Shown here one piece after another: positions 1 to 64,000 of a DNA stretch of 64,000 nt. This stretch comes from Pseudoflavonifractor sp. 524-17 (GTDB taxonomy: Bacteria; Bacillota; Clostridia; Oscillospirales; Oscillospiraceae): assembly GCF_009935845.1 (NCBI RefSeq), contig NZ_QWEK01000017.1:1-64000 (forward strand), given 5' to 3'. Position numbers and translations under genes: made by a program. Positions within the stretch are counted from its first letter, which is position 1, and the number at the start of each line of letters is the position of its first letter. Under the pieces are notes generated by a model. That model made no database searches and was not told where the DNA came from. It saw only the letters and a list, made by a program, of their open reading frames with translations.

Positions 1-74
1 GAAGCGGGGGAAAATCCGCTCTGACTGCCATCCTCTCATGAGGACGGTAAAAGCGGCGGATTACCTATCGCTAT
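1..74 (+). other. 3' end of a group II intron (domain VI), cut by the window edge
   Basis: The first 74 bases do not continue the protein that follows. They carry a stem-loop (CCATCCTC-tcat-GAGGACGG) inside a longer imperfect stem, with a candidate bulged A in GGTAAAAGC, and end TTACCTATCGCTAT before the exon. The complete group II intron at 53,495-56,162 ends TTACCTATCACTAT on its own strand, and both have a GGGGGAAAA run shortly before. The conserved protein sequence begins directly after base 74 at TSPTVIKA. I infer the tail of a related intron inserted in the helicase gene; the rest lies outside the window. Confidence 0.7.
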
Positions 75-3000
75 ACCAGCCCCACCGTCATCAAGGCCGT
101 CTATGAGGCCCTTGGCAATATGGGCTTTACCGGCGGCAATATTTTAGAGCCGTCTATGGGTGTTGGTAACTTCTTCGGACTACTTCCCGACAACATGGCG
201 GGAAGTAAGCTCTATGGTGTGGAGCTGGACAGCATCACCGGCAGAATTGCAAAGCAGCTATACCCCAAAGCCGACATCACTGTGGCCGGATTTGAGACCA
301 CTGACCGCAGGGATTTCTATGATGTGGCTGTGGGGAATGTTCCGTTCGGAAATTACAAGGTGAACGACAGGGCGTACAACAAGCTGAATTTCAATATCCA
401 CAACTACTTTTTTGCGAAAGCACTCGATCAGGTGCGTCCCGGCGGCGTGGTGGCCTTTGTCACCAGCCGCTACACCATGGATGCAAAAGACCCCAGTGTA
501 CGCAAGTACCTGGCACAGCGGGCCGAACTGCTGGGCGCGGTCCGTCTGCCGTCTGACGCTTTTAAGGCAAACGCTGGCACAGAGGTCACAACAGATATTA
601 TTTTCCTGCAAAAGCGTGATCGCCCCATTGAGATCGAGCCGGATTGGGTTCATTTAGGGCGCACTGAGGACGGCATACCTGTAAACTCCTATTTTACCCA
701 GCACCCGGAAATGGTCATGGGGACTTTGAAGCTGGACGATAAAATGTACGGCGACAAAAGCGAGGTGGTGTGTGAGCCTTTCCAAGAGACCCCGCTTGCC
801 GCACAACTCCATGAGGCGGTGCAGCACATCACCGGCGAATATCGGGAGGCGGAGCTGCCTGATCTCGGTGAGGACGAGGAAATCCGCGACACGATTCCCG
901 CCGACCCTGATGTAAAAAACTACTCCTACACCATTGTGGATGGAGAGGTGTACTACCGCGAAAACAGCGTCATGGTGAAGCCTGACCTGAACGCCACCGC
1001 CAGCGAGCGCGTCAAAGGTATGATCGAGCTGCGGGATTGTGTGCAGAAGCTCATCGGACAGCAGATGGATGGCTTTATCTCCGATGCTACGATTCAGGCG
1101 ACCCAAGCCGAGCTGAACCGGCTGTACGACAGTTACACCGCAAAATACGGGCTTATCAACTCCCGCGCCAATTCCCTGGCTTTTGCTGATGACAGCTCCT
1201 ATTTCCTGCTCTGCTCTTTGGAGGAGCTGGACGAGGAACGCAACCTGAAACGCAAGGCGGATATGTTCACCAAGCGGACCATCCGGCCCCATGAGGTCGT
1301 GACCAGTGTTGACACCCCCGTGGAGGCGCTGGCGCTCTCCATTGGGGAGCGGGGCAAGGTGGATATGGCGTATATGGGGAAGCTTGTCGGATTATCCGAG
1401 GAAGAAATCTATCGGGAGCTGAAAGGCGTTATTTTCCTGAATCCCATGTATGGCTACGGCGGCAGCAGGGAGGAAAAGTATCTGCCAGCCGACGAATACC
1501 TCTCCGGCAATGTGCGGGAAAAGCTGGAATGGGCCAGACGCTCGGCACAACTCCATCCAGAAGATTACACCGCCAATGTGGAGGCGCTGGAAACGGCCCA
1601 GCCCAAGGATTTGGACGCTTCGGAGATTGATGTGCGCCTGGGCGCGACGTGGATTGACAAAGGGTATATCCAGCAATTCATGGAGGAGACCTTTGAGCCG
1701 CCCTATTATCTGCGTCGGGATATTCGGGTGAATTTTTCCGAGTACACCGCGGAATGGAACATCACCGGCAAAAGCGCCGTGGGCTATGGCAACATCAACG
1801 CTTCTATGACCTACGGCACCGAGAGGGCTAACGCCTACAAGATTCTGGAGGAAACGCTGAACCTCCGCGACATCCGTATCTATGACACCAAAGTGGACGC
1901 TGACGGCAAGGAAAAGCGCGTCCTCAACAGCAAGGAAACCACCCTCGCCCAGCAGAAACAGCAGGCCATCAAGGACGCTTTTCAAGAGTGGGTATGGAAA
2001 GACCCGGACCGCCGCGAGGCGCTGGTGCGGACGTACAACGACCTTTTTAATTCCTCGCGCCCCCGCGAGTATGACGGGCAGCACATCATCTTCTCCGGTA
2101 TGAACCCGGAAATCCGGCTTCGTGAGCATCAGCTCAATGCTGTTGCTCACATTCTTTATGGCGGCAACACCCTCCTTGCCCACGAAGTGGGCGCGGGCAA
2201 AACCTTTGAAATGGTCGCCGCCGCTATGGAGAGCAAGCGGCTGGGGCTGTGCAGCAAGAGTCTGTTTGCCGTTCCCAACCATCTGACGGAGCAGTGGGCC
2301 GCTGAGTTCCTGCGGCTCTACCCCTCCGCCAATATCCTCGTTGCCACGAAAAAGGACTTTGAACCGCACAACCGCAAGAAGTTCTGTGCGCGCATCGCCA
2401 CCGGCGACTACGATGCCGTCATTATCGGTCACTCGCAGTTTGAGAAAATCCCCGTATCCAGAGAGCGGCAGGAGCGGCTTCTCCATGAGCAGATTGATGA
2501 GATCACAGACGGCATTGAGGAATTGAAAGCCGCCAATGCGGAACGGTTTACCATCAAGCAGTTGGAGAAAACGCGGAAGAATCTGGAGGCAAGGCTTGAA
2601 AAATTGCAGGACGGAGCGCGCAAGGACGATGTTGTGACCTTTGAACAGCTCGGCGTAGACCGGCTGTATGTAGACGAAGCACATTCGTTCAAAAATTTGT
2701 TTCTCTACACAAAAATGCGGAATGTGGCCGGCCTTTCTACCACCGATGCGCAGAAATCTTCAGATATGTTGATGAAGTGCCGCTATATCGACGAAATGAC
2801 AGGCGGAAAGGGCGTGGTGTTTGCTACCGGCACCCCAGTCTCGAACAGTATGACCGAGCTTTACACCATGATGCGCTATCTCCAGCACGATATGCTAAAG
2901 CGCAAGAACCTGACCCACTTTGACTGCTGGGCCTCTACTTTTGGAGAGACCACCACCGCCATCGAGCTTGCCCCGGAGGGCACCGGCTACCGGGCGCGGA

Positions 3001-4739
3001 CGCGCTTTGCCAAGTTCCACAATCTGCCGGAGCTGATGAACCTGTTCAAAGAGGCGGCGGACATTAAAACCGCCGACCAGCTCAATCTGCCAACGCCGAC
3101 GCCCATCTATCACAACGAGGTCGCCCAGCCTACGGAAATCCAAAAAAGCATGGTTCAGGAGCTTTCCCAGCGCGCCGCCAAAGTACACGCTGGTTTGGTG
3201 GACGCCTCTGTTGACAATATGCTCAAGGTGACTTCGGATGGGAGAAAGCTGGGTCTCGACCAGCGTGTTATTAACCCCGACCTCCCCGACGATCCCAGCA
3301 GCAAAGTCAATATGTGCGTGAACAACATCGCCCGGATTTGGCAGGAGGGGCAGGCCGACAAGCTGACCCAGCTCTTGTTCTGCGACCTGTCCACCCCCAA
3401 GGCCAAAAACAAGACCGCCAACAGGGGCGGCAATAAGACAGCGGGCAGCGCGGAGCTTCATGCGCTGCTGGCGGCGGTGGATAAGGAAACTCCGGCAGAC
3501 GAGCCGGAGTTTACGGTCTATGAGGACATTCGCCAAAAGCTCATCGCCCGCGGTATCCCTGCAGAGCAGATTGCCTTTATCCATGACGCCAATACCGAGG
3601 TCAAGAAGAAAGAGCTGTTCGCCAAGGTCCGCAGCGGACAGGTGCGCGTCCTCATGGGCAGCACCTTTAAGATGGGCGCGGGGATGAATGTGCAGGACCG
3701 GCTCATCGCCCTCCACGATCTTGATGCCCCGTGGAGGCCGGGAGATTTGGAACAGCGTAGCGGGCGTATTATCCGGCAGGGCAATATGAACCCAGAGGTG
3801 CATATCTACCGTTATGTGACCGAGGCCACCTTTGACGCCTACCTCTGGCAGACTTTGGAAAACAAGCAGAAGTTTATCTCCCAGATCATGACCTCAAAAT
3901 CCCCCGTCCGCTCCTGCGAGGATGTGGACGAAACGGCGCTGTCCTATGCGGAGATCAAGGCGCTGTGCGCTGGCGACGAGCGCATCAAGGAGAAGATGGA
4001 TTTGGATGTGGAAGTCTCCCGCCTGAAGCTTATGCGCTCCAGCCATCAGAGCCAGCAATACAAGCTGGAGGACAAGCTGTTGAAAACCTTCCCCAAGCAG
4101 ATCGAGCAGGACAAGACCTTCATCGCTGGGTTTGAACAGGATATGCGTACCGTTTAGGAGTATCCCCACCCGGCAGACGGCTTTGCCGGCATGACGGTGC
4201 GGGGCGATGTGCTGACGGATAAGGAGAACGCCGGCGCTGCCCTGCTGGATGCTTTTAAGGATGTAAAGGGGCTGGACCCTGTGCCCATTGGCAGCTATCG
4301 TGGCTTTGAGATGTCCCTGACACTGGAGGACTTCGGAAAAAAGTATTTCCTTACCCTGAAAGGGGCGATGAGCCACCGCGTCGAGCTGGGTAAGGACGCC
4401 CGCGGCAACCTCGCCCGCATTGACAATGTTCTCAGTAACATTGAAAACCGAAAGCAGATTACGCAGGAACACTTAGACAGCCTCTACGCCCAAGTGGAGA
4501 CTGCAAAAGCGGAGCTGGGCAAACCTTTTCCGCAGGAGCAGGAGTATAGGGAGAAGTCTGCGCGGCTGGCGGAGCTGAACGCCGAGCTGAACATCGACGA
4601 TAAGACGCCGATGGAGGCGCTGGCCGAGCCGGAGTCTGCTATCGCCAAAAAGCCCCGTCAATCTATCCTCGCCAAGCTGAAAGCGCCGCTGCCGCCGCCC
4701 GCTAAGAATGAGAAAACCAAGGAAAGAGAGGTACGCTGA
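75..4739 (+). pseudogene. N6-adenine methylase / SNF2-type helicase of an ICE, interrupted by an amber codon
   Basis: This belongs to the very large methylase-helicase proteins carried by Clostridia conjugative elements, near the MobC and relaxase genes. A methyltransferase region (EPSMGVGNF, then NVPFGNYKV in place of NPPF) lies in the first 150 residues. The helicase core follows: Walker A HEVGAGKT near residue 700, DEAH near 863, TGTPVSN near 915 and motif VI QRSGRIIRQG near 1,227. TAG at 4,155-4,157 stops the frame, yet the same frame continues with family-like sequence (HPADGFAGM, VRGDVLTDKENAGAAL) to TGA at 4,739. The start is missing because the gene enters from a group II intron. If the intron splices, the amber would still cut about 190 residues from the C-terminus. 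The helicase core is intact, so a partly active product is possible. Confidence 0.85.
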
Positions 4740-5566
4740 TGAACAGAGAGGAATTGAACACCGCCCTCTATGAGAAGATGGCGGCAGAGCAGAACACCTT
4801 CCGCGACTGGCTGAAAAGCCAGAACGCGGAGGTGGTGCTGGACCATGCCTATGAATACTCCGTTCGGGAGGACATCGTGATGGCGATGGAGGAATTGGAC
4901 CTGCCTGCGGAGCAGGCTGCGGCCCTGTTGAAATCTTCTTCCCCGCTGGCTGATGTTTACAAGGCATGGGAGAAAACCGAGACCAACCACATGGACAATG
5001 TGCGGGATGTCATCGAAAACAGGGCCGACGATGTGATTCGGGATGAGCGAGATGTGCTGCTGCACACGCCGGTCTATCTCCAGTCCGGCGCACACGCCAG
5101 AGAGAACAATGAGCTGGATGTGTTCCGCGCATCCTACAAGGCGAATGTTGCCTGCAAGGAGGCGCTGGAAAAGGCTATAAATGATAATTACAGCGACAAC
5201 CGCCTGAATACTGACGCTATCTACAAAGAGGTAGTGGGCAGGTTCGGCCCGGAGCGTGTGCAGTTTGTGCTGGCTACCACTATCCAGCACAAGGATTGGG
5301 ATCAGCGGTTTTCCCGAAACAACAGGGCGTGGGCGCAGGCCGTTCCCATGGAGGCCAGCTTCGGCTCGCGGGAGAACGACCACAGCGTTTACTATGTGGT
5401 GGACAGGGCGCACTCCAGCCTGACAGATTTGTTCGTGAGCCACTTCCGCAAGGAACAAGCCAGGGAGAAAGAGCAGCCGAAAAAGGAATCTATCCTGGGC
5501 AAGCTGCAAAAGCCCCTGCCGCAACCGGCCGCAAAGGCCGGAAAGGACAAAAGCCATGAGCGGTAA
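4739..5566 (+). CDS. DUF3848/DUF3849-type ICE protein
   Basis: A 275-residue protein whose ATG overlaps the TGA of the helicase gene (TGATG), so the two are translationally coupled. The N-terminal half (REELNTALYEKM, then an acidic helical segment with VLDHAYEYSVREDIV) resembles DUF3848. The C-terminal half (ELDVFRASYKANVACKEA, then a motif around ERVQFVLATTIQ) resembles DUF3849. These domains usually accompany the methylase-helicase in Clostridia ICEs; their biochemical role is unknown. The tail ILGKLQKPLPQPA resembles the end of the preceding protein (ILAKLKAPLPPPA), a shared linker-like motif. No catalytic motif is evident. Confidence 0.75.
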   Translation: MNREELNTALYEKMAAEQNTFRDWLKSQNAEVVLDHAYEYSVREDIVMAMEELDLPAEQAAALLKSSSPLADVYKAWEKTETNHMDNVRDVIENRADDVIRDERDVLLHTPVYLQSGAHARENNELDVFRASYKANVACKEALEKAINDNYSDNRLNTDAIYKEVVGRFGPERVQFVLATTIQHKDWDQRFSRNNRAWAQAVPMEASFGSRENDHSVYYVVDRAHSSLTDLFVSHFRKEQAREKEQPKKESILGKLQKPLPQPAAKAGKDKSHER

Positions 5567-5897
5567 AAATCGCAGGGACAAGACGGTTCTGTTTCGTGTT
5601 TCTCCAGAGGAATACGATCTGATGCAGCAGAAAGCGGAATTGTCCGGCATCGTCAGTCTCAGCGCCTATATCCGCAAAATGGCGATTGACGGCTATGTGA
5701 TAAAGCTGGAATTGCCGGAGCTGCGGGAGATGATCTCCCTCCTGCGGCGCTCCAGCAATAATCTCAATCAGGTCGCCCGCCGCGTCAATTCCACCAGCCG
5801 GATTTACGCCGAGGATATGGAAGATATGCTGCGCCAGCAGCAGGAGCTTTGGCAGTGCGCCAATGCAATTTTGCAAAAGCTGGCCGCGATTGCCTGA
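5556..5897 (+). CDS. mobC: MobC-family relaxosome accessory protein
   Basis: A 113-residue protein beginning inside the end of the DUF3849 gene. It has the MobC pattern: a ribbon-helix-helix-like N-terminus (TVLFRVSPEEYDLMQQKAE), then LSAYIRKMAIDG, then a helical segment RRSSNNLNQVARRVN. MobC proteins bind near oriT and help the relaxase melt and nick DNA. The relaxase lies 1.2 kb downstream at 7,067 and an oriT just after it, so this is the mobilization module of element C. A second MobC with the same layout lies at 41,630-41,962 in element A. A strong terminator follows directly. Confidence 0.9.
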   Translation: MSGKNRRDKTVLFRVSPEEYDLMQQKAELSGIVSLSAYIRKMAIDGYVIKLELPELREMISLLRRSSNNLNQVARRVNSTSRIYAEDMEDMLRQQQELWQCANAILQKLAAIA

Positions 5898-5908
5898 ACA
5901 GGAAACTC

Positions 5909-5943
5909 AACGACGCCCCCGGCCTGCCGCTGGGGGCGTCGTT
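5909..5943 (+). terminator. Rho-independent terminator after mobC
   Basis: A 12-bp perfect stem (AACGACGCCCCC / GGGGGCGTCGTT) with an 11-base loop, followed by TTTCC. It ends the helicase-DUF3849-mobC operon and also lies at the 3' end of the convergent XRE gene, so it may act in both directions. Confidence 0.85.
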
Positions 5944-5950
5944 TTCCCTG

Positions 5951-6226
5951 TCACTTCTTCTTATTGATAATGTGGTCTGGAAACACCGAGGCGGTAATAA
6001 GGTCAGCCGGATCGACCTCCAACGCATCGGCTATGTCATAGAACACTTCCAGTGAAAATGCTTTCGCAAGATTCGGCGCTTCTATTGCACCGAGCAGTGC
6101 CCGGCTGATCCCCGCCTTTTCCGCCAACTTTTCCTGCGACAAACCACGCATTTTACGCAAGGTAGAAATTGCGATGCCCAACTGGATGAAACGGTCATAG
6201 TTCTTAAAAGATACCTCTTTGCTCAT
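5951..6226 (-). CDS. XRE-family helix-turn-helix regulator
   Basis: A 91-residue DNA-binding protein with the Cro/CI helix-turn-helix: LGIAISTLRKMRGLSQEKL, then AEKAGISRALLGAIE. The C-terminal part (FYDIADALEVDPADLI) closes the five-helix fold. It is transcribed against its neighbours, between the mobC terminator and the SLOG-relaxase operon. It probably represses the divergent promoter region at 6,240-6,340, which would make it a transfer regulator of element C; that role is inferred from position. Confidence 0.85.
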   Translation of the reverse strand: MSKEVSFKNYDRFIQLGIAISTLRKMRGLSQEKLAEKAGISRALLGAIEAPNLAKAFSLEVFYDIADALEVDPADLITASVFPDHIINKKK

Positions 6227-6307
6227 ACAGCCGCACCCCCTCGCGTTTGTTTAATATATGTATTATACTGATTTTTCTGGTTTATAGCCGCATAGGACAA
6301 TTAACAC

Positions 6308-6336
6308 TTGACTAGATCAGATAACAAATGTATATT
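6308..6336 (+). promoter_or_regulatory. Candidate sigma-A promoter for the SLOG-relaxase operon
   Basis: TTGACT (6,308-6,313), a 17-base spacer and TATATT (6,331-6,336). It lies in the AT-rich gap between the minus-strand XRE gene and the SLOG gene and would give a leader of about 230 bases containing the inverted repeat at 6,517-6,550. Confidence 0.55.
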
Positions 6337-6516
6337 ATTAGAGGGCGTTTGCTGTTTTTGGTAAGCAGCACCTAAGTGAGATGTTTTGCCGGCCGCTATA
6401 CACAATCATTTAGGATAGAGCTTTATGACTACCTACCCGTATGGGATGGCGCATAAAGCAAATCGCCGTTGCCTCGATAAGAGGAAGTTCAGGAGATAGA
6501 CGCGCCGGGAAACAGA

Positions 6517-6550
6517 ACAGGGGCATTTGCTTTGCCGCAAATGCCCCTGT
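6517..6550 (+). repeat. Perfect 14-bp inverted repeat in the SLOG leader
   Basis: ACAGGGGCATTTGC, loop TTTGCC, GCAAATGCCCCTGT. The stem lies just before the ribosome-binding site GGAGAG of the SLOG gene and has only a weak T-run behind it. It could be an attenuator or a protein-binding site. The inner GCATTTG...CAAATGC is like the small hairpin in both oriT regions, so a link with the relaxosome is possible. Confidence 0.6.
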
Positions 6551-6572
6551 ATGTTTATATGGAGAGTTTACC

Positions 6573-7058
6573 ATGATGGAGATTTACACAGTGAGCTTTT
6601 TCGGACATAGGCAGCTTGACGATTTTATGGAGGCCGAGTGCCGGCTGGAAAAGCTGATCCGAGAGCTGCTTTCCGAAAGAGAATATGTAGAATTTCTTGT
6701 TGGGCGAAACGGCGACTTCGATCAGCTTGCGGCATCCACCGTCCTGCGCCTGAAACGGACGGTACGGGATGATAACAGCTCCCTTGTTCTTGTCCTCCCA
6801 TATCTGACGGCGGAGTATGCCAACAATCACGATTCTTTTGAGGGCTACTATGACGAGATCGAAGTATGCCAAGCCGCCGCAGGCGGACATTTCAAGTCGG
6901 CCATCCAGACAAGGAACCGCGAAATGGTAGACCATTCCGATTTGGTAATCTGCTGCATTGAACGAAATAAGGGCGGGGCCTATCAAACGATGCAGTATGC
7001 ACAGAAACAGGGAAAGGAAATCATCAACATAGCTGGGATACTCAATGAAATTATTTGA
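6573..7058 (+). CDS. SLOG-family (YspA / DUF1273-like) protein
   Basis: A 161-residue protein. I chose the start at ATG 6,573, which has GGAGAG eight bases before it; the longer open frame upstream covers the hairpin leader and does not look coding. It begins with a Rossmann-like strand and SFFGHRQL, has FLVGRNGDFDQLA in the middle and VICCIERNKGGAYQTM near the end, the pattern of SLOG proteins thought to bind nucleotides or nucleotide-like ligands. Homologues are frequent next to Clostridia relaxases. Its ligand and role in transfer are unknown. It ends directly before the relaxase gene. Confidence 0.8.
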   Translation: MMEIYTVSFFGHRQLDDFMEAECRLEKLIRELLSEREYVEFLVGRNGDFDQLAASTVLRLKRTVRDDNSSLVLVLPYLTAEYANNHDSFEGYYDEIEVCQAAAGGHFKSAIQTRNREMVDHSDLVICCIERNKGGAYQTMQYAQKQGKEIINIAGILNEII

Positions 7059-7066
7059 AAGGGGGT

Positions 7067-8467
7067 ATGCCTCTGGCGACAACGCGCATTATTCCCATGC
7101 ACATCAACAAGGGAAAGACGCTGGCACAGTGTTTGTCTGACCGAATGGGTTACGGGGAAAATCCCGAAAAGACAAACAGCGGAGAGTACATTTCCTCCTA
7201 TGAGTGCGACCCTCAAACAGCCGACTCAGAGTTTCTGCTTTCTAAAAAACAGTATCTGACGCTCACAGGCCGGACACAGGACAATGATGTGATCGCCTAT
7301 CAGATACGGCAATCCTTTAAGCCGGGAGAGATCACGCCGGAGGAAGCCAACCGCATCGGCTATGAGTTTGCCATGCGCTTTACCAAGGGCGAACACGCCT
7401 TTATCATCTGCACCCATGTAGATAAAAAGCACATCCATAATCATGTGTACTGGAACTCGACTAAACTATCTTGTATGGGAAAATTCAGAAACTTTTGGGG
7501 CAGTACAAAAGCCGTCCGTGAACTGAGCGACCTCATCTGCATGGAGCATCGGTTGTCTGTGATTAGTAATCCGAAGCGCCAAGGCAAGAGCTATAACAAG
7601 TGGCTGGGCAGTCAGGCCAAGCTCTCCCATTGGGAGGAAGTGCGTATCCTTATAGACGAGGCGCTTGCCAAAAAGCCGCACAGCATGGACGCCCTGCTGG
7701 AGCTGCTGTCCGCCTCCGGCTATGAAATCAGGCGCGGGAAAAATATTACTTTGATGAAAGCGGGCCAGAAGAATATCCGTCTGAACTCGTTGGGCGAGGG
7801 CTACACTGAGAAAGAGCTTTTCGCGGTGATCTCCGGCGCAAAGGTACACACGCCCAGGAAAAACCGTCGGCTGACCGCTCCGAAAAAAGCAAAACTGATT
7901 AAAGAGATTGAGGACAAGCTGAACGGGCGGCACTCACAATGGGATTCTGTCCGTATCCTGAAACAGATGGCGCGGTCTGTCCTCTATGTCCAGCAGCACG
8001 ATTTTGACACCTTTGACGAGCTGGCGAAAAAGTCTGCGGCGGCATCAGCGCGGGTGGGCGAATTAGGTGCGACCATAAAATCTGCCGAAAAGCGCATGGC
8101 GGAGATCGCTGCGCTGCGGACGCACATCATAGGCTACGCCAAGACTCGCGAGGTGTATGCCGGCTATCGGAAAGTAGGCTATTCCAAAAAATATCTGGCC
8201 GCGCATGAGGACGATATTATCGTCCACAAGGCAGCAAAAAGGGCCTTTGACGAGGCGGGCCTCAAAAAGCTGCCTACGGTCAAACGGCTGAACGCCGAGT
8301 ACGCTGAACTTCTGGCACAGAAAAAAGCGGCCTATGCCGAGTACGCCGAGGCAAAAAAAGAAATGCGGGAGCTGCTTGTCCACAAGGCCAACGTCGAGTA
8401 TATCCTGGGCTTGGAGGAACAGGAGAAAACGAGGATCAGAGAGGCCGAGCGCGAGAGCGCGAGGTAA
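7067..8467 (+). CDS. Relaxase (MobA/VirD2-type mobilization nuclease)
   Basis: A 466-residue relaxase that would nick oriT and lead the strand in transfer. The start at ATG 7,067 follows GAAAGGGGG; an in-frame TTG at 7,055 is less likely. Near the N-terminus is the metal-binding histidine motif HVDKKHIHNHVYWNS (three-His signature), preceded by HAFIICTHV. A candidate catalytic tyrosine is in the first third (YGENPEKT or YISSYEC). The C-terminal third is coiled-coil-like (many Lys/Glu/Ala, EYAELLAQKKAAYAEYAEAK). The oriT-like region begins 47 bases after the stop. It is intact and may also serve element A, which has an oriT but no relaxase. Confidence 0.9.
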   Translation: MPLATTRIIPMHINKGKTLAQCLSDRMGYGENPEKTNSGEYISSYECDPQTADSEFLLSKKQYLTLTGRTQDNDVIAYQIRQSFKPGEITPEEANRIGYEFAMRFTKGEHAFIICTHVDKKHIHNHVYWNSTKLSCMGKFRNFWGSTKAVRELSDLICMEHRLSVISNPKRQGKSYNKWLGSQAKLSHWEEVRILIDEALAKKPHSMDALLELLSASGYEIRRGKNITLMKAGQKNIRLNSLGEGYTEKELFAVISGAKVHTPRKNRRLTAPKKAKLIKEIEDKLNGRHSQWDSVRILKQMARSVLYVQQHDFDTFDELAKKSAAASARVGELGATIKSAEKRMAEIAALRTHIIGYAKTREVYAGYRKVGYSKKYLAAHEDDIIVHKAAKRAFDEAGLKKLPTVKRLNAEYAELLAQKKAAYAEYAEAKKEMRELLVHKANVEYILGLEEQEKTRIREAERESAR

Positions 8468-8514
8468 AATAGCGCCGGAACGGTGCGTAGCCGCAGATGC
8501 CAATCTGCGAAATA

Positions 8515-8616
8515 GGGGTTTGGGGGCGGGAGCCACCAACAAGCTAAATCGGAGATTTCTGCTCCGGCAGAAATCTCCGATTTTCCGCATCTGTATATAC
8601 AGATGCATTGCTTGCC
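8515..8616 (+). other. oriT: oriT of element C (oriT1)
   Basis: Directly after the relaxase gene: GGGGTTTGGGG, CCAACAAGC, a 17-bp perfect stem (AAATCGGAGATTTCTGC-tccg-GCAGAAATCTCCGATTT), a small hairpin (GCATCTG...CAGATGC) and ATTGCTTGCC. The same order of elements recurs at 42,128-42,225 after the second mobC, with different stem sequence but nearly the same flanks. Conservation of layout with change of stem sequence fits relaxase recognition. The nick site is not fixed by this; the last segment is the likely place. Confidence 0.75.
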
Positions 8617-8778
8617 GCATCCTTTATCTCCCGTCTTTCGTCCCCCGTCCCAGTATAGATGAAAGAGAGAGACCCCAAGATGGGACGCGCTTGCCCTCGA
8701 TTAGTCTGCATACTATAATGGCCTATAATAGCAGGCTCTATTGCAAAGAAAATTTATTTTATAATTTTTCAAAAATCC

Positions 8779-8813
8779 TGTCCCCAAACTCTCCTTTTCC
8801 AAGTTTATATAAG
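8779..8813 (+). promoter_or_regulatory. Candidate ECF autoregulatory promoter
   Basis: TGTCCCC at 8,779-8,785 and TTTATATAAG at 8,804-8,813, about 80 bases before the sigma factor gene. A CCTGTCCC block paired with a TATATA-like block is a pattern I associate with promoters of Clostridia ECF genes, but I cannot confirm it here. The remainder of 8,617-8,893 shows no gene. Confidence 0.4.
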
Positions 8814-8893
8814 TAGTGGGTATGTTGTGGAGAAAGTGCTTCTGAGGGCACCAAACCCACCCTGATATGAGACAGAATACGAGGTAGCTCTCC

Positions 8894-9442
8894 ATGTTGA
8901 TATATTTGCAAATGCTCGATACGCCAGAGGAAAGGGCAAAATTTGAAACTCTATATTATGCTTACCGGCGAACCATGCTGCATATTGCCATGCAGATTTT
9001 GAAGGATCACCAACTGGCCGAGGACGCGGTGCAGGAGGCTTTTCTGCGGCTGGTGAAAAATTTTTCAAAAGTCGGACAGATAAATTGTCCCCGAACACGA
9101 ATGTTTACGGTTATTATAGTTAGAAACATCTCGCTTACTATGCTTGCGAAACGAGAGGAAGAAAATATTCTTGAGAGTCCAGAGGCCATGATTCCGATAG
9201 AGTACGATCTGGAGGAAGATGTGCTGGATCGGATTGCTTATGAGGAGGTGTTGAGTGCCATCCAAAAGTTGCCGGTTATTTATAGGGACATTCTGTATCT
9301 CCAATGCGTGGAGGAATACAAGCTGACGGAAATTTCCAAGTTACTGGGCATTGAAGCAGAGACAGTAAAAAAACGCGCCCAGCGAGGGAGAAAAAAGCTG
9401 TTGGATCAACTGACAAAGGAGCATGAAGATGAAAACGCTTAA
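8894..9442 (+). CDS. ECF RNA polymerase sigma factor
   Basis: A 182-residue sigma-70 family factor with only regions 2 and 4. Region 2 (FETLYYAYRRTMLHIAMQI, then DHQLAEDAVQEAFLRLVKNF) binds core polymerase and the -10 element. Region 4 (LPVIYRDILYLQCVEEYKL, then ISKLLGIEAETVKKRAQRGR) is the -35 reader. It overlaps the start of the next gene, whose product has a membrane segment and looks like its anti-sigma partner. It probably directs transcription of the gene array that follows; this is inferred from position. The ribosome-binding site is weak (GAGGT), and a second in-frame ATG lies six codons in. Confidence 0.92.
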   Translation: MLIYLQMLDTPEERAKFETLYYAYRRTMLHIAMQILKDHQLAEDAVQEAFLRLVKNFSKVGQINCPRTRMFTVIIVRNISLTMLAKREEENILESPEAMIPIEYDLEEDVLDRIAYEEVLSAIQKLPVIYRDILYLQCVEEYKLTEISKLLGIEAETVKKRAQRGRKKLLDQLTKEHEDENA

Positions 9443-11030
9443 AGCGGCTTTGCAAGAGGCGTATTTCATGGAGTTGGAGGAAATACCTTCCGATGAAATA
9501 TTGAGCGAAGATGATACTCTGACTTTTTCATCAGCTTTTGAACGCAAAATGAAAAAGCTAATTCGCAGGGCCGATCACCCTGTCCGGCATCGAATTGCCC
9601 AAGCTGCGGCTTGTCTCCTGCTGTTGGCGCTGTTGAGCGGCTGCACCGTATTGGCAGTCAGCCCGGAGGCAAGGGCGGCGTTCGTGGGCTGGATACGAGA
9701 AACGTATGAATCGTGGTTCGTTTACCGCTATTCCGGCGAGGAGCAGCCTCCCTCGGAGGATAAAGTATACGCTCCCACATGGGTTCCAGAGGGGTATGAG
9801 GAAATCGTTGCACCGCAAGTTGGAACCTATATCCGCTCGCAATATGAAAATAACGAAAATGAATTGTTGACTGTCTCATATTTGAAAGGCACAGAAAAAT
9901 CATCGCTGAATGTGGAATGGGAGGGCGCAATCGTTCAAGAATCTTCTGTAGGGAATTTGCCTGCGGATTTATACCTGAATCCGAACGATGGTCCCAGCAT
10001 TTTGGTGTGGACGGATTATGAACGTGATGCTGTTTTTTGGATTACCGCCCCATTGTCGGGGGGCGAATTAGTAAAAGTTGCCGAGAGCATCCAGCAATCG
10101 GAGTCCATGCCCAGGCGGTACAGGGTGACCTGGCTGCCCTTGGAGTATGGCGGGTATTATTTGGAGTCGGAGAACGAGGAGGCAGGAAGCGGCGAGATTG
10201 TGTACGGCAACGATCAGGGCTTCTCCATCACATTCGGGTATTCCAATGACGATGCCCAGGCGCCCAGGCCCAGGACAAACGGCGTCAAGGCTGTCTCTGT
10301 GGACGGTAGGGCCGCGGAGCTGTACCCAAGCGGCACCAAGGGCGGGGACAGTGTTTTGGTGTGGCCCGCCGCCGAGGGCAGAAGCACCCTATGGGTGTGC
10401 GCACCGTTGCCGGAAGAGGAACTGATCCAGATTGCGGAAAACGTGATCGTACAGCTCAACAGATTCACAGACCTGATTGATATCCAGACTGCCAACGAAG
10501 GAGAAACTCCGCTGCTGGAGGCAGTGGAACAGGCGTTGACGGAAACCTATGTGGCCCAGGTGGAGGACTGCGCCAAACGGGCCGCAAAAACCGGCAATTA
10601 TGCGTCGGAGGAGTATGACCGGTTACAGAATGACCAGATGGCCCGGTATATCTCCCCGGAACGGGAGGAAGCGCTGGCCCGTGTCTCCGCCCTAACCGAT
10701 GCGCTCCGGAAGGAGGGGCGGTCTGGCGAGACCATTGTGAGCCTGTTCGGCCCGTTCTACGCAGCCACCATCTGGGTGAGCGACGATGTTGATTACGCGC
10801 TGCTTGCCGAATACGGTATGTTGGATACGTTGGAATACTATTTCGATACCACTGCCAATATCGTGGACGAGCGGGGCGTATTGATTGCCACCTACCAAAT
10901 TCACTATCTCAGTGGCCGTGGAGAAACCATCACGGTGCCCACCGCCGAGGAAATGCAGTTTATGTATGAGAGCAATCAAATTTATCTAAAGGCATATCGT
11001 GCGGCACAGGCGGAAACAACCCAGGAATGA
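9429..11030 (+). CDS. Membrane anti-sigma-like protein: two DUF4367-type repeats plus an array-type domain
   Basis: A 533-residue protein overlapping the sigma gene. ATG 9,429 is seven bases from AAGGAG and preferred to ATG 9,423. A cytoplasmic N-terminus of about 54 residues is followed by one membrane segment (about 55-77), then an outside part. Two repeats of DUF4367 type follow (about 112-228 starting TWVPEGYEEI, and 230-350 starting VTWLPLEYGGYY). From about 360 comes a third domain with MARYISPEREEAL and MYESNQIYLKAYRAAQAE. This domain matches the proteins encoded at 11,047, 11,779, 17,729 and 18,406 at both motifs. The natural reading is an anti-sigma factor whose sensor carries a copy of the fold of the proteins its sigma factor controls. 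Confidence 0.85.
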   Translation: MKTLKAALQEAYFMELEEIPSDEILSEDDTLTFSSAFERKMKKLIRRADHPVRHRIAQAAACLLLLALLSGCTVLAVSPEARAAFVGWIRETYESWFVYRYSGEEQPPSEDKVYAPTWVPEGYEEIVAPQVGTYIRSQYENNENELLTVSYLKGTEKSSLNVEWEGAIVQESSVGNLPADLYLNPNDGPSILVWTDYERDAVFWITAPLSGGELVKVAESIQQSESMPRRYRVTWLPLEYGGYYLESENEEAGSGEIVYGNDQGFSITFGYSNDDAQAPRPRTNGVKAVSVDGRAAELYPSGTKGGDSVLVWPAAEGRSTLWVCAPLPEEELIQIAENVIVQLNRFTDLIDIQTANEGETPLLEAVEQALTETYVAQVEDCAKRAAKTGNYASEEYDRLQNDQMARYISPEREEALARVSALTDALRKEGRSGETIVSLFGPFYAATIWVSDDVDYALLAEYGMLDTLEYYFDTTANIVDERGVLIATYQIHYLSGRGETITVPTAEEMQFMYESNQIYLKAYRAAQAETTQE

Positions 11031-11046
11031 AATGGAGGAACAAAAT

Positions 11047-11763
11047 ATGCGTTTTAGCGGTATTCCAAGGAGTTACCGTACCAGCATGAGGCGAACATCG
11101 GGGATGTTGTCTATGCGGAGCAGGACAACTTCATCGCTTTTTAGTTCGTTGAAAAGTGGGGGACGGTTCAAGCTCAAATCCGGCAGTTTGCTTAACAATT
11201 CATCCATCAGCCGTAAGTCTAATAAAACTTCTCTCTCCAAAATTATTCGCTCGGATATCGTGAATGTCAGCGCTGTCAGCAGCAAGGTTAGCAGCGGTCT
11301 GACCAAGGAATATGTGAGTGCGCTTGAAACCCAGGCCAAGAAGGATGCCCAAGCCGGGGCCTATGGCAAGGATGGCAAAATGTCAGAGCTTCGAGCTGAA
11401 CAGATGAAGAAATATATCTCCCCAGATCGGGATTCAGCTATTTCCCAGGTGTCAAAGCTCCTATCGGCCGGTTCGTTTCAAAAGGCAGGGGCAAACAGAG
11501 CGAAATTATCTGGCCTGCCCTATACAGCCACCGTAACAAAAGGACGGAATGGGACGACAGCAGAAATTTTCGACGAGTATGGAGAGAAGTTTGCCAGCTA
11601 TGACGGTAAAACTGGTGAATGGAAAAAGATAGCTACCAAGGCTGAAGCACAGTTCCAGACAGCATCGAGTTCAATCTTCGGTGAAGCCTATCGCGCGGCC
11701 CAATCTGGGCTGCGTAGCAGTAGTGGAAACAGAACACAGTCCAGTTTAGACTTTCGTGCATAA
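11047..11763 (+). CDS. Array family P, member 1 (unknown function)
   Basis: A 238-residue protein with GGAGGA before ATG 11,047. The first 65 residues are rich in Ser, Arg, Lys and Thr and look unstructured; there is no signal peptide or membrane segment. The family domain follows: LTKEYVSALETQAKKDA, then MKKYISPDRDSAISQV, then TTAEIFDEYGEKFASY, and a closing ATKAEAQFQ...EAYRAAQSG. It ends SSLDFRA, the tail shared across the array. The same motifs occur in the anti-sigma protein just upstream. I do not recognise a function; the lack of a Sec signal leaves open an intracellular role or export by another route. Confidence 0.75.
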   Translation: MRFSGIPRSYRTSMRRTSGMLSMRSRTTSSLFSSLKSGGRFKLKSGSLLNNSSISRKSNKTSLSKIIRSDIVNVSAVSSKVSSGLTKEYVSALETQAKKDAQAGAYGKDGKMSELRAEQMKKYISPDRDSAISQVSKLLSAGSFQKAGANRAKLSGLPYTATVTKGRNGTTAEIFDEYGEKFASYDGKTGEWKKIATKAEAQFQTASSSIFGEAYRAAQSGLRSSSGNRTQSSLDFRA

Positions 11764-11778
11764 CAAGGAGGCAGCACT

Positions 11779-12429
11779 ATGGCAATCAACGGTGTTCTCG
11801 GTGCTTACAATTCTTATGGCTCTTATAGAGCCACCAGCAGACCCACCAACCGTTCAGCGTCCAAAATATCAGTCAGCGAGGACGGCTTATATGAGCCGAT
11901 CAGCAAGAAAGTCAGTGGAGCTTTATCTGACGAGTATGTTGAGCAAATCAAAGCCCAAGCCCGCGCTGATGCTGCAAAAGGCCGCTACATGGACGGGTAC
12001 GATAGCAAGCAGCGTACCGGCTTTACAGCCATGATGAATACGCAAATGAAACAGTATGTTTCCCCGGATCGGGCAAACCCCACTTCCCAAGTGTCCGCCG
12101 CAATCAACGATCCTAAACGTGTCTGGCATACTGGGGCAAATCTCTTGGATTTGTTAGACGGCCTCTGTACTGCCAAAGTATTCCACGGGCCTATGTTTGG
12201 AACTACGGCGGAGATTTATGACGGGAATGGCGAAATGATTGCGGGCTATCGTGACTCTTGTGGTTGGTTCGATGTTCCCACGAAAGACGAAACACGGTTC
12301 CAGTATGAATCTGCTCAGATTTACTGTGAGGCATACAGAGCGACCGAGGCAGAGATAGCCGCCGCCAAGCAGACGGCGGCTCCGGCGGTGAGCGGGGATG
12401 CACCCGCAAGTTTTGATATAAAGGTCTGA
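11779..12429 (+). CDS. Array family P, member 2 (unknown function)
   Basis: A 216-residue protein 15 bases after member 1, with GGAGG before ATG 11,779. It begins MAINGVLGAYNSYGSY and has a Ser/Thr-rich stretch, then LSDEYVEQIKAQARADA, MKQYVSPDRANPTSQV, TTAEIYDGNGEMIAGY and PTKDETRFQYESAQIYCEAY. The last segment is nearly the same as PTAEEMQFMYESNQIYLKAY of the anti-sigma protein, which makes this its closest relative in the array. It ends SFDIKV. Function unknown; no signal peptide. Confidence 0.75.
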   Translation: MAINGVLGAYNSYGSYRATSRPTNRSASKISVSEDGLYEPISKKVSGALSDEYVEQIKAQARADAAKGRYMDGYDSKQRTGFTAMMNTQMKQYVSPDRANPTSQVSAAINDPKRVWHTGANLLDLLDGLCTAKVFHGPMFGTTAEIYDGNGEMIAGYRDSCGWFDVPTKDETRFQYESAQIYCEAYRATEAEIAAAKQTAAPAVSGDAPASFDIKV

Positions 12430-12938
12430 TAGCCTTAATGAAATATGTGCTTTTCCCGATAAAGGTGTTGCTCCTGCCGAATATCCCAGCGCCATCATTG
12501 TTCCCAGCGTCGATCTGGATGAACCCATCGACCCCAACGTTTTGTAGATGAGCATAGACTCACCTATCCCCGCAATCTTAATTTAATGTTAGAAATAGTT
12601 TTCCTCCAATCCAAAACGCCTCTAAAACCGTAATTGCTTTCCCCGCAGGACTTAATTTTTCCGAGCACAAGCCGATATAAAAATTAAGGATGTTTTCCGT
12701 AGAAATGTGGGAAAAGAGGTTGACAAACGCTATGATTTGTGCTACCGTCAAGCAAGCGTAGCTATGACTATATAGCTTCGCAGCCTTTTTGCGCGGTTAC
12801 GGTAGATACGTTTTTATAGTAAAAGGCGTTTTTTGCCGCATGGTTATCCATGTGGCAAAAAGCGCTTTTTTCGATTTTACAGCGGATCATTGGACAAATC
12901 GAAAAGAAATCCAAAATCAGAAATGAGGAGGCAATCCC
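12430..12938 (+). other. Gene-free stretch with hairpins and a possible ECF promoter
   Basis: No convincing gene in 509 bases. In 12,438-12,547 one frame reads FPDKGVAPAEYPSAI...PSVDLDEPIDPNVL before TAG, which looks like the end of a lost gene. At 12,720 is TTGACAAACGC followed 17 bases after AAC by CGTC, similar in form to ECF promoters (AAC near -35, CGTC near -10). Between 12,742 and 12,813 CTACCGT...ACGGTAG encloses a second stem (GCGTAGCTAT/ATAGCTTCGC). The terminator-like hairpin at 12,821-12,871 follows. Confidence 0.5.
12821..12871 (+). terminator. Long terminator-like hairpin between array genes
   Basis: A roughly 23-bp stem with G-U pairs, AAAAGGCG...GCCGCATGG with TCCATGTGGC...GCGCTTTTTT, loop TTA, ending in a run of T. 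It would end the sigma/anti-sigma/P1/P2 operon, or act as an attenuator before the gene at 12,939, and could work on both strands. Confidence 0.75.
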
Positions 12939-13376
12939 ATGACAATCACGCAGATGGTACAGAGCCAACAGCGGCAGCGCATCGGTGAGTTGGTCCAGAA
13001 GCAGCAAGATAAGCCTCATATCAATCCCTACGGTACTCCCGGCATGAGTCTAAACGATGCCGGCGACTATCGGAAGATGGTCCCCGTAGACAAGAGTGTG
13101 GTGCAGCAGGTCAAGCAGATCGCTTTCAACCATATGAAGAACAGCTATGGCGTGAGCGATGGCGAGGACATCAGCAAGGTCATTCGGGACTATACCATGT
13201 CCTTGGCTCCAGAAAAACGACTCAGTGCATCATGGACGCTGAATGAGATTTTTCAAAGCGAGGCCACTCGGCTGGGAGAGTTTGTCCATCAGCAAGACCC
13301 GAATTGGAATTGGGGAAAGCCCTTTGACATCAGCATCTTGGACGACTACCGGCAAGGTGTGGATATGCAGGTATAA
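12939..13376 (+). CDS. Array protein Q (unknown function, 145 aa)
   Basis: A 145-residue protein with GAGGAGG before ATG 12,939. It starts MTITQMVQSQQRQRIGELVQ, is rich in Gln and mostly helical, and has no signal peptide or membrane segment. A central part reads DKSVVQQVKQIAFNHMKN and the second half has a short conserved-looking WNWGKPFDISILDDY. The end is GVDMQV, matching the array tail seen in family P and in the 16,166 product although the bodies are not alike. I recognise no domain. It starts a second group of array genes after a strong hairpin. Confidence 0.65.
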   Translation: MTITQMVQSQQRQRIGELVQKQQDKPHINPYGTPGMSLNDAGDYRKMVPVDKSVVQQVKQIAFNHMKNSYGVSDGEDISKVIRDYTMSLAPEKRLSASWTLNEIFQSEATRLGEFVHQQDPNWNWGKPFDISILDDYRQGVDMQV

Positions 13377-13426
13377 TCGGATCATAACCCATAAAGAGCA
13401 TATTTTGAACTGGGGAGGTATAAACG

Positions 13427-14503
13427 ATGTCTTTGATCGTATCACAGACGCCAGTGAACCGGCTCCCCGCCAAACTGGTAAATAACGCTGCTTTTGTCAA
13501 ACAGATTGGCTTTGACCCCGTACATCAGAGCACCGAAAGCAATCAGCCTGCGGAAAAAATTCATGGCGGTGAGCATTCGCACTTTGATTCCGTTTCCATC
13601 AGTGATAGTGCAACGATGCACATATACAGCGACCCCACTATGTCTATTGAGGCCGGGCCGGATGCGCCTGCTTACGACCCCGATGCAAAAATACGAGTCT
13701 ATTTCAATGCTCTCTCTGGCAGGGACTATTATCTCACTCAGGAGCGAGCGCAGAATGGTGCGGTGGCGGATTACTTTTTTGAACTGCGTCCCGATGATAT
13801 TGAGCAGCAGGCCAAGGCCATTGTCAGCGGTGAAGGATATGATCCCTATCATCCGGCTACAGAGTTTTTTGTCAAGGGCCTATGCCAGTGGTTTTCGGAG
13901 GAGGATACAAAATCTGTTGCTGAAACCTTCGAGGCGGTGTGCCGCGAATATGCGGGGATACTGGAAACAGGGCGTACCCCTGCCCTGTCGGAATTGAAAA
14001 CCACTTTTTCCTTCTGCGGTGAGGAAGTCAGCGTTTCCAAACTGTTCAATATGGTAGAGGCTGGGAAGAAGATCTCACAGCAGTCCAGTCGGTACGGTTG
14101 CATTGGAACCAGTATGTATATCGGCCTCGCTGCTGAAGGGATGTTGAAGTCAGCAGCCTTGAATTATGCAAATACATTGTCCTCCGGTGTCGGTAAGGCA
14201 TTTGCGGACAATTTTGAGAAACTTTTTGATAACAGCGCAAAGTGTAGTGTCCAAAAGTGGAATGAGTGGAGCAAAACGGACGCAAGCAGCACCTTGCCAA
14301 AAGACTATCGTGACTATATCGCAGATCAAGCGTCCTACGCCTATCAGTTGTTCTCCCAGTCCAATCTGACCAGCGGGGATGTATCCGCTAAAATCAATCA
14401 GTTTTGTATCAGGAACCAGTACACTTACGGAGGCATGGCGACAACTGATTTCCGCAATATTATGAGTGGGTACTATCAGGAGATCGTAAAGCTGCTTGCA
14501 TGA
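13427..14503 (+). CDS. Array family B, member 1 (unknown function)
   Basis: A 358-residue protein with GGGGAGG before ATG 13,427. The N-terminal 70 residues are polar and contain DSVSISDSA, similar to the short motif before the folded part of FlgM-like and related proteins. The C-terminal half has LSELKTTFSFCGEEVSVSKL, matching LSKVKTTLTVGGGEVSISQL and LSKVKTTLTIGGSDVTISKL of the proteins at 20,656 and 21,803, so the three form a family. This member is the most divergent. No signal peptide, membrane segment or known enzyme motif is visible. It does not carry the array tail (it ends VKLLA). Confidence 0.7.
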   Translation: MSLIVSQTPVNRLPAKLVNNAAFVKQIGFDPVHQSTESNQPAEKIHGGEHSHFDSVSISDSATMHIYSDPTMSIEAGPDAPAYDPDAKIRVYFNALSGRDYYLTQERAQNGAVADYFFELRPDDIEQQAKAIVSGEGYDPYHPATEFFVKGLCQWFSEEDTKSVAETFEAVCREYAGILETGRTPALSELKTTFSFCGEEVSVSKLFNMVEAGKKISQQSSRYGCIGTSMYIGLAAEGMLKSAALNYANTLSSGVGKAFADNFEKLFDNSAKCSVQKWNEWSKTDASSTLPKDYRDYIADQASYAYQLFSQSNLTSGDVSAKINQFCIRNQYTYGGMATTDFRNIMSGYYQEIVKLLA

Positions 14504-14543
14504 CAAGAAAGGAAGTAAGCCGCACAAATTAGGAGGCATTGAT

Positions 14544-15250
14544 GTGAAAAAAATCTCTGTTCTTTTACTTGTCCTATCTCTGGCATTGAGCCTCTGTGCG
14601 TGTTCCAAAGCAAGCCAGATTCCATCTCTCGAAGAAATTGTAGAAATGGGACGGAATGGGGCAATGAGCAGCTACAGCGGTCACAGGGATGGACATTGGC
14701 AGACCTTGAAAAAGTATGGGGGAAAGCCGATGGCGGACTGTCTGGAATGTATGGCTGCTTCTGGAAAGTAAATGATAACGCATCGGTCACTGTGCGATAT
14801 TATGATGCGGAGATTGATAATATCAGATATATTGCCGTTACTGAAGCGGAAGATAAGGAAACAGCTTCGCTCACAACTGAAACGACAGCTTTGGATGATA
14901 TTACGCAAACGTCGATTATTGAATCGGATAAAGACGCATTAGACATTGTGAACATTATTGATAGAACAAAAACAGAAGGACTTCCCTATGATATGGCAGA
15001 AGAAAAGTTTTTTGAAGATGGTGACAATGAATACTATTTTAGTGGGATTTATAGCCATTATGTTATCGTTCACTATGGAGACGGGAGCCAAGAAGATATA
15101 GTAACTGCTTTGAACACCGGAAAGGCAATCATTTCTGATTTGGACAAATTTGGGGTAAGTTATACTGTTAAGCCCTCTGGGATGAGAAGTGCTGAACTAC
15201 CCAATAATCCCATCAGTCAAACCGGGACCGAAGAAGCAGAAATGAGGTAG
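14544..15250 (+). pseudogene. Lipoprotein of unknown function, frameshifted
   Basis: A GTG start at 14,544 follows AGGAGG and opens a lipoprotein signal (KKISVLLLVLSLALSLCAC; lipobox LSLC). After EEIVEMGRNGAMSSYSG the frame continues wrongly and stops at 14,771, while another frame takes up from about 14,690 with WTLADLEKVWGKADGGLSG and WKVNDNASVTVRYY, followed by a Thr/Asp/Glu-rich region to TAG at 15,250. The join GW.L.DLEKVWG.ADG...GCFW suits small Clostridia lipoproteins with a beta-rich domain. A one-base change near 14,690 broke the gene, unless it is a sequencing error or a programmed shift, for which I see no slippery heptamer with a strong structure. Confidence 0.7.
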
Positions 15251-15256
15251 ATAAAA

Positions 15257-16111
15257 GTGAATGTAACAAACTTTGCAAATCTTTTTCACCAAAACAGTAT
15301 CTTCCAGCAGAATAAACCGCTGGGGCAAAAACTTGTTCAGCCGCCGATCAATGACACACTGCACCGGCTATCCGAAAATCTGCTGAACGCGAAAAATCAG
15401 GCAAAGGATATGAAAACCCGGTTTGATACGTTGGAGCTGTCGGCGGAGGCCACGGAGGGCAAGAAAAATTCCGCGCTGGAGGAAATGCCGGAGGGCCTGC
15501 TACACTTCTACTTAAACCAGTGTAAAGTTGGCGCGCATTTGAGCCAGCAGCACGAAGCGTCTTTGATGGAATACCGGGATCAGCTCTCCGCCTTTGACCA
15601 AACCATTCAAGAATATCAGGATATGCTGGACGGCAACAAGGCTTTGCCGGAGCAGATGAAGCTGGAGCACATCTCCAAGCTGCTGGACGCTACCAGGGCA
15701 GCGCGTGAACAGTTTATGCAGCAGGGCGCGGCGGAGCTGAACCGGGTATCGGATAACAACCCCACCCAAGAAGGCTATATGGGAAAGGCTTACAGCAAGG
15801 CCGCAGAGTGGGCAGGGAACGGCTCTAATGATACCCACTGGCAAATCGACACCTCCTCAGACGATATTTACGGTGAAATTGACCGCGCTCTTTCCTCCGC
15901 GCATAGCATAACATCCACGTTCCAAAAAGGGGCCTCCAACATCCTGGCCGAGTTGAAGCGGCGGGACTGTGTCGAGGAGGGGGAAGAAATTCATTTTGAA
16001 GATCAGGAGACAGCGACCAGCGGCGCCGTTCAGCGAGAATCGCTGTTTCAGTCCATTTATAACGGGATATGGAACACGTTCAAACAGAGCGTTGACAACG
16101 GTGCAGAGTAA
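15257..16111 (+). CDS. Array protein (284 aa, helical, unknown function)
   Basis: A 284-residue protein with a GTG start at 15,257, six bases after the lipoprotein stop. The N-terminus (NVTNFANLFHQNSIFQQN) is polar and Asn/Gln-rich, followed by long helices with coiled-coil character; DTLELSAEA near residue 57 resembles DSVSISDSA (13,427) and DEIVISPEA (19,045). The C-terminal FQSIYNGIWNTFKQSVDN is worth noting because degraded copies of the DNA coding for it occur at 17,643-17,710 and 18,997-19,030. No signal peptide and no known domain. Its place in the array suggests a shared route with the P and B proteins. Confidence 0.7.
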   Translation: MNVTNFANLFHQNSIFQQNKPLGQKLVQPPINDTLHRLSENLLNAKNQAKDMKTRFDTLELSAEATEGKKNSALEEMPEGLLHFYLNQCKVGAHLSQQHEASLMEYRDQLSAFDQTIQEYQDMLDGNKALPEQMKLEHISKLLDATRAAREQFMQQGAAELNRVSDNNPTQEGYMGKAYSKAAEWAGNGSNDTHWQIDTSSDDIYGEIDRALSSAHSITSTFQKGASNILAELKRRDCVEEGEEIHFEDQETATSGAVQRESLFQSIYNGIWNTFKQSVDNGAE

Positions 16112-16165
16112 ACAATAGCAGACAATCGCTCAACCGCTATAACTCTATTTTAGGGAGGACACACC

Positions 16166-17629
16166 ATGAATATCATGAACTGGGGAAACATCCCCAACAT
16201 TACCAACCAGATCACCACCGGCGCACCCCAAGCGGGCCTCCGTTGCGACCCCAGTGCTGCGGTATGCTCCACCGGCAAGAGCGTGGCCCCCGGCACGGAC
16301 ATCAGCGGCCTTGGAACGCTGAAAAATATTGATGAAGCCGCCCGGCAGGGTTACCGGGAGGACTTCTCCATTCGGGATGCGGCGGAGGGCCTGTGGCGGA
16401 AGGAGAATTTTAACTTCAACATCTTTGACCCTGCCAGCATCCAGCGGATGCAGGATCGTGTGCGGCAGGGCACCTATACCATGACGCCTACCGATGCGGA
16501 ACTGTCTTCTTACATAGATACCCTGCGGCAGAACGGTCTGGACGGTGCTGTGGACTGGAACGGCCTGAGCCATGAGATGAAGTCGTTCCAGGCCACCTCT
16601 GCGGAGGAGCTGGAGGATGGGCTGAACTACATGGCCTCCCGCTATGTGGCGGCGCTGGATAAACTGGAGCGCAACTATACCGGCGACGAACTGACCACCC
16701 AGCTTGCCAAGCTGGAGGAAATCTATCAGGCCGGAAAAGCTGGTATGATTGATGGCTACACCCAGCTTTTGCAGGACAATCTGGGTATCTCCGACAGTGA
16801 CGCCCAGGCAGTCCGGGACAGTTTCTCCTCCATCCTTGCGGAGAAAGAGGAGGCTTACCGGGGCGCGTTAAAGCAGGTCCATGAGGCCGTGGCGCAGACT
16901 GGTACGGACAGCGTGTGGCTGAAGAACCACGATGCCTATATCGCCTCCCAGCTCCGGGCGGCGGCAGGCGCATCAGGGCAGAGTGGGGCCCGATACTCGG
17001 TGCAGGACCTGACCGCCGCCGGCCAGATTGCCCAGAACTACCGGACGGAGATTGACGGCGCATCCTCCTGCGGGCGGAACGAAGCGACGTTGGCGCTGGG
17101 TCTGTCCATGGCGGACATGAAGGCGGAGGCCATGATCTCCAAGGGGCTGGTAAGCGGCAGCATGGCGGACCTGCTCCGAAGCAGCCGCACCCAGGGGCAC
17201 CAGAACGCCCTCGCCGCTCTGGACCGAGCCCTGGCGAACCGGGAGAGCCACCGGGCCACCGGCGAGCCCAAGGGAACCTACGCCCCGGTAGACAGTGCGG
17301 TGTTTCGGGGAATCTACGATGCTGTCTTGGACGCCTATCGTCAGAACGGCGGCGATGCCGCCAAGGCAATCCAAGCTGGTGCCTCCGCCGGGGAGAAGCT
17401 GACCGCTCAGGCTACCGCCAGGGCTCCCAAGGCCGCGCGCTGGGGCGCGAGCATGAGGAGTTATTGGCAGGAGTTTTACAAGGTCCCGGAGGAGCAGGCC
17501 ACGGTCTTGGGCTTGCAGATCAAGTATCTGACGAACCAAAAGTCCAGGAGCTCTGCCTACCAGAAGTACGTTACCGGCTGGCAGGACTTCCTTGCCTCTA
17601 TTGGCGGCGGAGTGGATATGCGGGCGTAA
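16166..17629 (+). CDS. Large helical array protein (487 aa, unknown function)
   Basis: A 487-residue protein with AGGGAGGA before ATG 16,166. It begins MNIMNWGNIPNITNQITTG, with a Gly/Ala/Thr-rich polar start, then is almost wholly helical (for example ELTTQLAKLEEIYQAGKAGM and VRDSFSSILAEKEEAYRGAL). There is no signal peptide or membrane segment. It ends GGGVDMRA, the array tail. Base composition is richer in G+C than its neighbours at 13-15 kb and 18-23 kb, so its origin may differ. Overall it recalls helical secreted proteins lacking Sec signals, but I recognise no family. Confidence 0.7.
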   Translation: MNIMNWGNIPNITNQITTGAPQAGLRCDPSAAVCSTGKSVAPGTDISGLGTLKNIDEAARQGYREDFSIRDAAEGLWRKENFNFNIFDPASIQRMQDRVRQGTYTMTPTDAELSSYIDTLRQNGLDGAVDWNGLSHEMKSFQATSAEELEDGLNYMASRYVAALDKLERNYTGDELTTQLAKLEEIYQAGKAGMIDGYTQLLQDNLGISDSDAQAVRDSFSSILAEKEEAYRGALKQVHEAVAQTGTDSVWLKNHDAYIASQLRAAAGASGQSGARYSVQDLTAAGQIAQNYRTEIDGASSCGRNEATLALGLSMADMKAEAMISKGLVSGSMADLLRSSRTQGHQNALAALDRALANRESHRATGEPKGTYAPVDSAVFRGIYDAVLDAYRQNGGDAAKAIQAGASAGEKLTAQATARAPKAARWGASMRSYWQEFYKVPEEQATVLGLQIKYLTNQKSRSSAYQKYVTGWQDFLASIGGGVDMRA

Positions 17630-17642
17630 ATACACATGGCGA

Positions 17643-17710
17643 TGCCGTTTTAGTCCATTTATGACGGGATATGGAACACGTTCAAAAAGAGCATTGACAG
17701 CGCGAAATAG
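17643..17710 (+). repeat. Relic of the 3' end of the 15,257 gene
   Basis: The bases TTTTAGTCCATTTATGACGG, then GATATGGAACACGTTC and the following 20 bases match the 3' end of the gene at 15,257-16,111 (16,047-16,105) with few changes, here with no gene body before them. A weaker trace (GGAATACGTTCAAAAAGAG) lies at 19,006-19,024, before the 19,045 gene. These relics show that modules of the array were duplicated and then partly deleted. Confidence 0.75.
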
Positions 17711-17728
17711 AAAAGGAGATTGTATAGT

Positions 17729-18376
17729 ATGCAAATTAACGGAGTAAATAGTCTTCGGGAGGCCGCCAGATGGGGGAATACGCCTATCATCCAGAAAAAA
17801 GCGGTTGAAGCGTCTAAAAATGCAATGACAGACGATTTTGTTGAGAAACTCCAAGAGTTAGCGCGGAGAGATGCTCAAAAGGGTGTTGGTATGAGCCAAG
17901 AGGCGATTAACCTCTGTCATGCACAGATGAACAAGTATGTTTCTCCTGACCGTTCAGCTCCGATTGCACAGATGACGCAGGAACTGCAAAAGGCGGAGAA
18001 GGCGCATAAAGGAGAAGACCCCACTTTGGAATTTCTCGACAGGATGTTAGCATAGCTCAAAGGTAAAGGGAGACCGGAGCGTATTGTGAAATCCTTCAGC
18101 GGGCTGGCTGGCGGCTGTTCCGGCGATCTTCATAGTACCCCCGAAAACCAGGTTGCTACGGTATATTCGCCCGATGGGGAAGAAATCGCGCAATATAATA
18201 CCAGCGGCGGTGGTTGGATGAATTTAACTACCAAGGCGGAAAATCAGTTTCTTGGGGATTCCAGTGCTGTTTATAAGCAAGCTTGGGATGCTACGCGTGC
18301 GGAGATTAAGAATGCAGCGCAGAAACAACCAGTGGCTTGCAAAGGGGAAACTGCGACTTTCGATGTTCGAGCCTGA
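17729..18376 (+). pseudogene. Array family P, member 3, split by an amber codon
   Basis: ATG 17,729 follows AAAGGAG and gives MQINGVNSLREAARWG. The family domain is complete over two parts in one frame: MTDDFVEKLQELARRDA and MNKYVSPDRSAPIAQM before TAG at 18,053-18,055, then FSGLAGGCSGDLH, VATVYSPDGEEIAQY, GGGWMNLTTKAENQF and QAWDATRAEIKNA, ending TATFDVRA with TGA. The frame does not change at the TAG, so this is a nonsense change, not an indel. Member 4 runs through the same region without a stop. The second half begins again with an internal GTG/ATG but has no clear ribosome-binding site. Confidence 0.8.
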
Positions 18377-18405
18377 GATGATAAGAAAACTTGTGAGGGA
18401 AAAAT

Positions 18406-18978
18406 ATGATTGATTCTTTGTTAAACAGAACTGGAACACCAGTCAACTGGGGGAAAAGTTCCAAGGCTCAAGGCACCGAAAAAACCGCAAAAAGCGCAAT
18501 GACCGATGGCTTTATTGAGCGGATCAAGGCATACGCGAAGGAAGATGCCAAGCGGGGCGAATATATGTCAGCAGGATTTACCCAAATGCGGCTTGCACAT
18601 ATGAAGCAATATGTTTCCCCTGACCGCTCCGGGCCGAAAAGCCAGGTAATGTCTGCTATCCAGGCAGCATTGAAAGAACCGCATCCGATGTTGCAGGCAT
18701 TGGAAAAGACGCTGGAAAAACTGTCGGGAGGCTGTTCCGCGAATCTTAAAATCAGCTCCGTCCAGCAGGCTGCGGAGATATATGCTCCTAACGGGGAGAA
18801 TATCGCAAGCTACAACAGCCTTGGCGGAGGCTGGACGGATATACAGACGAAGGAAGAACATAAATACTTTAACGAAACTGCTTCTATTTACTTACAGGCA
18901 TTTCGGGAGGCCCGCGCAGAAATGAAATCTTCTCAACCCGCCCCGTCTGTTGAAACATCGGTAAACATTCGAGCTTAA
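18406..18978 (+). CDS. Array family P, member 4 (unknown function)
   Basis: A 190-residue protein at ATG 18,406, 29 bases after member 3. It reads MIDSLLNRTGTPVNWGKSS, then MTDGFIERIKAYAKEDA, MKQYVSPDRSGPKSQV, KLSGGCSANLK, AAEIYAPNGENIASY, GGGWTDIQTKEEHKYF and LQAFREARAEM, ending ETSVNIRA. It is the closest relative of member 3 and shows what that gene encoded before its amber codon. No signal peptide; function unknown. Confidence 0.75.
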   Translation: MIDSLLNRTGTPVNWGKSSKAQGTEKTAKSAMTDGFIERIKAYAKEDAKRGEYMSAGFTQMRLAHMKQYVSPDRSGPKSQVMSAIQAALKEPHPMLQALEKTLEKLSGGCSANLKISSVQQAAEIYAPNGENIASYNSLGGGWTDIQTKEEHKYFNETASIYLQAFREARAEMKSSQPAPSVETSVNIRA

Positions 18979-19044
18979 TACAAGGGGGCACAATAGTATT
19001 AGGAATACGTTCAAAAAGAGTGTTAGTACAGGAGGAAATCCATT

Positions 19045-20514
19045 ATGGACATTAGTGTAACCGCCAATCCAAGCAGACAAGCGGCTTATATCAATACGCA
19101 AACTAACGCGGCGCAGAGGGCGAAAAAAGCAGGTATGTCTGCACCTGCTCAAGCCCAGGACGAAATAGTAATCTCTCCAGAGGCTAAGACTACTATGGAG
19201 CAGACGGCTCAGGTAGGTACTACGGCTCCAACTGCTGCGGACGCCGAAAAGCAGACAAGCAATACTATCACTTTTGCCTCGTTTGCAGAGGAGTTCAGTA
19301 AGATCACTCAGGGCTATGGTGATAATATCCGCAAATACTATGCCGAAGCGCACGATGATAATTTGACTTATGATGATCCTGCTGCCCATATCTGGGACAA
19401 ATATAAAAACCCGGATTCCCCTGATTTCCGCGCTGACTTATCAGAGGACGAACGGGCATGGGCCTATGACCAGGAATTGGATTTGTTGAGCGGGGGTAAA
19501 CACTTGCAAATGAGCAACCCCTATGCGTTCGCCTCCGCTGGAGGCCTGCCTACGCTGGCCTCCGCAGCGATACAGGCAAATCAAGCGTGCCGGGAGCAGA
19601 TCGACCAGTCTATACAAGACCTCCTTGCAGAGAATGGGATAGAGCTTCCGGCAGACGCATCTTTCCGGCTGACAGTAGACCAGGACTACACAATTCATGT
19701 AACAGGTTTGGAGGACGAGGAACAGGCTACGGCGATAGAGCAGGCATTAAATCGTGGCGACAACGGTAAAAACCTGTATAACCATCTTAAGCTGACTACT
19801 CCAAACGGTGAAAACCTGGGTGTAGATTATGCAAACGGTCATCTGGCGGCTGTCGATACACAGCAGGAATTGGATGATAGAACTCTTGATGAAGTCAAGA
19901 AACAGGCTGGGCCGATTTGGGCACGTTATTCCAGTACATACAACCCCCACCAAGAGGCCATGAACGAAAAAATTCTCAGTCTTGACCCTGATTCCCCTCT
20001 AAACACCCAGGAGAGCAAGGATCGCATGAGCGCAGCCGTTCGGGTCGGTGCGCCGGAGATAATTGCCGAGTTTCGCGCCCGGCAGCAGGATATGCGTTTG
20101 GTTATCAATCAGAATCGGGACGTTGACCCTGATGGCTCGATTGCGCTGAAAACCTATATGCGGGCTTATGCACAACCGGCGGTGAACGCCAGAAAAACGA
20201 TTGAGGGCTACTACGCCGAAGCCCATGCGGAGAACAGTTCCTATCCGTTTTTGGAGGGGCTGGAGCATATCGCGCAGAAGTATAAGCGCCCTGATTCCGG
20301 TATTTTTCGTTCAGATTTGACCGAGGCGCAACGGGACATGGCCTACCGTCAGGAGCGGGCCTTGCTGACCGGCGCTCGGCTGACCCTGTTTGACCCCTAT
20401 GCACTGGCTTCTATTGGCGGTGTGCAGACAGCCCAGACGTCCCACCAGGGGGCGATGCAGGCAGTCATCGAAAAGATGAACGAACTTAGAAATCAACTGT
20501 ACGGTATAGAATAG
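19045..20514 (+). CDS. Array protein with two related halves (DUF4885-like)
   Basis: A 489-residue protein with ACAGGAGG before ATG 19,045. The polar N-terminus has DEIVISPEA near residue 39. A unit of about 85 residues occurs twice: around residues 97-180 (RKYYAEAHDDNLTYDDP, DKYKNPDSPDFRADLSED, DQELDLLSGGK, NPYAFASAGG) and around 390-475 (EGYYAEAHAENSSYPF, QKYKRPDSGIFRSDLTEA, RQERALLTGAR, DPYALASIGG). The pattern is like proteins annotated DUF4885 in Bacilli and Clostridia, but I could not check this. There is no signal peptide. The duplicated unit is probably a binding module. The function is unknown. Confidence 0.65.
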   Translation: MDISVTANPSRQAAYINTQTNAAQRAKKAGMSAPAQAQDEIVISPEAKTTMEQTAQVGTTAPTAADAEKQTSNTITFASFAEEFSKITQGYGDNIRKYYAEAHDDNLTYDDPAAHIWDKYKNPDSPDFRADLSEDERAWAYDQELDLLSGGKHLQMSNPYAFASAGGLPTLASAAIQANQACREQIDQSIQDLLAENGIELPADASFRLTVDQDYTIHVTGLEDEEQATAIEQALNRGDNGKNLYNHLKLTTPNGENLGVDYANGHLAAVDTQQELDDRTLDEVKKQAGPIWARYSSTYNPHQEAMNEKILSLDPDSPLNTQESKDRMSAAVRVGAPEIIAEFRARQQDMRLVINQNRDVDPDGSIALKTYMRAYAQPAVNARKTIEGYYAEAHAENSSYPFLEGLEHIAQKYKRPDSGIFRSDLTEAQRDMAYRQERALLTGARLTLFDPYALASIGGVQTAQTSHQGAMQAVIEKMNELRNQLYGIE

Positions 20515-20655
20515 CGGCCTAATCAATGGTGAGTCTGCCGGTATTGATGTAAAAGTATAGTGCCAATCTCCGATTGTTGGAAGTTCCTGTTTCAATCAAA
20601 TCATCAGCAAATAAGTTATTCATAGCTTTAGTTTCTAAATTAGGAGGATTTCATT

Positions 20656-21783
20656 ATGTCTATGCCAACTATTTTGCCTTCGGGCCAGCTCCATCCAGAT
20701 TTGTTTAACGGTCCCTTTGTTAAGCAAGTTGACAGTAGCACGTCCATAGCCACAGGTGAACCGGGCGCTAAAGTCCACGGCAACACGACAGCAGAAAAGG
20801 GCAACAAAATCTGGCTTGAGGACCAAGACAGCGTGATTGACATCTCTGGCCGTTTCAACAGCAAGCGGGTCGATTCCTATGATGGCAAAAAGGTCGTAGA
20901 AAACAAGGGCATGGGGCTTATTATCGAAACGATACAGCCTGGTGTTTTCACTGCGGAGGATGCAAACAAGTCCGCAGCGTCTGGCGGAGCTACCCACGGT
21001 TTCTTCTACCGCAAGACAGATTTCCTGTTCAGCGCCGCTCAAGAATACACCGCCCTTGGCGAAAACGAAGTGTTCCGCCATCGCAACATCGACGATGTGA
21101 ATTTTGTTCGGGACACGCTGGACTTCTTCACTGACGGGAATTACACCCAGGCGGACGTGAACCGTATGCAGGATCAGATGACGGCGGTGGTTCGGGAACT
21201 GGCCCAGCAGATCAAGGACGGCGGATCGCCGGATTTGAGCAAGGTAAAGACCACTCTGACTGTGGGCGGCGGTGAGGTTTCGATTTCTCAGCTCCTGGAA
21301 ATGCAGAAAACAGGGCGTGAGTTGTCAGAGTCCTTTAGCGGGATGACATCCGGCTCCCTGACCGGCCATAATATTGAGGCGTTTGCAGAAATGGGAATTG
21401 CAAAATCCTTGGGTAACTACTATGGCAGCGATAAGGGAGAAATCGGCAAACTGTTTTCCTCCGCTGTTGACCGCCTGTACGAAAAAGGCATAGCTCAAGT
21501 GGAAAAGGCTGAGGCATGGGGACAGACTGTATCCTATGCCGCTAATACATCTGGAAATAAGGATGCAGTGAAAACAGAGCTGAATATCGCTGACCTGTTT
21601 TCTAAGCTGGATACCAGCAGCAAGAGCAACTTTGCGCAGAGTTTTTCGTCTGCGCTGTCTCAAGCAAGAACGCTGGTGCAGCAGTATTGCAATCAGTATA
21701 ATCTGCTGACTTCCCATGTTGGGCTGGCTGGCGCTACGGATAATATCTCAAAATTCTTCCAAGCATGGATGGATCGGAATTGA
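20656..21783 (+). CDS. Array family B, member 2 (unknown function)
   Basis: A 375-residue protein with AGGAGG before ATG 20,656. It shares with member 3 the sequence GATH(G/A)FxYxxxDFL, then NEVFRHRNIDDVNFVRDTL, LSKVKTTLTVGGGEVSISQL, RELSESF, MGIAKSLGNYY and a C-terminal HVGLAGATDNISKFFQAW. The protein is polar at both ends, helical in the middle and has no signal peptide or membrane segment. Close similarity to the next gene shows a recent tandem duplication. No known domain is recognised. Confidence 0.7.
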   Translation: MSMPTILPSGQLHPDLFNGPFVKQVDSSTSIATGEPGAKVHGNTTAEKGNKIWLEDQDSVIDISGRFNSKRVDSYDGKKVVENKGMGLIIETIQPGVFTAEDANKSAASGGATHGFFYRKTDFLFSAAQEYTALGENEVFRHRNIDDVNFVRDTLDFFTDGNYTQADVNRMQDQMTAVVRELAQQIKDGGSPDLSKVKTTLTVGGGEVSISQLLEMQKTGRELSESFSGMTSGSLTGHNIEAFAEMGIAKSLGNYYGSDKGEIGKLFSSAVDRLYEKGIAQVEKAEAWGQTVSYAANTSGNKDAVKTELNIADLFSKLDTSSKSNFAQSFSSALSQARTLVQQYCNQYNLLTSHVGLAGATDNISKFFQAWMDRN

Positions 21784-21802
21784 TAAATGGAGGGAATGCG
21801 AT

Positions 21803-22951
21803 ATGGCTATCGTTTCATTATCTGGACAATATGCTGGGCGCAACCCTGCGCTTCAGCACACCGCAGGCCAGACAGGTGAAGTGGGCCAAAAGGCGTCTTT
21901 GGACGCAGCCAAAGTACAAGCGGTTACAGATATGGTCAATCGAGATTATCATGCTGGAAAGTTTGACTTGTTTGACCCAAGCATCTGTCTCAACTATGAC
22001 AGCGCCGATGATACCGTTAGTGACTCGTCGCTGACTGGAAAAACAGTTGTTCAGAACAAACCTACAGGCTGGATCATCACTACAATCGACCCCAACATGA
22101 CCACTGCTGACGATGCGAGAAAAAGTGCAAAAGCGGGCGGCGCTACCCATGCGTTTTTATATCAGAGCTTTGACTTTCTGACGGATGCAGCAAAGGAATA
22201 CGCTACATTAGGGGACAATGAGGTGTTCCAGCATCGGAATATCAATGATTTATCCTTTGTGCGCGATACATTGAGCTTCTTTACAGGAGAGGACTACTAT
22301 AAAACTGGATACATCGACGAAACGCAAAGTGCTTTGATGGATCAAATCACAAATGTAGTCCATGAGTTATCCCAGCAGATTAAAAATGGGGAAAGCCCGG
22401 ATTTAAGTAAAGTAAAAACGACACTCACTATTGGCGGCTCAGATGTTACGATTTCCAAACTGATGGAAATGCAGCAAATAGGCCGAGAACTATCGGAGTC
22501 TTTCAAAAATGTCAGCGCAGGGTCCTTGAATGGTCAAACCACAGAGTCTTTTGCCAAAATGGGAATTGCCAAATCCCTCAGCAGCTATTATGCTGGAGAT
22601 AAGGGAGAAGTAGGTGCAATGTTCTCTACTGCTATTGACCGACTATATGAGCGGGGCATAGCACAGGTGCAGCGGGGTCAAGTGTGGTCACAGTCTGTCA
22701 TTGGTGCAGCTAACACATCCAGCAGCCAAGATGCAGTAAAAGTAGGGTTAGATATTGCTGATACATTTTCAAAGCTGGGTGGTAGCAGCAAGAGCGGCCT
22801 CTCTTATAGTTTTTCCTCTGCGCTTTCCCAAATGCGGAGCATTGTGCAGCAATACTGTAGCCAGTATAATATGCCGACTTCCCATGTTGGGTTGGCCGGA
22901 GCTACAGCGGGAATTGAAAAATTCTTTCAGGCATGGACGGAGAAACTTTAA
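21803..22951 (+). CDS. Array family B, member 3 (unknown function)
   Basis: A 382-residue protein starting at ATG 21,803 (GGAGGGAATGCGAT before it); the open frame further upstream overlaps member 2 and is not the start. Key segments are GATHAFLYQSFDFL, NEVFQHRNINDLSFVRDTL, LSKVKTTLTIGGSDVTISKL, RELSESFKNVSAGSL, MGIAKSLSSYY and HVGLAGATAGIEKFFQAW, all shared with member 2. It ends WTEKL. Family B lacks the array tail, so if the tail is a signal these proteins use another one. Confidence 0.7.
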   Translation: MAIVSLSGQYAGRNPALQHTAGQTGEVGQKASLDAAKVQAVTDMVNRDYHAGKFDLFDPSICLNYDSADDTVSDSSLTGKTVVQNKPTGWIITTIDPNMTTADDARKSAKAGGATHAFLYQSFDFLTDAAKEYATLGDNEVFQHRNINDLSFVRDTLSFFTGEDYYKTGYIDETQSALMDQITNVVHELSQQIKNGESPDLSKVKTTLTIGGSDVTISKLMEMQQIGRELSESFKNVSAGSLNGQTTESFAKMGIAKSLSSYYAGDKGEVGAMFSTAIDRLYERGIAQVQRGQVWSQSVIGAANTSSSQDAVKVGLDIADTFSKLGGSSKSGLSYSFSSALSQMRSIVQQYCSQYNMPTSHVGLAGATAGIEKFFQAWTEKL

Positions 22952-22987
22952 GAGACCTATCTATAGAGTATTCTTTGGTAATAGCCT

Positions 22988-23956
22988 ATGGAATTAAAAA
23001 GCCGCATCCTTTTGATTTTCCAATACCTGTGGGAGCATACTGGCGAGGCACACACTGTTTCATTGGAACAGCTCAAAGACTATCTGCAATCCTGCGGTCT
23101 CTCGCGCCCTGACTCCCGCACCATCAAGGCCGACATAGATCAGCTTATTGAGCTGGGCGTGGACATCATCATAGACCGCAGGGTGCAGAATCAGTATTTC
23201 ATCGGCACCCGCCACTTTGACACTGCGGAGGTCAAACTGCTCATCGACGCCGTTCAGTCCTCCCGATTTATCACACCGCAAAAGAGCAAGGCACTAATCC
23301 GCAAGTTGGGGGCCTTTGTGGAACCGCAGCAGAAGCAGCTTTTGAAGCGCCAGCTCTACATAGACCACCGCTCCAAGGCAACCAATGAATCCGTTATCCT
23401 GATCGTAGACCACCTCTACACCGCCATCATCGAGCGGAAGAAGGTCACTTTCCAATACTTCGACTACACGCCGGAGAAAAAGAAAGTCCACCGGCATGGT
23501 GGGCGGCTCTACACCGTATCTCCCTATGCTATGCTCTGGAACAACGACCAATATTACATGGTGGGTTACTCTGAGGAGCGGAAGCTGGTCGCCACCTATC
23601 GGGTGGATAGGATCAACCAACTGACGGTGACGGAGGAACCGGCGCGGAAACGCCCAGCAGACTTCACCATCTCGGACTACTTTGGGCAGACCTTTTCCAT
23701 GTATCTCGGTGAGGAGGCCAAGGTGGAGCTGCTGTGCGAGAATGCGCTTATGGGCAGTATCATTGACCGTTTTGGAGAGGATGTTGCCGTTCAAATCGTT
23801 GACAGGGAGCATTTCAAGGTGACTGCTACTGTCGCCCTGAGCAACAATTTCTATGGCTGGGTATTCGCCTCCGGTGGAAAGATGCGGATACTCAGCCCCG
23901 AAAAGGTCCAAATGCAATTTAATAACATTCTGAGAAATTTCTCAGTGCAGGCATAG
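22988..23956 (+). CDS. WYL-domain transcriptional regulator
   Basis: A 322-residue regulator. The N-terminal 80 residues form a winged helix-turn-helix (ILLIFQYLWEHTGEAHTVSLE, then DSRTIKADIDQLIELGV). The middle and C-terminal parts carry the WYL domain, here with YAMLWNNDQYYMVGYSEERK in the characteristic place and the basic ligand-binding surface YRVDRI. WYL proteins often sense nucleic acid or small ligands and control phage-defence and mobile-element genes. It ends the array and may repress or activate it. No obvious ribosome-binding site precedes ATG 22,988. Confidence 0.88.
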   Translation: MELKSRILLIFQYLWEHTGEAHTVSLEQLKDYLQSCGLSRPDSRTIKADIDQLIELGVDIIIDRRVQNQYFIGTRHFDTAEVKLLIDAVQSSRFITPQKSKALIRKLGAFVEPQQKQLLKRQLYIDHRSKATNESVILIVDHLYTAIIERKKVTFQYFDYTPEKKKVHRHGGRLYTVSPYAMLWNNDQYYMVGYSEERKLVATYRVDRINQLTVTEEPARKRPADFTISDYFGQTFSMYLGEEAKVELLCENALMGSIIDRFGEDVAVQIVDREHFKVTATVALSNNFYGWVFASGGKMRILSPEKVQMQFNNILRNFSVQA

Positions 23957-24030
23957 AAATCAGAAGTTATAGAAGCAGAAAAGCCACCTGAACTATCCTG
24001 CTTTTTATACTGATGATAGGATTAAAATAT

Positions 24031-24627
24031 ATGAAATCGTTCTTTAAGGATAAGATAAAATCGTATCTATTGGTAGTTGCCTTGGGTGTTCTTGCTGGGT
24101 TTGCTGTGGTCTTATTTTGCGAACTTCCAGACAACAATTTGTGGGCATTTTATTACTGGAGTTCGAGTACATTCGGATTTTGGATGTTTTCTACTTCACT
24201 AATCGTTCTATTTAGCGAGAATAGAACGTGTGCTGCTATCAACGCAGGAATATACATTTTTTTGATGTTTTTAATTACGACTGCATATAAATCTTTCCAT
24301 CTTTATTGGGCTGGAAATATGCCATTTAACTCTTTGTTTGAAGTATTTGTGAATCACATTGGAGGATGGCTATTATATAGCATTCCTCCTGCTTTGGTAT
24401 GTGCTATTTTAGGTTTGATATTATGGTCTGGCAGGAAGAATACTTTTTGGGGCAAGACACTTCAAATTCTGCCTCCGATATTTATATTGATAGAAACAAT
24501 TATCTTATTTTATAGCGTATTTGTCTATCGAACAAACCTTTTCTCGGCATCAAGTAACTTGGTATGTCTGATGGCCTATATGATTATCTATTTTTCTGCG
24601 TTGCGCAAGTTTACTACAATGCCGTAG
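24031..24627 (+). CDS. Integral membrane protein of unknown function
   Basis: About 198 residues with around six hydrophobic segments (for example YLLVVALGVLAGFAVVLF near the N-terminus and LLYSIPPALVCAILGLIL in the middle). ATG 24,031 has AGGA nine bases before it; an ATG at 24,013 is also in frame. It is much richer in A+T than most of the window, a sign of separate origin. I recognise no family. It stands last in the array region, before a terminator. Confidence 0.65.
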   Translation: MKSFFKDKIKSYLLVVALGVLAGFAVVLFCELPDNNLWAFYYWSSSTFGFWMFSTSLIVLFSENRTCAAINAGIYIFLMFLITTAYKSFHLYWAGNMPFNSLFEVFVNHIGGWLLYSIPPALVCAILGLILWSGRKNTFWGKTLQILPPIFILIETIILFYSVFVYRTNLFSASSNLVCLMAYMIIYFSALRKFTTMP

Positions 24628-24729
24628 CAACACTAAGTTTAGAAACAACTTTCTCTGCTTTCCGTACTCACTCCATTTTCCGCTTTTTCAAAACAGGTCG
24701 AAAGTCATACAACATAAAAAAACTTCTCA

Positions 24730-24757
24730 GGAGGTGGACACTCAGTTGCCCACCTCC
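24730..24757 (+). terminator. Terminator after the array region
   Basis: Stem GGAGGTGG / CCACCTCC with a 12-base loop and then CTTTTGTTCT. It separates the cargo array from the LexA block. Confidence 0.75.
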
Positions 24758-24768
24758 CTTTTGTTCTA

Positions 24769-24797
24769 TTGCCTTTCATATTCGGTCATGCTATACT
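24769..24797 (+). promoter_or_regulatory. Promoter of the LexA operon
   Basis: TTGCCT (24,769-24,774), 17 bases, TATACT (24,792-24,797). Downstream, CTATC...GGATAG at about 24,802-24,829 is an imperfect inverted repeat that could be an operator for the LexA-like product. Confidence 0.6.
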
Positions 24798-24843
24798 CTT
24801 TCTATCAAGGACAAGTCGTATCGGATAGAACGGAGGAAGCTCT

Positions 24844-25443
24844 ATGCGTCACAAGGACCCGGAATTGATGAAGCGCATACAGGCATTTGCGGAGGATTTC
24901 TACTTCGAGGAGGGACGCTCCCCCAGCACAGCGGAGATCGGCAAGGCCATCGGCATCGCCAAGGGGACCGCCCACCGCTATCTTGTCGAGATGAGCGAGA
25001 AAGGCCAGATCGACTATGACGGGAAAACCATCGAGACCGAAAAAATCCGCCGTCTGTCGCCAACCTCCCGCGCGGAGATATTTACCGGCGCTATCCCCTG
25101 CGGTCCTTTAGAAACGGTGGAGGCGTCCGCAGACGAATATGCGAAGCTGCCAACCGCCATTTTCGGCTCCGGCGACTTCTACATCATTCGGACTGCCGGC
25201 GACTCCATGATAAACGCCGGGATAGAATCCGGCGATTTGGTGGTGGTGGAGAAGCGGTGCGATGCGGAACCGGGAGAGATTGTAGTCGCGCTCCATGAGA
25301 ACGCCAATACCCTGAAACGGCTGGGCTATGATAAAAAGCGGAAGTGCTGCAAGCTCATCCCTGAGAATAACAGCATGGAGCCGATCTATGTCAGGGATGT
25401 TGTTATTCAGGGTGTGGCAAGGTTTATCATCAAGGCGCTGTGA
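24844..25443 (+). CDS. LexA-like repressor (S24 peptidase)
   Basis: A 199-residue protein with a winged-helix DNA-binding N-terminus (GRSPSTAEIGKAIGIAKGT, then HRYLVEMSEKGQI) and a C-terminal S24 self-cleavage domain. The serine is in AGDSMINAGI and the lysine in NANTLKRLGY. The cleavage region reads IPCGPLE, with Cys-Gly where LexA has Ala-Gly. Such proteins repress mobile-element genes until DNA damage triggers self-cleavage. It heads a block of ICE maintenance genes and has GGAGGAAG before ATG 24,844. Confidence 0.9.
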   Translation: MRHKDPELMKRIQAFAEDFYFEEGRSPSTAEIGKAIGIAKGTAHRYLVEMSEKGQIDYDGKTIETEKIRRLSPTSRAEIFTGAIPCGPLETVEASADEYAKLPTAIFGSGDFYIIRTAGDSMINAGIESGDLVVVEKRCDAEPGEIVVALHENANTLKRLGYDKKRKCCKLIPENNSMEPIYVRDVVIQGVARFIIKAL

Positions 25444-25472
25444 ACTGCTTTGCCTGAAAGGGGTTGATTGAG

Positions 25473-25700
25473 ATGAACAGGGTAAATGTGTCCGTTCAGT
25501 GTTCCACTGAGCCGGACGGGATCATCTGCCCACAAAAGGTCAGATGGGAGGACGGGCGCGTGTGGGACATTGAGCGGGTCCTGCATACCTGCCGCAGCCC
25601 TGATCTGTCTTTTGAGGGCATCCGCTATACGGTGCTGATTGAGGGGATGGAAAAGTATCTCTACCAATCGGGCCGGCAGTGGTATGTTTTTGTTGCATAG
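25473..25700 (+). CDS. Small ICE protein, 75 aa, unknown function
   Basis: The start is ATG 25,473 with GAAAGGGG upstream; an in-frame TTG nine bases earlier is less likely. The product (NRVNVSVQCSTEPDGIICPQ, then VRWEDGRVWDIERVLHTCRS) is a small beta-rich protein conserved beside LexA-like genes in Clostridia ICEs as far as I recall. The end YLYQSGRQWYVFVA overlaps no other gene. No function is known; position between LexA and ImmA/IrrE suggests a regulatory role. Confidence 0.65.
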   Translation: MNRVNVSVQCSTEPDGIICPQKVRWEDGRVWDIERVLHTCRSPDLSFEGIRYTVLIEGMEKYLYQSGRQWYVFVA

Positions 25701-25717
25701 GAGGACAGACACGACAA

Positions 25718-26425
25718 ATGAAAACCTTAGTTACCAACGCGGAAATCGAGGAAGTAGGCGAAAACCTGATCCGGCGATTTATCGGGAAACGAAAGCCCCC
25801 GCCCAACTGCATCGACATTGAGGGCTTTATCACAGACTATCTGCACCTGCCGGTTGTCTATGCCGGCATTGCGGAGGAAGATCGGGACAAGATCGGCTTT
25901 GTGTCAGACGGCGCGTATCCGCTGGCAGTATGGGAGGATGGAGAACGGCGAAGCGTGGTATTCCCCAAGGGCACCGTAGTCATTGACCGCTTTCTGCTCC
26001 AGGCCGATAAAAGCGGACAGCGCCGGTTTACCTTGGCACATGAAGCCGCCCATGTGATTTTTGAGCGGATGTCCCCTACGGCGGCGGGTCCATGTTTTAA
26101 CCGCTACTTTGACAGCGAGCGGAACTACAACATCGAGGAGCTGCGGGAACACCTGAATGTGTGTGAAACGCAGACAGACCGCATGGCCTCCGTTCTGCTG
26201 ATGCCGAGATTCCTTGTGGAACGGCTGCTGAAACGCTTTCACAGCGGTGCGCCGGTCCCCATATATGGGAGCTGGGCCATGCGGGGCAAGGACAAGCTCG
26301 GTATTCAGAAGATAGCCGACTGCATGGGCGTGACCTTTACGGCCTTGCTCATCCGGCTCAAAACCCTCGGTATGACCGAACAGCGGGACATATCTGAGTA
26401 TCTGGATTCTGAGATGGCCTTTTAA
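25718..26425 (+). CDS. ImmA/IrrE-family metallopeptidase
   Basis: A 235-residue protein starting at ATG 25,718 (GGAGGACAG upstream). It has the zinc peptidase motif HEAAH in FTLAHEAAHVIFE, and a downstream helix with ETQTDRMASVLLMP that supplies the third ligand region. ImmA/IrrE peptidases cleave phage- or ICE-type repressors and thereby turn on excision and transfer, as in ICEBs1. The XRE protein at 26,903 is a possible substrate. The gene lies between LexA and a zinc-ribbon protein in one operon. Confidence 0.9.
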   Translation: MKTLVTNAEIEEVGENLIRRFIGKRKPPPNCIDIEGFITDYLHLPVVYAGIAEEDRDKIGFVSDGAYPLAVWEDGERRSVVFPKGTVVIDRFLLQADKSGQRRFTLAHEAAHVIFERMSPTAAGPCFNRYFDSERNYNIEELREHLNVCETQTDRMASVLLMPRFLVERLLKRFHSGAPVPIYGSWAMRGKDKLGIQKIADCMGVTFTALLIRLKTLGMTEQRDISEYLDSEMAF

Positions 26426-26437
26426 GGGGGTGCGGAG

Positions 26438-26704
26438 ATGGTGCAGCAAACAGCAGTCCGGGCTTACCGCATGAAGCCCATGACGCCGGAGGTGCGGGCC
26501 AAGGTCAACCTCTCCTATACGGAAAGCCTTGACCTGCGGGAGCGCGAGCTGAAATGCCCCCACTGCGGGCGTTATATTGCCTCCCTGTTTTCAGACAGCT
26601 CCGGCCACTTCAAACTGAAATGCCCAAACTGCAAGGCGGTCACGACCTACAACCTGGGCTACTTCCGCAGGCGGCGCTGCCGCAGGGTGGGAAAGAAAAA
26701 CTGA
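26438..26704 (+). CDS. Small zinc-ribbon protein (Com-like)
   Basis: An 88-residue protein 12 bases after the ImmA/IrrE gene. Two CxxC knuckles (CPHCGRYIASLFSDSSGH and LKCPNCKAVTTYNL) make a zinc ribbon, followed by a basic tail (RRRRCRRVGKKN). The pattern resembles the phage Mu Com protein, which binds mRNA to allow translation, and phage-type zinc ribbons in ICEs. RNA or DNA binding is likely; the target is unknown. Confidence 0.75.
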   Translation: MVQQTAVRAYRMKPMTPEVRAKVNLSYTESLDLRERELKCPHCGRYIASLFSDSSGHFKLKCPNCKAVTTYNLGYFRRRRCRRVGKKN

Positions 26705-26737
26705 ATATCAGAAATCAACAATTCATAAACGATCAAG

Positions 26738-26839
26738 CGGAGTAAACGCGGTCTCGCGTTAAGCTATCAAGCGGCGTATGAAACAGCTCGGCATACCTTC
26801 GTATGCCGCTGTTCATCGCCGCTTTTTTCGTTTGCTCCG
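26738..26839 (+). ncRNA. Structured region with outer stem; contains a strong terminator
   Basis: CGGAGTAAACG (26,738-26,748) can pair with CGTTTGCTCCG (26,829-26,839) and enclose the long hairpin of 26,769-26,824. A competing small hairpin AACGCG-gtct-CGCGTT uses part of the outer 5' arm, so two folds exclude each other. A second hairpin with T-run (GGCTCTTTTCC.../...GGGAAAGGGCTTTTTT) lies directly before ATG 26,903. This could be an RNA switch or simply a terminator pair. Confidence 0.4.
26769..26828 (+). terminator. Strong terminator of the LexA-ImmA operon
   Basis: A stem of about 27 bp with a small bulge: AAGCGGCG...CGCCGCTT enclosing ATGAAACAG/CTGTTCAT and CGGCATAC-cttc-GTATGCCG, then TTTTTT. 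Confidence 0.85.
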
Positions 26840-26902
26840 ATTGCCTGTTTCATACGCTGATTTTATGGCTCTTTTCCGGCTTGGTCGGGAAAGGGCTTTT
26901 TT

Positions 26903-27181
26903 ATGTATTTCAATCCAAAAGACTTTGGTAAGCGGTTGCAGCTTGCCAGAAAGACGGCGGGGCTGACCCAACAGGCGCTTGCGGACAAGGTATCCGTCGA
27001 GAGAAAGCACATCAGCCACCTGGAGTGCGGGGAGCGGTGCTGCTCCATCGACCTGCTTGTGGATTTTTCGGAGGCGCTGGGCGTCAGTACGGACTATCTG
27101 CTCAAAGGCAGCAGCTCAAACCATGCTGCCGAGCTGGATGGCATCATCGGACAGCTCACTGCGCTGCGGCAAAAGTTATAG
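26903..27181 (+). CDS. XRE-family helix-turn-helix regulator
   Basis: A 92-residue protein with a Cro/CI helix-turn-helix (FGKRLQLARKTAGLTQQAL, then KVSVERKHISHLECGERC) and a C-terminal part (LVDFSEALGVSTDYLLKG). It lies alone between a terminator pair and a hairpin-rich gap. The ATG directly follows a T-run hairpin, so translation or transcription may be limited by it. A likely partner of the ImmA/IrrE peptidase by analogy with ICEBs1 ImmR/ImmA; this is inference. Confidence 0.85.
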   Translation: MYFNPKDFGKRLQLARKTAGLTQQALADKVSVERKHISHLECGERCCSIDLLVDFSEALGVSTDYLLKGSSSNHAAELDGIIGQLTALRQKL

Positions 27182-27677
27182 GCATGGTGCCTATGAGATA
27201 GACAAAGGGTGCCTGCGGGGGCGTCTGAATTTGCCCCCAAATCTTCTAAAATGAAATCATCAGCCGGGGCGACCCGCTGGTGTGGAACTTTGAAAAGTGA
27301 ATAGGCATTCATCAGGTACATTCCTGTGTGTACGCCGAGAGGCAAAGCCGGACAGGTTGGAGCGCCACGACCCCAAGACGGGCGAGCGGCCTCCTCCGCC
27401 TGCAAAGGATGGGCTGCTCCCATCCGGGCGATAACAGCGCACAGAGACAATGATACTTCCGTAACTCGCGGCCCGGCCACAAGGAAGGCGGGGAGGTTAG
27501 ATTCCTATGGAGCGGCATCGCAAGCCGCCGCCTGATGATTTCCTATGATTCCGGGGTGTCGGGGACAAATGGGAATCAAGAGATTACAGAGCAAACAATC
27601 AGCAGCCGCATCGGGGAAGTAACTTCCCGACACGATGGCGGCTGCTGTCTACATATCAGGAAAAGGAGCGCAGCACT
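27182..27677 (+). other. G+C-rich gap with several hairpins, no gene
   Basis: No credible gene in 496 bases although short frames exist. It holds GGATGGG-ctgct-CCCATCC (27,409-27,427), a branched stem CAGCAGCCGC...GGCGGCTGCTG enclosing GGGAAGT/ACTTCCC (27,600-27,648) and several shorter inverted repeats. The last stem is 30 bases before the MazF/PemK start and could control it. The density of stems suggests a structured RNA or a replication/partition site for the ParB-like proteins downstream. Confidence 0.45.
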
Positions 27678-28073
27678 ATGGAACAGAACTATCACGACTA
27701 CTATCGCGGCGAAATCTACTACGCCGACCTCAACCCCATATTCGGCCATGAGCAGGGCGGCGTCCGTCCTGTCCTCATTCTTCAGAACGACCAGGGCAAT
27801 TACTTTTCCCCTACGGTCATTGTCACAGCGGCCACCCGGCGCATTTTCAAAAAGCCCGGTCAGCCCACCCATGTGACGCTGGACAACATCGAGGGCCTGC
27901 CGGGACAGTCCCAATTCCAGCTTGAGACCATCCGCACAGTGGACAAGCGCCGCCTGCGGGAGCGTGTCGGCAAGCTCACCGATGAGCAGATGGCGGAGAT
28001 CAACGCGGCCCTGCGGGTGAGCCTCTATCTGGGGGAGGACGATTACCTGCCTACGGAGGTAGAGGCCCCATGA
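27678..28073 (+). CDS. MazF/PemK-family toxin or regulator
   Basis: A 131-residue protein of the PemK/MazF fold: RGEIYYADLNPIFGHEQGGV, RPVLILQNDQGN, SPTVIVTAATR and LETIRTVDKRRL are in the family order. MazF proteins cut mRNA at short sites. No antitoxin gene precedes it; the gap upstream is hairpin-rich and non-coding, so it is either an orphan, kept in check by an antitoxin elsewhere, or a protein with another role in the ICE. It overlaps the ParB gene by ATGA, so the two are translationally coupled. Confidence 0.88.
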   Translation: MEQNYHDYYRGEIYYADLNPIFGHEQGGVRPVLILQNDQGNYFSPTVIVTAATRRIFKKPGQPTHVTLDNIEGLPGQSQFQLETIRTVDKRRLRERVGKLTDEQMAEINAALRVSLYLGEDDYLPTEVEAP

Positions 28074-28960
28074 GTACAAAGCTCAATCCTGTTTTGCAGA
28101 TCGACCCGGAGTTTGAGAGCAAGATACCGCCGCTGACCGAGGACGAATACCAGCAGCTTGCGGAAAACATCATCTCCGAGGGCGTTGTCCTTATGCCGCT
28201 CATCGTCTGGAACGGCACGATTGTGGACGGCCACAACCGCTATAAAATCGTGCAGGAACACCCTGAGATCATCTTTACCGTCCATGAAAAGGGCTTTGAC
28301 AACCGCTATGAGGCCCTTGTATGGATTTGCAACAACCAGCTTGGCCGCAGGAACCTCACGCCGGTACAGAAGAAAATGCTGGTGGGAGACCGATATGAGG
28401 CTGAAAAGCAGGCGGTATCCTTTCATGGAAATCAATACACTTTATCAGGCGAAAGTGGTGGTGGCCAAATTGACCACCACCAAAATACTGAAAAAACAAG
28501 GGAACGCATTGCTGCGGAAACCGGCACCAGCGAGAGCTTTGTCAAACGCGCCAGCCAGTTTTCGCAGGGTGCCACCGCCGCCGAGGAAGTGTCTCCCGGC
28601 TTTCGGCAGGAGGTCCTCTCCGGCAAGGTCAAGCCGACACAGAAAGAGATGTGGGCTATCGCCAAGGCTCCCCCGGAGGAGCGGAAACGGCTGATCCAGG
28701 AAGTGAAAGAGGCCGCCGGCGCTCCAGAGGAGGAAGAACGCCGTATGACGGCACAGGATGCTGTGCAGCAGTTTGAGTGGAAGGTCACGCGGGTGCTGCA
28801 AAATTTTGACAATACCTTTACTGAGTGGCCGCAGCTTATCTCCAACGAGAGTTACCGCCAGCAGGTCATTTCCACTCTGTACGATCTGAAACAATACATT
28901 TTACACATTGAAGGAGGCACTCAATATGAATGGGACAAAGAGGCTCGAAAAATCGTATGA
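28070..28960 (+). CDS. ParB-like nuclease-domain protein
   Basis: A 296-residue protein with a ParB/sulfiredoxin fold in the first 120 residues (LTEDEYQQLAENIISEGVV, LIVWNGTIVDGHNRYKI, NRRNLTP-like NQLGRRNLTPVQKKML) and a helix-turn-helix part (RERIAAETGTSESFVKRASQ). It may bind DNA for partition or transcription of the element. The segment SGESGGGQIDHHQN is coded by a palindrome (28,457-28,481) like one at 41,459-41,483. It overlaps both neighbours. Confidence 0.85.
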   Translation: MSTKLNPVLQIDPEFESKIPPLTEDEYQQLAENIISEGVVLMPLIVWNGTIVDGHNRYKIVQEHPEIIFTVHEKGFDNRYEALVWICNNQLGRRNLTPVQKKMLVGDRYEAEKQAVSFHGNQYTLSGESGGGQIDHHQNTEKTRERIAAETGTSESFVKRASQFSQGATAAEEVSPGFRQEVLSGKVKPTQKEMWAIAKAPPEERKRLIQEVKEAAGAPEEEERRMTAQDAVQQFEWKVTRVLQNFDNTFTEWPQLISNESYRQQVISTLYDLKQYILHIEGGTQYEWDKEARKIV

Positions 28961-29717
28961 GGTCATGTTTATCTCAAGCTCTGATCTGTCTGTCACCCGC
29001 GATACCTATCAGCGGGAACTCAACAGCCGCAGGGTACGGGAGATCGCGGAGAACTTTGACGAACGAGTGGCCAACGAGCCAAAGGTCAGCGCCCGCGATG
29101 GCCGGTTTTATGTATTTGACGGCCAGCACACCATCGCCGCCCGGAAGCTGCTCAACGGCGGGCGGGACCTGCCCATTCTCTGCAAAGTTTATACCGGCCT
29201 TACCGAGCAGGACGAGGCCGTTCTCTTTGCGGAGCAGACCGGTATTTCTGCCAAGGTATACCCTGGCTCCAAAATCCGGGCGCTGGTGTTCGGCGGCGAT
29301 CCTGACGCGATTGCCTTTGTGGAGGCTACGGAGAGCGCCGGCCTGCATCTCTCTTTCAATCAGTCCAGAGGGCTGAACCGTATCGGCTGTGTTGCCGCCG
29401 CCTATGGGGAGTTTATGTCGGCAGGCGTTGACCTCTATACGGAGGCCCTGCGCGTCATTGCCGCCGCGTGGGACGGCCACAAGGACTCCCTCCGGGCCGA
29501 GACCATCCAAGGTGTGACGGAGTTTATCAAGCTCTACCATGACGAGTATGACCCCAAGCGCCTTGTCAGCCGGTGCCGTCGCTATGACCCCATGCACATC
29601 TACCGCAGGGCCAAAGCTGCCGACGATTCCCTCCCCGCCCTGCAGAGGTACATCTTTGAAGTTTGGAACATCTACAACGGCACCAGCAGGGCCAACGCCC
29701 TGCCCCTGAAATTCTGA
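28926..29717 (+). CDS. ParB-like protein with DUF6551-type features
   Basis: A 263-residue protein. ATG 28,926 follows GAAGGAGG, inside the end of the previous gene; an in-frame TTG further up is less likely. It opens with a ParB-type fold (SYEVMFISSSDLSVTRDTYQ, ARDGRFYVFDGQHTIAARKL) and goes on with helices. It lacks the clear HTH of its neighbour. The pair is common in Clostridia ICEs and is probably a partner set in DNA handling; the exact role is unknown. Confidence 0.8.
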   Translation: MNGTKRLEKSYEVMFISSSDLSVTRDTYQRELNSRRVREIAENFDERVANEPKVSARDGRFYVFDGQHTIAARKLLNGGRDLPILCKVYTGLTEQDEAVLFAEQTGISAKVYPGSKIRALVFGGDPDAIAFVEATESAGLHLSFNQSRGLNRIGCVAAAYGEFMSAGVDLYTEALRVIAAAWDGHKDSLRAETIQGVTEFIKLYHDEYDPKRLVSRCRRYDPMHIYRRAKAADDSLPALQRYIFEVWNIYNGTSRANALPLKF

Positions 29718-29727
29718 GGAGGACGCC

Positions 29728-29895
29728 ATGAACAAATATAAAAACTTCCAGAAATCCGGCAGTCAGGACGCCGCCCTCCGCGAGATCGAGCGCGGGGAAT
29801 TGGTCGCGGCGCGGATGCACAAGCCAGGGTATCGGCGCAAGATGCGCCGAACCAACAATAAGCACAACAGGAAAACCAATTATACTTCTCACTGA
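29728..29895 (+). CDS. Small basic protein, 55 aa, unknown function
   Basis: A short gene with GAGGAGGA before ATG 29,728. The product starts MNKYKNFQKSGSQDAALREI, then has ERGELVAARMHKPGYRRKM and a basic end (RRTNNKHNRKTNYTSH). It directly follows the ParB-like gene and is likely co-transcribed. A nucleic-acid-binding accessory protein is plausible from its charge. Confidence 0.6.
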   Translation: MNKYKNFQKSGSQDAALREIERGELVAARMHKPGYRRKMRRTNNKHNRKTNYTSH

Positions 29896-29918
29896 GCTTG
29901 CTCATAGGCAGAAGGCAT

Positions 29919-29976
29919 GGGCTGAGGTCATACGCTGCAAAGATAGAGAATGGGCAGGGCTGATCGACCTCAGCCT
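29919..29976 (+). other. Hairpin between the ParB block and the primase-like gene
   Basis: GGCTGAGGTC (29,920-29,929) pairs with GACCTCAGCC (29,966-29,975). There is no T-run directly behind it, so it is a weak terminator or a binding site. Confidence 0.5.
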
Positions 29977-30018
29977 ATTGTTGTGCCTGTGAGCTGATTT
30001 TCAGAATGGAGGCCGTAT

Positions 30019-30645
30019 ATGAATTTGTTTGAAACGGTAAAGGCTTCTGTCACTACAAGACAGGCCGCAGAGCGTTATGGGATAGAGGTTGACCGCACCG
30101 GAAAAGCCTGCTGTATTTTCCACGATGACCGCCACCCCAGCATGAAGGTGGATGATCGCTTTCACTGTTTTGCCTGCGGTGCGGACGGCGACGTGATCGA
30201 CTTCGCCGCCCAGCTTTTCGGCGTTGGCGTAAAGGAGGCGGCAAGGCAACTGGCGGCAGATTTCAATATCTCCTACGATGGGAAACGCGCCGGACGGGAA
30301 CCATCCAGAACAGGCGCAGTCAAGGCGCGAAAGTCGCTGATGCGGCGGTTGAAAAATTACCAAAACGAGAACTACCGCGCCCTTTGCGGCTATTTCCGCC
30401 TGCTGCGGCAATGGGAAACAGAGTATGCGCCCAAGCAGCCGGACGAGGAATGGCACCCCTTGTATATGGAGGCGATTCAGAACAGCGCCAGAGTGGAATA
30501 CCTCCTTGATGAGCTGCAAGGCTGTTCGCCGGACGAGGCCAGGGAGATCATTGCCCAGAATAAGAACGAGATCGGGCGCTGTGCAAACCGTGTGAGAGAA
30601 ATCCGCAGGGACAGAAAACGGGCGGCGCATGAAATTGACCGCTGA
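30019..30645 (+). CDS. CHC2 zinc-finger protein (primase-like)
   Basis: A 208-residue protein with the CHC2 zinc finger of DnaG-type primases: CCIFHDDRHPSMKV, then FHCFACGADGDVIDF, followed by VGVKEAARQLAADFNI. It stops after the zinc domain and a helical tail; the catalytic TOPRIM domain of a full primase is absent. Such short CHC2 proteins are common in Clostridia ICEs and may help prime synthesis of the transferred strand. ATG 30,019 has GGAGG upstream. Confidence 0.88.
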   Translation: MNLFETVKASVTTRQAAERYGIEVDRTGKACCIFHDDRHPSMKVDDRFHCFACGADGDVIDFAAQLFGVGVKEAARQLAADFNISYDGKRAGREPSRTGAVKARKSLMRRLKNYQNENYRALCGYFRLLRQWETEYAPKQPDEEWHPLYMEAIQNSARVEYLLDELQGCSPDEAREIIAQNKNEIGRCANRVREIRRDRKRAAHEIDR

Positions 30646-30669
30646 GGTCAAGGGATAGGAGGGCATGGA

Positions 30670-30897
30670 ATGGATTTGAAAAACATTGACAGAAATTCTC
30701 TTATGGATATTCGGAGCGTAAATGTGGATGTCTCGCTCCCCCAAAAGGAGCGAATGCGCGACTTTATCCGTCAGGTGAAAGACCCGTATCTGTTCCGTCA
30801 TGGGAAATATGTTGTGAAAATTACTTTCTCGGAGACAGACATCACGCTGGAACAGCGGCTTGCTGATTATGTCCGCGCAAAATGCGCCGCCATGTGA
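30670..30897 (+). CDS. Small ICE protein, 75 aa (DUF6870-like)
   Basis: A 75-residue protein with AGGAGGG before ATG 30,670. It has NSLMDIRSVNVDVSLPQKER, IRQVKDPYLFRHGKYVVKI and ETDITLEQRLADYVRAK. I associate this pattern with small conserved proteins next to serine recombinases in Clostridia mobile elements. Function unknown. Its stop codon lies inside an inverted repeat. Confidence 0.7.
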   Translation: MDLKNIDRNSLMDIRSVNVDVSLPQKERMRDFIRQVKDPYLFRHGKYVVKITFSETDITLEQRLADYVRAKCAAM

Positions 30898-30917
30898 CAT
30901 CCTCGACATGGCGGCGC
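30884..30917 (+). terminator. Inverted repeat at the end of the 30,670 gene
   Basis: A perfect 12-bp stem GCGCCGCCATGT / ACATGGCGGCGC with a 10-base loop, overlapping the stop codon and followed by AGCTTATATT. It is a weak terminator or a binding site for the recombinases encoded next. Confidence 0.6.
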
Positions 30918-30994
30918 AGCTTATATTAAACTGCGTATAGGGACAAATCGCCGCTCCTGTCCGGCTTTGCAAAACTGGAAAGGAGCTGGCAAAT

Positions 30995-32629
30995 ATGCAG
31001 AAAACAGCACAGGCAAAAATCTGGAACGCGACCCTATATCTCCGGCTGTCCCGCGAGGACGGAGATAAGGAGGAATCCAACAGCATCGCGGGGCAAAGGA
31101 ACCTGCTCAGAGACTTCCTGAAACAGCACCCTGACATTCGGGAGTATGCTGTACAGGTGGACGATGGATGGTCCGGCTCGACCTTCGAGCGGCCCTCGTT
31201 CAAGAAAATGATGGAGGATGTGAAAGCCGGTAAGACGAACTGCATCGTTGTGAAAGACCTCTCGCGGTTTGGCCGGAACTATCTGGATGCTGGCGAGTAT
31301 ATTGAAAAGATATTTCCCTTTATGGGGGTACGCTTCATCGCCGTCAACGATAACTACGACAGTTATCGTGAAAAAAGTGCCTCAGACGATCTGATTGTGC
31401 CGTTCAAAAATCTCATCAACGAGGCTTATTGCCGGGATATTTCGGTGAAAATCCGTTCCCAGCTTGAAATCAAGCGTAAGAACGGACAATTCCTGGGCGC
31501 GTTCGCCGCCTACGGCTACTTCAAAGCCCCACAAGATAAAAACAGTCTTGTGATAGACGAGTACGCTGCGGAGGTGGTGCGGGAAATCTTCGCTTGGAAG
31601 GTCCAGGGCATCAGCCCGCAGGACATCGCGAACCGGCTCAACGCCGGGGGAATCCTCTCCCCGCTGGAGTACAAACGCTCCCTCGGCATGAAATGCTCCA
31701 CACCCTTGCAGACAAACCTCAAAGCCTCTTGGTCTGCGGCATCGGTCATTCGTTTGCTGAAAAATCCCATCTATATTGGCACACTGACCCAGGGCAGGGC
31801 GACAACGCCCAGCTACAAGGTACACAAACGGGTGAAAAAAGCTGAAAGCGAGTGGTCTGTGATTGAGAACAATCATGCGCCTATCGTTTCCAGAAAGGAT
31901 TTTGACACTGTGCAGAAGGTACTTGCGCTGGACACCCGGCGCAGCCCGGATGAGGAATCTGTTTCTCTTTTTTCCGGTATGGTGTTCTGCGGCGATTGCG
32001 GGGCCAGCATGATACGCAAGCCCGTCAGCACCGGCGGCAGGAAGTACCACTATTACATTTGCTCTGCCAATAAGCAGGACAAAACCTGTTCCCCACACCG
32101 CATCCGTTTGGAGGTCTTGGAGCAAATCATATTTGACTGCTTAAAAGAGCGCATCAACGCCGTTGCAGAGCTGGAAAACATCCTGGAAATTGCGGATACC
32201 GCGCCCCTACGCACTGCCGGGGCGGTCAAGGTGCAGCGGCAGCTTGATGAAAAGCGGGCGGAATATGAGAAGCTGCAAAAGTTGCTCCTGTCGCTCTATG
32301 AAAACCTCGCGGACGGCATTATCGACAGGGCGGAATATACGCGCCTGAAAGAGAGCTTTTCCCAGAGAGCGGCTGAGGCCGAAAAGCAGATGGACGCCCT
32401 GCGGGAGCGGATCGAAGTAATGAAAACCAGCACAGCGGATACAAGCTGGACGGACAATTTCAAATGCTATCGCAATCTCACCGAGCTTGACCGCACGGCG
32501 GTGGTCTCCATGATAGACAGAATTATGGTCTACGAGGACAATACGGTGGAGATCGTCTACCGCTGGCAGGATGAGTTTGCATGGCAGATGGATATTGTGC
32601 GTCAGGCGCAGATCAGGGAGGCAGTATAA
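30995..32629 (+). CDS. Large serine recombinase 1 of a three-gene set
   Basis: A 544-residue site-specific recombinase. The resolvase domain starts ATLYLRLSREDGDKEESNSI with the nucleophile serine in RLSRED, and has VVKDLSRFGRNYLDAGEYI. A recombinase domain (YAAEVVREIFAWKVQGIS) and zinc ribbon (GMVFCGDCGASMIRK, later CS.NKQDKTCSPH) follow, then a coiled coil. It is the first of three genes with no gaps between them. They lie at the right end of element C and should carry out its integration and excision. AAAGGAG precedes ATG 30,995. Confidence 0.92.
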   Translation: MQKTAQAKIWNATLYLRLSREDGDKEESNSIAGQRNLLRDFLKQHPDIREYAVQVDDGWSGSTFERPSFKKMMEDVKAGKTNCIVVKDLSRFGRNYLDAGEYIEKIFPFMGVRFIAVNDNYDSYREKSASDDLIVPFKNLINEAYCRDISVKIRSQLEIKRKNGQFLGAFAAYGYFKAPQDKNSLVIDEYAAEVVREIFAWKVQGISPQDIANRLNAGGILSPLEYKRSLGMKCSTPLQTNLKASWSAASVIRLLKNPIYIGTLTQGRATTPSYKVHKRVKKAESEWSVIENNHAPIVSRKDFDTVQKVLALDTRRSPDEESVSLFSGMVFCGDCGASMIRKPVSTGGRKYHYYICSANKQDKTCSPHRIRLEVLEQIIFDCLKERINAVAELENILEIADTAPLRTAGAVKVQRQLDEKRAEYEKLQKLLLSLYENLADGIIDRAEYTRLKESFSQRAAEAEKQMDALRERIEVMKTSTADTSWTDNFKCYRNLTELDRTAVVSMIDRIMVYEDNTVEIVYRWQDEFAWQMDIVRQAQIREAV

Positions 32630-34324
32630 ATGGCACGGACAAAGAGAAAGGTCAACCCTATCGCCCCGGCTGCGGAACCGGTACGGGAAGAAAAGGCCGA
32701 AAAATATTTGACCGCCGCCTATGTCCGCCTGTCCGTTGAGGACAGCGGCAAAAAAGGCGCGGACACCATTGAGGGGCAGAAAAAGATGCTGTCCGATTTT
32801 ATCAGCCGCCGCGATGATATGGAGCTTGTCGACATTTGGTGCGACAACGGCGAGACGGGGACGAGCTTCGCCCGCCCGCAGTTTGAGGCGATGATGGAGA
32901 AGGTCAGGCGCGGCGAGATCAACTGCATCGTGGTGAAAGACCTCTCGCGTTTTGGCCGTAACTACAAAGAGACCGGTAACTACCTGGAGCGCATTTTTCC
33001 ATTCCTCGGTGTCCGCTTCATCGCCGTAACGGACAACTTCGACACGCTGACCGCTGAACGGAATGAAAACGGCTATATTGTGCCGCTGAAAAACATCATC
33101 AACGAGGCTTACAGCAAAGACATTTCCAAGAAAATCGCATCCTCTCTCAGCTCAAAACAGAAGCGCGGGGACTTCATCGGGAGCTGGGCGCCCTACGGCT
33201 ACAGCAAAAGCCCAGAGGACGGCCACAAGCTCATCATCAACGTGGAAACCGCGCCGACTGTCCGGCAAATCTTCGCGTGGCGGGCGGAGGGCATCGCTGT
33301 CGTACAGATCGCCCGGAGGCTCAATGACGCCGGAATCCTCTCTCCATCCGCATACCTCTACAAATCGGGACAGGTCAAAACAGAAAAGTATCACGGCGTT
33401 CCCTGGCACACGCAGATTTTGAAATCCCTGCTTTCCCACCCCGTCTACCTCGGCCACATGGTACAGGGCCGAAAACGCCAATCCTTTTACGAGGGGGCAA
33501 AGCAGATTCACACGCTGGAAACCGAGTGGGCGGTGGTGGAAAATACCCATGAGCCGATCATTGACCAGCGGACCTTTGACGCGGTTCAAAAGCTGGCGCG
33601 GGAGCGACGGGAGGAATATAACAGCCGCTTAGGGAAGTTTGACGGCATGGGCGGCAGCGGCAATATCTTCAAGCGGCTTGTTTACTGCGCCGATTGCAAG
33701 CGCCCTCTGGTGCGCTACAAGAATGTCAGCCATGGGAAAAAGCTGTGGTACAACTTTATCTGCCCTACCCACGCCAATGACCCCAGGGCTTGCCCCAAAA
33801 AGGGCATTCGGGAGGACAAGCTCACAGAAATCGTCAAAGCGGCAATTCAGAAACAGGTTGCCCTTGCCGCAGACATGGAATCTGTGATACAAGGAATCAA
33901 CAACTCCCCGACATTTTGTCGGGAAGTGGAGCAGGCCCGCAGCCGTATTGTTCATGCGAAACGGACGCTCAAGCGGTGCCAGTCCCTCTATGACAGCCTC
34001 TATCAGAACTATGTGGAGGGGCTGATGAACGAGGACGAGTACATATCCCTCAGAGAACATTACAAACAGCAGGCGGAGGAAGCACAGCAGATCATCTCCA
34101 ATTTGGAGCTGGAGGAAGCAAACGGCAGGCAGTACACCCCTGAAAACCTGTTTCTGCAAGCCTTTACGCAATTTCAGTCTTGCGCGGAGTTGACGGGGGA
34201 TATGCTCGCCGCGCTGATTGACCGCATTTATATCGACGGAAATGATGGCGTGGAGATTGTTTTCCGCTACAGAGACGAATACAACGCCTTGTGTGACTTC
34301 ATTGAGAGGAGGGCGGCGGGGTGA
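32630..34324 (+). CDS. Large serine recombinase 2 of a three-gene set
   Basis: A 564-residue recombinase beginning directly after recombinase 1. The N-terminal domain has TAAYVRLSVEDSGKKG with the catalytic serine, then NCIVVKDLSRFGRNYKETG and FPFLGVRFIAVTDNFDT. The recombinase domain (VRQIFAWRAEGIAVVQIARR), zinc ribbon (RLVYCADCKRPLVRY) and long coiled coil follow. It is clearly homologous to 1 and 3 but not a recent copy of them. All three keep the catalytic residues, so they may act together as a mixed complex or have divided tasks. Confidence 0.92.
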   Translation: MARTKRKVNPIAPAAEPVREEKAEKYLTAAYVRLSVEDSGKKGADTIEGQKKMLSDFISRRDDMELVDIWCDNGETGTSFARPQFEAMMEKVRRGEINCIVVKDLSRFGRNYKETGNYLERIFPFLGVRFIAVTDNFDTLTAERNENGYIVPLKNIINEAYSKDISKKIASSLSSKQKRGDFIGSWAPYGYSKSPEDGHKLIINVETAPTVRQIFAWRAEGIAVVQIARRLNDAGILSPSAYLYKSGQVKTEKYHGVPWHTQILKSLLSHPVYLGHMVQGRKRQSFYEGAKQIHTLETEWAVVENTHEPIIDQRTFDAVQKLARERREEYNSRLGKFDGMGGSGNIFKRLVYCADCKRPLVRYKNVSHGKKLWYNFICPTHANDPRACPKKGIREDKLTEIVKAAIQKQVALAADMESVIQGINNSPTFCREVEQARSRIVHAKRTLKRCQSLYDSLYQNYVEGLMNEDEYISLREHYKQQAEEAQQIISNLELEEANGRQYTPENLFLQAFTQFQSCAELTGDMLAALIDRIYIDGNDGVEIVFRYRDEYNALCDFIERRAAG

Positions 34325-35904
34325 AGGTTTTGATGTACCTGCGCATATCCAGCGAAGATACCGATATGCGGGAAAAGAACAAATCGGAATCCAACAGCAT
34401 AGCGCACCAAAGATGGCTGCTGACGGATTTCGTGCGTAACCATCCTGAGCTGTGCGGCGCGGAGCTGGACGAGCTGTGTGATGACGGCTGGAGCGGCAAG
34501 AACTTCGAGCGTCCAGGCATGACAGAGCTTTTGGAACAGGTCAGGCGCGGCGCGGTACAGTGCATCGTTGTCAAGGATTTTTCCCGTTTTGGCCGCGACT
34601 ATCTGACGGTCGGAAACTACATCAGTCGGGTATTCCCCTTCATGGGAGTACGGTTTATCTCCGTCAACGACAACTTTGACAGCGCCCGCCCCGGCGACAT
34701 AGACAGCCTGGATACCTCTTTCAAAACGCTGATTTATGACCTCTACAGCAGGGAGCTTTCCCAAAAGGTCAAGGCCGCAAGAAAGCAGAGGGCGGAGCAG
34801 GGGCTTTTCCTCAGTCCATTCGCGCCCTATGGATACGCAAAAGACGGGAACGACAAGAACCATCTTGTGATAGATGAATCTGCCGCCGGGGTTGTCAGGC
34901 GTATATTCCGCATGACACTGGATGGCGATATGCCCAGCCAAATTGCCGCCGCTCTCAACCGAGAGGGTGTAATGACCCCCATGCGGTACAAGCACGACAC
35001 TGGCATCTCCCGCAAGTGGCCCTGCATCCGCGAGGACAATTTCTGGACGGGCGGAGCCGTTAGCATCATTCTTCGGGACGAACGCTATATTGGAACCGTT
35101 ATCTATGGGAAGCGGGAGCGGAAGCAAATTGGGCATTGGGACAATAAGGCGGTGGACAAGTCCGATTGGATTATTTGTGAAGATCAGCATGAAGCTATTA
35201 TTTCCAAAGAGGATTTTGACACAGTGCAAAGCCTGTTGGCGCAAAGGCCCAGCAAGCCGTATGCCCCTCAAACTGACCGGCCCCTGAAACGGAAAGTGTT
35301 CTGCGGCATGTGCGGCCATACCATGCGGAGGGACACAAAACCCTATGTTCAATACCGGTGCAGGACACATTCTTATACCGACGAATACGTCTGCACCGGT
35401 CATGGGATTGATGAAGCGGACATTCTCGGCGCGATTGAGGACGCCGTCCGCATCTACGCACGGCTGGCGGTCCGACTGGATCAGATGAACGCCGTCCGTC
35501 AAGAGCGCAGCAGGCGCGAAAAGAAAGAGAGCAGCAAAAAGCTGTTTGCGTTGCAGAACGAAAAGCTCCGACTGGACAGCCGGTTGCAGGAACTCTATGA
35601 GAGTTTTTTCAGCGGGGAGATTTCCCGCGAAAAGTATCTCGCGCAAAAAAGCTCCATCACCGAGCGCGAACAGGAGATCGCCGCCGAAACGGGCAGGCTG
35701 GAACAGGCTGTGGCAGAAGCCGCCGGCGGACAGTCCGAGGCCATTGCCAAATATATCGGCTACGCCGAACTCGATGAGCTGACAGCGGATATACTGGACG
35801 AGCTTGTAAAGCGCGTAACTGTCTACCCCGGCGATGTGCTGGAGGTAAAACTCAATCTTACCGATGAGCTGGAGAAGCTGGCAGATGATTTGCAGGCGGG
35901 GTGA
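34321..35904 (+). CDS. Large serine recombinase 3 of a three-gene set
   Basis: A 527-residue recombinase with a GTG start at 34,321, overlapping the end of recombinase 2. The catalytic region is VLMYLRISSEDTDMREK; VVKDFSRFGRDYLTVGNYI and FPFMGVRFISVNDNFDS follow. The zinc ribbon reads RKVFCGMCGHTMRRD with CRTHSYTDEYVCTGH. The end of element C lies about 85 bases after its stop codon. The tight overlap of the three genes implies fixed relative amounts of the products. Confidence 0.92.
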   Translation: MKVLMYLRISSEDTDMREKNKSESNSIAHQRWLLTDFVRNHPELCGAELDELCDDGWSGKNFERPGMTELLEQVRRGAVQCIVVKDFSRFGRDYLTVGNYISRVFPFMGVRFISVNDNFDSARPGDIDSLDTSFKTLIYDLYSRELSQKVKAARKQRAEQGLFLSPFAPYGYAKDGNDKNHLVIDESAAGVVRRIFRMTLDGDMPSQIAAALNREGVMTPMRYKHDTGISRKWPCIREDNFWTGGAVSIILRDERYIGTVIYGKRERKQIGHWDNKAVDKSDWIICEDQHEAIISKEDFDTVQSLLAQRPSKPYAPQTDRPLKRKVFCGMCGHTMRRDTKPYVQYRCRTHSYTDEYVCTGHGIDEADILGAIEDAVRIYARLAVRLDQMNAVRQERSRREKKESSKKLFALQNEKLRLDSRLQELYESFFSGEISREKYLAQKSSITEREQEIAAETGRLEQAVAEAAGGQSEAIAKYIGYAELDELTADILDELVKRVTVYPGDVLEVKLNLTDELEKLADDLQAG

Positions 35905-35973
35905 CAAAGCTGACGGTCACAATATATCCGGCCCCGTTCACAAATTGTTTACAACTTATTTTTTGTCCCTATC

Positions 35974-35990
35974 TTGACAACAGCAGATGA
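35974..35990 (+). other. Right end of element C with outward TTGACA
   Basis: TTGACAACAGCAGATGA. The sequence of a different recombinase (DGFSGVSFEREG) begins right behind it, without the N-terminal third. The end of element A (53,031-53,049) has the same layout, TTGACA followed after about ten bases by GA. Element B has TTGACA in the same place. I take the GA at 35,989-35,990 as the likely crossover; the exact base is uncertain. Confidence 0.65.
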
Positions 35991-37512
35991 TGGATTTTCC
36001 GGGGTCAGCTTCGAGCGTGAGGGGCTTCAAACCATGCTCCGTGAGGTGGAGGCCGGAAATGTGGCAACGGTCATAACAAAAGACCTTTCCCGCTTGGGCC
36101 GGAATTATCTGAAAACCGGGGAGCTTATCGAAATCATTTTCCCGGAGTACGATGTACGCTACATCGCTATCAATGACGGTGTGGACACAGCGCGAGAGGA
36201 CAACGAATTTACCCCTCTGAGGAATTGGTTCAATGAGTTTTATGCCCGCGATACATCCAAGAAAATCCGGGCTGTCAAACAGGCCAAGGCCCAGCGGGGA
36301 GAGCGCGTCAATGGGGAAGTGCCGTATGGCTATCTGGCCGACCCGAACGACCGCAATCACCTTATTCCCGACCCGGAAACGGCCCATGTTGTCAAGCAGA
36401 TTTTCGCCATGTATGTACGGGGCGACCGTATCTGTGAAATTCAGAACTGGCTGCGGGATAACGAGATTTTGACCGTTGGCGAACTGCGCTACCGCAGAAA
36501 AGGCGGAAAGAAATTCCCCCGCCCCCAGCTTAACGCCTGGTATACTTGGCCGGACAAAACGCTGTATGACATCCTCACTCGACAGGAGTATTTGGGACAT
36601 ACCATCACAGCGAAAACCTACAAGGTATCCTATAAATCCAAAAAGACACGGAAAAATCCAGAGGACAAGCGGTATTTCTTTCCCAATACTCACGAAGCGT
36701 TGATTGACGAGGAAACCTTTGCCCTTGCCCAAAAGCGTATCGCCACCCGTCACCGGCCTACCAAGTCCGATGAAATCGACCTATTTTCCGGGCTGCTGTT
36801 TTGCGGGGACTGCGGTTACAAAATGTATCTCCAAAAGGGCGCCGGAACGCCAGAGAGGAAGCACGCCTACACCTGCGGCAACTACCGCAACCGGGCCAGA
36901 AACGATTTCCTCTGCACAACGTATTACATCCGCAAAAGTGTCTTGAAAGAACTTGTCCTTGCCGATTTACAGCGGGTTTTGGCCTATGTGAAAAAGCATG
37001 AGCAGGAGTTTGTTCGTACCGCCGCCGAGTGTGGGGAGCAGGCCGCGCAAAAGGCCCTTGCCCGGCAGCGGAAAGAACTGGACAAGGCAGAACGCCGGAT
37101 GGATGAACTTAATCTGTTGTTCCGCAAACTTTATGAGGACATGGCCTTGGGCCGCTTGTCAAGTGAGCAGTTTGCGCTTCTAACCTCCTGCTATGAGGAC
37201 GAGAAAGCGGCGATGGCGAAACGGACGGCGAAACTGCGGAAAGAGATTGACAGCGCCGCCGAGCGTGGGGCGGATGTGAAGCGATTTGTCGCCCTGGTGC
37301 GCCGGTACTCGGAGATCAGCGAACTGACCTATGAGAACGTCCATGAGTTTATTGACCGCATTTTAGTCCATGAGCTGGACAGAGAAACGAACACACGGAA
37401 AATCGAAATCTTTTACAGCTTCGTGGGCAAGGTAGACAGCGGCGATGAACCGACGGAAAGCATATCCTATTTCCGGCAAATTGGTGCTGATGTCAAGAGT
37501 TTTGCCGTCTGA
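35985..37512 (+). pseudogene. Serine recombinase 4, N-terminal third removed by element C
   Basis: The frame starts in DDGFSGVSFEREGLQTML, which lies about 60 residues into normal serine recombinases, so the catalytic serine and the first strand are gone. The rest is intact: VITKDLSRLGRNYLKTGELI, the recombinase domain (AHVVKQIFAMYVRGDRICEI), zinc ribbon (GLLFCGDCGYKMYLQKG) and a C-terminal EFIDRILVHE-type motif. A TTG in the end of element C could start translation but no product would be active. The missing 5' part should lie at the left end of element C, outside the window. Confidence 0.85.
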
Positions 37513-37522
37513 TAATACAAAA

Positions 37523-37576
37523 TGCTGGGGTAAGACAGCGCACCATCTTTTATGGTTACGCTATCTTACCCCAGCA
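37523..37576 (+). repeat. Long inverted repeat at a recombinase-recombinase junction
   Basis: TGCTGGGGTAAGACAGCG pairs with CGCTATCTTACCCCAGCA (18 bp, one G-U), enclosing ACCAT/ATGGT. It begins ten bases after the stop of recombinase 4 and ends where the minus-strand recombinase 5 fragment breaks off, so it may mark the right end of the element that owned recombinase 4. It can also work as a terminator. Confidence 0.6.
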
Positions 37577-37667
37577 AAAATTTGCCCCGGAGAATCCGTC
37601 GTCCGTGTACCATTTGAGGTTGGAAAAGCCGTTCTGTTTTGCGTAGGCTTCAAGGATTCGCTTCTGA
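37577..37667 (-). pseudogene. Serine recombinase 5, second fragment
   Basis: Read on the minus strand: QKRILEAYAKQNGFSNLKW, then YTDDGFSGANF, after which the frame runs into the inverted repeat and stops. It is the continuation of the N-terminal fragment at 53,050-53,132: joining GA at 53,048-53,049 with GA at 37,666-37,667 gives an uninterrupted SFSIQNQKRILEAYAKQNG. The part after FSGANF is missing from the window. Confidence 0.9.
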
Positions 37668-37825
37668 GAGTTACTATGTAGAGGGTGGTTTCTGCCACCA
37701 AATACATATGACTGCGGCTCATTTGTGGTGAATAGGACTTGCGGTTGTAGGGAAGGAGATAAAGACCCGTATCGCATTATTGGTAGCCGCTACCGATAAC
37801 TTCTGAAATGACGGAGGGAAACACT

Positions 37826-38212
37826 ATGGACGAATTGAAACCGAGAATACATGACGAGGTAAATGGCCTTGATTACATTCTTGCTGGGGATTACTACATC
37901 CCGGCTATCGAACTGCCGGAGGACGATGACCGCTCCATCGGGAAGTGGGGGCGGATGCACCGGGCGTATCTGGAAGAAACAAACCCGCTTCTGCTGAACC
38001 ATCTAATCTTGACGGGCAGGCTACACACCTACCTTGCCGATCTGAACGAGCAGGCGCAGAACCGTTGCCAGCTTATCATCAAGCAGATGGCCGCCGCTGA
38101 GGGCGTGGCCGAGGACTTGAAACGCCGGTCACAGTGGGAATGGGTCAAAGCCATGAACGGCATCGTAAGCCGCGCCGAGGAAATTATCAAGCGTGAACTG
38201 ATTTATACATGA
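37826..38212 (+). CDS. tnpV: TnpV transposon-encoded protein
   Basis: A 128-residue protein starting at ATG 37,826 (GGAGGG upstream; an ATG 18 bases earlier lies before that site). It matches the TnpV family of Tn4451-type elements: GLDYILAGDYYIPAIELPED, IGKWGRMHRAYLEE, LYNHLILTGRLH-like NHLILTGRLHTYLADLNE and MKAMNGI-like VKAMNGIVSRAEEIIKREL. TnpV is conserved in these transposons but its role is not established. It is the first gene inside the left end of element A, about 150 bases downstream of the predicted circle-joint promoter. Confidence 0.9.
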   Translation: MDELKPRIHDEVNGLDYILAGDYYIPAIELPEDDDRSIGKWGRMHRAYLEETNPLLLNHLILTGRLHTYLADLNEQAQNRCQLIIKQMAAAEGVAEDLKRRSQWEWVKAMNGIVSRAEEIIKRELIYT

Positions 38213-38362
38213 CTTTCACCCGGCATTTGCGCCAGCGTAAAAGCGTGTAGGCTTCCGCAAGGCTCCCCGTATGGGCGGGCCTTGCAGGAGTTTCCTTCCC
38301 TTGGCATTTGTGGTGTCTCTGAGCATCATTGCTGCCCTCTCAAAAAATTTCTTTGATAGGAC

Positions 38363-38391
38363 TTGACAGGAACAGGCGTTTGGATTATAAT
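38363..38391 (+). promoter_or_regulatory. Consensus sigma-A promoter before tnpW-tnpX
   Basis: TTGACA (38,363-38,368), exactly 17 bases, TATAAT (38,386-38,391): a full match to consensus. GTTCATATTTGAAC directly after it is an inverted repeat in operator position. The transcript then meets the terminator-like hairpin at 38,446-38,500, so output to tnpW and tnpX may be controlled by attenuation. Confidence 0.85.
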
Positions 38392-38445
38392 AAGTTCATA
38401 TTTGAACTGAATATTTGATGTCCATATAATACACATATTTCATTT

Positions 38446-38500
38446 AGCAGATACATAACCGACTGCGGAGAAAATCCGCGGGCGGTTTTTTGTATCTGCT
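38446..38500 (+). terminator. Attenuator-like hairpin in the tnpW-tnpX leader
   Basis: Inner stem AACCG-CTGCGGA / TCCGCGG-CGGTT followed by TTTTTT, and an outer perfect 10-bp stem AGCAGATACA / TGTATCTGCT followed by TTTTATT. It lies about 55 bases after the consensus promoter and 240 bases before tnpW. The 38,501-38,739 gap holds further short stems (CCGTCC...GGACGG, CCCC-gtaa-GGGG) but no gene. Confidence 0.8.
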
Positions 38501-38739
38501 TTTTATTGTCCTTTCTCATACATAACCAAAAATCCAGAAGCAGAAAGGTGGTGTAAACAACAACTGAATGACCGTCCGAGCAGCTAAACCGCCATGACCT
38601 CCCAACAGGGAGCGAGCGCCCCGTAAGGGGACGGCACAGCACCAGCAAAGGGATTTGCCTGCCAGGAACTGCTTTGGGGAAACGGCTTCCCATATCAGAA
38701 ATTACTGTTTTGAATTTCAATGATATGAGAAAGGACACC

Positions 38740-38958
38740 ATGACGAAAAAGAACGAAAACCAAAACTGTCAGTATATGACCCGGCGCATCGGCTCCACCA
38801 CTTACAAGGTGAAAGTTGTCTTTTCCACCGACGATGGTGAGACGATGGAAGAAAAAATTTTGCGGATGATTCGCAATGAGGGGCTGCAAAACGGCGGGGA
38901 ACGTGGTATGATGGATGCACCACAAATGAGCCGTCAGTCTGAAAGGAGCGCATCATGA
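38740..38958 (+). CDS. tnpW: TnpW transposon-encoded protein
   Basis: A 72-residue protein starting at ATG 38,740 (GAAAGGA upstream). The TnpW core is RRIGSTTYKVKVVFSTDDGE followed by TMEEKILRMIRNE. It is a small protein kept next to the large recombinase of Tn4451-type elements and suspected to help recombination, without firm proof. Its stop overlaps the recombinase ATG (ATGA). A relative lies at 56,375-56,641 in element B. Confidence 0.9.
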   Translation: MTKKNENQNCQYMTRRIGSTTYKVKVVFSTDDGETMEEKILRMIRNEGLQNGGERGMMDAPQMSRQSERSAS

Positions 38959-40979
38959 GCGCAAGACAGGCTGAAGAAAAGATCACGGCTTTATACGAGA
39001 GGCTCTCTCGTGACGATGAATCCGCTGGGGACAGTAATTCGATCGTGAATCAGAAAAAGTACCTGGAGGGCTACGCTGCCCAGCATAGCTTCTCCAATAT
39101 CGTCCATTACACTGATGACGGATGGTCTGGGGGTAATTTCGACAGACCGGCATGGAAACGGCTGGTGGCCGACATTGAGGCTGGGAAAGTGGCTCTGGTA
39201 CTCACAAAGGACATGAGCAGAATCGGGAGAGATTATCTGCAAACTGGTTTCTATACGGAAGTCCTTTTCAGAAAATTCGGAGTGCGCTTCATCGCCATCG
39301 GCAACAGTATCGACAGTGATGACCCCAGCTCCAGCGAGTTTGCACCTTTCGTCAACATCATGAGCGAGTGGTATCTGCGGGACCTGAGCCGCAAGCAGCG
39401 CACTGCCATTCGGGTCAAGGGCGAATCCGGCAAGCCCACCACCAACTGCGCCATCTATGGCTACCGGAAAGACCCCAATGACAAATACCACTGGCTGATT
39501 GACGAGGAGGCCGCTGCTGTTGTCCGGCGCATCTTCCAGCTTACCATCGAGGGCCACGGCCCCTATGAAATCGCCACGATGCTCTGCGAGGAGAAGGTCG
39601 AAACACCTGCCACTTATTTCGCCAGACAGGGGCGTGGTGTCTGGAAAAGCAGGGCGGACATTCCCCGACCTTATAGCTGGAACGGCTTTGCGGTGGGGCA
39701 GATCCTCTCCAAGCCGGAGTATATGGGCCATACGGTCAACTTCCGCACCCATAAGGAATCCTACAAGGACAAGCGGGCCGTTGTCCACTCGCCGGAGGAC
39801 TGGCTGATCTTTGAAAACACCCATGAGGCCATCGTGGATAAGGAGACCTGGGAGTTGGCCCAGAAGCTGAGAAAGACACCCCGCCGCCACGACACCATTG
39901 GCGAGGCCAATCCCCTAACCGGACTTCTCTACTGCGCTGACTGCGGCGCAAAGCTGTATAATCACCGCTCACGGGGAACCGCCGCCAAGCCCTATCCGTC
40001 GGACTGGTTTGACTGCTCCACCTACACGTTGACCCGGCAGAAACGCGGGATAGCTTGCAGCAATCACCACATCTCCACCAAGGCTCTGCGGACGCTCATT
40101 CTGGAAACCATCCGCTCTGCAAGTGCCTACGCTATTTCCAACGAGGCGGAGTTTATCCAGAAGGTTCGGGCGGCGTCAGAAGTCCGGCAGGCGCAGGCGG
40201 CGAAGGAACTGAAACGCAAGCTGAACAAAGACAGGCGGCGCTGTGAGGAACTGGACACCATCATCAAGAAGCTGTACGAATCCTATGCGGTGGGGCGCAT
40301 CGGAGAGGAACGCTTTGACACCCTTCTTGCTGGGTATGAGCAGGAGCAGACGGCGCTCCGGCAGTCTGTCACGGAGGCGGAGACGGCGCTGGACAGCTTT
40401 GAGCAGGATACCGCCAATGTGGAACGGTTCCTTGCTCTGGCAAAGAAGTACACGGATTTCTCGGAACTGACTACGCCCATGATAAACGAGTTCATCGAAA
40501 AGATCATCGTCCATGCCCCGGAAAAGGTAGACGGTGACAGGATGCAGCAAGTGGACATCTATCTGAAATTCATCGGGCGGTTTGACCTCCCGACACCGGA
40601 GCTGACGCCGGAGGAAGAAAAGCGGCAGGCATCCCTGCACCGGCATCGGGTCAAGAGCCGGGAACGCTATCAGAAAATCAAGGCCGGAGAACACATGGTC
40701 GGCCAGCCGTTCAAGCTGATCTGCAAATGCTGTGGGGAAGAATTTGAATCCGGCCATTCAAATACTCTATTTTGTAGTCCGAGGTGCCGGGCGAAATTCT
40801 ACCGGCAGGAGGCGGCGGAAAGCAGAAAGCGGGAATGTGTCTGCGGAAACTGTGGGAAAGTGTTCACCACCACCAGGAACGATGTAAAATACTGCTGTGA
40901 GGCTTGCCAGAGGAAAGCGCACAGCAAAATACGGTATCGGCAGAAGCGGGCGGAGGAGCAGGGAGCAGAAACCGTATAA
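38955..40979 (+). CDS. TnpX/TndX-like large serine recombinase with added zinc fingers
   Basis: A 674-residue recombinase, the mover of element A. The catalytic domain starts ITALYERLSRDDESAGDSNS, followed by LVLTKDMSRIGRDYLQTGFY and the recombinase domain (AAAVVRRIFQLTIEGHGPYE). The zinc ribbon (TGLLYCADCGAKLYNH) and a coiled coil follow, then EFIEKIIVHAPEKVDG. After the normal end (about residue 560) come two further Cys4-type fingers: ICKCCGEEF...FCSPRCRAK and CVCGNCGKVF...YCCEACQRK. These added fingers are unusual and resemble the separate protein encoded next. Confidence 0.93.
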   Translation: MSARQAEEKITALYERLSRDDESAGDSNSIVNQKKYLEGYAAQHSFSNIVHYTDDGWSGGNFDRPAWKRLVADIEAGKVALVLTKDMSRIGRDYLQTGFYTEVLFRKFGVRFIAIGNSIDSDDPSSSEFAPFVNIMSEWYLRDLSRKQRTAIRVKGESGKPTTNCAIYGYRKDPNDKYHWLIDEEAAAVVRRIFQLTIEGHGPYEIATMLCEEKVETPATYFARQGRGVWKSRADIPRPYSWNGFAVGQILSKPEYMGHTVNFRTHKESYKDKRAVVHSPEDWLIFENTHEAIVDKETWELAQKLRKTPRRHDTIGEANPLTGLLYCADCGAKLYNHRSRGTAAKPYPSDWFDCSTYTLTRQKRGIACSNHHISTKALRTLILETIRSASAYAISNEAEFIQKVRAASEVRQAQAAKELKRKLNKDRRRCEELDTIIKKLYESYAVGRIGEERFDTLLAGYEQEQTALRQSVTEAETALDSFEQDTANVERFLALAKKYTDFSELTTPMINEFIEKIIVHAPEKVDGDRMQQVDIYLKFIGRFDLPTPELTPEEEKRQASLHRHRVKSRERYQKIKAGEHMVGQPFKLICKCCGEEFESGHSNTLFCSPRCRAKFYRQEAAESRKRECVCGNCGKVFTTTRNDVKYCCEACQRKAHSKIRYRQKRAEEQGAETV

Positions 40980-41044
40980 ACACGGGATGGGGCGGGTCAG
41001 ATATTTTTGGCCCGCCCTGTCCTATGGAAGGAAGGGATAATTCC

Positions 41045-41419
41045 ATGTGGAACTGCGATTGGGAATACGAAAATCAGGAAACGCTGAAACAGTGGTATGA
41101 AGAAAAACTCGCCGGGATAAGACTAAATTCCATTGTACGGAAAATCGTCTGTAAGGGCTGTGGACGGGATTTCTACACGTTGATTGAAACCAAGAAATAT
41201 TGCTATTACCATCTGTGCGGGAATCGGGGCTATCAGAAAGATTTGAAACAGCGGCGGCTGGAAAAACGACAGAACCGGGTCTGCAAAGGATGCGGAAAAA
41301 CCTTCACCCCCAGGCGGTCGGATGCGGTCTACTGCTGCAACGCCTGCCGCCAGCGGGCGTATCGCCAGAGCGTTACGGATAAGGCAAGTGTCCAAATTGA
41401 TCACTTGCCTCAATCGTAA
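41045..41419 (+). CDS. Zinc-finger protein related to the recombinase tail
   Basis: A 124-residue protein starting at ATG 41,045 (GGAAGGAAGGG upstream). It has two Cys-rich fingers: VCKGCGRDFYTLIETKKYCY and VCKGCGKTFTPRRSDAVYCC followed by NACRQRAYRQ. The second is like the last finger of the preceding recombinase, so a domain of the recombinase appears to exist also as a free protein. The 3' end of the gene lies in the first of two palindromic repeats (41,371-41,496). Binding of DNA at these repeats is a reasonable guess. Confidence 0.8.
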   Translation: MWNCDWEYENQETLKQWYEEKLAGIRLNSIVRKIVCKGCGRDFYTLIETKKYCYYHLCGNRGYQKDLKQRRLEKRQNRVCKGCGKTFTPRRSDAVYCCNACRQRAYRQSVTDKASVQIDHLPQS

Positions 41420-41496
41420 CGAAATCACAGAACAAATCTCAAAATCGTTACGACTGCTGGTGGTGGTCAATTTGAACACCACCACTAACCGTAACG
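41371..41496 (+). repeat. Two tandem palindromic units with CAAATTG-type centres
   Basis: Unit 1 (41,371-41,421) is CGTTACG...CGTAACG around AGGCAAGTG-TCCAAATTGAT-CACTTGCCT. Unit 2 (41,446-41,496) is CGTTACG...CGTAACG around GGTGGTGG-TCAATTTGAA-CACCACC. The outer arms are the same and the inner arms differ, while the AT-rich centre is nearly the same. The units lie between the zinc-finger gene and mobC, where a relaxosome or regulator site could be. Confidence 0.8.
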
Positions 41497-41629
41497 GAAA
41501 TATAGAATATGCGCCGGACATGGGAATTGGCCTCCTGTGTCCGGCCATTTTTTGAAAACCTGATTTGTGATACGATGCCGAAAATCAAAATTAGCTGATT
41601 TTATTTGCGATGGGAGGAACCGAAACGCA

Positions 41630-41962
41630 ATGAGCAAACGGACCGAAGAATTAAAAATCCGCATCTCGCCGGAGGACAAGGAGCGGATAAAACTCAAAAT
41701 GGAGGACGCCGGCGTTCTGAATATGAGCGCCTATGTCCGCAAGATGGCGCTGGACGGAATCTGTATCAGGCTGGATTTGCAGGATGTGCGCCAGCTTGTT
41801 TCCATGCTCCAGCGGTGTACGAATAATCTGAATCAGTACGCTAAACGGGCGAACGAAACCGGGAGCATCTATGCGGCGGACATTGAAGATTTACAGAAGC
41901 GCCTGGACGAGATTTGGGAATTGTCCAGACAATCCCTCGCCAGTCTTGCCGCTATCCGATAG
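41630..41962 (+). CDS. mobC: MobC-family relaxosome accessory protein of element A
   Basis: A 110-residue protein starting at ATG 41,630 (GGGAGGAAC upstream). It has the MobC pattern: LKIRISPEDKERIKLKMEDA, MSAYVRKMALDGICI, and CTNNLNQYAKRANE. It is clearly related to MobC of element C (5,556-5,897). An oriT-like region follows at 42,128-42,225 but no relaxase does; the next genes are on the other strand and belong to the restriction island. So this MobC would need a relaxase from elsewhere, for example that at 7,067. Confidence 0.9.
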   Translation: MSKRTEELKIRISPEDKERIKLKMEDAGVLNMSAYVRKMALDGICIRLDLQDVRQLVSMLQRCTNNLNQYAKRANETGSIYAADIEDLQKRLDEIWELSRQSLASLAAIR

Positions 41963-42079
41963 CGGGCAGAGGTGCAGGCCAGCCTCGTTTTTCCCTTTTC
42001 CGGCAAGGCCGTATCTGCCGCTTCTCAGACTCTCCAAGGGGCAAAAGCCCCGCCTGTCCCTGGGTCGCAGGGACAATAG

Positions 42080-42127
42080 CGTTCGGGAACCGAACGCGCA
42101 GCCAGCCCCGACAACGGGGCTGTTCAC
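42080..42127 (+). repeat. Hairpin series before oriT2
   Basis: GCGTTCGG-gaa-CCGAACGC (42,080-42,098) and AGCCCC-gacaac-GGGGCT (about 42,105-42,122), both perfect, lead into the oriT-like region. Closely spaced stems of this kind are usual around oriT. Confidence 0.6.
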
Positions 42128-42225
42128 GGGGTTTGGGGTACGGCCCCAACGAGCAAAAATGGACTTCCAGCGGTCACGCTGGAAGTCCATTTTGAGCATT
42201 TGTGGGAACAAATGCACTGCTCGCC
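42128..42225 (+). other. oriT: oriT of element A (oriT2)
   Basis: GGGGTTTGGGG, CCAACGAGC, a 17-bp perfect stem (AAAATGGACTTCCAGCG-gtca-CGCTGGAAGTCCATTTT), a small hairpin (GCATTTG...CAAATGC) and ACTGCTCGCC. Every part has a counterpart in the same order in oriT1 of element C. The long stem also can end transcription of mobC and of the convergent res gene, whose stop codon is 15 bases further on. Confidence 0.75.
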
Positions 42226-42239
42226 AAGTAGCGAAACTG

Positions 42240-45200
42240 TCACCGCATAACCTTTTCCAACAGTGTTCTGTAGCTATCCACCACATCGTACACTACCCCA
42301 TCGCCGGAAATGGCTTTGAAATGTTCTCTCGCACAGTGAATTTTGGATTGCTCAATCAACCGCAATTGCATGGAACGCATAGAGCCTTTTGTTTCCGCTA
42401 CAAAGTAAATGTGTTTGACACTTCCCTCATAGAAAGCGATAGCCCAATCTGGGTTATAATGACCGACCGGCGTTGCGATATAAAATCCATCCGGCAATTT
42501 CACATAGACTGCGACATTTGTATTTGTATCAAGATCTGCAGCAAAGTCCCGCTCCCCGGTCGAGTCATAAATGATGTGGTCGTACAGGTGCTTTTGGGCT
42601 TTCATTGCGTTTATACCAAGCCTGCCTTTGATAGTCGGATCAGTAAAGACATCTGTACCGTAATGGTCGTCCAGAACATCATAGGTAATATGCTCAATAA
42701 CCGCTGTTGCTTTCTCGTCGTTGATGAGAGCTGCGGCTTTGACGATAAACTCCTCCGGGTTATCCTTAAACTGACTGAATACAGTAGGCTGGATGCCCTT
42801 TAGAATGGCAACAAGGGCTTTGCGGGTCAGCCCGGTTTCATCAACCAGCTTTCCAATCAAATCATACTTCACATTGGAATTTGCCGTCATAGTCACACTG
42901 TAGCTGGCGGATTCTTCTTTCACAAAGGATGTACCGGAAAGCAGTTCTTCTTTGGATTGGATTGCCGTCATTGCCCCGGTCTCTACCTGAAAGTGAATTC
43001 TGGAGACGCGCAGCTTGCTGTCCAGGGCGGCAATAGCTTTTTGGATCAGTTCCTCCGTATCAAAATCCACAACATAGACGGATTTTGCGTTGATCCTTGA
43101 CCAAAGAGCCTTAAATTCCGGCATAGCCAATTTGTCCTCATCCACCTGCAGCTCTACATTGTTGCTGCGGGCGTTTTCCGGCTGCATACTGCGCTCGTCA
43201 TAAATGGAATCAATGATCGCAAGCACTGAGGCGGCGGAGTCTGCAACTTCTTCCGCTACTTTGATTTCGCCGTTTGCCTTATCTTCATAATATTTGTCAG
43301 TCAGCGCGCCCTTGCGGTCGATATAACCATTAACGATCATATCGAAGTGGATGGCGGAGGCCGTGGCCTGGTCGATGACCTGCTCATTGCCATGCTCGTC
43401 TTTGATAACCTTGCCGACGAACAATTCCACTGTTACAGCGCGGGGACGGTCGGAGACCGCTTCGGCTATCTCCGTTTGCAGACCTTTGGCGAACGAGTCG
43501 TAGCTTTCACTGGCAATGACAGTGAGGATGTTGATGTTATGCACATCGTTGCCAAGGACATTGGTATCCATCCGCTCGCCGCTCTGGTTGACGCACAGGC
43601 GCAGGCCGCGCCCCACCTCCTGCCGCTTGCGGACATCGCTGCCGCTCTGCTTCAAGGTGCAGATCTGGAATACATTCGGGTTGTCCCAGCCCTCCCGCAG
43701 GGCGGAATGGGAGAAGACGAACCGCACTGGGGAGCGAACCGGGTCACGATCCAACAGCAACTCCTTGTTCTTCATAATCAGCTCATAGGCACTCACATCA
43801 TCAGAGGTCGTTTCCTTACGGCCAACCTTGGAGTTGACCATTTTACCTTTGCCGTCCACTGAAAAATAACCGGCGTGGGTCTTTGATGCCGAGATAGTCT
43901 GCAAGTACCTGAGATACTCATCATCACCAATGGCAAACTGCATACTTCCAATAATGTCCTCATACTCCTCCTCGAACATGGCGGCATATTTTCCGTTGAT
44001 TGGCTGGCCAGCCACATCATATTCCCGGTAGTTTGCCACTTCGTCAATGAAGAACAGCGAGAGGACTTTGATGCCCTTGTAAAACAGCTGGCGTTCCCGC
44101 TGGATGTGGGAAAGGATGGTTTCCCGTATCTGGATGCGCCGCAGCTGATCTTCGTCTACTGCTCCAATCACATCTCCGGCAAAAATCTTGATGCCGTTGA
44201 TAAACTCCACCGAGTCATCCCGTCTGTCGATCTGCTTGACCACAAAGCCGTTTCTGTATTCCTCCAGTCCGCCGGAATAGTCGTAAAGGTTGTCTCCAAT
44301 TTTGACGATACGGCTCTTTTTCTTCGGAGCGCCACTGGCCATCTTTACCTCGAACTGTAAGGTGGCGGTGGGGTCGCTTTTGGAGAGATTGATGCTTTCC
44401 AGATAGAGGTAGCTGTCGGTGGCGGTGCTGCCGCTTTCGGTGATTCCTTTCACCGCAATCTTCTTGACTAACCGCCGGTTGTAGGCCTCCATCGCATCCA
44501 GCCGGAATACCATATTGTAGATGCTGTCGCTCTTATGGGTGGCGGAGTAGCGCAGGGTCAGTAGCGGATGAAACTCTTTTAACCGCTCCTTGGTCTGCTT
44601 ACCCTCCACCGACTGGGGCTCGTCAATAATCAGGATTGGGTTGGTTTTGGCGATGATATCAATGGGCCGGCGGGAACGAAATTCATCCAGCTTCATGTAA
44701 ATCCGGCGGGCATCCTTGCCTTTTGCATTGAACGCCTGGGAATTGATAATCATCACATTGATGGAGCTGTCCGACGCAAAACGGTCGATCTCCGTCAACT
44801 GGGCAGAGTTGTAAATGAAGAATCGTATCTTCTTCCCATATTCCTCGGCAAAATGTTCCTGAGTCATCTCAAAGGACTTATACACGCCCTCCCGGATGGC
44901 TACGCTAGGGACCACAACGATAAACTTGCTCCAGCCGTAGTGCTTGTTCAGCTCGAACATGGTCTTGATGTAGGTGTAGGTCTTGCCCACGCCGGTCTCC
45001 ATCTCAATGGTGAGGTTGTAGCCATTGGCCCGTCCCTCCAGTTTGTCCGACGGCTTGAGCTGGTTGGCGCGCTGGATTTTGTTCATCTGCTCCAGAATCC
45101 GCTGGTCGAACAGCTCTGGAACGATCCGCTGGTTGCTGAAGCCGGTGAAGTCCCGTTCTTCATTAACACCGATCTGATAACTGCCGCTGCCTCTGTCCAT

Positions 45201-45299
45201 CATATAGGTGGGGGTCAGATAGGGCTGTCCGGCAAAGACATCCACAACGGCTCTGGCTGCGTCGGCCTGGAATTTCTGGTGTCTGTACTGTATCTTCAT
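42240..45299 (-). CDS. res: Type III restriction enzyme, Res subunit
   Basis: A 1,019-residue helicase-nuclease. The start ATG 45,299 overlaps the stop of the YhcG gene by ATGA; the longer frame upstream is not used. Motor motifs are METGVGKT near residue 105, LIIDEPQS near 230, LRYSATH near 255 and QEVGRGLRL near 580. The C-terminal nuclease of PD-(D/E)xK type shows GERDFAADLD, YNPDWAI and VAETKG. Together with Mod it would cut DNA lacking methylation at pairs of sites. It is the last gene of the island and seems intact. Confidence 0.93.
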   Translation of the reverse strand: MKIQYRHQKFQADAARAVVDVFAGQPYLTPTYMMDRGSGSYQIGVNEERDFTGFSNQRIVPELFDQRILEQMNKIQRANQLKPSDKLEGRANGYNLTIEMETGVGKTYTYIKTMFELNKHYGWSKFIVVVPSVAIREGVYKSFEMTQEHFAEEYGKKIRFFIYNSAQLTEIDRFASDSSINVMIINSQAFNAKGKDARRIYMKLDEFRSRRPIDIIAKTNPILIIDEPQSVEGKQTKERLKEFHPLLTLRYSATHKSDSIYNMVFRLDAMEAYNRRLVKKIAVKGITESGSTATDSYLYLESINLSKSDPTATLQFEVKMASGAPKKKSRIVKIGDNLYDYSGGLEEYRNGFVVKQIDRRDDSVEFINGIKIFAGDVIGAVDEDQLRRIQIRETILSHIQRERQLFYKGIKVLSLFFIDEVANYREYDVAGQPINGKYAAMFEEEYEDIIGSMQFAIGDDEYLRYLQTISASKTHAGYFSVDGKGKMVNSKVGRKETTSDDVSAYELIMKNKELLLDRDPVRSPVRFVFSHSALREGWDNPNVFQICTLKQSGSDVRKRQEVGRGLRLCVNQSGERMDTNVLGNDVHNINILTVIASESYDSFAKGLQTEIAEAVSDRPRAVTVELFVGKVIKDEHGNEQVIDQATASAIHFDMIVNGYIDRKGALTDKYYEDKANGEIKVAEEVADSAASVLAIIDSIYDERSMQPENARSNNVELQVDEDKLAMPEFKALWSRINAKSVYVVDFDTEELIQKAIAALDSKLRVSRIHFQVETGAMTAIQSKEELLSGTSFVKEESASYSVTMTANSNVKYDLIGKLVDETGLTRKALVAILKGIQPTVFSQFKDNPEEFIVKAAALINDEKATAVIEHITYDVLDDHYGTDVFTDPTIKGRLGINAMKAQKHLYDHIIYDSTGERDFAADLDTNTNVAVYVKLPDGFYIATPVGHYNPDWAIAFYEGSVKHIYFVAETKGSMRSMQLRLIEQSKIHCAREHFKAISGDGVVYDVVDSYRTLLEKVMR

Positions 45300-46402
45300 G
45301 ACTCCTCGCCTCCCGTCTCCTCGGCAATCCATTCTTTGAGCTTTTTCTGAAGTTCCTTTTTGTCCGGCAAATAAAGCCGGTATTCTGACGCATAGATGTT
45401 GGAATTCTCCGGCAAAGTAATCTCTACCAAAGCGTCATCTTTTTCTTTGCAAAGCAGGATGCCGATGGTTGGATTTTCATCCGGCAGCTTTTCGTATCGG
45501 TCATAGTAATGCACATACATCAGCATCTGCCCCAAGTCCTGATGAGTCAACTTGTCAATTTTCAAATCGATCAGCACATAGCAGCGGAGCAGACGGTTAT
45601 AAAAAACAAGGTCCACATAGAAATTTTCTTCCCGGTAAGTGAACCGTTTCTGTCTGGCCTCAAACAGGTATCCCTTTCCGAGTTCCAGCAAAAATTTTTG
45701 GAGCTTGTTGATGATCGCTGTCTCTAAATCAGATTCCACAAATTTTGCTTTTTCGTCCAGGCCAAGAAACTCCAGCACTGTTGGCTGTTTTACGATGTCC
45801 TGCGGCCTGGTGACAATGTTCCCTTCTGACGCAAGGCGCAGGACCTCGCCTTTTTCCCGGCTGAGCGCAAGCCGTTCGTAGAGACTGGAGTTATACTGCC
45901 GCTGCAAGGTGCGGATACTCCATCCTGACTGTGTGGCTTCAATTTCATAAAATTTCCGCTCGTTTTCGTCCTTGATGCGCATTAACAACAGATAATGCGA
46001 CCAAGGGAGTGTGAATGGCAGCGTTTCCTCAAAAAGGCGAAACACCGTTTCGGATTTTTCCACCGCGAATTTCCGAAACACTGTCTCGGAAATCCTGTCC
46101 TGATAGGTCTGGTAAAATTTTCTTGCGTTTTCAAGTGTGTCCACGGAAAAACCACGGCCAAATTGCTTATTCATGGCCTCGGATAAGTTTTTGATGATCT
46201 GCCTGCCATATTTTGCGCGGCTTTCGCCCTGCTGCTCCACCTCTACGATCCATCTGCCGATCGCGTAAAAGGTCATCAGCTGGACAAGATTGATCTGCCT
46301 TGCGGCGATGCTCCGGGCGTACTCCACCAATTCAATGGAATTACGGCACAGGTCGTTCATTGGAAGATTTGCGCTGTCTTCCGGTATCAATTCGTTTGCC
46401 AT
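45296..46402 (-). CDS. YhcG/DUF1016-family nuclease (PD-(D/E)xK)
   Basis: A 368-residue protein. The N-terminal DUF1016 half reads RQINLVQLMTFYAIGRWIVE, RGFSVDTLENARKFYQTYQD and TLPWSHYLLLMRIKDENERK. The C-terminal half has the YhcG nuclease motifs ENFYVDLVFYNR and YVLIDLKID. These proteins often accompany restriction systems and transposons and may degrade DNA. Here it lies between mod and res and overlaps res, so it is part of the same operon. Its contribution to this system is unknown. Confidence 0.92.
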   Translation of the reverse strand: MANELIPEDSANLPMNDLCRNSIELVEYARSIAARQINLVQLMTFYAIGRWIVEVEQQGESRAKYGRQIIKNLSEAMNKQFGRGFSVDTLENARKFYQTYQDRISETVFRKFAVEKSETVFRLFEETLPFTLPWSHYLLLMRIKDENERKFYEIEATQSGWSIRTLQRQYNSSLYERLALSREKGEVLRLASEGNIVTRPQDIVKQPTVLEFLGLDEKAKFVESDLETAIINKLQKFLLELGKGYLFEARQKRFTYREENFYVDLVFYNRLLRCYVLIDLKIDKLTHQDLGQMLMYVHYYDRYEKLPDENPTIGILLCKEKDDALVEITLPENSNIYASEYRLYLPDKKELQKKLKEWIAEETGGEES

Positions 46403-46413
46403 CCCGCCCCTCC

Positions 46414-48270
46414 TTACAGAACCTTCACCCTGGTATCCGGAGCCAGCATTTTGAAAATCTCGCCCACATTGATCTTGGCGGGGCTGTCGGCAAAGCTGCT
46501 GTCCCGGAACGCCGCCCGGAGAGGCTGACGCTTGGCAATCTCCTTGATAACGCTATCGGGGATGTTCTCGTCAAAGCAGGCGATCAGGTCGCCGTCGTTG
46601 TAGGTGTGGACGGTGCAGCCCTCAATCTGTTCGGAGGTGTAGGGCATGGACAGGGGCAGGCCCCACTCCAGCAGACAGCCGAACAGCAGGTCCAGGTCGG
46701 TGCGGTCGGGCTTGATGTTGCTCACCAGTTGGTCAAGCATACTCTGGTCGTACTCCCCGGCGGAGTAGTACACATCGGTCATGTTGGTGTCGTCCAGCTT
46801 GAACACACGGAAGCCGCCGTCAAAGGGTTTGTCCGGGTTGTCAGCGGCGATTTTCTTCGCGGCGCGGCGGATGCGCTCCTTAGCTAACTCGCATATTGTC
46901 CCATATCCAGACATTTTTGCAGGGCTACCTTCCGTGCATTCTTCTTGTAATTGCACCATGATAAATTTTCTGGTTCCACTATCCTCGGCATTAAGTTGCA
47001 TTGTGGCATCCGCAGTAGTTGATGATCCAGAAAAGAAATCTAATATAATAGAGTCTTTCTCTGTGGCTATAGTAATAAGATGTTTAAGTAGTTTTGTAGG
47101 TTTTGGATGGGTGAAAAGTTTAGCGACACCCAGAAGTCCTTTTAGTTCTTCAGTTGCATCTTCATTCATACCCTGCTTATCCCACCATGACTCAGCAGGT
47201 GTCCTGGCAAATTTTCTGTTTGCAGCAAAAACCTTTTGAACCGGGCGTGAAGTGCCAGTCTTCCCAAAAATAATCCTTCCATCAGCAATTCTTTTTTGGA
47301 CTTCTTTCTCATTAAAGACCCAGTACCGACCATCTGGTGGCAGAAAACTTTCCCCTGTTTCAGGGTTGATGATAGGAAAGTAAGGACCTTTATGATTTGC
47401 TGACAAGTCAGTTGTAGTCCAAGGCCCACGTGGGTCATTATCCGGGTTGGAAAATGTCCTTGCAATAAACTCTTTGGTAACTGGATAGCCCATATCTTCA
47501 ATGTCAGTCAGATTTTTTGCATAGCAAACAATATAGTCATGTACTGGCGGCAAGTACCCCATATTATTGCCATTTGTTTTCTTTTTCCACAAGATTGTGC
47601 CGACCATATTTTTTCTTCCAAATACCTCGTCAGCTATCTTGCGGAGATTTTCTATTTCTTCTTCACCAATACTAACAAAAATAACCCCGTCATTTGTGAG
47701 CAGATTCCTGGCCAGCATCAACCGAGAATAGATCATACTGCACCAATCGGAATGAAACCGCCCGTTGCTGTCCGTATTCCTGAAAAGCCGGTCGCCGTTC
47801 TCATCCACCTGCCCGATTCCTTCACTGAATTCCTCCCCACTCATACCGAAATCGTCCCGATAGATAAAGTCGTTTCCGGTGTTATAGGGCGGATCGATGT
47901 AGATCATCTTCACCTTGCCCAGATAGCTCTCCTGCAACAGCTTCAGCACTTCCAGGTTATCGCCCTCGATGTAGAGGTTTTCGGTGCCGTCCCAGTCCAC
48001 GCTCTCCGCCGGACAGGGCCGCAGGGTCTTGCGAATGGGCCGGTTGGCCTCCACGATAGCGGCCTTTTTGCCCACCCAGGTGAACTCATAGGCCTCGTCG
48101 CCCTCCAGCACCACATCGGACAGTAGCTGCCGCAGAAGCTCAAAGTTGACCGCCTTTTTCAGTTTGCCGTCCTCGCCGCAGGCCTCGGTCACGCAGGCGG
48201 GGAACAAGGCGGCAAGTTTTTCGATGTTGGATTGGGTCAGGTCAGGGGTTTCCATTTTCAGCTTGTCCAT
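46414..48270 (-). CDS. mod: Type III adenine methyltransferase, Mod subunit
   Basis: A 618-residue N6-adenine methyltransferase of the beta class. The catalytic motif DPPY is in IYIDPPYNTGNDFIYRDD near residue 125 and the SAM-binding motif in ILDFFSGSSTTADATMQL near 415. Between them is a variable region (about 190-400) that should read the target site; it is richer in A+T than the ends of the gene, the usual sign of exchange of the recognition domain. GGAGG precedes ATG 48,270. The gene overlaps the DUF6680 gene. Confidence 0.93.
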   Translation of the reverse strand: MDKLKMETPDLTQSNIEKLAALFPACVTEACGEDGKLKKAVNFELLRQLLSDVVLEGDEAYEFTWVGKKAAIVEANRPIRKTLRPCPAESVDWDGTENLYIEGDNLEVLKLLQESYLGKVKMIYIDPPYNTGNDFIYRDDFGMSGEEFSEGIGQVDENGDRLFRNTDSNGRFHSDWCSMIYSRLMLARNLLTNDGVIFVSIGEEEIENLRKIADEVFGRKNMVGTILWKKKTNGNNMGYLPPVHDYIVCYAKNLTDIEDMGYPVTKEFIARTFSNPDNDPRGPWTTTDLSANHKGPYFPIINPETGESFLPPDGRYWVFNEKEVQKRIADGRIIFGKTGTSRPVQKVFAANRKFARTPAESWWDKQGMNEDATEELKGLLGVAKLFTHPKPTKLLKHLITIATEKDSIILDFFSGSSTTADATMQLNAEDSGTRKFIMVQLQEECTEGSPAKMSGYGTICELAKERIRRAAKKIAADNPDKPFDGGFRVFKLDDTNMTDVYYSAGEYDQSMLDQLVSNIKPDRTDLDLLFGCLLEWGLPLSMPYTSEQIEGCTVHTYNDGDLIACFDENIPDSVIKEIAKRQPLRAAFRDSSFADSPAKINVGEIFKMLAPDTRVKVL

Positions 48271-48766
48271 TTTGTCCTTCCTCCGTGTTAGTTTTTGGAA
48301 TTAAAGACATGAATCTTTCCATAAGCTCAAGTTGATTATCTTGATATCGCTCCTGCTTTTTCAGCATATCAGCTAATCCAACGGGCTGATAAGAATTTTG
48401 TATGGTTCTTAATGTGACATTATCCTTATATCCCAACGAAACAGCTATGACTTCTAACAAAGACTCTCTTTCCTTTATCATCTTTTCACGCTGAGCCGCA
48501 TCGGGTTTTTCAACAGAAAGAACATCATAATATTTTTTCCATTGCGCAATGACTTTTTTATCCTTTGCGAACACAACTTCGATTAGATTCAACGCCTCGA
48601 CACTTGCATTTGTCCAGCCATAAATTCGACTCGCCATCAAAATTTTGAAAATCTGCATTTTGTCATCACGTTTTCTTGCCCTGTCCTGCAATTTTTGTCC
48701 GACAATCACAGAAACAATGGGAGCCAAAATAATGGCAGCTATATTGATGTAATCTGAAAAGTCCAT
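48242..48766 (-). CDS. DUF6680-like membrane-anchored protein
   Basis: A 174-residue protein starting at ATG 48,766, seven bases after GGAGG and overlapping the stop of the DUF4391 gene. One N-terminal membrane segment (INIAAIILAPIVSVIVGQ) is followed by helices (KMQIFKILMASRIYGWTNAS, VIAQWKKYYDVLS). I associate this form with DUF6680, a family seen beside restriction genes and of unknown role. It is A+T-rich relative to its neighbours. A membrane anchor in a restriction operon is unusual and could point to sensing or abortive infection. Confidence 0.7.
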   Translation of the reverse strand: MDFSDYINIAAIILAPIVSVIVGQKLQDRARKRDDKMQIFKILMASRIYGWTNASVEALNLIEVVFAKDKKVIAQWKKYYDVLSVEKPDAAQREKMIKERESLLEVIAVSLGYKDNVTLRTIQNSYQPVGLADMLKKQERYQDNQLELMERFMSLIPKTNTEEGQNGQAENGNP

Positions 48767-49425
48767 CACAATTCCTCCAACTCTTTTTTCAATCTTTTCA
48801 ATTCCGCATTCAACTGAACCTGTTTATTCAGTTGCCGTTCTCGACGCACCTTCACCTGTAGCGCTGCAATCTGCTTTTGCAGTTCCTGCCTGCGGGTATC
48901 CCGATCCACCGACTCTTTCAGCGTTTCGCCCGTCCCAGAAGTCAGCGTTTCCCCGGCAATCTGCCGGACAAAGTTTTCATATACTTTGTCGGTATTCAGA
49001 CCGTCCAATTTAAGGGGCAGGGCGGCTTCCTCCATCCAATCGGTGTGGTAGTAGCTGCCCACCCTGAAAGCGTTCGTCCTGCTCCCCGCCGCCTCCTTAT
49101 AGGCCGTCCACGCCTGATATTTGCCCTCATATTCCAGCAGAAACAGGATGTGGTAGGGTATCTCCTTGTCAATTTGCCGCAGGACAGCCGCGTCCAGTTG
49201 GGGCGCGGACAGACAGACCTCGAACACCTCAATCTCCGTCACGGTCTCCCCGGTGGCAAGGTTCATTGTGGCGGGATCAATCTTGTTCCGCCACCAGATC
49301 ACCCTGATCTGCTCTACAAAAATGCGTTTCAGCGCTGGGGAAACCGTGAGATTTTCATAAAACTTCTGCTTTGGAATGCGCCGGTTGAATTCGGTGCTTT
49401 TGGGCAAACCAAGCATAGAGCGCAC
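48766..49425 (-). CDS. DUF4391-family protein
   Basis: A 219-residue protein. It begins MLGLPKSTEFNRRIPKQKFY with the basic N-terminus usual for DUF4391, has VEQIRVIWWRNKIDPATMNL and EIPYHILFLLEYEGKYQAW in the middle, and a coiled-coil C-terminus (QELQKQIAALQVKVRRERQL). DUF4391 genes are regularly found between an SNF2 helicase and Mod/Res genes. The function is unknown; it may join the helicase to the rest of the complex. It lies four bases after the helicase gene. Confidence 0.88.
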   Translation of the reverse strand: MRSMLGLPKSTEFNRRIPKQKFYENLTVSPALKRIFVEQIRVIWWRNKIDPATMNLATGETVTEIEVFEVCLSAPQLDAAVLRQIDKEIPYHILFLLEYEGKYQAWTAYKEAAGSRTNAFRVGSYYHTDWMEEAALPLKLDGLNTDKVYENFVRQIAGETLTSGTGETLKESVDRDTRRQELQKQIAALQVKVRRERQLNKQVQLNAELKRLKKELEEL

Positions 49426-49429
49426 CTCC

Positions 49430-52400
49430 TTATTTGACCACCAGGAAGCAGATCAGTTCAAAATCATCCAGCCCGGACACTGCATTCATCAGGGCGGAAG
49501 TACCGCCTGCGGAAAACAGGCTGTCGATGTCGCTTTCTTCTTTCACATCAATGATGGAGTTTATTGCATCGGAAAGAAGCTGCGACACCTCCTTCATGTT
49601 TCTGCCGTCATCTGTTTCCTCATTGAATTTTGCGCACAGCGGTATGACTGGTTCCGACTTGCCCCGGCACAATAGCCGGATGGTGTCCAACAGCTTTTTG
49701 GGGTTCAGATAATCACAGACCACCTCGCCGTCCACGCTGATATAGACCATATAAAAGGGATGGATGCGGTTCTGGTTGTCAATATTGACGCTGTTGTTGA
49801 TATTCCGCAGGACAAAAATCACGCCCGGCGGGTTTTCCTTCGTTGCGGGTACGACGGCGTGAAGCCCCTTCGGTTTCTTTGCCAGGTCGCCGTGGGTCTT
49901 GATGTAGTCCAACAGATCAAGCCGGAACTCGTTCAGCCCCAGGTCCATGATGGAAATACCGGTGGACATATCCTCCATATCCACAACTTCCTCCTGGAGC
50001 CGTTTCAACTGCTGCTTGCGGTATTCCAGATCTCCTTTTTCTTCCGGGTTGATTAAGTCGTCATCGCCGGTGGAAGTCATCACGGATATCTTCATCCGGG
50101 TCTCCACACGGGATTTCAGGTTGATGTATTCGTCCAGGGTCATATCCGGCCAGAAATTCACCAGCTGGATTACCTTGTTCCTGCTACCAATGCGGTCGAT
50201 ACGTCCGAACCGCTGGATGATACGCACCGGGTTCCAATGAATATCGTAGTTGACCAGATAATCGCAGTCCTGCAAATTCTGCCCTTCGGAGATGCAGTCG
50301 GTGGCGATCAGAATATCGATCTCCTTTGTACTGCCTGGCATCAGTACGTCCCGCCCCTTGGAGATGGGAGAGAAGCAGGTCAGCACATTGTTCAGGGTAG
50401 CTTTCAGTCCCTTGATGGTGGTGCGTCCGTCAATACTTCCGGTTATGACCGCCGTGTCCAAACCGTACTTCTCTTTGACATATCCGGCTACTTGGTCATA
50501 CAGATACTCCGCCGTATCGGAAAACGCCGAGAAGATCAGCACCTTCTTGTTACCCATGTTGATGGGAGTACGCATTTTTTCGTCCAGTAAATGCAGAAGG
50601 TTCTGGAGCTTCAGGTCATGTTCCGGCGTAATGTCGGCTATCATCAATGTCAGCAGTTCAAGATTTTCCGCATCCTGTTGCAGTTCTGCTCGCCAGGTCT
50701 TATAGTCCATATCAGACAGATCGATTTTCACCTTTTTGCCTACAGTGAAGTAATCGGTGCTGCCGTCCTCCATATCAAAGTCATCTTCGGACGCTTCGAT
50801 CATATCAATGTCAGCCTGACCGTATTTTTCATAATCATCAATGGCTTTGATTGTGCCAGTGATCAGGTCAAGGATTCGCGTAAGCGTCAGGTTGAAGGAG
50901 TACACAGAGCTTTCCAGCCGCTTTAAGAGATTGATGCTCATCAGCCGCCGGATACCTTGTTCACGCCCTTGTTGAGTAAGGTTGTTGCCCTTGTTGTGAG
51001 TCAGGTCGATATACTTGGCAATCTTGCTTGGAAAGATGTAGTTTGACGGCGTATAGATACACAAACTCAACTGGGTCAGCAGCTCAAATATCTGGTTGTA
51101 GTTGATGGCACTGGACAGGTCGGTCATACTGGGACGCAGGGAAATCGGTTTCAGCCGCTCCGGGAATTGTCCAATCGCCGCCGTATCGTAATACTTTTCG
51201 ATGTGCCGCCGGGAGCGGGCAATCGTCACACTGTCCAGCAGTTCAAAGAAATCAAAGTCCAACGTGCGGAGCAGGGCATCGGTAGTACGTACATCCGGGT
51301 CGAGCTTGCTCCAGGCATTGAACGATTTCTGAGCTTGCCGGAAAACTTCGTCAATGGGCTTTTTTGTGTCCAGCGCCTCATTGATGAAGTCCGGATTTCC
51401 TTCATAGGCGATGGCAAGCTGGTTTTTAAGGTCGGTAAAGCGGTTATTGACCGGCGTTGCGGACAGCATCAGCACCTTAGTCCGAACGCCCGCACGAATC
51501 ACTCTGTCCATCAGCCTTATGTAGCGGTTCTCCTGCGTATTGGCATGAGTTCCAGCGCCATTACGAAAATTGTGGGATTCGTCAATCACAACAAGGTCAT
51601 AATTGCCCCAGTTCAGCCGGTCAAGATCAAGCCCGTTGGATGTACCGCCGGAGCGGGACAAGTCTGTATGAAACAGCACATCATAATTCAGTCGGTCGGC
51701 GGCAATGGGATTATTGACATAGTTGTCTTTGTAGGTATTCCAGTTTTCTGCCAGTTTTTTGGGGCAGAGGACAAGTACGGATTTGTTCCTGTTTTCATAA
51801 TATTTAATAACGGCAAGGGCGGTAAAAGTTTTGCCCAAACCAACGCTGTCAGCCAAGATACAGCCGTTGTACTGCTCCAGCTTGTTGATAATGGCAAGAA
51901 CAGCATCCCGCTGAAAATCATAAAGCATACTCCAGATCTTGCTCTGCTTGAATCCGGTTGCCTCATTGGGCAGGACATCCTCGGAAATATCGTTTAAAAA
52001 CTCGCTGAAAACATGGTATAGTGCCATAAAGTAGATAAACTCCGGCGAGTTTTCATTATAGGCTGTGCTGATATTGGAGATAATCATTTCGGTCACATCC
52101 TGCATCTTCTCGTGATCACTCCAAAGCGTTTCAAACAGCTGTACATACTGGGTGGAGAACGGTGCCTCCATCCGGTTGACCATGTTGTAGCTGTTATTGC
52201 CGCGTTCACAGCCGATATCCACTGTTGTAAAGCCGTTCAACGGCATATAGGCGGTCTGCTCTACAGGAGAATCGACTGTCATAAATCCGCCCATGTTTTC
52301 CCCAGTGACATTGGATTTGAAGATAGCTTTACGCCTGATCCAGTCAGCACACTCTCTGGCAACAGCCCGTTGGGTCATTTCATTGCGCAGCTTGATTTCA

Positions 52401-52660
52401 AATTCTGTACCATATAGGCTGGTTTCTCTGCTAAGTCTTGGAATGTAAAACTCCCGTCTTTGCTTTTCGGCCCGCTCTTGAACGAAGGTCGGGGAAGTAA
52501 AGATAAAACGGAATTCTTCTATCTGTTCCAACTGATATTTTAACTCTTTGTATGCATACATGGAAAAGCAAGCGGCCGCTATGGAAACCTTGCTGCCACG
52601 CTGTATCGTTTCTTTCAAGTCATCCCGGACGATATCTGTGATATTGTCAAATATTTTCAT
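49430..52660 (-). CDS. SNF2-family helicase of the restriction island
   Basis: A 1,076-residue protein and first gene of the island. The N-terminal 200 residues (GSKVSIAAACFSMYAYKELK, FRFIFTSPTF) look like the phospholipase-D-like region often fused to such helicases, without a visible HKxxxxD motif. The motor has ILADSVGLGKTFTALAVI (Walker A), DLVVIDESHNFRN, LMLSATPVNNRF and IIQRFGRIDRIGSRNK. It would move along DNA and could load or drive the nuclease. ATG 52,660 follows GGGACAG; a GTG just before it is a less likely start. Confidence 0.92.
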   Translation of the reverse strand: MKIFDNITDIVRDDLKETIQRGSKVSIAAACFSMYAYKELKYQLEQIEEFRFIFTSPTFVQERAEKQRREFYIPRLSRETSLYGTEFEIKLRNEMTQRAVARECADWIRRKAIFKSNVTGENMGGFMTVDSPVEQTAYMPLNGFTTVDIGCERGNNSYNMVNRMEAPFSTQYVQLFETLWSDHEKMQDVTEMIISNISTAYNENSPEFIYFMALYHVFSEFLNDISEDVLPNEATGFKQSKIWSMLYDFQRDAVLAIINKLEQYNGCILADSVGLGKTFTALAVIKYYENRNKSVLVLCPKKLAENWNTYKDNYVNNPIAADRLNYDVLFHTDLSRSGGTSNGLDLDRLNWGNYDLVVIDESHNFRNGAGTHANTQENRYIRLMDRVIRAGVRTKVLMLSATPVNNRFTDLKNQLAIAYEGNPDFINEALDTKKPIDEVFRQAQKSFNAWSKLDPDVRTTDALLRTLDFDFFELLDSVTIARSRRHIEKYYDTAAIGQFPERLKPISLRPSMTDLSSAINYNQIFELLTQLSLCIYTPSNYIFPSKIAKYIDLTHNKGNNLTQQGREQGIRRLMSINLLKRLESSVYSFNLTLTRILDLITGTIKAIDDYEKYGQADIDMIEASEDDFDMEDGSTDYFTVGKKVKIDLSDMDYKTWRAELQQDAENLELLTLMIADITPEHDLKLQNLLHLLDEKMRTPINMGNKKVLIFSAFSDTAEYLYDQVAGYVKEKYGLDTAVITGSIDGRTTIKGLKATLNNVLTCFSPISKGRDVLMPGSTKEIDILIATDCISEGQNLQDCDYLVNYDIHWNPVRIIQRFGRIDRIGSRNKVIQLVNFWPDMTLDEYINLKSRVETRMKISVMTSTGDDDLINPEEKGDLEYRKQQLKRLQEEVVDMEDMSTGISIMDLGLNEFRLDLLDYIKTHGDLAKKPKGLHAVVPATKENPPGVIFVLRNINNSVNIDNQNRIHPFYMVYISVDGEVVCDYLNPKKLLDTIRLLCRGKSEPVIPLCAKFNEETDDGRNMKEVSQLLSDAINSIIDVKEESDIDSLFSAGGTSALMNAVSGLDDFELICFLVVK

Positions 52661-52759
52661 CACAAGCTGTCCCTTTCCAATCGTTATAGCTTATCCATTT
52701 TTAGCTCAACTCATGTTCGAGTATGGGTACACTTTGAAGGCCATACCTATACAGATTAT

Positions 52760-52788
52760 ATTATACACTACCCGCCTCCGGAAAACAA
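52760..52788 (-). promoter_or_regulatory. Promoter of the restriction island
   Basis: On the minus strand TTGTTT, 17 bases, TATAAT, about 100 bases before the helicase start. A single strong promoter for six tightly packed genes is likely. Confidence 0.65.
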
Positions 52789-52867
52789 TTCCTCTTTCCC
52801 TAAAGTTCCAAGAATTTTTGCCATAACCGACAGAAAGGACAGAAACCAAGAACGCCCAGGTATTATT

Positions 52868-52899
52868 AAAGGACAGCACATTTTTGGATGCTGTCCTTT
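52868..52899. terminator. Terminator-like hairpin near the right end of element A
   Basis: AAAGGACAGCA / TGCTGTCCTTT, 11-bp perfect stem with a 10-base loop. It lies between the island promoter and the end of the element and may insulate the island from transcription coming from outside. Bases 52,900-53,030 hold no gene. Confidence 0.7.
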
Positions 52900-53030
52900 G
52901 CCCATTTACATCATTCAATTCGTTTACAATATTTTTTGCCTACATTTTATCAGTATTCATACGCCGCCCCATATTATTGTAGGCCCAAGGCATTGCGTAT
53001 GGAAATTTGTTCGCCACGGTGAAATTATCC

Positions 53031-53049
53031 TTGACAAATCCCATCTTGA
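53031..53049 (+). other. Right end of element A: outward TTGACA and GA core
   Basis: TTGACA (53,031-53,036), 11 bases, GA (53,048-53,049). In a circular form joined at GA to the left end (37,668), TTGACA is followed after exactly 17 bases by TACTAT (37,672-37,677), giving a promoter toward tnpV that does not exist in the inserted form. Confidence 0.7.
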
Positions 53050-53132
53050 TTTTGGATTGAAAAACTCTCCCCTTGCAGTTCATCGTCACGGCTCAACCTC
53101 TCGTACAGCAGCGCAATCTTGGTTTTTGCCAT
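53050..53132 (-). pseudogene. Serine recombinase 5, N-terminal fragment
   Basis: On the minus strand ATG 53,132 (GAGGAGG upstream) opens KTKIALLYERLSRDDELQGE and SFSIQNQ, the start of a TndX-type recombinase with its catalytic serine, and then enters element A, where a stop follows at 53,025. The next part of the gene is at 37,577-37,667. With element A removed the first 58 codons would read through. Confidence 0.9.
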
Positions 53133-53155
53133 AGCACAGACCTCCTCAAAATGAA

Positions 53156-53222
53156 ATATGCTCTAAGCTGCCCTCGTCTATCACCGAAAAATCAGTGAAT
53201 TAACAAGTCGCTTAGAGCATAT
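53156..53222 (-). repeat. Hairpin in the leader of recombinase 5
   Basis: ATATGCTCTAAGC / GCTTAGAGCATAT, 13 bp perfect, with a second stem inside (CACTGA/TCGGTG). It lies between the end of the element that owned recombinase 5 (about 53,225, inside virD4) and the recombinase ribosome-binding site. Confidence 0.65.
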
Positions 53223-53224
53223 AT

Positions 53225-53494
53225 CACCCGCCGCCATCTTATACTTTTTATACTGCCGGACGGCGAAGTGCTCCGGGTCCCGTTTTTCCAACCGTTCAAA
53301 CATCAAATCCACGGCATTTTTGAAGGTTTCATCCTCTTCGCGTACTTCTGAGGCATTCAGCATATCCAGCAGGGTAATCATGTTTTTCTCCTCCGCCGGG
53401 GCTTCGTACCAAATGTACGCAATGAGCGCCTGATAGTACAATGCCTCGGCCTTACTCCAGAAGTCCTCACCGCCCCTGCTGTCCTCGCCCTTGG
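53225..53494 (-). pseudogene. virD4-like coupling protein, third fragment (exon after the intron)
   Basis: On the minus strand: KGEDSRGGEDFWSKAEALYY, then LIAYIWYEAPAEEKNMITLL, DETFKNAVDLMFERLEKRDP and FAVRQYKKYKMAAG, typical of the VirD4/TraG ATPases of Clostridia ICEs. The first codon is completed across the group II intron (AAC A + CC, giving Asn-Thr before KGED). After KMAAG the sequence changes to that of the recombinase 5 element. The C-terminal half of the protein is not in the window. Confidence 0.88.
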
Positions 53495-56162
53495 ATAGTG
53501 ATAGGTAAGACTCTGGTTTAACGCCTCGGTCTTTTCCCCCACTCCACACCGGACGGGCGCCATTTCGACGCATCCGGCGCACCCTCTTACTTTGTTTTGG
53601 GACACCCTTTCCGAGAGTGCCCCATATTCAATGGAGTAATGACATATTGACTGTATAAAGATTTACAGTGCATCAATGAGCATTTTTATCCTTTTCTTCT
53701 TTTTCGGGAAAAGCACATAAAGCTGTTCAGGGGTACTGCTGTGCAAAATTCGATGTTCCAGCTCTGAAAGAACACAAAGGTTATCAAAGTCATTGCTTCC
53801 ACCCTTGTACCGGGGTATAATATGGTGGCAGTGATATTCATCCACCGGCACAAATTCACCAGACAGATAGCTGATACCTTTCATTGAGCTGTATTTACTG
53901 ATTCTGAACATTGCAAGCCGACTATTTTTGATATACTTTGAGGTGTTCACCAAATAAGTTATCATTTCCATCGAAACACCGGGCCTATGCTTTTTCTCAC
54001 CATAGTGATAAGGATTATCCCTCTTTACAGTTCCTTTAACTGCCGCAATCAAGCCTTTATCATAGCTTGCCCAGCTAATCTCGATGATTGGAAATCCCTC
54101 AAAACAATAGTAGCCGTTTTTTCCCCATGAGCTGTACTTTCCTTGAAGATAGTTGTTCTTACAGAATTGCTCATATGTAAACTTAGCCGTCTTTTCCATT
54201 GTGTGGTAAAACAGTTTTTTAATTCGCCAGCCTAATTGATTAAAACTCTCACAGAATAAGTTCATGCCACAGTAGTAGTTGTGGATGCCTACCACATAGG
54301 CGTTCCATTCATGGAATGTATCATATTGGGGATGTTTGCGAATCTGCTGCAACAGTTCTCTGCATTTTGCAACAATCTCATTTGCCCGGTTTTTAGGCAA
54401 CGTATTGGCAACCATGAATCGGCCTTTCTTTTTCGGATGCTTAGTATTTCGCTTGAAAACATAGAAGTCATAGCCGAGGTACTTCATCCTCTCCCTTGTA
54501 AGGTCGTAGATTTTCGTTTTTTCCTCGTTAATGACCAACTTCATGTTTTTGGTCAGATACTTAGTCACACTATGACGAAAGCGTTCTGCGTCCTCCAAAT
54601 CTTTGCACAGCACCAGAATATCATCTGCATAGCGCACATGAATCCCGATTTTCAGATTGGTTTCTTCCATCCGCCGCCTTCTGTTTCCTGGGTCATGGAA
54701 TTTCTTCACGGTAGGGTCATGCCAGCAGTCACCTTGGTCCCTCAGCCAGACATCAAACCGATGCAGATAGACATTACTGATTAGCGGACCTAGGATGGAG
54801 CCCTGCGGGGACCCTTTTGGGTCCTCTACCTTGCAGGAATTCTCAAAATACCCTTTCTTGATGAAGTGATAGATATAGTTGAGAATAACCTGGTCCTTCA
54901 CACCAATATGCCATAATTCACGGTAGGTTATATCCGGGTCTATGGTGCCAAAATAGTCCTTCATGTCAATGGATAATACATAAGGCTTGGTCTGACATTC
55001 ATTTTTCACCTTTGCCAGAGCATTATGAGTGCTGACACGTTCCCTAAAGCCAAAAGAACTAGGTACGAATTTCGTTTCGCAATAGGGTTCTAAAACAAGC
55101 TGTATGCACTTTTCAACCAGCTTGTCCCAGATGGAACAGATGCCCAGCGGACGCATTTTCCCATTTCTCTTTGGAATATAGGTGCGCCTGACATAATCCA
55201 TCCGTTTACTGAAAAGCCGTTTCCGCACAATCTCCGATAACTCCGCAACCGAATATTTCTCCAATGTTTTGTAATTGGTGCCATCCGGTCCCAATGCCAT
55301 CCTTCCAGGACTTTGACTTAACTGCCGGACAGCCAGTGCCACATTCCTATCATCATAGACCATAGGATGCAGATTCCGCATATCCACAGTTCCTTCTTGA
55401 AAATCACGGTAACGCTTCTCCATATCCACATAGTAAATATTGTTTACTGCCATAGGCTTTTCGCCTCATTTCCGTAACGATTAGTCTCTTGCGTCTAATG
55501 GGGCGAACTGGAAATACTGTTTTATCGTTCAAAGCAAGACTAAGGCCCTTTGCTACTCCCTATTTCTTGATAGGGTATCTTCGCTACTACGGCCCCGGTG
55601 ACTACCCATTCATCATCTTTCTGGCCTTACCCTTTCGGTGCGGACCGTCCCCAATGATTGCTATAACGCTGGGCAGTTCCCTTGTATCAATACGACTGCC
55701 TTAATGCTGCACTTAGGACTCTCCTCTACTCCGTGGGCCTGCATTTCTGCGGTACGCTTCTCACGTACTCTATGGCGGCCATAACGCCATCCCCCATAAC
55801 AACAAAACAAAATTGCGTGAGGTAGACCCATTTTTGTACCCTCTTTTCTGTCGAAAAGGGCGGATACTCATGGTTACGAAGTGTACAAGTAAAAGAATTT
55901 CTATCCATATACAGCGGAGCCCGGGGTGTACTGTCACCAGCATTGTCCCCGCCTTCACCTATGCTTCGCGACTGCCTGTTACCAGACAGCCGGCAGGAGT
56001 ATTAGCCGCAGTCGGATACACAAGATATTTGGCTCTTGTGCCGCCGCCAGTCGTATCAATTACCAACGAGATACGCTATTTCACCTCCTATCGGGCGTTC
56101 TCGTCTGGCTCACAACGGTGTCACGTTACTACACGTGCTTTATGTTGTGATTCAAGGCGCAC
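53495..56162 (-). mobile_element. Group II intron with reverse transcriptase, inserted in virD4
   Basis: On the minus strand the intron begins GTGCGCC at 56,162 and ends ...CTATCACTAT at 53,495, giving the GUGCG start and AY end of group II introns. Domain V is visible at about 53,544-53,582 (GCCGGATGCG, GAAA tetraloop region, GTCCGG). The flanking virD4 codons join in frame, so correct splicing would restore the coupling protein at this place. Domains I-III occupy 55,454-56,162, which hold no gene. The tail at 1-74 belongs to a relative. Confidence 0.9.
53663..55453 (-). CDS. ltrA: Group II intron reverse transcriptase/maturase with HNH endonuclease
   Basis: A 596-residue intron-encoded protein. 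The reverse transcriptase has LLEKCIQ-type motif (WDKLVEKCIQLVLEPY), GSPQGSILGPLISNVYLH and the catalytic YADD in HVRYADDILVLCKD. A maturase/X domain follows, and at the C-terminus an HNH endonuclease: CHHIIPRYKGGSNDFDNLCV then LSELEHRILH. It helps the intron splice, makes cDNA and cuts the target strand. Length and domain set are complete, so the intron may still be mobile. Confidence 0.95.
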   Translation of the reverse strand: MAVNNIYYVDMEKRYRDFQEGTVDMRNLHPMVYDDRNVALAVRQLSQSPGRMALGPDGTNYKTLEKYSVAELSEIVRKRLFSKRMDYVRRTYIPKRNGKMRPLGICSIWDKLVEKCIQLVLEPYCETKFVPSSFGFRERVSTHNALAKVKNECQTKPYVLSIDMKDYFGTIDPDITYRELWHIGVKDQVILNYIYHFIKKGYFENSCKVEDPKGSPQGSILGPLISNVYLHRFDVWLRDQGDCWHDPTVKKFHDPGNRRRRMEETNLKIGIHVRYADDILVLCKDLEDAERFRHSVTKYLTKNMKLVINEEKTKIYDLTRERMKYLGYDFYVFKRNTKHPKKKGRFMVANTLPKNRANEIVAKCRELLQQIRKHPQYDTFHEWNAYVVGIHNYYCGMNLFCESFNQLGWRIKKLFYHTMEKTAKFTYEQFCKNNYLQGKYSSWGKNGYYCFEGFPIIEISWASYDKGLIAAVKGTVKRDNPYHYGEKKHRPGVSMEMITYLVNTSKYIKNSRLAMFRISKYSSMKGISYLSGEFVPVDEYHCHHIIPRYKGGSNDFDNLCVLSELEHRILHSSTPEQLYVLFPKKKKRIKMLIDAL

Positions 56163-56330
56163 TGTTTTCCATGATGCAGTTGACCAGCTTCAGGATATCG
56201 TTCTCGCAGCGGATATATTGGAAGGGGTTATACCGCATGGATTGCTTAAAATTGATGGTATTGAGTATCTTTATCTCATAACCGCCGCGTTCCTTTAGCA
56301 TGGTTCCACATTCCTCGACGACTGTACCCT
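56163..56330 (-). pseudogene. virD4-like coupling protein, second fragment (exon before the intron)
   Basis: On the minus strand: KGTVVEECGTMLKERGGYEI, then KILNTINFKQSMRYNPFQYI and CENDILKLVNCIMEN, directly continuing the DPK of the first fragment (62,090-62,611). Its upstream end is the end of element B; its downstream end is the 5' splice site of the intron. The segment is the region just after the Walker B motif of VirD4. Confidence 0.88.
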
Positions 56331-56374
56331 TTCGCTCGGTTTGTCAAGGACAGAGTGTGGAAATTTTGAAAAAA

Positions 56375-56641
56375 TCAGGATGCGTCCAGTTCCCGACGGA
56401 TAAGGCGGTTGATTTTGTCGCTCATGGTTTCCCTGCTGGTGGTGCTGAAATGGAGTGACACCTCGTAAGTGGTGTTGCCGATTTTCTGCACCAGGGCGGG
56501 CGGCGGCGCGTCCGGGGTGGGTGGAGCGTTGCCGCCCTCCATCATGGGCAGGGGAATGGTCTTGCCCTCTCTGCTGGTGCTGTTGCTCCCCTCCGGGGCG
56601 GGGATGGTGCTGGTGATCGTCATGCTGGGGTCGTTGGTCAT
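56375..56641 (-). CDS. TnpW-like transposon protein
   Basis: An 88-residue protein; ATG 56,641 has AAAGGAG at the right distance, while the frame further upstream does not. The first half is Pro/Ser/Thr-rich and looks unstructured (PSMTITSTIPAPEGSNSTSR). The second half has the TnpW core: VQKIGNTTYEVSLHFSTTSR followed by ETMSDKINRLIRRE. It compares well with TnpW of element A (RRIGSTTYKVKVVFSTDDGE, KILRMIRNE). It lies next to the left end of element B. Confidence 0.8.
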   Translation of the reverse strand: MTNDPSMTITSTIPAPEGSNSTSREGKTIPLPMMEGGNAPPTPDAPPPALVQKIGNTTYEVSLHFSTTSRETMSDKINRLIRRELDAS

Positions 56642-56825
56642 AGGCTCTCCTTTCATCGTTCATCAAAGTTAATCCGGCGGCGGCGCGGCGGTGCGCTCTG
56701 CCGCCACGTCAGCGCCGTTCTGTCGCTCACGTTGGAGCGGGGGAAGGGAAAGTATCAGCCCCCCTCTGAGGGCCATCTAAAAGCCCTTGGAGCGCAAGGC
56801 ATACAAAGTCCTAAATGTCCACGCT

Positions 56826-58292
56826 TCACCGCTCCGCCTCCCGGCGTTTCTGCCGGGTCTGCTCCTGCTGGTGTATGGCAGCGTCGGCGTTCCGCTTCAC
56901 CTGTTGGAGTTTCCGCAAATCGTCCCGGATGGGCTTGTATTGCTCATACTCGGCTGTGTACTCCTGGTGAAGCCGCGCCTGTTCCTGTTCCCACGCATGA
57001 ACGGGGATTTTACCAGCAGGGGAACGATGCTTGTCCAGCTTGCGGCGGGCCATGTGGAACGTCCGCAACTCGCCCTCATGCTCCCTCTCGAATTTTTCCC
57101 TCTTGCCCTTCCACTTGATACCCTGCAACTCGTCATAGATGGGCTTGGTGTCCCGGTAGAGGTCAACAAGGCGAAGCAGTTCCTTCAATTCGTTCAGACG
57201 TTCATGCTTCGCTTTCATGGACGTGTTGATGGCCTCCGCCCGCTCACCCTGGGCGGCAATATGGGCCTCCAAATCTTCCAGCGTGTCGATGCCCCTCTCG
57301 GTCAGAAAATTGACGGCCTCGGCAAAATCTTTGAGGTTCCCAATCTTGGCGTTGCGGCTCCATACTCCGGCGTTCCGGCCCTCATAGTAGTCGGTCAGCA
57401 GGGCGGCAAGGGTCGGGGCCTGGGGCTGGCTCAATTCTTCTTTTACGGCCTTTATCCAGTCTGTCAGGCCGGCAATTTTCTTCCGAATGTCCCGCAGAAT
57501 GTTGTTGGCCTTTTTTATCCAGCGGTTCAAATCGCCCTTGTCGGTGGTGATGCCCTTGGCCTCCATCTGGCGGACGGCCACGCCCTCATGGACGGTGGGC
57601 AGCAGGTCAAGGCCCTGCCGCTCATAGGAGCGGTGGTCGATGCGGCACGTCAGCCCCTTTTCCTCAAACTTGGCATTGACCATAGCGGCCCACGCCTCCC
57701 GCCAACGTTCCAGCGTTTCCGGGCTTCCCCAATCGGTGGTAGGAACAGCGTCAAAGAGGGGCTTGCCGTCCTCGCCCATGATGCGGTTCCCGTCCTCGTC
57801 CAGATGGTAGACACGCCGCTGCTTAAAGCCCCATTTGCCGCTTTCCTCGATAGGACGGATAGGGCAGAGAACATGAAAGTGCGGGTTAGGAATACCGCCG
57901 TCCTCCTTGTCCGGCTGGTGGATGGCAAAGTCGGCAATCATGCCCCGGCCCACAAGCTGCTCCGAAACAAATTGTCTTGCAAGAGCGATGTTTTCCTCCA
58001 AAGAAAATTCGTTCTGCAAGGCAATATCAAAGCTGTACGCAAGCTGGGCTTTCTTGCCGCGCTCGGCTTTCTCCACGGCGTTCCAGAGGGTGGCGCGGTC
58101 TTGGTACTCGGCGGGGGCCTGGGGCGGCAGGAGAATGTCTGTGCAGACCACGCCGCCCTTGTGGGTGTAGTCGCTGACCTCGCCATAGTATTCGCTGTAA
58201 AGTTTCTCTCCGGCGCGGTAGGCAGCGGACGTGACAACGGACTGTCCCGCGCTCCGCTTGACCTGGGTGACGTGGAGATGGAACAGGGCCAA
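56826..58292 (-). CDS. mobL: MobA/MobL-family relaxase (MOBQ)
   Basis: A 488-residue relaxase. It begins MALFHLHVTQVKRSAGQSVV with TSAAYRAGEKLY, the usual N-terminus of MobA/MobL, and has the histidine motif PHFHVLCPIRP (in NPHFHV) together with FAIHQPDKEDGG. The C-terminal half is helical and basic with coiled-coil features. It would nick the oriT at 58,837-58,872, so element B can be mobilised by a conjugative helper. The gene starts directly after the DUF3847 gene. Confidence 0.93.
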   Translation of the reverse strand: MALFHLHVTQVKRSAGQSVVTSAAYRAGEKLYSEYYGEVSDYTHKGGVVCTDILLPPQAPAEYQDRATLWNAVEKAERGKKAQLAYSFDIALQNEFSLEENIALARQFVSEQLVGRGMIADFAIHQPDKEDGGIPNPHFHVLCPIRPIEESGKWGFKQRRVYHLDEDGNRIMGEDGKPLFDAVPTTDWGSPETLERWREAWAAMVNAKFEEKGLTCRIDHRSYERQGLDLLPTVHEGVAVRQMEAKGITTDKGDLNRWIKKANNILRDIRKKIAGLTDWIKAVKEELSQPQAPTLAALLTDYYEGRNAGVWSRNAKIGNLKDFAEAVNFLTERGIDTLEDLEAHIAAQGERAEAINTSMKAKHERLNELKELLRLVDLYRDTKPIYDELQGIKWKGKREKFEREHEGELRTFHMARRKLDKHRSPAGKIPVHAWEQEQARLHQEYTAEYEQYKPIRDDLRKLQQVKRNADAAIHQQEQTRQKRREAER

Positions 58293-58586
58293 TTATCCGC
58301 CCTCCTGCTGGTCGGTGGCTTGGCTCACCAGGGCGGCAACTTCCGGCAGGGAAAAGACCTTCTCCATCAAAAGAAAAAAGGCCCTCTCGCTCATGCCGCG
58401 CACCTTCGGGGCAATACTCTCCACCGCTCCGCCACGGGTGATAAGGCGGTGGTTCCGCTTCTTCCTCTCGCCCTCGGTGTAGTAGCGGATGCGGTTCTCA
58501 TACCGCTGACCCCGGTGCTGGTACTGCTCCACTTTGACCTTGGCCTCGGCGCATTGTTTCTCCAATTCCTCGCGTGATTTCTTCAT
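58293..58586 (-). CDS. DUF3847-type protein
   Basis: A 97-residue protein starting at ATG 58,586 with GGAGG upstream; the longer frame covers the oriT region. It reads MKKSREELEKQCAEAKVKVE, then GQRYENRIRYYTEGERKKRN, RLITRGGAVESIAP and FFLLMEKVFSLPEV. The family is regularly coded just before MobA/MobL in Firmicutes transposons and probably serves as a MobC-like partner at oriT; this is inferred from position. Its stop codon is directly followed by the MobL start. Confidence 0.8.
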   Translation of the reverse strand: MKKSREELEKQCAEAKVKVEQYQHRGQRYENRIRYYTEGERKKRNHRLITRGGAVESIAPKVRGMSERAFFLLMEKVFSLPEVAALVSQATDQQEGG

Positions 58587-58673
58587 GGTGTTTGACCTCC
58601 TTCTTGGCAAAATAAAAGACCGTCTACCTGCTGTGTCGGGTAAACGGTCAAGGGTGACAGTATTCGGTTTTAG

Positions 58674-58722
58674 CCTCGCCGGAAAGGTGCAGACGCAAAG
58701 CGGGTGTACCTTTCCGGCGAGG
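58674..58722. repeat. Perfect 15-bp inverted repeat near oriT of element B
   Basis: CCTCGCCGGAAAGGT / ACCTTTCCGGCGAGG with a 19-base loop, between the DUF3847 start and the nic-like sequence. Likely part of the oriT region or a terminator. Confidence 0.65.
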
Positions 58723-58836
58723 GCGCAGGGATAGCCGCGAAGCGGCGCAAGGGGCGCAGCCCCTTGTTCGGAGCGGAGCGACGCAAACGGCCCGGACTTT
58801 CGGAAGTCAGGGCCGGGCCTCGCAGAGCGCAATTCA

Positions 58837-58872
58837 TACATGGTCGCAGACCATGTATAGAAGTGCGCCCTT
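58837..58872 (+). other. oriT: MOBQ-type oriT of element B
   Basis: A perfect stem ATACATGGTC-gca-GACCATGTAT followed by AGAAGTGCGCCCTT. The IncQ/RSF1010 nick region has the same design: an inverted repeat and then TAAGTGCGCCCT, with the nick near the end of that block. The relaxase of this element (MobL) is of the matching family. Confidence 0.82.
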
Positions 58873-58913
58873 GTCCCAAGGGATATTTTCTACCTGCTAT
58901 TTTTAAAAAACTA

Positions 58914-58942
58914 TTGCAAAACACATTGCAAGTGGATATAAT
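58914..58942 (+). promoter_or_regulatory. Promoter of the antiporter gene
   Basis: TTGCAA (58,914-58,919), 17 bases, TATAAT (58,937-58,942). It gives a leader of about 110 bases with a short open frame starting ATGAAGTTCTCCCTTGGG (58,955) and the hairpin at 59,019-59,043. Confidence 0.75.
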
Positions 58943-59018
58943 AAAAAACAGGGAATGAAGTTCTCCCTTGGGAAACCTAAACCGCTTGTTTAAGCTGATG
59001 ACTTCTGTGATTTCAAAT

Positions 59019-59043
59019 CGCAGAAAGCATCGGCTTTTCTGCG
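59019..59043 (+). promoter_or_regulatory. Leader hairpin of the antiporter gene
   Basis: CGCAGAAAGC / GCTTTTCTGCG with a small loop, followed by TATTTAGGAGG, the ribosome-binding site. A leader with a short peptide frame and a stem in front of the gene resembles leaders of transposon-borne resistance genes controlled by translation, but this is only a likeness. Confidence 0.55.
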
Positions 59044-59061
59044 TATTTAGGAGGTATTTCT

Positions 59062-60258
59062 ATGTTGACTTCACTTGCCCTTGTTTTCCTGGTGGGACTG
59101 GCTCTTGCGTCCATCTGCCAAAGGCTAAAGCTGCCACGCATTATCGGTATGCTGGTCGGCGGCATTTTGCTCGGCCCCTATGTGTTGAATCTACTTGACG
59201 CTTCCATTCTTGGCATTTCAGCAGATCTGCGCCAAATGGCCCTTGTTATCATTTTGATAAAGGCTGGCCTCTCGCTCAATATTGAGGACTTAAAAAAGGT
59301 AGGCAGACCGGCTCTGCTGATGTCCTTTCTTCCGGCAGTATTTGAGATTTTAGCATTTGTCCTTATCGCACCATTTGTGCTGCACATCAATCGAATTGAA
59401 GCGGCAATTATGGGCGCGGTATTGGGTGCGGTATCTCCTGCGGTAGTTGTTCCCAGGATGGTGCAGCTTATGGAGGAGAGATACGGAACAAACAAGAGCA
59501 TCCCACAGATGATCCTTGCTGGTGCCTCACTGGACGATGTATTTGTGATTGTCCTGTTCAGTACCTTTGTCAGCATGGGGCAAGGCAGTAACGTCCAAAT
59601 CATGGACTTTGTGAATATCCCGGTTTCCATTGTGTTGGGTATCCTGTTCGGCGCTGGTGTTGGATTTGTGATGGCATGGTTCTTTGACTTTAATCACTCC
59701 CACCAGCGCACGATCAGGAACAGCATGAAGGTTATCATTGTGCTGGGGGTTTCATTTCTTCTTCTTGCTGTGGAAAATTGGTTGGAGGGTATCATAGCGC
59801 TTTCTGGCCTACTTGCTATCATGAGTATGGCCCTTGTCCTCGCCATGAGAAGCGATTCTAATGTGACCCACCGTTTGCAGGAGAAATACGGAAAGCTGTG
59901 GCTTGCGGCGGAGATCATATTGTTTGTTCTTGTCGGGGCGGCGGTAGATATTCGCTACACCCTGCAAGCTGGCATTGGTGCAGTATTGATGATTTCGATA
60001 GGGCTTGCATTTCGATGCGTTGGTGTATGCCTTTGTATGCTTGGTACACAATTAGACTGGAAAGAACGGTTATACTGCATGATTGCATATCTCCCGAAAG
60101 CAACGGTTCAAGCTGCAATCGGTTCTGTTCCCCTCGCCCTGGGACTGCCCTGTGGAAATATTGTGCTTTCTGTTGCTGTCCTGTCCATCCTCATTACTGC
60201 TCCTCTGGGTGCGATTGGGATGGATTTGACATACAAAAAGCTACTAAAAAGAGAATGA
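59062..60258 (+). CDS. Cation/proton antiporter (Na+/H+ exchanger family)
   Basis: A 398-residue membrane protein with about 12 hydrophobic segments. It begins LTSLALVFLVGLALASICQR, has GMLVGGILLGPYVL in the second segment and the paired-aspartate motif in LAGASLDDVFVIVLF (DD type). AVLGAVSPAVVVP is another family mark. Antiporters of this type exchange Na+ or K+ for H+. GGAGG precedes ATG 59,062. It is the only cargo gene of element B and the only plus-strand gene in it, with its own promoter. The benefit to the host may be salt, pH or compound tolerance; the substrate cannot be told. Confidence 0.9.
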   Translation: MLTSLALVFLVGLALASICQRLKLPRIIGMLVGGILLGPYVLNLLDASILGISADLRQMALVIILIKAGLSLNIEDLKKVGRPALLMSFLPAVFEILAFVLIAPFVLHINRIEAAIMGAVLGAVSPAVVVPRMVQLMEERYGTNKSIPQMILAGASLDDVFVIVLFSTFVSMGQGSNVQIMDFVNIPVSIVLGILFGAGVGFVMAWFFDFNHSHQRTIRNSMKVIIVLGVSFLLLAVENWLEGIIALSGLLAIMSMALVLAMRSDSNVTHRLQEKYGKLWLAAEIILFVLVGAAVDIRYTLQAGIGAVLMISIGLAFRCVGVCLCMLGTQLDWKERLYCMIAYLPKATVQAAIGSVPLALGLPCGNIVLSVAVLSILITAPLGAIGMDLTYKKLLKRE

Positions 60259-60276
60259 TTTTGTAGGTGATACTTT

Positions 60277-62037
60277 TCACAATCCCTTTGCCAACCGTTG
60301 TGCCTCCCTCACACGGCGCATACGCAGCTTGTTTTGCTCCCGTTCCCGGTTCCTCGCCGCCAACGCCTTTTGCGCTTTTGCTTCTTCCTCGGCGGTCAAA
60401 ATAACCTCCGGCTTGGGTGGAACGAAACAGCCGATGAAGTTGAAATATATATCAACCTTCTGCCGCCTGTCCCCGGTGGATTTGTCCGCTTCATGGACAA
60501 CGACTTTCTCAACAAACTCGTTGAGCATGGGGGCAGTCAGTTCGTCAAAACTGGTGTATCGCCGCACAAGGGAAACAAACCTCTGCGCCCTCATGCTATC
60601 CTCGGCCTGGGCGGTGATGCCTTCTTTCAGTTCCGCCGCCTCCTGCTCCAATGCGCTCTGCTCGGTGTCGTACTCTGCCAACAGACGGTTGAAATGCTTG
60701 TCGGGTATCTTCCCGGTGGCGTTCCCCTCGTACAGCTTCTTGATTAACTCGTCCAGTTCGGCAATCCGCTTTTCCACCTGGCGAAGCCGCTTCTTCTGCT
60801 CCTTGGCGGTCTGCTCCTGCCCCGCGCTGGCGGCGTCACGCACGATGCGGATAAACTGCTTCTCGTCCTCCCGAACGTATGCGCTCACCTCGCGGATCGC
60901 CGTCAATATCAGCTTCTCAATAGCGGAAGTTTTGATATAATGGATGGTACAGTCACGGGTCAACTGACGGTAATTCCCGCAGATATAGTAATCATCAGCG
61001 TCATAGACCTTCTTCTTGCTGGGGGATGGCTGATGGTGGGTCAGCTTGTGTCCGCAGTCGGCGCAGTAGAGAAGCCCGGTCAGCGGATTGGCGGGACGGT
61101 CTGGATAGCTGGGTTTGCGGATAGTTTTCTTCAGACGGTGGGCGAGCTGCCACGTTTCCTCGTCCACGATGGCCTCATGTGTGTCACGGAAAATCATCAA
61201 TTCCTCCGGCTTGGCCTTTCGCCGTTTCTTGGTCTTGTAGTTCTCGCAGATGGTCTTGCCCAACACGGTATGCCCCATGTACTCCTGCTTTTCCAGAATG
61301 TAGCCAACTGCCGTACTTGACCAAAGGCAGGGGTCATGAAAGCCCTTGCTGTGGTCGTTCTCCGGGTTGTGCAGCTTGGCATAGGCGGAGGGTATCAGTA
61401 TCTTGTCAGCGGTCAGAGCATCCGCTATGCCCTTCACGCCGTAACCCTCAATGACCATCTGGAAGATGCGCCGAACAACGGCAGCGGCTTCTTCATCCAC
61501 AATCAGGTGTTGCTTGTCCTGCGGGTCACGGCGGTAGCCGTAGGGGACGCTGGGGGACACGCGCTTGCCGTCCTGCATCCGGGCCTTGAAAATGGCTTGT
61601 ATCTTCCGGCTGGAATCGCGGGCATAAAATTCGTTCATAATGTTCAAAAACGGGGTAAAATCGTTATCCCCCTGCTTGTCGCTGTCGATACCATTGTTGA
61701 CAGCGATGAAGCGCACGCCCTTGTCTCTGAACATGACATCGGTGTAAAAGCCGACTTTGAGATAATCACGCCCGAAGCGGCTCATATCCTTGACGATGAT
61801 CGTTGCCACATTCCCGGCCTCTACCTCGGCTATCATGGCCTTGAAGCCGTCCCGGTCAAAGGTTGTGCCGCTCACTCCATCATCGGTGAAGTGGCGGACA
61901 TTGGTGAAGCTGTTCCGTTTGCAAAAGTCCTCCAAAAATGCCTGCTGGTTCAGAATGGAATTGCTGGGGCCTTGTAACTCATCGTCACGGCTCAAACGCT
62001 CGTATAATGCTGTAATTTTGGCGATATTGTGTGCCAT
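60277..62037 (-). CDS. TndX-like large serine recombinase of element B
   Basis: A 586-residue recombinase starting at ATG 62,037 with GGAGGTGA upstream. The catalytic region is KITALYERLSRDDELQGPSN, followed by TIIVKDMSRFGRDYLKVGFY and FRDKGVRFIAVNNGID. The recombinase domain (AAAVVRRIFQMVIEGYGVKG), zinc ribbon (TGLLYCADCGHKLTHHQ) and coiled coil follow; EFVEKVVVHEADKSTG and a basic tail close it. The start is about 50 bases from the element end, where circle formation would create a promoter. It resembles the recombinase of element A but lacks the added zinc fingers. Confidence 0.93.
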   Translation of the reverse strand: MAHNIAKITALYERLSRDDELQGPSNSILNQQAFLEDFCKRNSFTNVRHFTDDGVSGTTFDRDGFKAMIAEVEAGNVATIIVKDMSRFGRDYLKVGFYTDVMFRDKGVRFIAVNNGIDSDKQGDNDFTPFLNIMNEFYARDSSRKIQAIFKARMQDGKRVSPSVPYGYRRDPQDKQHLIVDEEAAAVVRRIFQMVIEGYGVKGIADALTADKILIPSAYAKLHNPENDHSKGFHDPCLWSSTAVGYILEKQEYMGHTVLGKTICENYKTKKRRKAKPEELMIFRDTHEAIVDEETWQLAHRLKKTIRKPSYPDRPANPLTGLLYCADCGHKLTHHQPSPSKKKVYDADDYYICGNYRQLTRDCTIHYIKTSAIEKLILTAIREVSAYVREDEKQFIRIVRDAASAGQEQTAKEQKKRLRQVEKRIAELDELIKKLYEGNATGKIPDKHFNRLLAEYDTEQSALEQEAAELKEGITAQAEDSMRAQRFVSLVRRYTSFDELTAPMLNEFVEKVVVHEADKSTGDRRQKVDIYFNFIGCFVPPKPEVILTAEEEAKAQKALAARNREREQNKLRMRRVREAQRLAKGL

Positions 62038-62089
62038 ATCGTCACCTCCCAAAAGTGTGCGGATTTCTCCGTCCTTGAGATATTATCCC

Positions 62090-62611
62090 TTTCGGGTCGG
62101 TGACAATATAACTGGCGTTCATTTGCATCAAATTGGGCTTAATATGAAAGCGAGTCTTGCCGGAGCCGGAGCCGCCGATGACCAGCACATTTTTGTTGAT
62201 ATTGTACTTAGGAATTTTGTTGCGGCCTACCATGACGCGCTCCGTCTGTGTCAGGAGAATGTTCTGGTCAAATTTTGGATTGATGAACGGACGTATATCG
62301 TCTGCCGTCCCCCAGCGGGCCGATCCATACTCCCTGCCGCGGCGGTATTTTTTGGCATTTTTGGCTTTCATCCAGACCGCCGCCCGAACACACAGCGCCC
62401 CGGCCAGCCCCACCAGCAGGTCCTGGGGGTGGAAGCTGGGCAGGGGGTTGTGAGAAATCATCGCCCCCAAACTGGAGACCGCTCCCATGCCTTTTGCAAT
62501 CAGATCCGCGCCCTCCGCCAGCCGGTATCCCTCGCCCGCGCGGTTGAAGAACCAGAACACAAACAAATAGGGGAAGCTGAGCAGCAGGACTCTTTTCCAG
62601 TCAAACCTCAC
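62090..62611 (-). pseudogene. virD4-like coupling protein, first fragment
   Basis: On the minus strand ATG 62,611 opens a VirD4/TraG-type type IV secretion ATPase: an N-terminal membrane segment (LLLSFPYLFVFWFF), GSARWGTADDIRPF, Walker A in LVIGGSGSGKTRFHIKPNLM and Walker B region YIVTDPK. There element B begins, and the frame ends shortly after at 62,042. The next part lies at 56,163-56,330. The gene overlaps the PcfB stop by four bases. The protein cannot be made whole without excision of element B. Confidence 0.92.
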
Positions 62612-63087
62612 CGCTCTACCGCCCCCTTGTCCCGGTTTTTCGCCGCATCCCGCTCCTCATTGCGCACCATTTCCTTAAAGCGGGCCAGCTCTTGCCGCAG
62701 GGACGGCTTTTCCGGGGCCCTGCGGCGCAGGGTTTTGGCGGTATATTCGGCAAAGGCGGCGTTGAGGGCATCCGCATCCCTGGCCTTGAAGAAGACCAGA
62801 TACTTTCCCTGGGCCGGGTCCTTTTTCAGCGCGAAATCCACGCCGTATTTCCGGGCCACATGCTCAAAGGACTTGATATTTTTACCGGTGATCTCAATGT
62901 TCTGGACGCCCTGACCCTGCCCCACAAGCTGCTTCACGGTTTGTTTCCCGTGGTGGATGCTGGGGTTTTTGGACTGCGCCAGATAGCGTCTCATGGCCCA
63001 TTTCAGCAGATCGGCGGTCAGCCGTCCGCCAGTCTTTCCCACACGGATCACCAGCGCCACGGACTTGTCCCGCACCTCGTCCTGCAA
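62608..63087 (-). CDS. PcfB-family (DUF3801) conjugation protein
   Basis: A 159-residue protein: MQDEVRDKSVALVIRVGKTG, then LTADLLKWAMRRYLAQSK, GKQTVKQLVGQGQGVQNIEI and VARKYGVDFALKKDP. This is the DUF3801/PcfB family, which in conjugative plasmids works as an adaptor between the relaxase complex and the VirD4 coupling protein. It overlaps virD4 by four bases, as usual. The gene is whole although its partner is broken. Confidence 0.9.
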   Translation of the reverse strand: MQDEVRDKSVALVIRVGKTGGRLTADLLKWAMRRYLAQSKNPSIHHGKQTVKQLVGQGQGVQNIEITGKNIKSFEHVARKYGVDFALKKDPAQGKYLVFFKARDADALNAAFAEYTAKTLRRRAPEKPSLRQELARFKEMVRNEERDAAKNRDKGAVER

Positions 63088-63154
63088 GGGGCATCCCTCC
63101 TTTTAACAGCCGGGCCGCCCCAAGAGGGGGCGGCCCGCAATCTGATGTGCGATT

Positions 63155-64000
63155 TTAATAGCCGGTACGGGGCAGAGTGGGCACAATGGGCTTGCCGTAC
63201 ACCGCTGTAACCCAGCGGGAGATGGCCTGAACCCACTTGCCGTTGTAAGTGCCGCCCACATCCGCCACGTTCACGAAGGACACGGCGGCGATGTTTTTGA
63301 GCGCGGTACACAGCAGCATGGGCTTCTCCACCTGGGCAAACCCGGCGGGGGCCTGGCCGAACACGAACATAATCTCCGTCACGCGCTCGTTGGAAGCCAG
63401 CCCCAGCGCCGCCGGGGAGGCCGCCAGGGTATAGTTCTTGGCTGTGCTCAGGCTGTCCGCCAGGGTGCGGGGCTCCCCGCCGTTGACCCGGTAGGTGATC
63501 TTATAGGTGCCGGGGAAATTGTAGGTGCCGGTGACTACGGTGTTCAGCTCCACCTGTGCGGGGAGGGTGTCCCGCCAATAAAAATTCTCCAGCCGGACGG
63601 TGGAGGTATTGGCGATGCCGGAGAAGGTGTAATTCACCGGCTGGCCCGCCATAGCCTCCTTGGGCCCAGTCTTGGTAATGGACACGCCGGTGGTCAGGCT
63701 CTTGTTGGTCACTTCAAAGCGGACAATCTGGCCCGGATGCTCCAGATAGGCGGTCAAAACGGTATCGTTGACGCCGTAATGGTCCGGGGCTTTCACCTCC
63801 CGGATGGTATAGCGGTCCAGGGGCAGGGGCTTGGAGGCAGCCAGACCCCGGCTGTCGCTCTGGATGGTGTCCACCACATTCCCGGCCTTATCGCTGATTT
63901 CAAACACCGCGCCCTCCAGCGGCGTACCGGCAGGCAGGCCGTTGGTGGGGTTATAGCCGGCGGACTTCTTGGTAATCTGGATCTGCGCAGTGATGGGCGT
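63155..64000 (-). CDS. SpaA/Cna-B-like surface protein, partial
   Basis: The C-terminal part of a surface protein; the frame is open to the window edge on the minus strand. It contains a prealbumin-like SpaA domain (GTPLEGAVFEISDKAGNVVD, YTIREVKAPDHYGVND) and a second beta-rich domain with KTGPKEAMAGQPVNYTFSGI. It ends VPTLPRTGY. LPRTG has the form of a sortase motif, but neither the hydrophobic segment nor the charged tail follows. Such proteins are coded at the head of transfer regions in Clostridia ICEs and may help contact between cells. Confidence 0.88.
   Translation of the reverse strand, partial: TPITAQIQITKKSAGYNPTNGLPAGTPLEGAVFEISDKAGNVVDTIQSDSRGLAASKPLPLDRYTIREVKAPDHYGVNDTVLTAYLEHPGQIVRFEVTNKSLTTGVSITKTGPKEAMAGQPVNYTFSGIANTSTVRLENFYWRDTLPAQVELNTVVTGTYNFPGTYKITYRVNGGEPRTLADSLSTAKNYTLAASPAALGLASNERVTEIMFVFGQAPAGFAQVEKPMLLCTALKNIAAVSFVNVADVGGTYNGKWVQAISRWVTAVYGKPIVPTLPRTGY

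Follow-up and report, generated by a model that had tools for sequence, protein, structure and literature searches.

A predicted outward-facing homologue of neighbouring gene products in a membrane anti-sigma-like protein of Pseudoflavonifractor sp. 524-17, and a gene array that looks flagellum-linked

Why should a membrane anti-sigma-like protein end in a domain that the genes next to it also encode as free proteins? We analyzed this question in Pseudoflavonifractor sp. 524-17, using a stretch of 64,000 nt (contig NZ_QWEK01000017.1, positions 1–64,000, forward strand), which is referred to below as the window. The locus begins with a gene for an ECF-type sigma factor (8894..9442; sigma-70 r2 and r4_2, Pfam PF04542 6e-9 and PF08281 3.3e-13), followed by a gene for a 533 aa membrane anti-sigma-like protein (9429..11030) and by an array of genes, several of which encode members of a protein family here called P; all lie on the + strand. 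The sequences MARYISPER and PTAEEMQFMYESNQIYLKAY sit in the C-terminal part of the 533 aa ORF. The original prediction had taken them as a sign that this part is homologous to four downstream P proteins, and suggested sensing by mimicry, in which the free proteins compete with the domain for a partner, or assemble with it, and so signal their own amount or export.

In single BLASTP comparisons, the C-terminal 181 aa of the anti-sigma-like protein matched member 2 of family P with an E-value of 2e-20 (31% identity over 177 columns), member 1 with 3e-17 (32% over 161 columns) and member 4 with 1e-9 (25% over 163 columns). With member 2 searched against the whole genome, the fused domain was matched as two pieces (1.2e-6, 50%, and 2.2e-4, 28%). 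The similarity is not confined to short motifs, as the alignments span 161–177 columns, and the predicted homology was borne out over the whole domain, with the same predicted order of structural elements. It holds for members 1, 2 and 4; the statement on member 3 had to be corrected, as an in-frame TAG (18053-18055) breaks the reading frame of this gene. Sequence comparison thus confirmed the fused domain (residues ~364–532, ~10518–11024 on the + strand, delimited by BLASTP, alignment, model and the tail table discussed below) as a true homologue of family P.

The anti-sigma-like protein is composed of a short N-terminal part, one transmembrane segment (residues 59–77), two DUF4367 stretches (Pfam 8.4e-25, with the best match at residues 114–221) and the C-terminal P domain; DUF4367 was the only Pfam family to exceed its cut-off in this protein. 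The transmembrane segment has a mean hydropathy of 2.48 and is flanked by net charges of +6 on the N-terminal and −2 on the C-terminal side; by the positive-inside rule, the N-terminus would be inside, and this topology places the fused P domain outside. DUF4367 follows a single transmembrane segment and the gene adjoins an ECF sigma gene, as in DUF4367 membrane anti-sigma proteins. From its architecture and its position after the sigma gene, we infer an anti-sigma role for this protein.

An AlphaFold model of member 4 (mean pLDDT 85, with low confidence at residues 1–22 and a weaker C-terminal end), which was based on an alignment of 31 P domains, contains three long helices, five strands and one long last helix. 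The model of the full anti-sigma-like protein (mean pLDDT 73) has the same element order at residues 364–532, and the fused copy of the window has an extra insert of ~20 residues between strands 2 and 3; both are models of monomers, and the alignments behind them combine free with fused sequences. The two most conserved P motifs, SPxR and TxxE, stand at helix starts, and the alignment, the model and what is known of capping boxes make them look like helix caps. No catalytic signature was seen in the alignment or model of the P domain, and family P had no Pfam match. Assignment to a solved fold was rejected because no match stood out (the best Foldseek E-value was 0.16, and the best VIA-align Z was 6.7, covering residues 75–147 only and within the stated noise); this absence itself was given no weight.

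Two free P genes directly follow the anti-sigma gene, those of member 1 (11047..11763, C-terminal pentapeptide LDFRA) and member 2 (11779..12429, FDIKV), both found by homology and a scan for this tail. A promoter-like site, TTAATTTTT...GCCGATAT, then lies upstream of the rest of the array at 12652..12678 (score 24.3 with a trained motif). It is followed by a gene for a protein with a weak, below cut-off Pfam match to DUF3879 and the tail VDMQV (12939..13376), by two genes whose products contain a FlgM-type motif found by motif scan (13427..14503, DSVSISDSA; 15257..16111, DTLELSAEA), and by a gene for a protein with the tail VDMRA (16166..17629, tail scan), homologues of which follow promoter sites of a similar kind on two further contigs of this genome. 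Next are P member 3 (17729..18376, tail FDVRA, from the ORF reading and tail scan) and free member 4 (18406..18978, tail VNIRA, from homology, model and tail scan), a gene for a DUF4885 protein with the FlgM-type motif DEIVISPEA (19045..20514, Pfam and motif scan) and two related genes with neither tail nor FlgM-type motif (20656..22951), which are counted to the array by position only; all of these are again on the + strand. A lipoprotein gene within the array (14541-15250), with a hydrophobic start ending in LCACS, occupies two reading frames and looks frameshifted. A close relative of member 3 in Flintibacter muris (locus L022, 4994-5638) is also broken by an in-frame stop. Recoding of the member 3 stop was considered and rejected: the stop of the relative is at a different place, and both were taken as decay.

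Apart from the lipoprotein gene, an N-terminal hydrophobic stretch was absent from the nine array proteins scored by hydropathy. Within the first 40 residues, peak hydropathy was 0.05 in members 1 and 2 and −0.41 in member 4; the lipoprotein at 14541 reached 2.16. By hydropathy, family P has no N-terminal signal peptide.

A contig scan for P yielded 19 loci, mostly from Oscillospiraceae-type gut bacteria, with one Enterocloster bin. The family is rare, being present in 10 of the 400 genomes of the host's own family. Fusion of P to an anti-sigma protein recurs in L023, L024, L025, L038 and L060, making six loci with the window, and in all six the fused gene adjoins free P genes; the gene order in L060 (sigma factor, anti-sigma-P, member-1-like P) is that of the window. 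Three further loci (L033, L035 and L036) have an anti-sigma protein without P domain, with P genes nonetheless downstream. In a phylogenetic tree of 31 domains, which leaves out L060, the five fused domains formed one clade (support 99/97), and the P domain was probably fused to a DUF4367 anti-sigma protein once. L038 also contains, adjoining the fused gene, a shortened P protein (10441-10863, tail LDLKV), in which the first and last helix are seemingly kept and the middle of the domain is missing, judged by eye. The genome of the window has a fifth P gene (L009, 9937-10509, tail LELRA), a solitary copy on contig C47 that adjoins a lipoate-ligase gene, with a WYL regulator close by.

By sequence, the fused domain is under purifying selection. 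Its dN/dS was 0.21–0.30 among L023-L025, 0.34 between the window and L038 and 0.31 between the window and L060, rough values for these five pairs as dS was 1.0–2.1. Among L023-L025, where this was measured, no other part of the operon had diverged as far: identity was 46–61% in the fused domain, compared with 74–89% for free P, 76–79% for the sigma factor and 66–80% for the other parts of the anti-sigma protein. Taken together, dN/dS and identities indicate a domain that is kept by selection and yet is the fastest-changing. Eleven core and helix-cap residues (A44, A48, Y53, S71, P72, R74, G130, T148, E151, Y162 and A165) are kept in 6/6 fused copies. Other positions differ from the free proteins: E124 occurs in 0/6 fused and 24/29 free copies, E131 in 1/6 and 27/29, and G108 in 0/6 and 22/29 (one of the 29 free rows, from L062, is noise caused by a wrong start). 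The loss of E124 and E131 was counted against a shared binding surface.

These data bear on the possibility that an exported P protein docks on the fused P domain itself, thereby reporting its own export and releasing the ECF sigma factor. Such self-recognition would be consistent with the common element order of free and fused domains, the gene order conserved between the window and L060, the outward orientation read from sequence, and the helix-capping and core residues retained in all six fused copies. However, the fused domain diverges fastest among L023-L025, and it carries other residues at the acidic positions that free P conserves, so we consider docking of P on its own copy somewhat unlikely. 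The proposal of sensing by mimicry is partly supported. True homology, fusion in six loci and outward topology support it, whereas the divergence, the loss of E124 and E131 and the absence of a strict tail speak against mimicry of the whole surface; direct mimicry is possible.

Free and fused copies also differ in the C-terminal pentapeptide. We defined a strict form, [FVLMIT][DEN]x[RKQ][AVI], and a loose form in which position four is unrestricted. After removal of 5 pieces without a true C-terminus from 41 distinct ORFs, 32 of the 36 free P proteins had the strict and 35 the loose tail, compared with none and one, respectively, of the six fused copies. Two array proteins outside the family (12939 and 16166), which the P models did not match at E 1e-3, are also tailed. 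No strict tail occurred among the 205 window ORFs outside the strand and span of the array.

The same tail was found on flagellar proteins. In the flgM-flgN-flgK operon of the host genome, FlgN ends in TDFRA. We examined flagellar regions, i.e., the surroundings of flhA from 23 of the FlhA-bearing genomes, and found FlgN in 11; all end in D-x-x-[AV], 7 of them in TDFRA or ADFRA. When H was accepted as well at position four, the tail was present in 7/9 proteins of the YviE-like DUF6470 and in 3/6 FliK proteins; the types seen on flagellar proteins were -TDFRA, -VDYRV and -VDVQA. E. coli K-12 FliK ends in VDIFA. A Pfam check of tailed proteins identified 2 DUF6470, 3 FliK and 4 FlgN, two of the FlgN just below cut-off, and a tenth protein was unmatched. 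As a background we used 4880 unfiltered stop-to-stop ORFs of ≥90 aa from the flagellar regions, most of which are not genes. The strict tail occurred in 26 of these, 14 of which were FlgN (5), DUF6470 (6) or FliK (3); the remainder comprised a family of the 482–483-aa type (3), a ~110-aa family ending in AY..I.NMQ[VI] (4; FliE by eye) and others (5). Earlier counts of 10/970 and 2/1137 came from an ORF filter that, wherever two frames overlapped, discarded the shorter one and thereby lost genuine genes, including the host's own FlgN; the recount was made unfiltered on stop-to-stop frames. The 482–483-aa family, named for its size where complete, was grouped by ends only (L126, 9986-11431, VDVKV; L140, 7575-9023, VNVKI; L150, 3-590, VNVKV); its L140 member had no Pfam match.

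We propose that the tail may mark clients of the flagellar type III system; this is a suggestion of the present analysis, not an accepted criterion. It was counted against flagellar clients that 3/6 FliK and 2/9 DUF6470 proteins lack the tail. In addition, FlgN is a chaperone, and the tail therefore need not be an export signal. Cytoplasmic P proteins might instead dock on the export gate through a FlgN-type tail and delay or modulate flagellar export, with the fused copy serving as a stable outer domain for an unrelated ligand. In favour of such gate binding, that chaperone ends in TDFRA or ADFRA in 7 of the 11 genomes, and the fused copies lack the tail and have lost conserved positions. On the other hand, free P genes still travel with the sigma/anti-sigma pair, and FliK, tailed in three of six cases, is a secreted protein (PMC6972891); overall, docking of P at the gate appears unlikely. 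The disordered C-terminal tail of FliK is thought to control export switching (PMC6972891), and Salmonella FlgN is described as binding a conserved hydrophobic dimple of FlhA-C (PMC7955116). P resembles FlgN, FliK and DUF6470 in its C-terminal pentapeptide and is set apart from them by the lack of a Pfam match and by the predicted order helices, sheet, helix.

FlgM, the exported anti-sigma-28 factor, couples sigma factor activity to the flagellum. We scanned for a FlgM-type motif, D.[VIL].[VILF]S..A within the first 130 residues, which occurs in 3 of the 11 array ORFs (13427, 15257 and 19045) and in none of the 205 window ORFs outside the array. Among the 4880 flagellar-region ORFs it occurs in four, all at the place of flgM and two of them confirmed by Pfam. 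The exact form was present in 4/10 FlgM proteins examined, several with starts set by rule, and the other six, including that of the host (start taken at an inner Met), do not fit. The three array proteins are FlgM-like in this motif. The anti-sigma protein of the window differs from FlgM: FlgM is small and soluble, whereas the former has 533 aa, a transmembrane segment, two DUF4367 stretches and no FlgM match.

Within the host's family, FlhA was found in 7/10 P-bearing and 80/390 other genomes (Fisher p 0.0013, uncorrected for lineage), and it was present in 14 of 18 P-bearing genomes of another set, which has members in common with the first. FlhA was not found in P-bearing G029, G065 and G449, nor in four genomes of the second set, two of which are again G065 and G449; G029 is listed as 100% complete and has P with an intact tail and no FlhA match. 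The association of FlhA with P partly follows lineage. Type VII secretion was rejected as an export route for P, since EssC (TIGR03928), which is over the curated cut-off in 30/400 family members, was found in 0/10 P-bearing genomes.

The array is surrounded by genes of relaxases (MobA/VirD2 and MobA/MobL), large serine recombinases, a reverse transcriptase with HNH and a partial T4SS coupling protein, and such mobile-element genes are located in the window at 7055-8467, 30995-32629, 38955-40979, 53663-55453, 56826-58292 and 62042-62611. These surroundings suggest that the array probably sits in integrated conjugative elements. Carriage by phages or plasmids was also considered and rejected; no relatives were found in viral contigs (pattern scan) or in plasmids (tblastn with member 4).

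To examine the control of the array, we used a promoter motif trained on the upstream regions of five sigma genes, all from other genomes. Its best site in the 64-kb window was 12652-12678 (24.3; next separate site 15.3). This is also the only 0-mismatch site of the host genome for a pattern that had been written to fit it. Two other sites of that genome, with ≤2 mismatches, lie upstream of array-gene homologues on contigs C95 and C136 (tblastn 2.8e-121, 4.6e-103 and 1.1e-75). The host flgM, whose Pfam FlgM match is just above cut-off, is preceded by a 3-mismatch site (13 sites vs 6 in the control), so the motif is common to the array and flgM. The motif score upstream of flgM was 17.3 in the host genome and 9.6, 16.6, 16.4, 20.1 and 16.9 in five lineage genomes, with a 1% level of 14.5; the 9.6 does not exceed what chance would give. 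Four genomes from further away scored 0.2–4.0. At p<0.01, the motif was present in 8 of 37 P upstream regions, two pairs of these being near copies, and 29 had no such site, some belonging to inner operon genes; the p-values come from random windows that include true sites and are therefore conservative, and the upstream region of L062 was taken from a wrong start. Three array copies of the host genome (window 12640-12945, L105 and L106) have a conserved leader of ~250 bases after the promoter site, which contains a TTGACA box and a stretch of AAGC repeats that varies between copies. On contig C95, L105 also encodes a mini-version of the DUF3879-like protein that, translated by eye, has its start and its end ...GKPFDTSILDSYQQGVDMRA only (two short tblastn pieces, 1.6e-7 and 1.9e-7).

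No promoter motif was found upstream of the sigma gene in the window itself (score 9.9, p 0.09). The array is a putative regulon of this sigma factor, and its promoter motif is shared with flgM. Of 17 flagellin genes tried, one start was not found; upstream of the remaining 16, the trained motif reached the 1% level in one case (L096, 15.2) and no sigma-28 form was found (scores 7–9 of 12). The exact sigma-28 pattern gave 1 site in the host genome vs 2 in the reversed control. It is conceivable that the flagellar link is secondary, the tail being a general C-terminal tag (e.g., a protease tag) and the motif the ECF factor's own promoter. The motif upstream of sigma genes in five loci would fit such autoregulation, and its rarity upstream of flagellin genes and the P-bearing genomes without FlhA also point this way. 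Nevertheless, the motif precedes flgM in the host and in 4/5 further lineage genomes (16.4–20.1), at least 14 of the 26 tail matches among the 4880 ORFs are FlgN, DUF6470 or FliK, and the FlgM-type motif is present in the array. A general tag combined with a secondary flagellar link is therefore quite improbable, and the motif as solely the ECF factor's own promoter was rejected because it is also upstream of flgM.

A tentative reading, which we rate best and to which we give a little less than an even chance, is that P proteins are flagellum-linked clients and that the fused tail-less copy is an outside sensor sharing a partner with them. The array would encode proteins made in the cytoplasm and tied to the flagellar export system, in which the P proteins, as late flagellar type III clients, would be produced together with flgM-class genes and then pass out of the cell. 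The fused P domain, which has no tail and forms the outer end of the DUF4367 anti-sigma protein, would reach the outside by the normal membrane route and bind there the external partner that exported P proteins bind too. The appearance of this partner, or its uptake by exported P, would cause the anti-sigma protein to release the ECF sigma factor. Such a system would resemble RsgI in sensing through a binding domain common to sensor and products, and would act downstream of flagellar gene expression. The homology, single fusion clade, purifying selection, topology, tail, motifs, promoter match and lack of N-terminal hydrophobic stretches are what sequence analysis shows; the export of P, the shared partner and the release of the ECF factor are steps that we infer.

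Known systems offer parallels to parts of this scheme. One precedent follows a logic other than mimicry: the outer modules of RsgI proteins bind carbohydrates, are related to parts of the enzymes under RsgI control, and sense the shared substrate. Anti-sigma factors that sit in the membrane and expose a sensor module, including RsgI of cellulolytic clostridia, are known for sigma-I and ECF systems, and the window protein resembles RsgI in this design (PMC6056542). Its ectodomain is homologous to products of neighbouring genes, which are putative members of its regulon. It differs in that no RsgI N-terminal domain was found (Pfam, E up to 1), in its sigma factor, which carries r2 and r4_2, and in the shared domain, which is found here on tailed proteins that have no hydrophobic stretch at the N-terminus. 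BtrA is reported to be an anti-sigma factor exported through type III secretion, and is similar in tying anti-sigma control to such secretion (PMC10732220). However, BtrA itself is secreted, whereas the anti-sigma protein of the window remains membrane-bound and it is a homologue of its domain that may be exported. Among the matches listed in a literature search, none describes the C-terminal pentapeptide or the anti-sigma/P fusion. The search found no paper mentioning DUF3879, DUF4885 or DUF6033 and none combining any two of FliK, Ala-405 and Val-401.

A more far-reaching version, which we consider rather unlikely, is that a regulon borne by a mobile element reads flagellar export from outside, exported P being perceived by an anchored tail-less copy of itself that frees the ECF sigma factor. 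The anti-sigma protein would then be an outward-facing counterpart of FlgM, and P would represent a small, so far unrecognised class of proteins that a C-terminal -DxRA tail directs to the flagellar gate.

That the array looks flagellum-linked is the new finding of this follow-up. If the reading with P proteins as flagellum-linked clients is true, motile gut commensals would use the flagellar gate to export proteins whose use is unknown, and would monitor this export with a copy of the cargo domain. A role would be proposed for a pentapeptide common to FlgN, DUF6470 and some FliK proteins, and P, the DUF3879-like protein and DUF4885, whose functions are unknown, would become candidates for flagellum-linked proteins.
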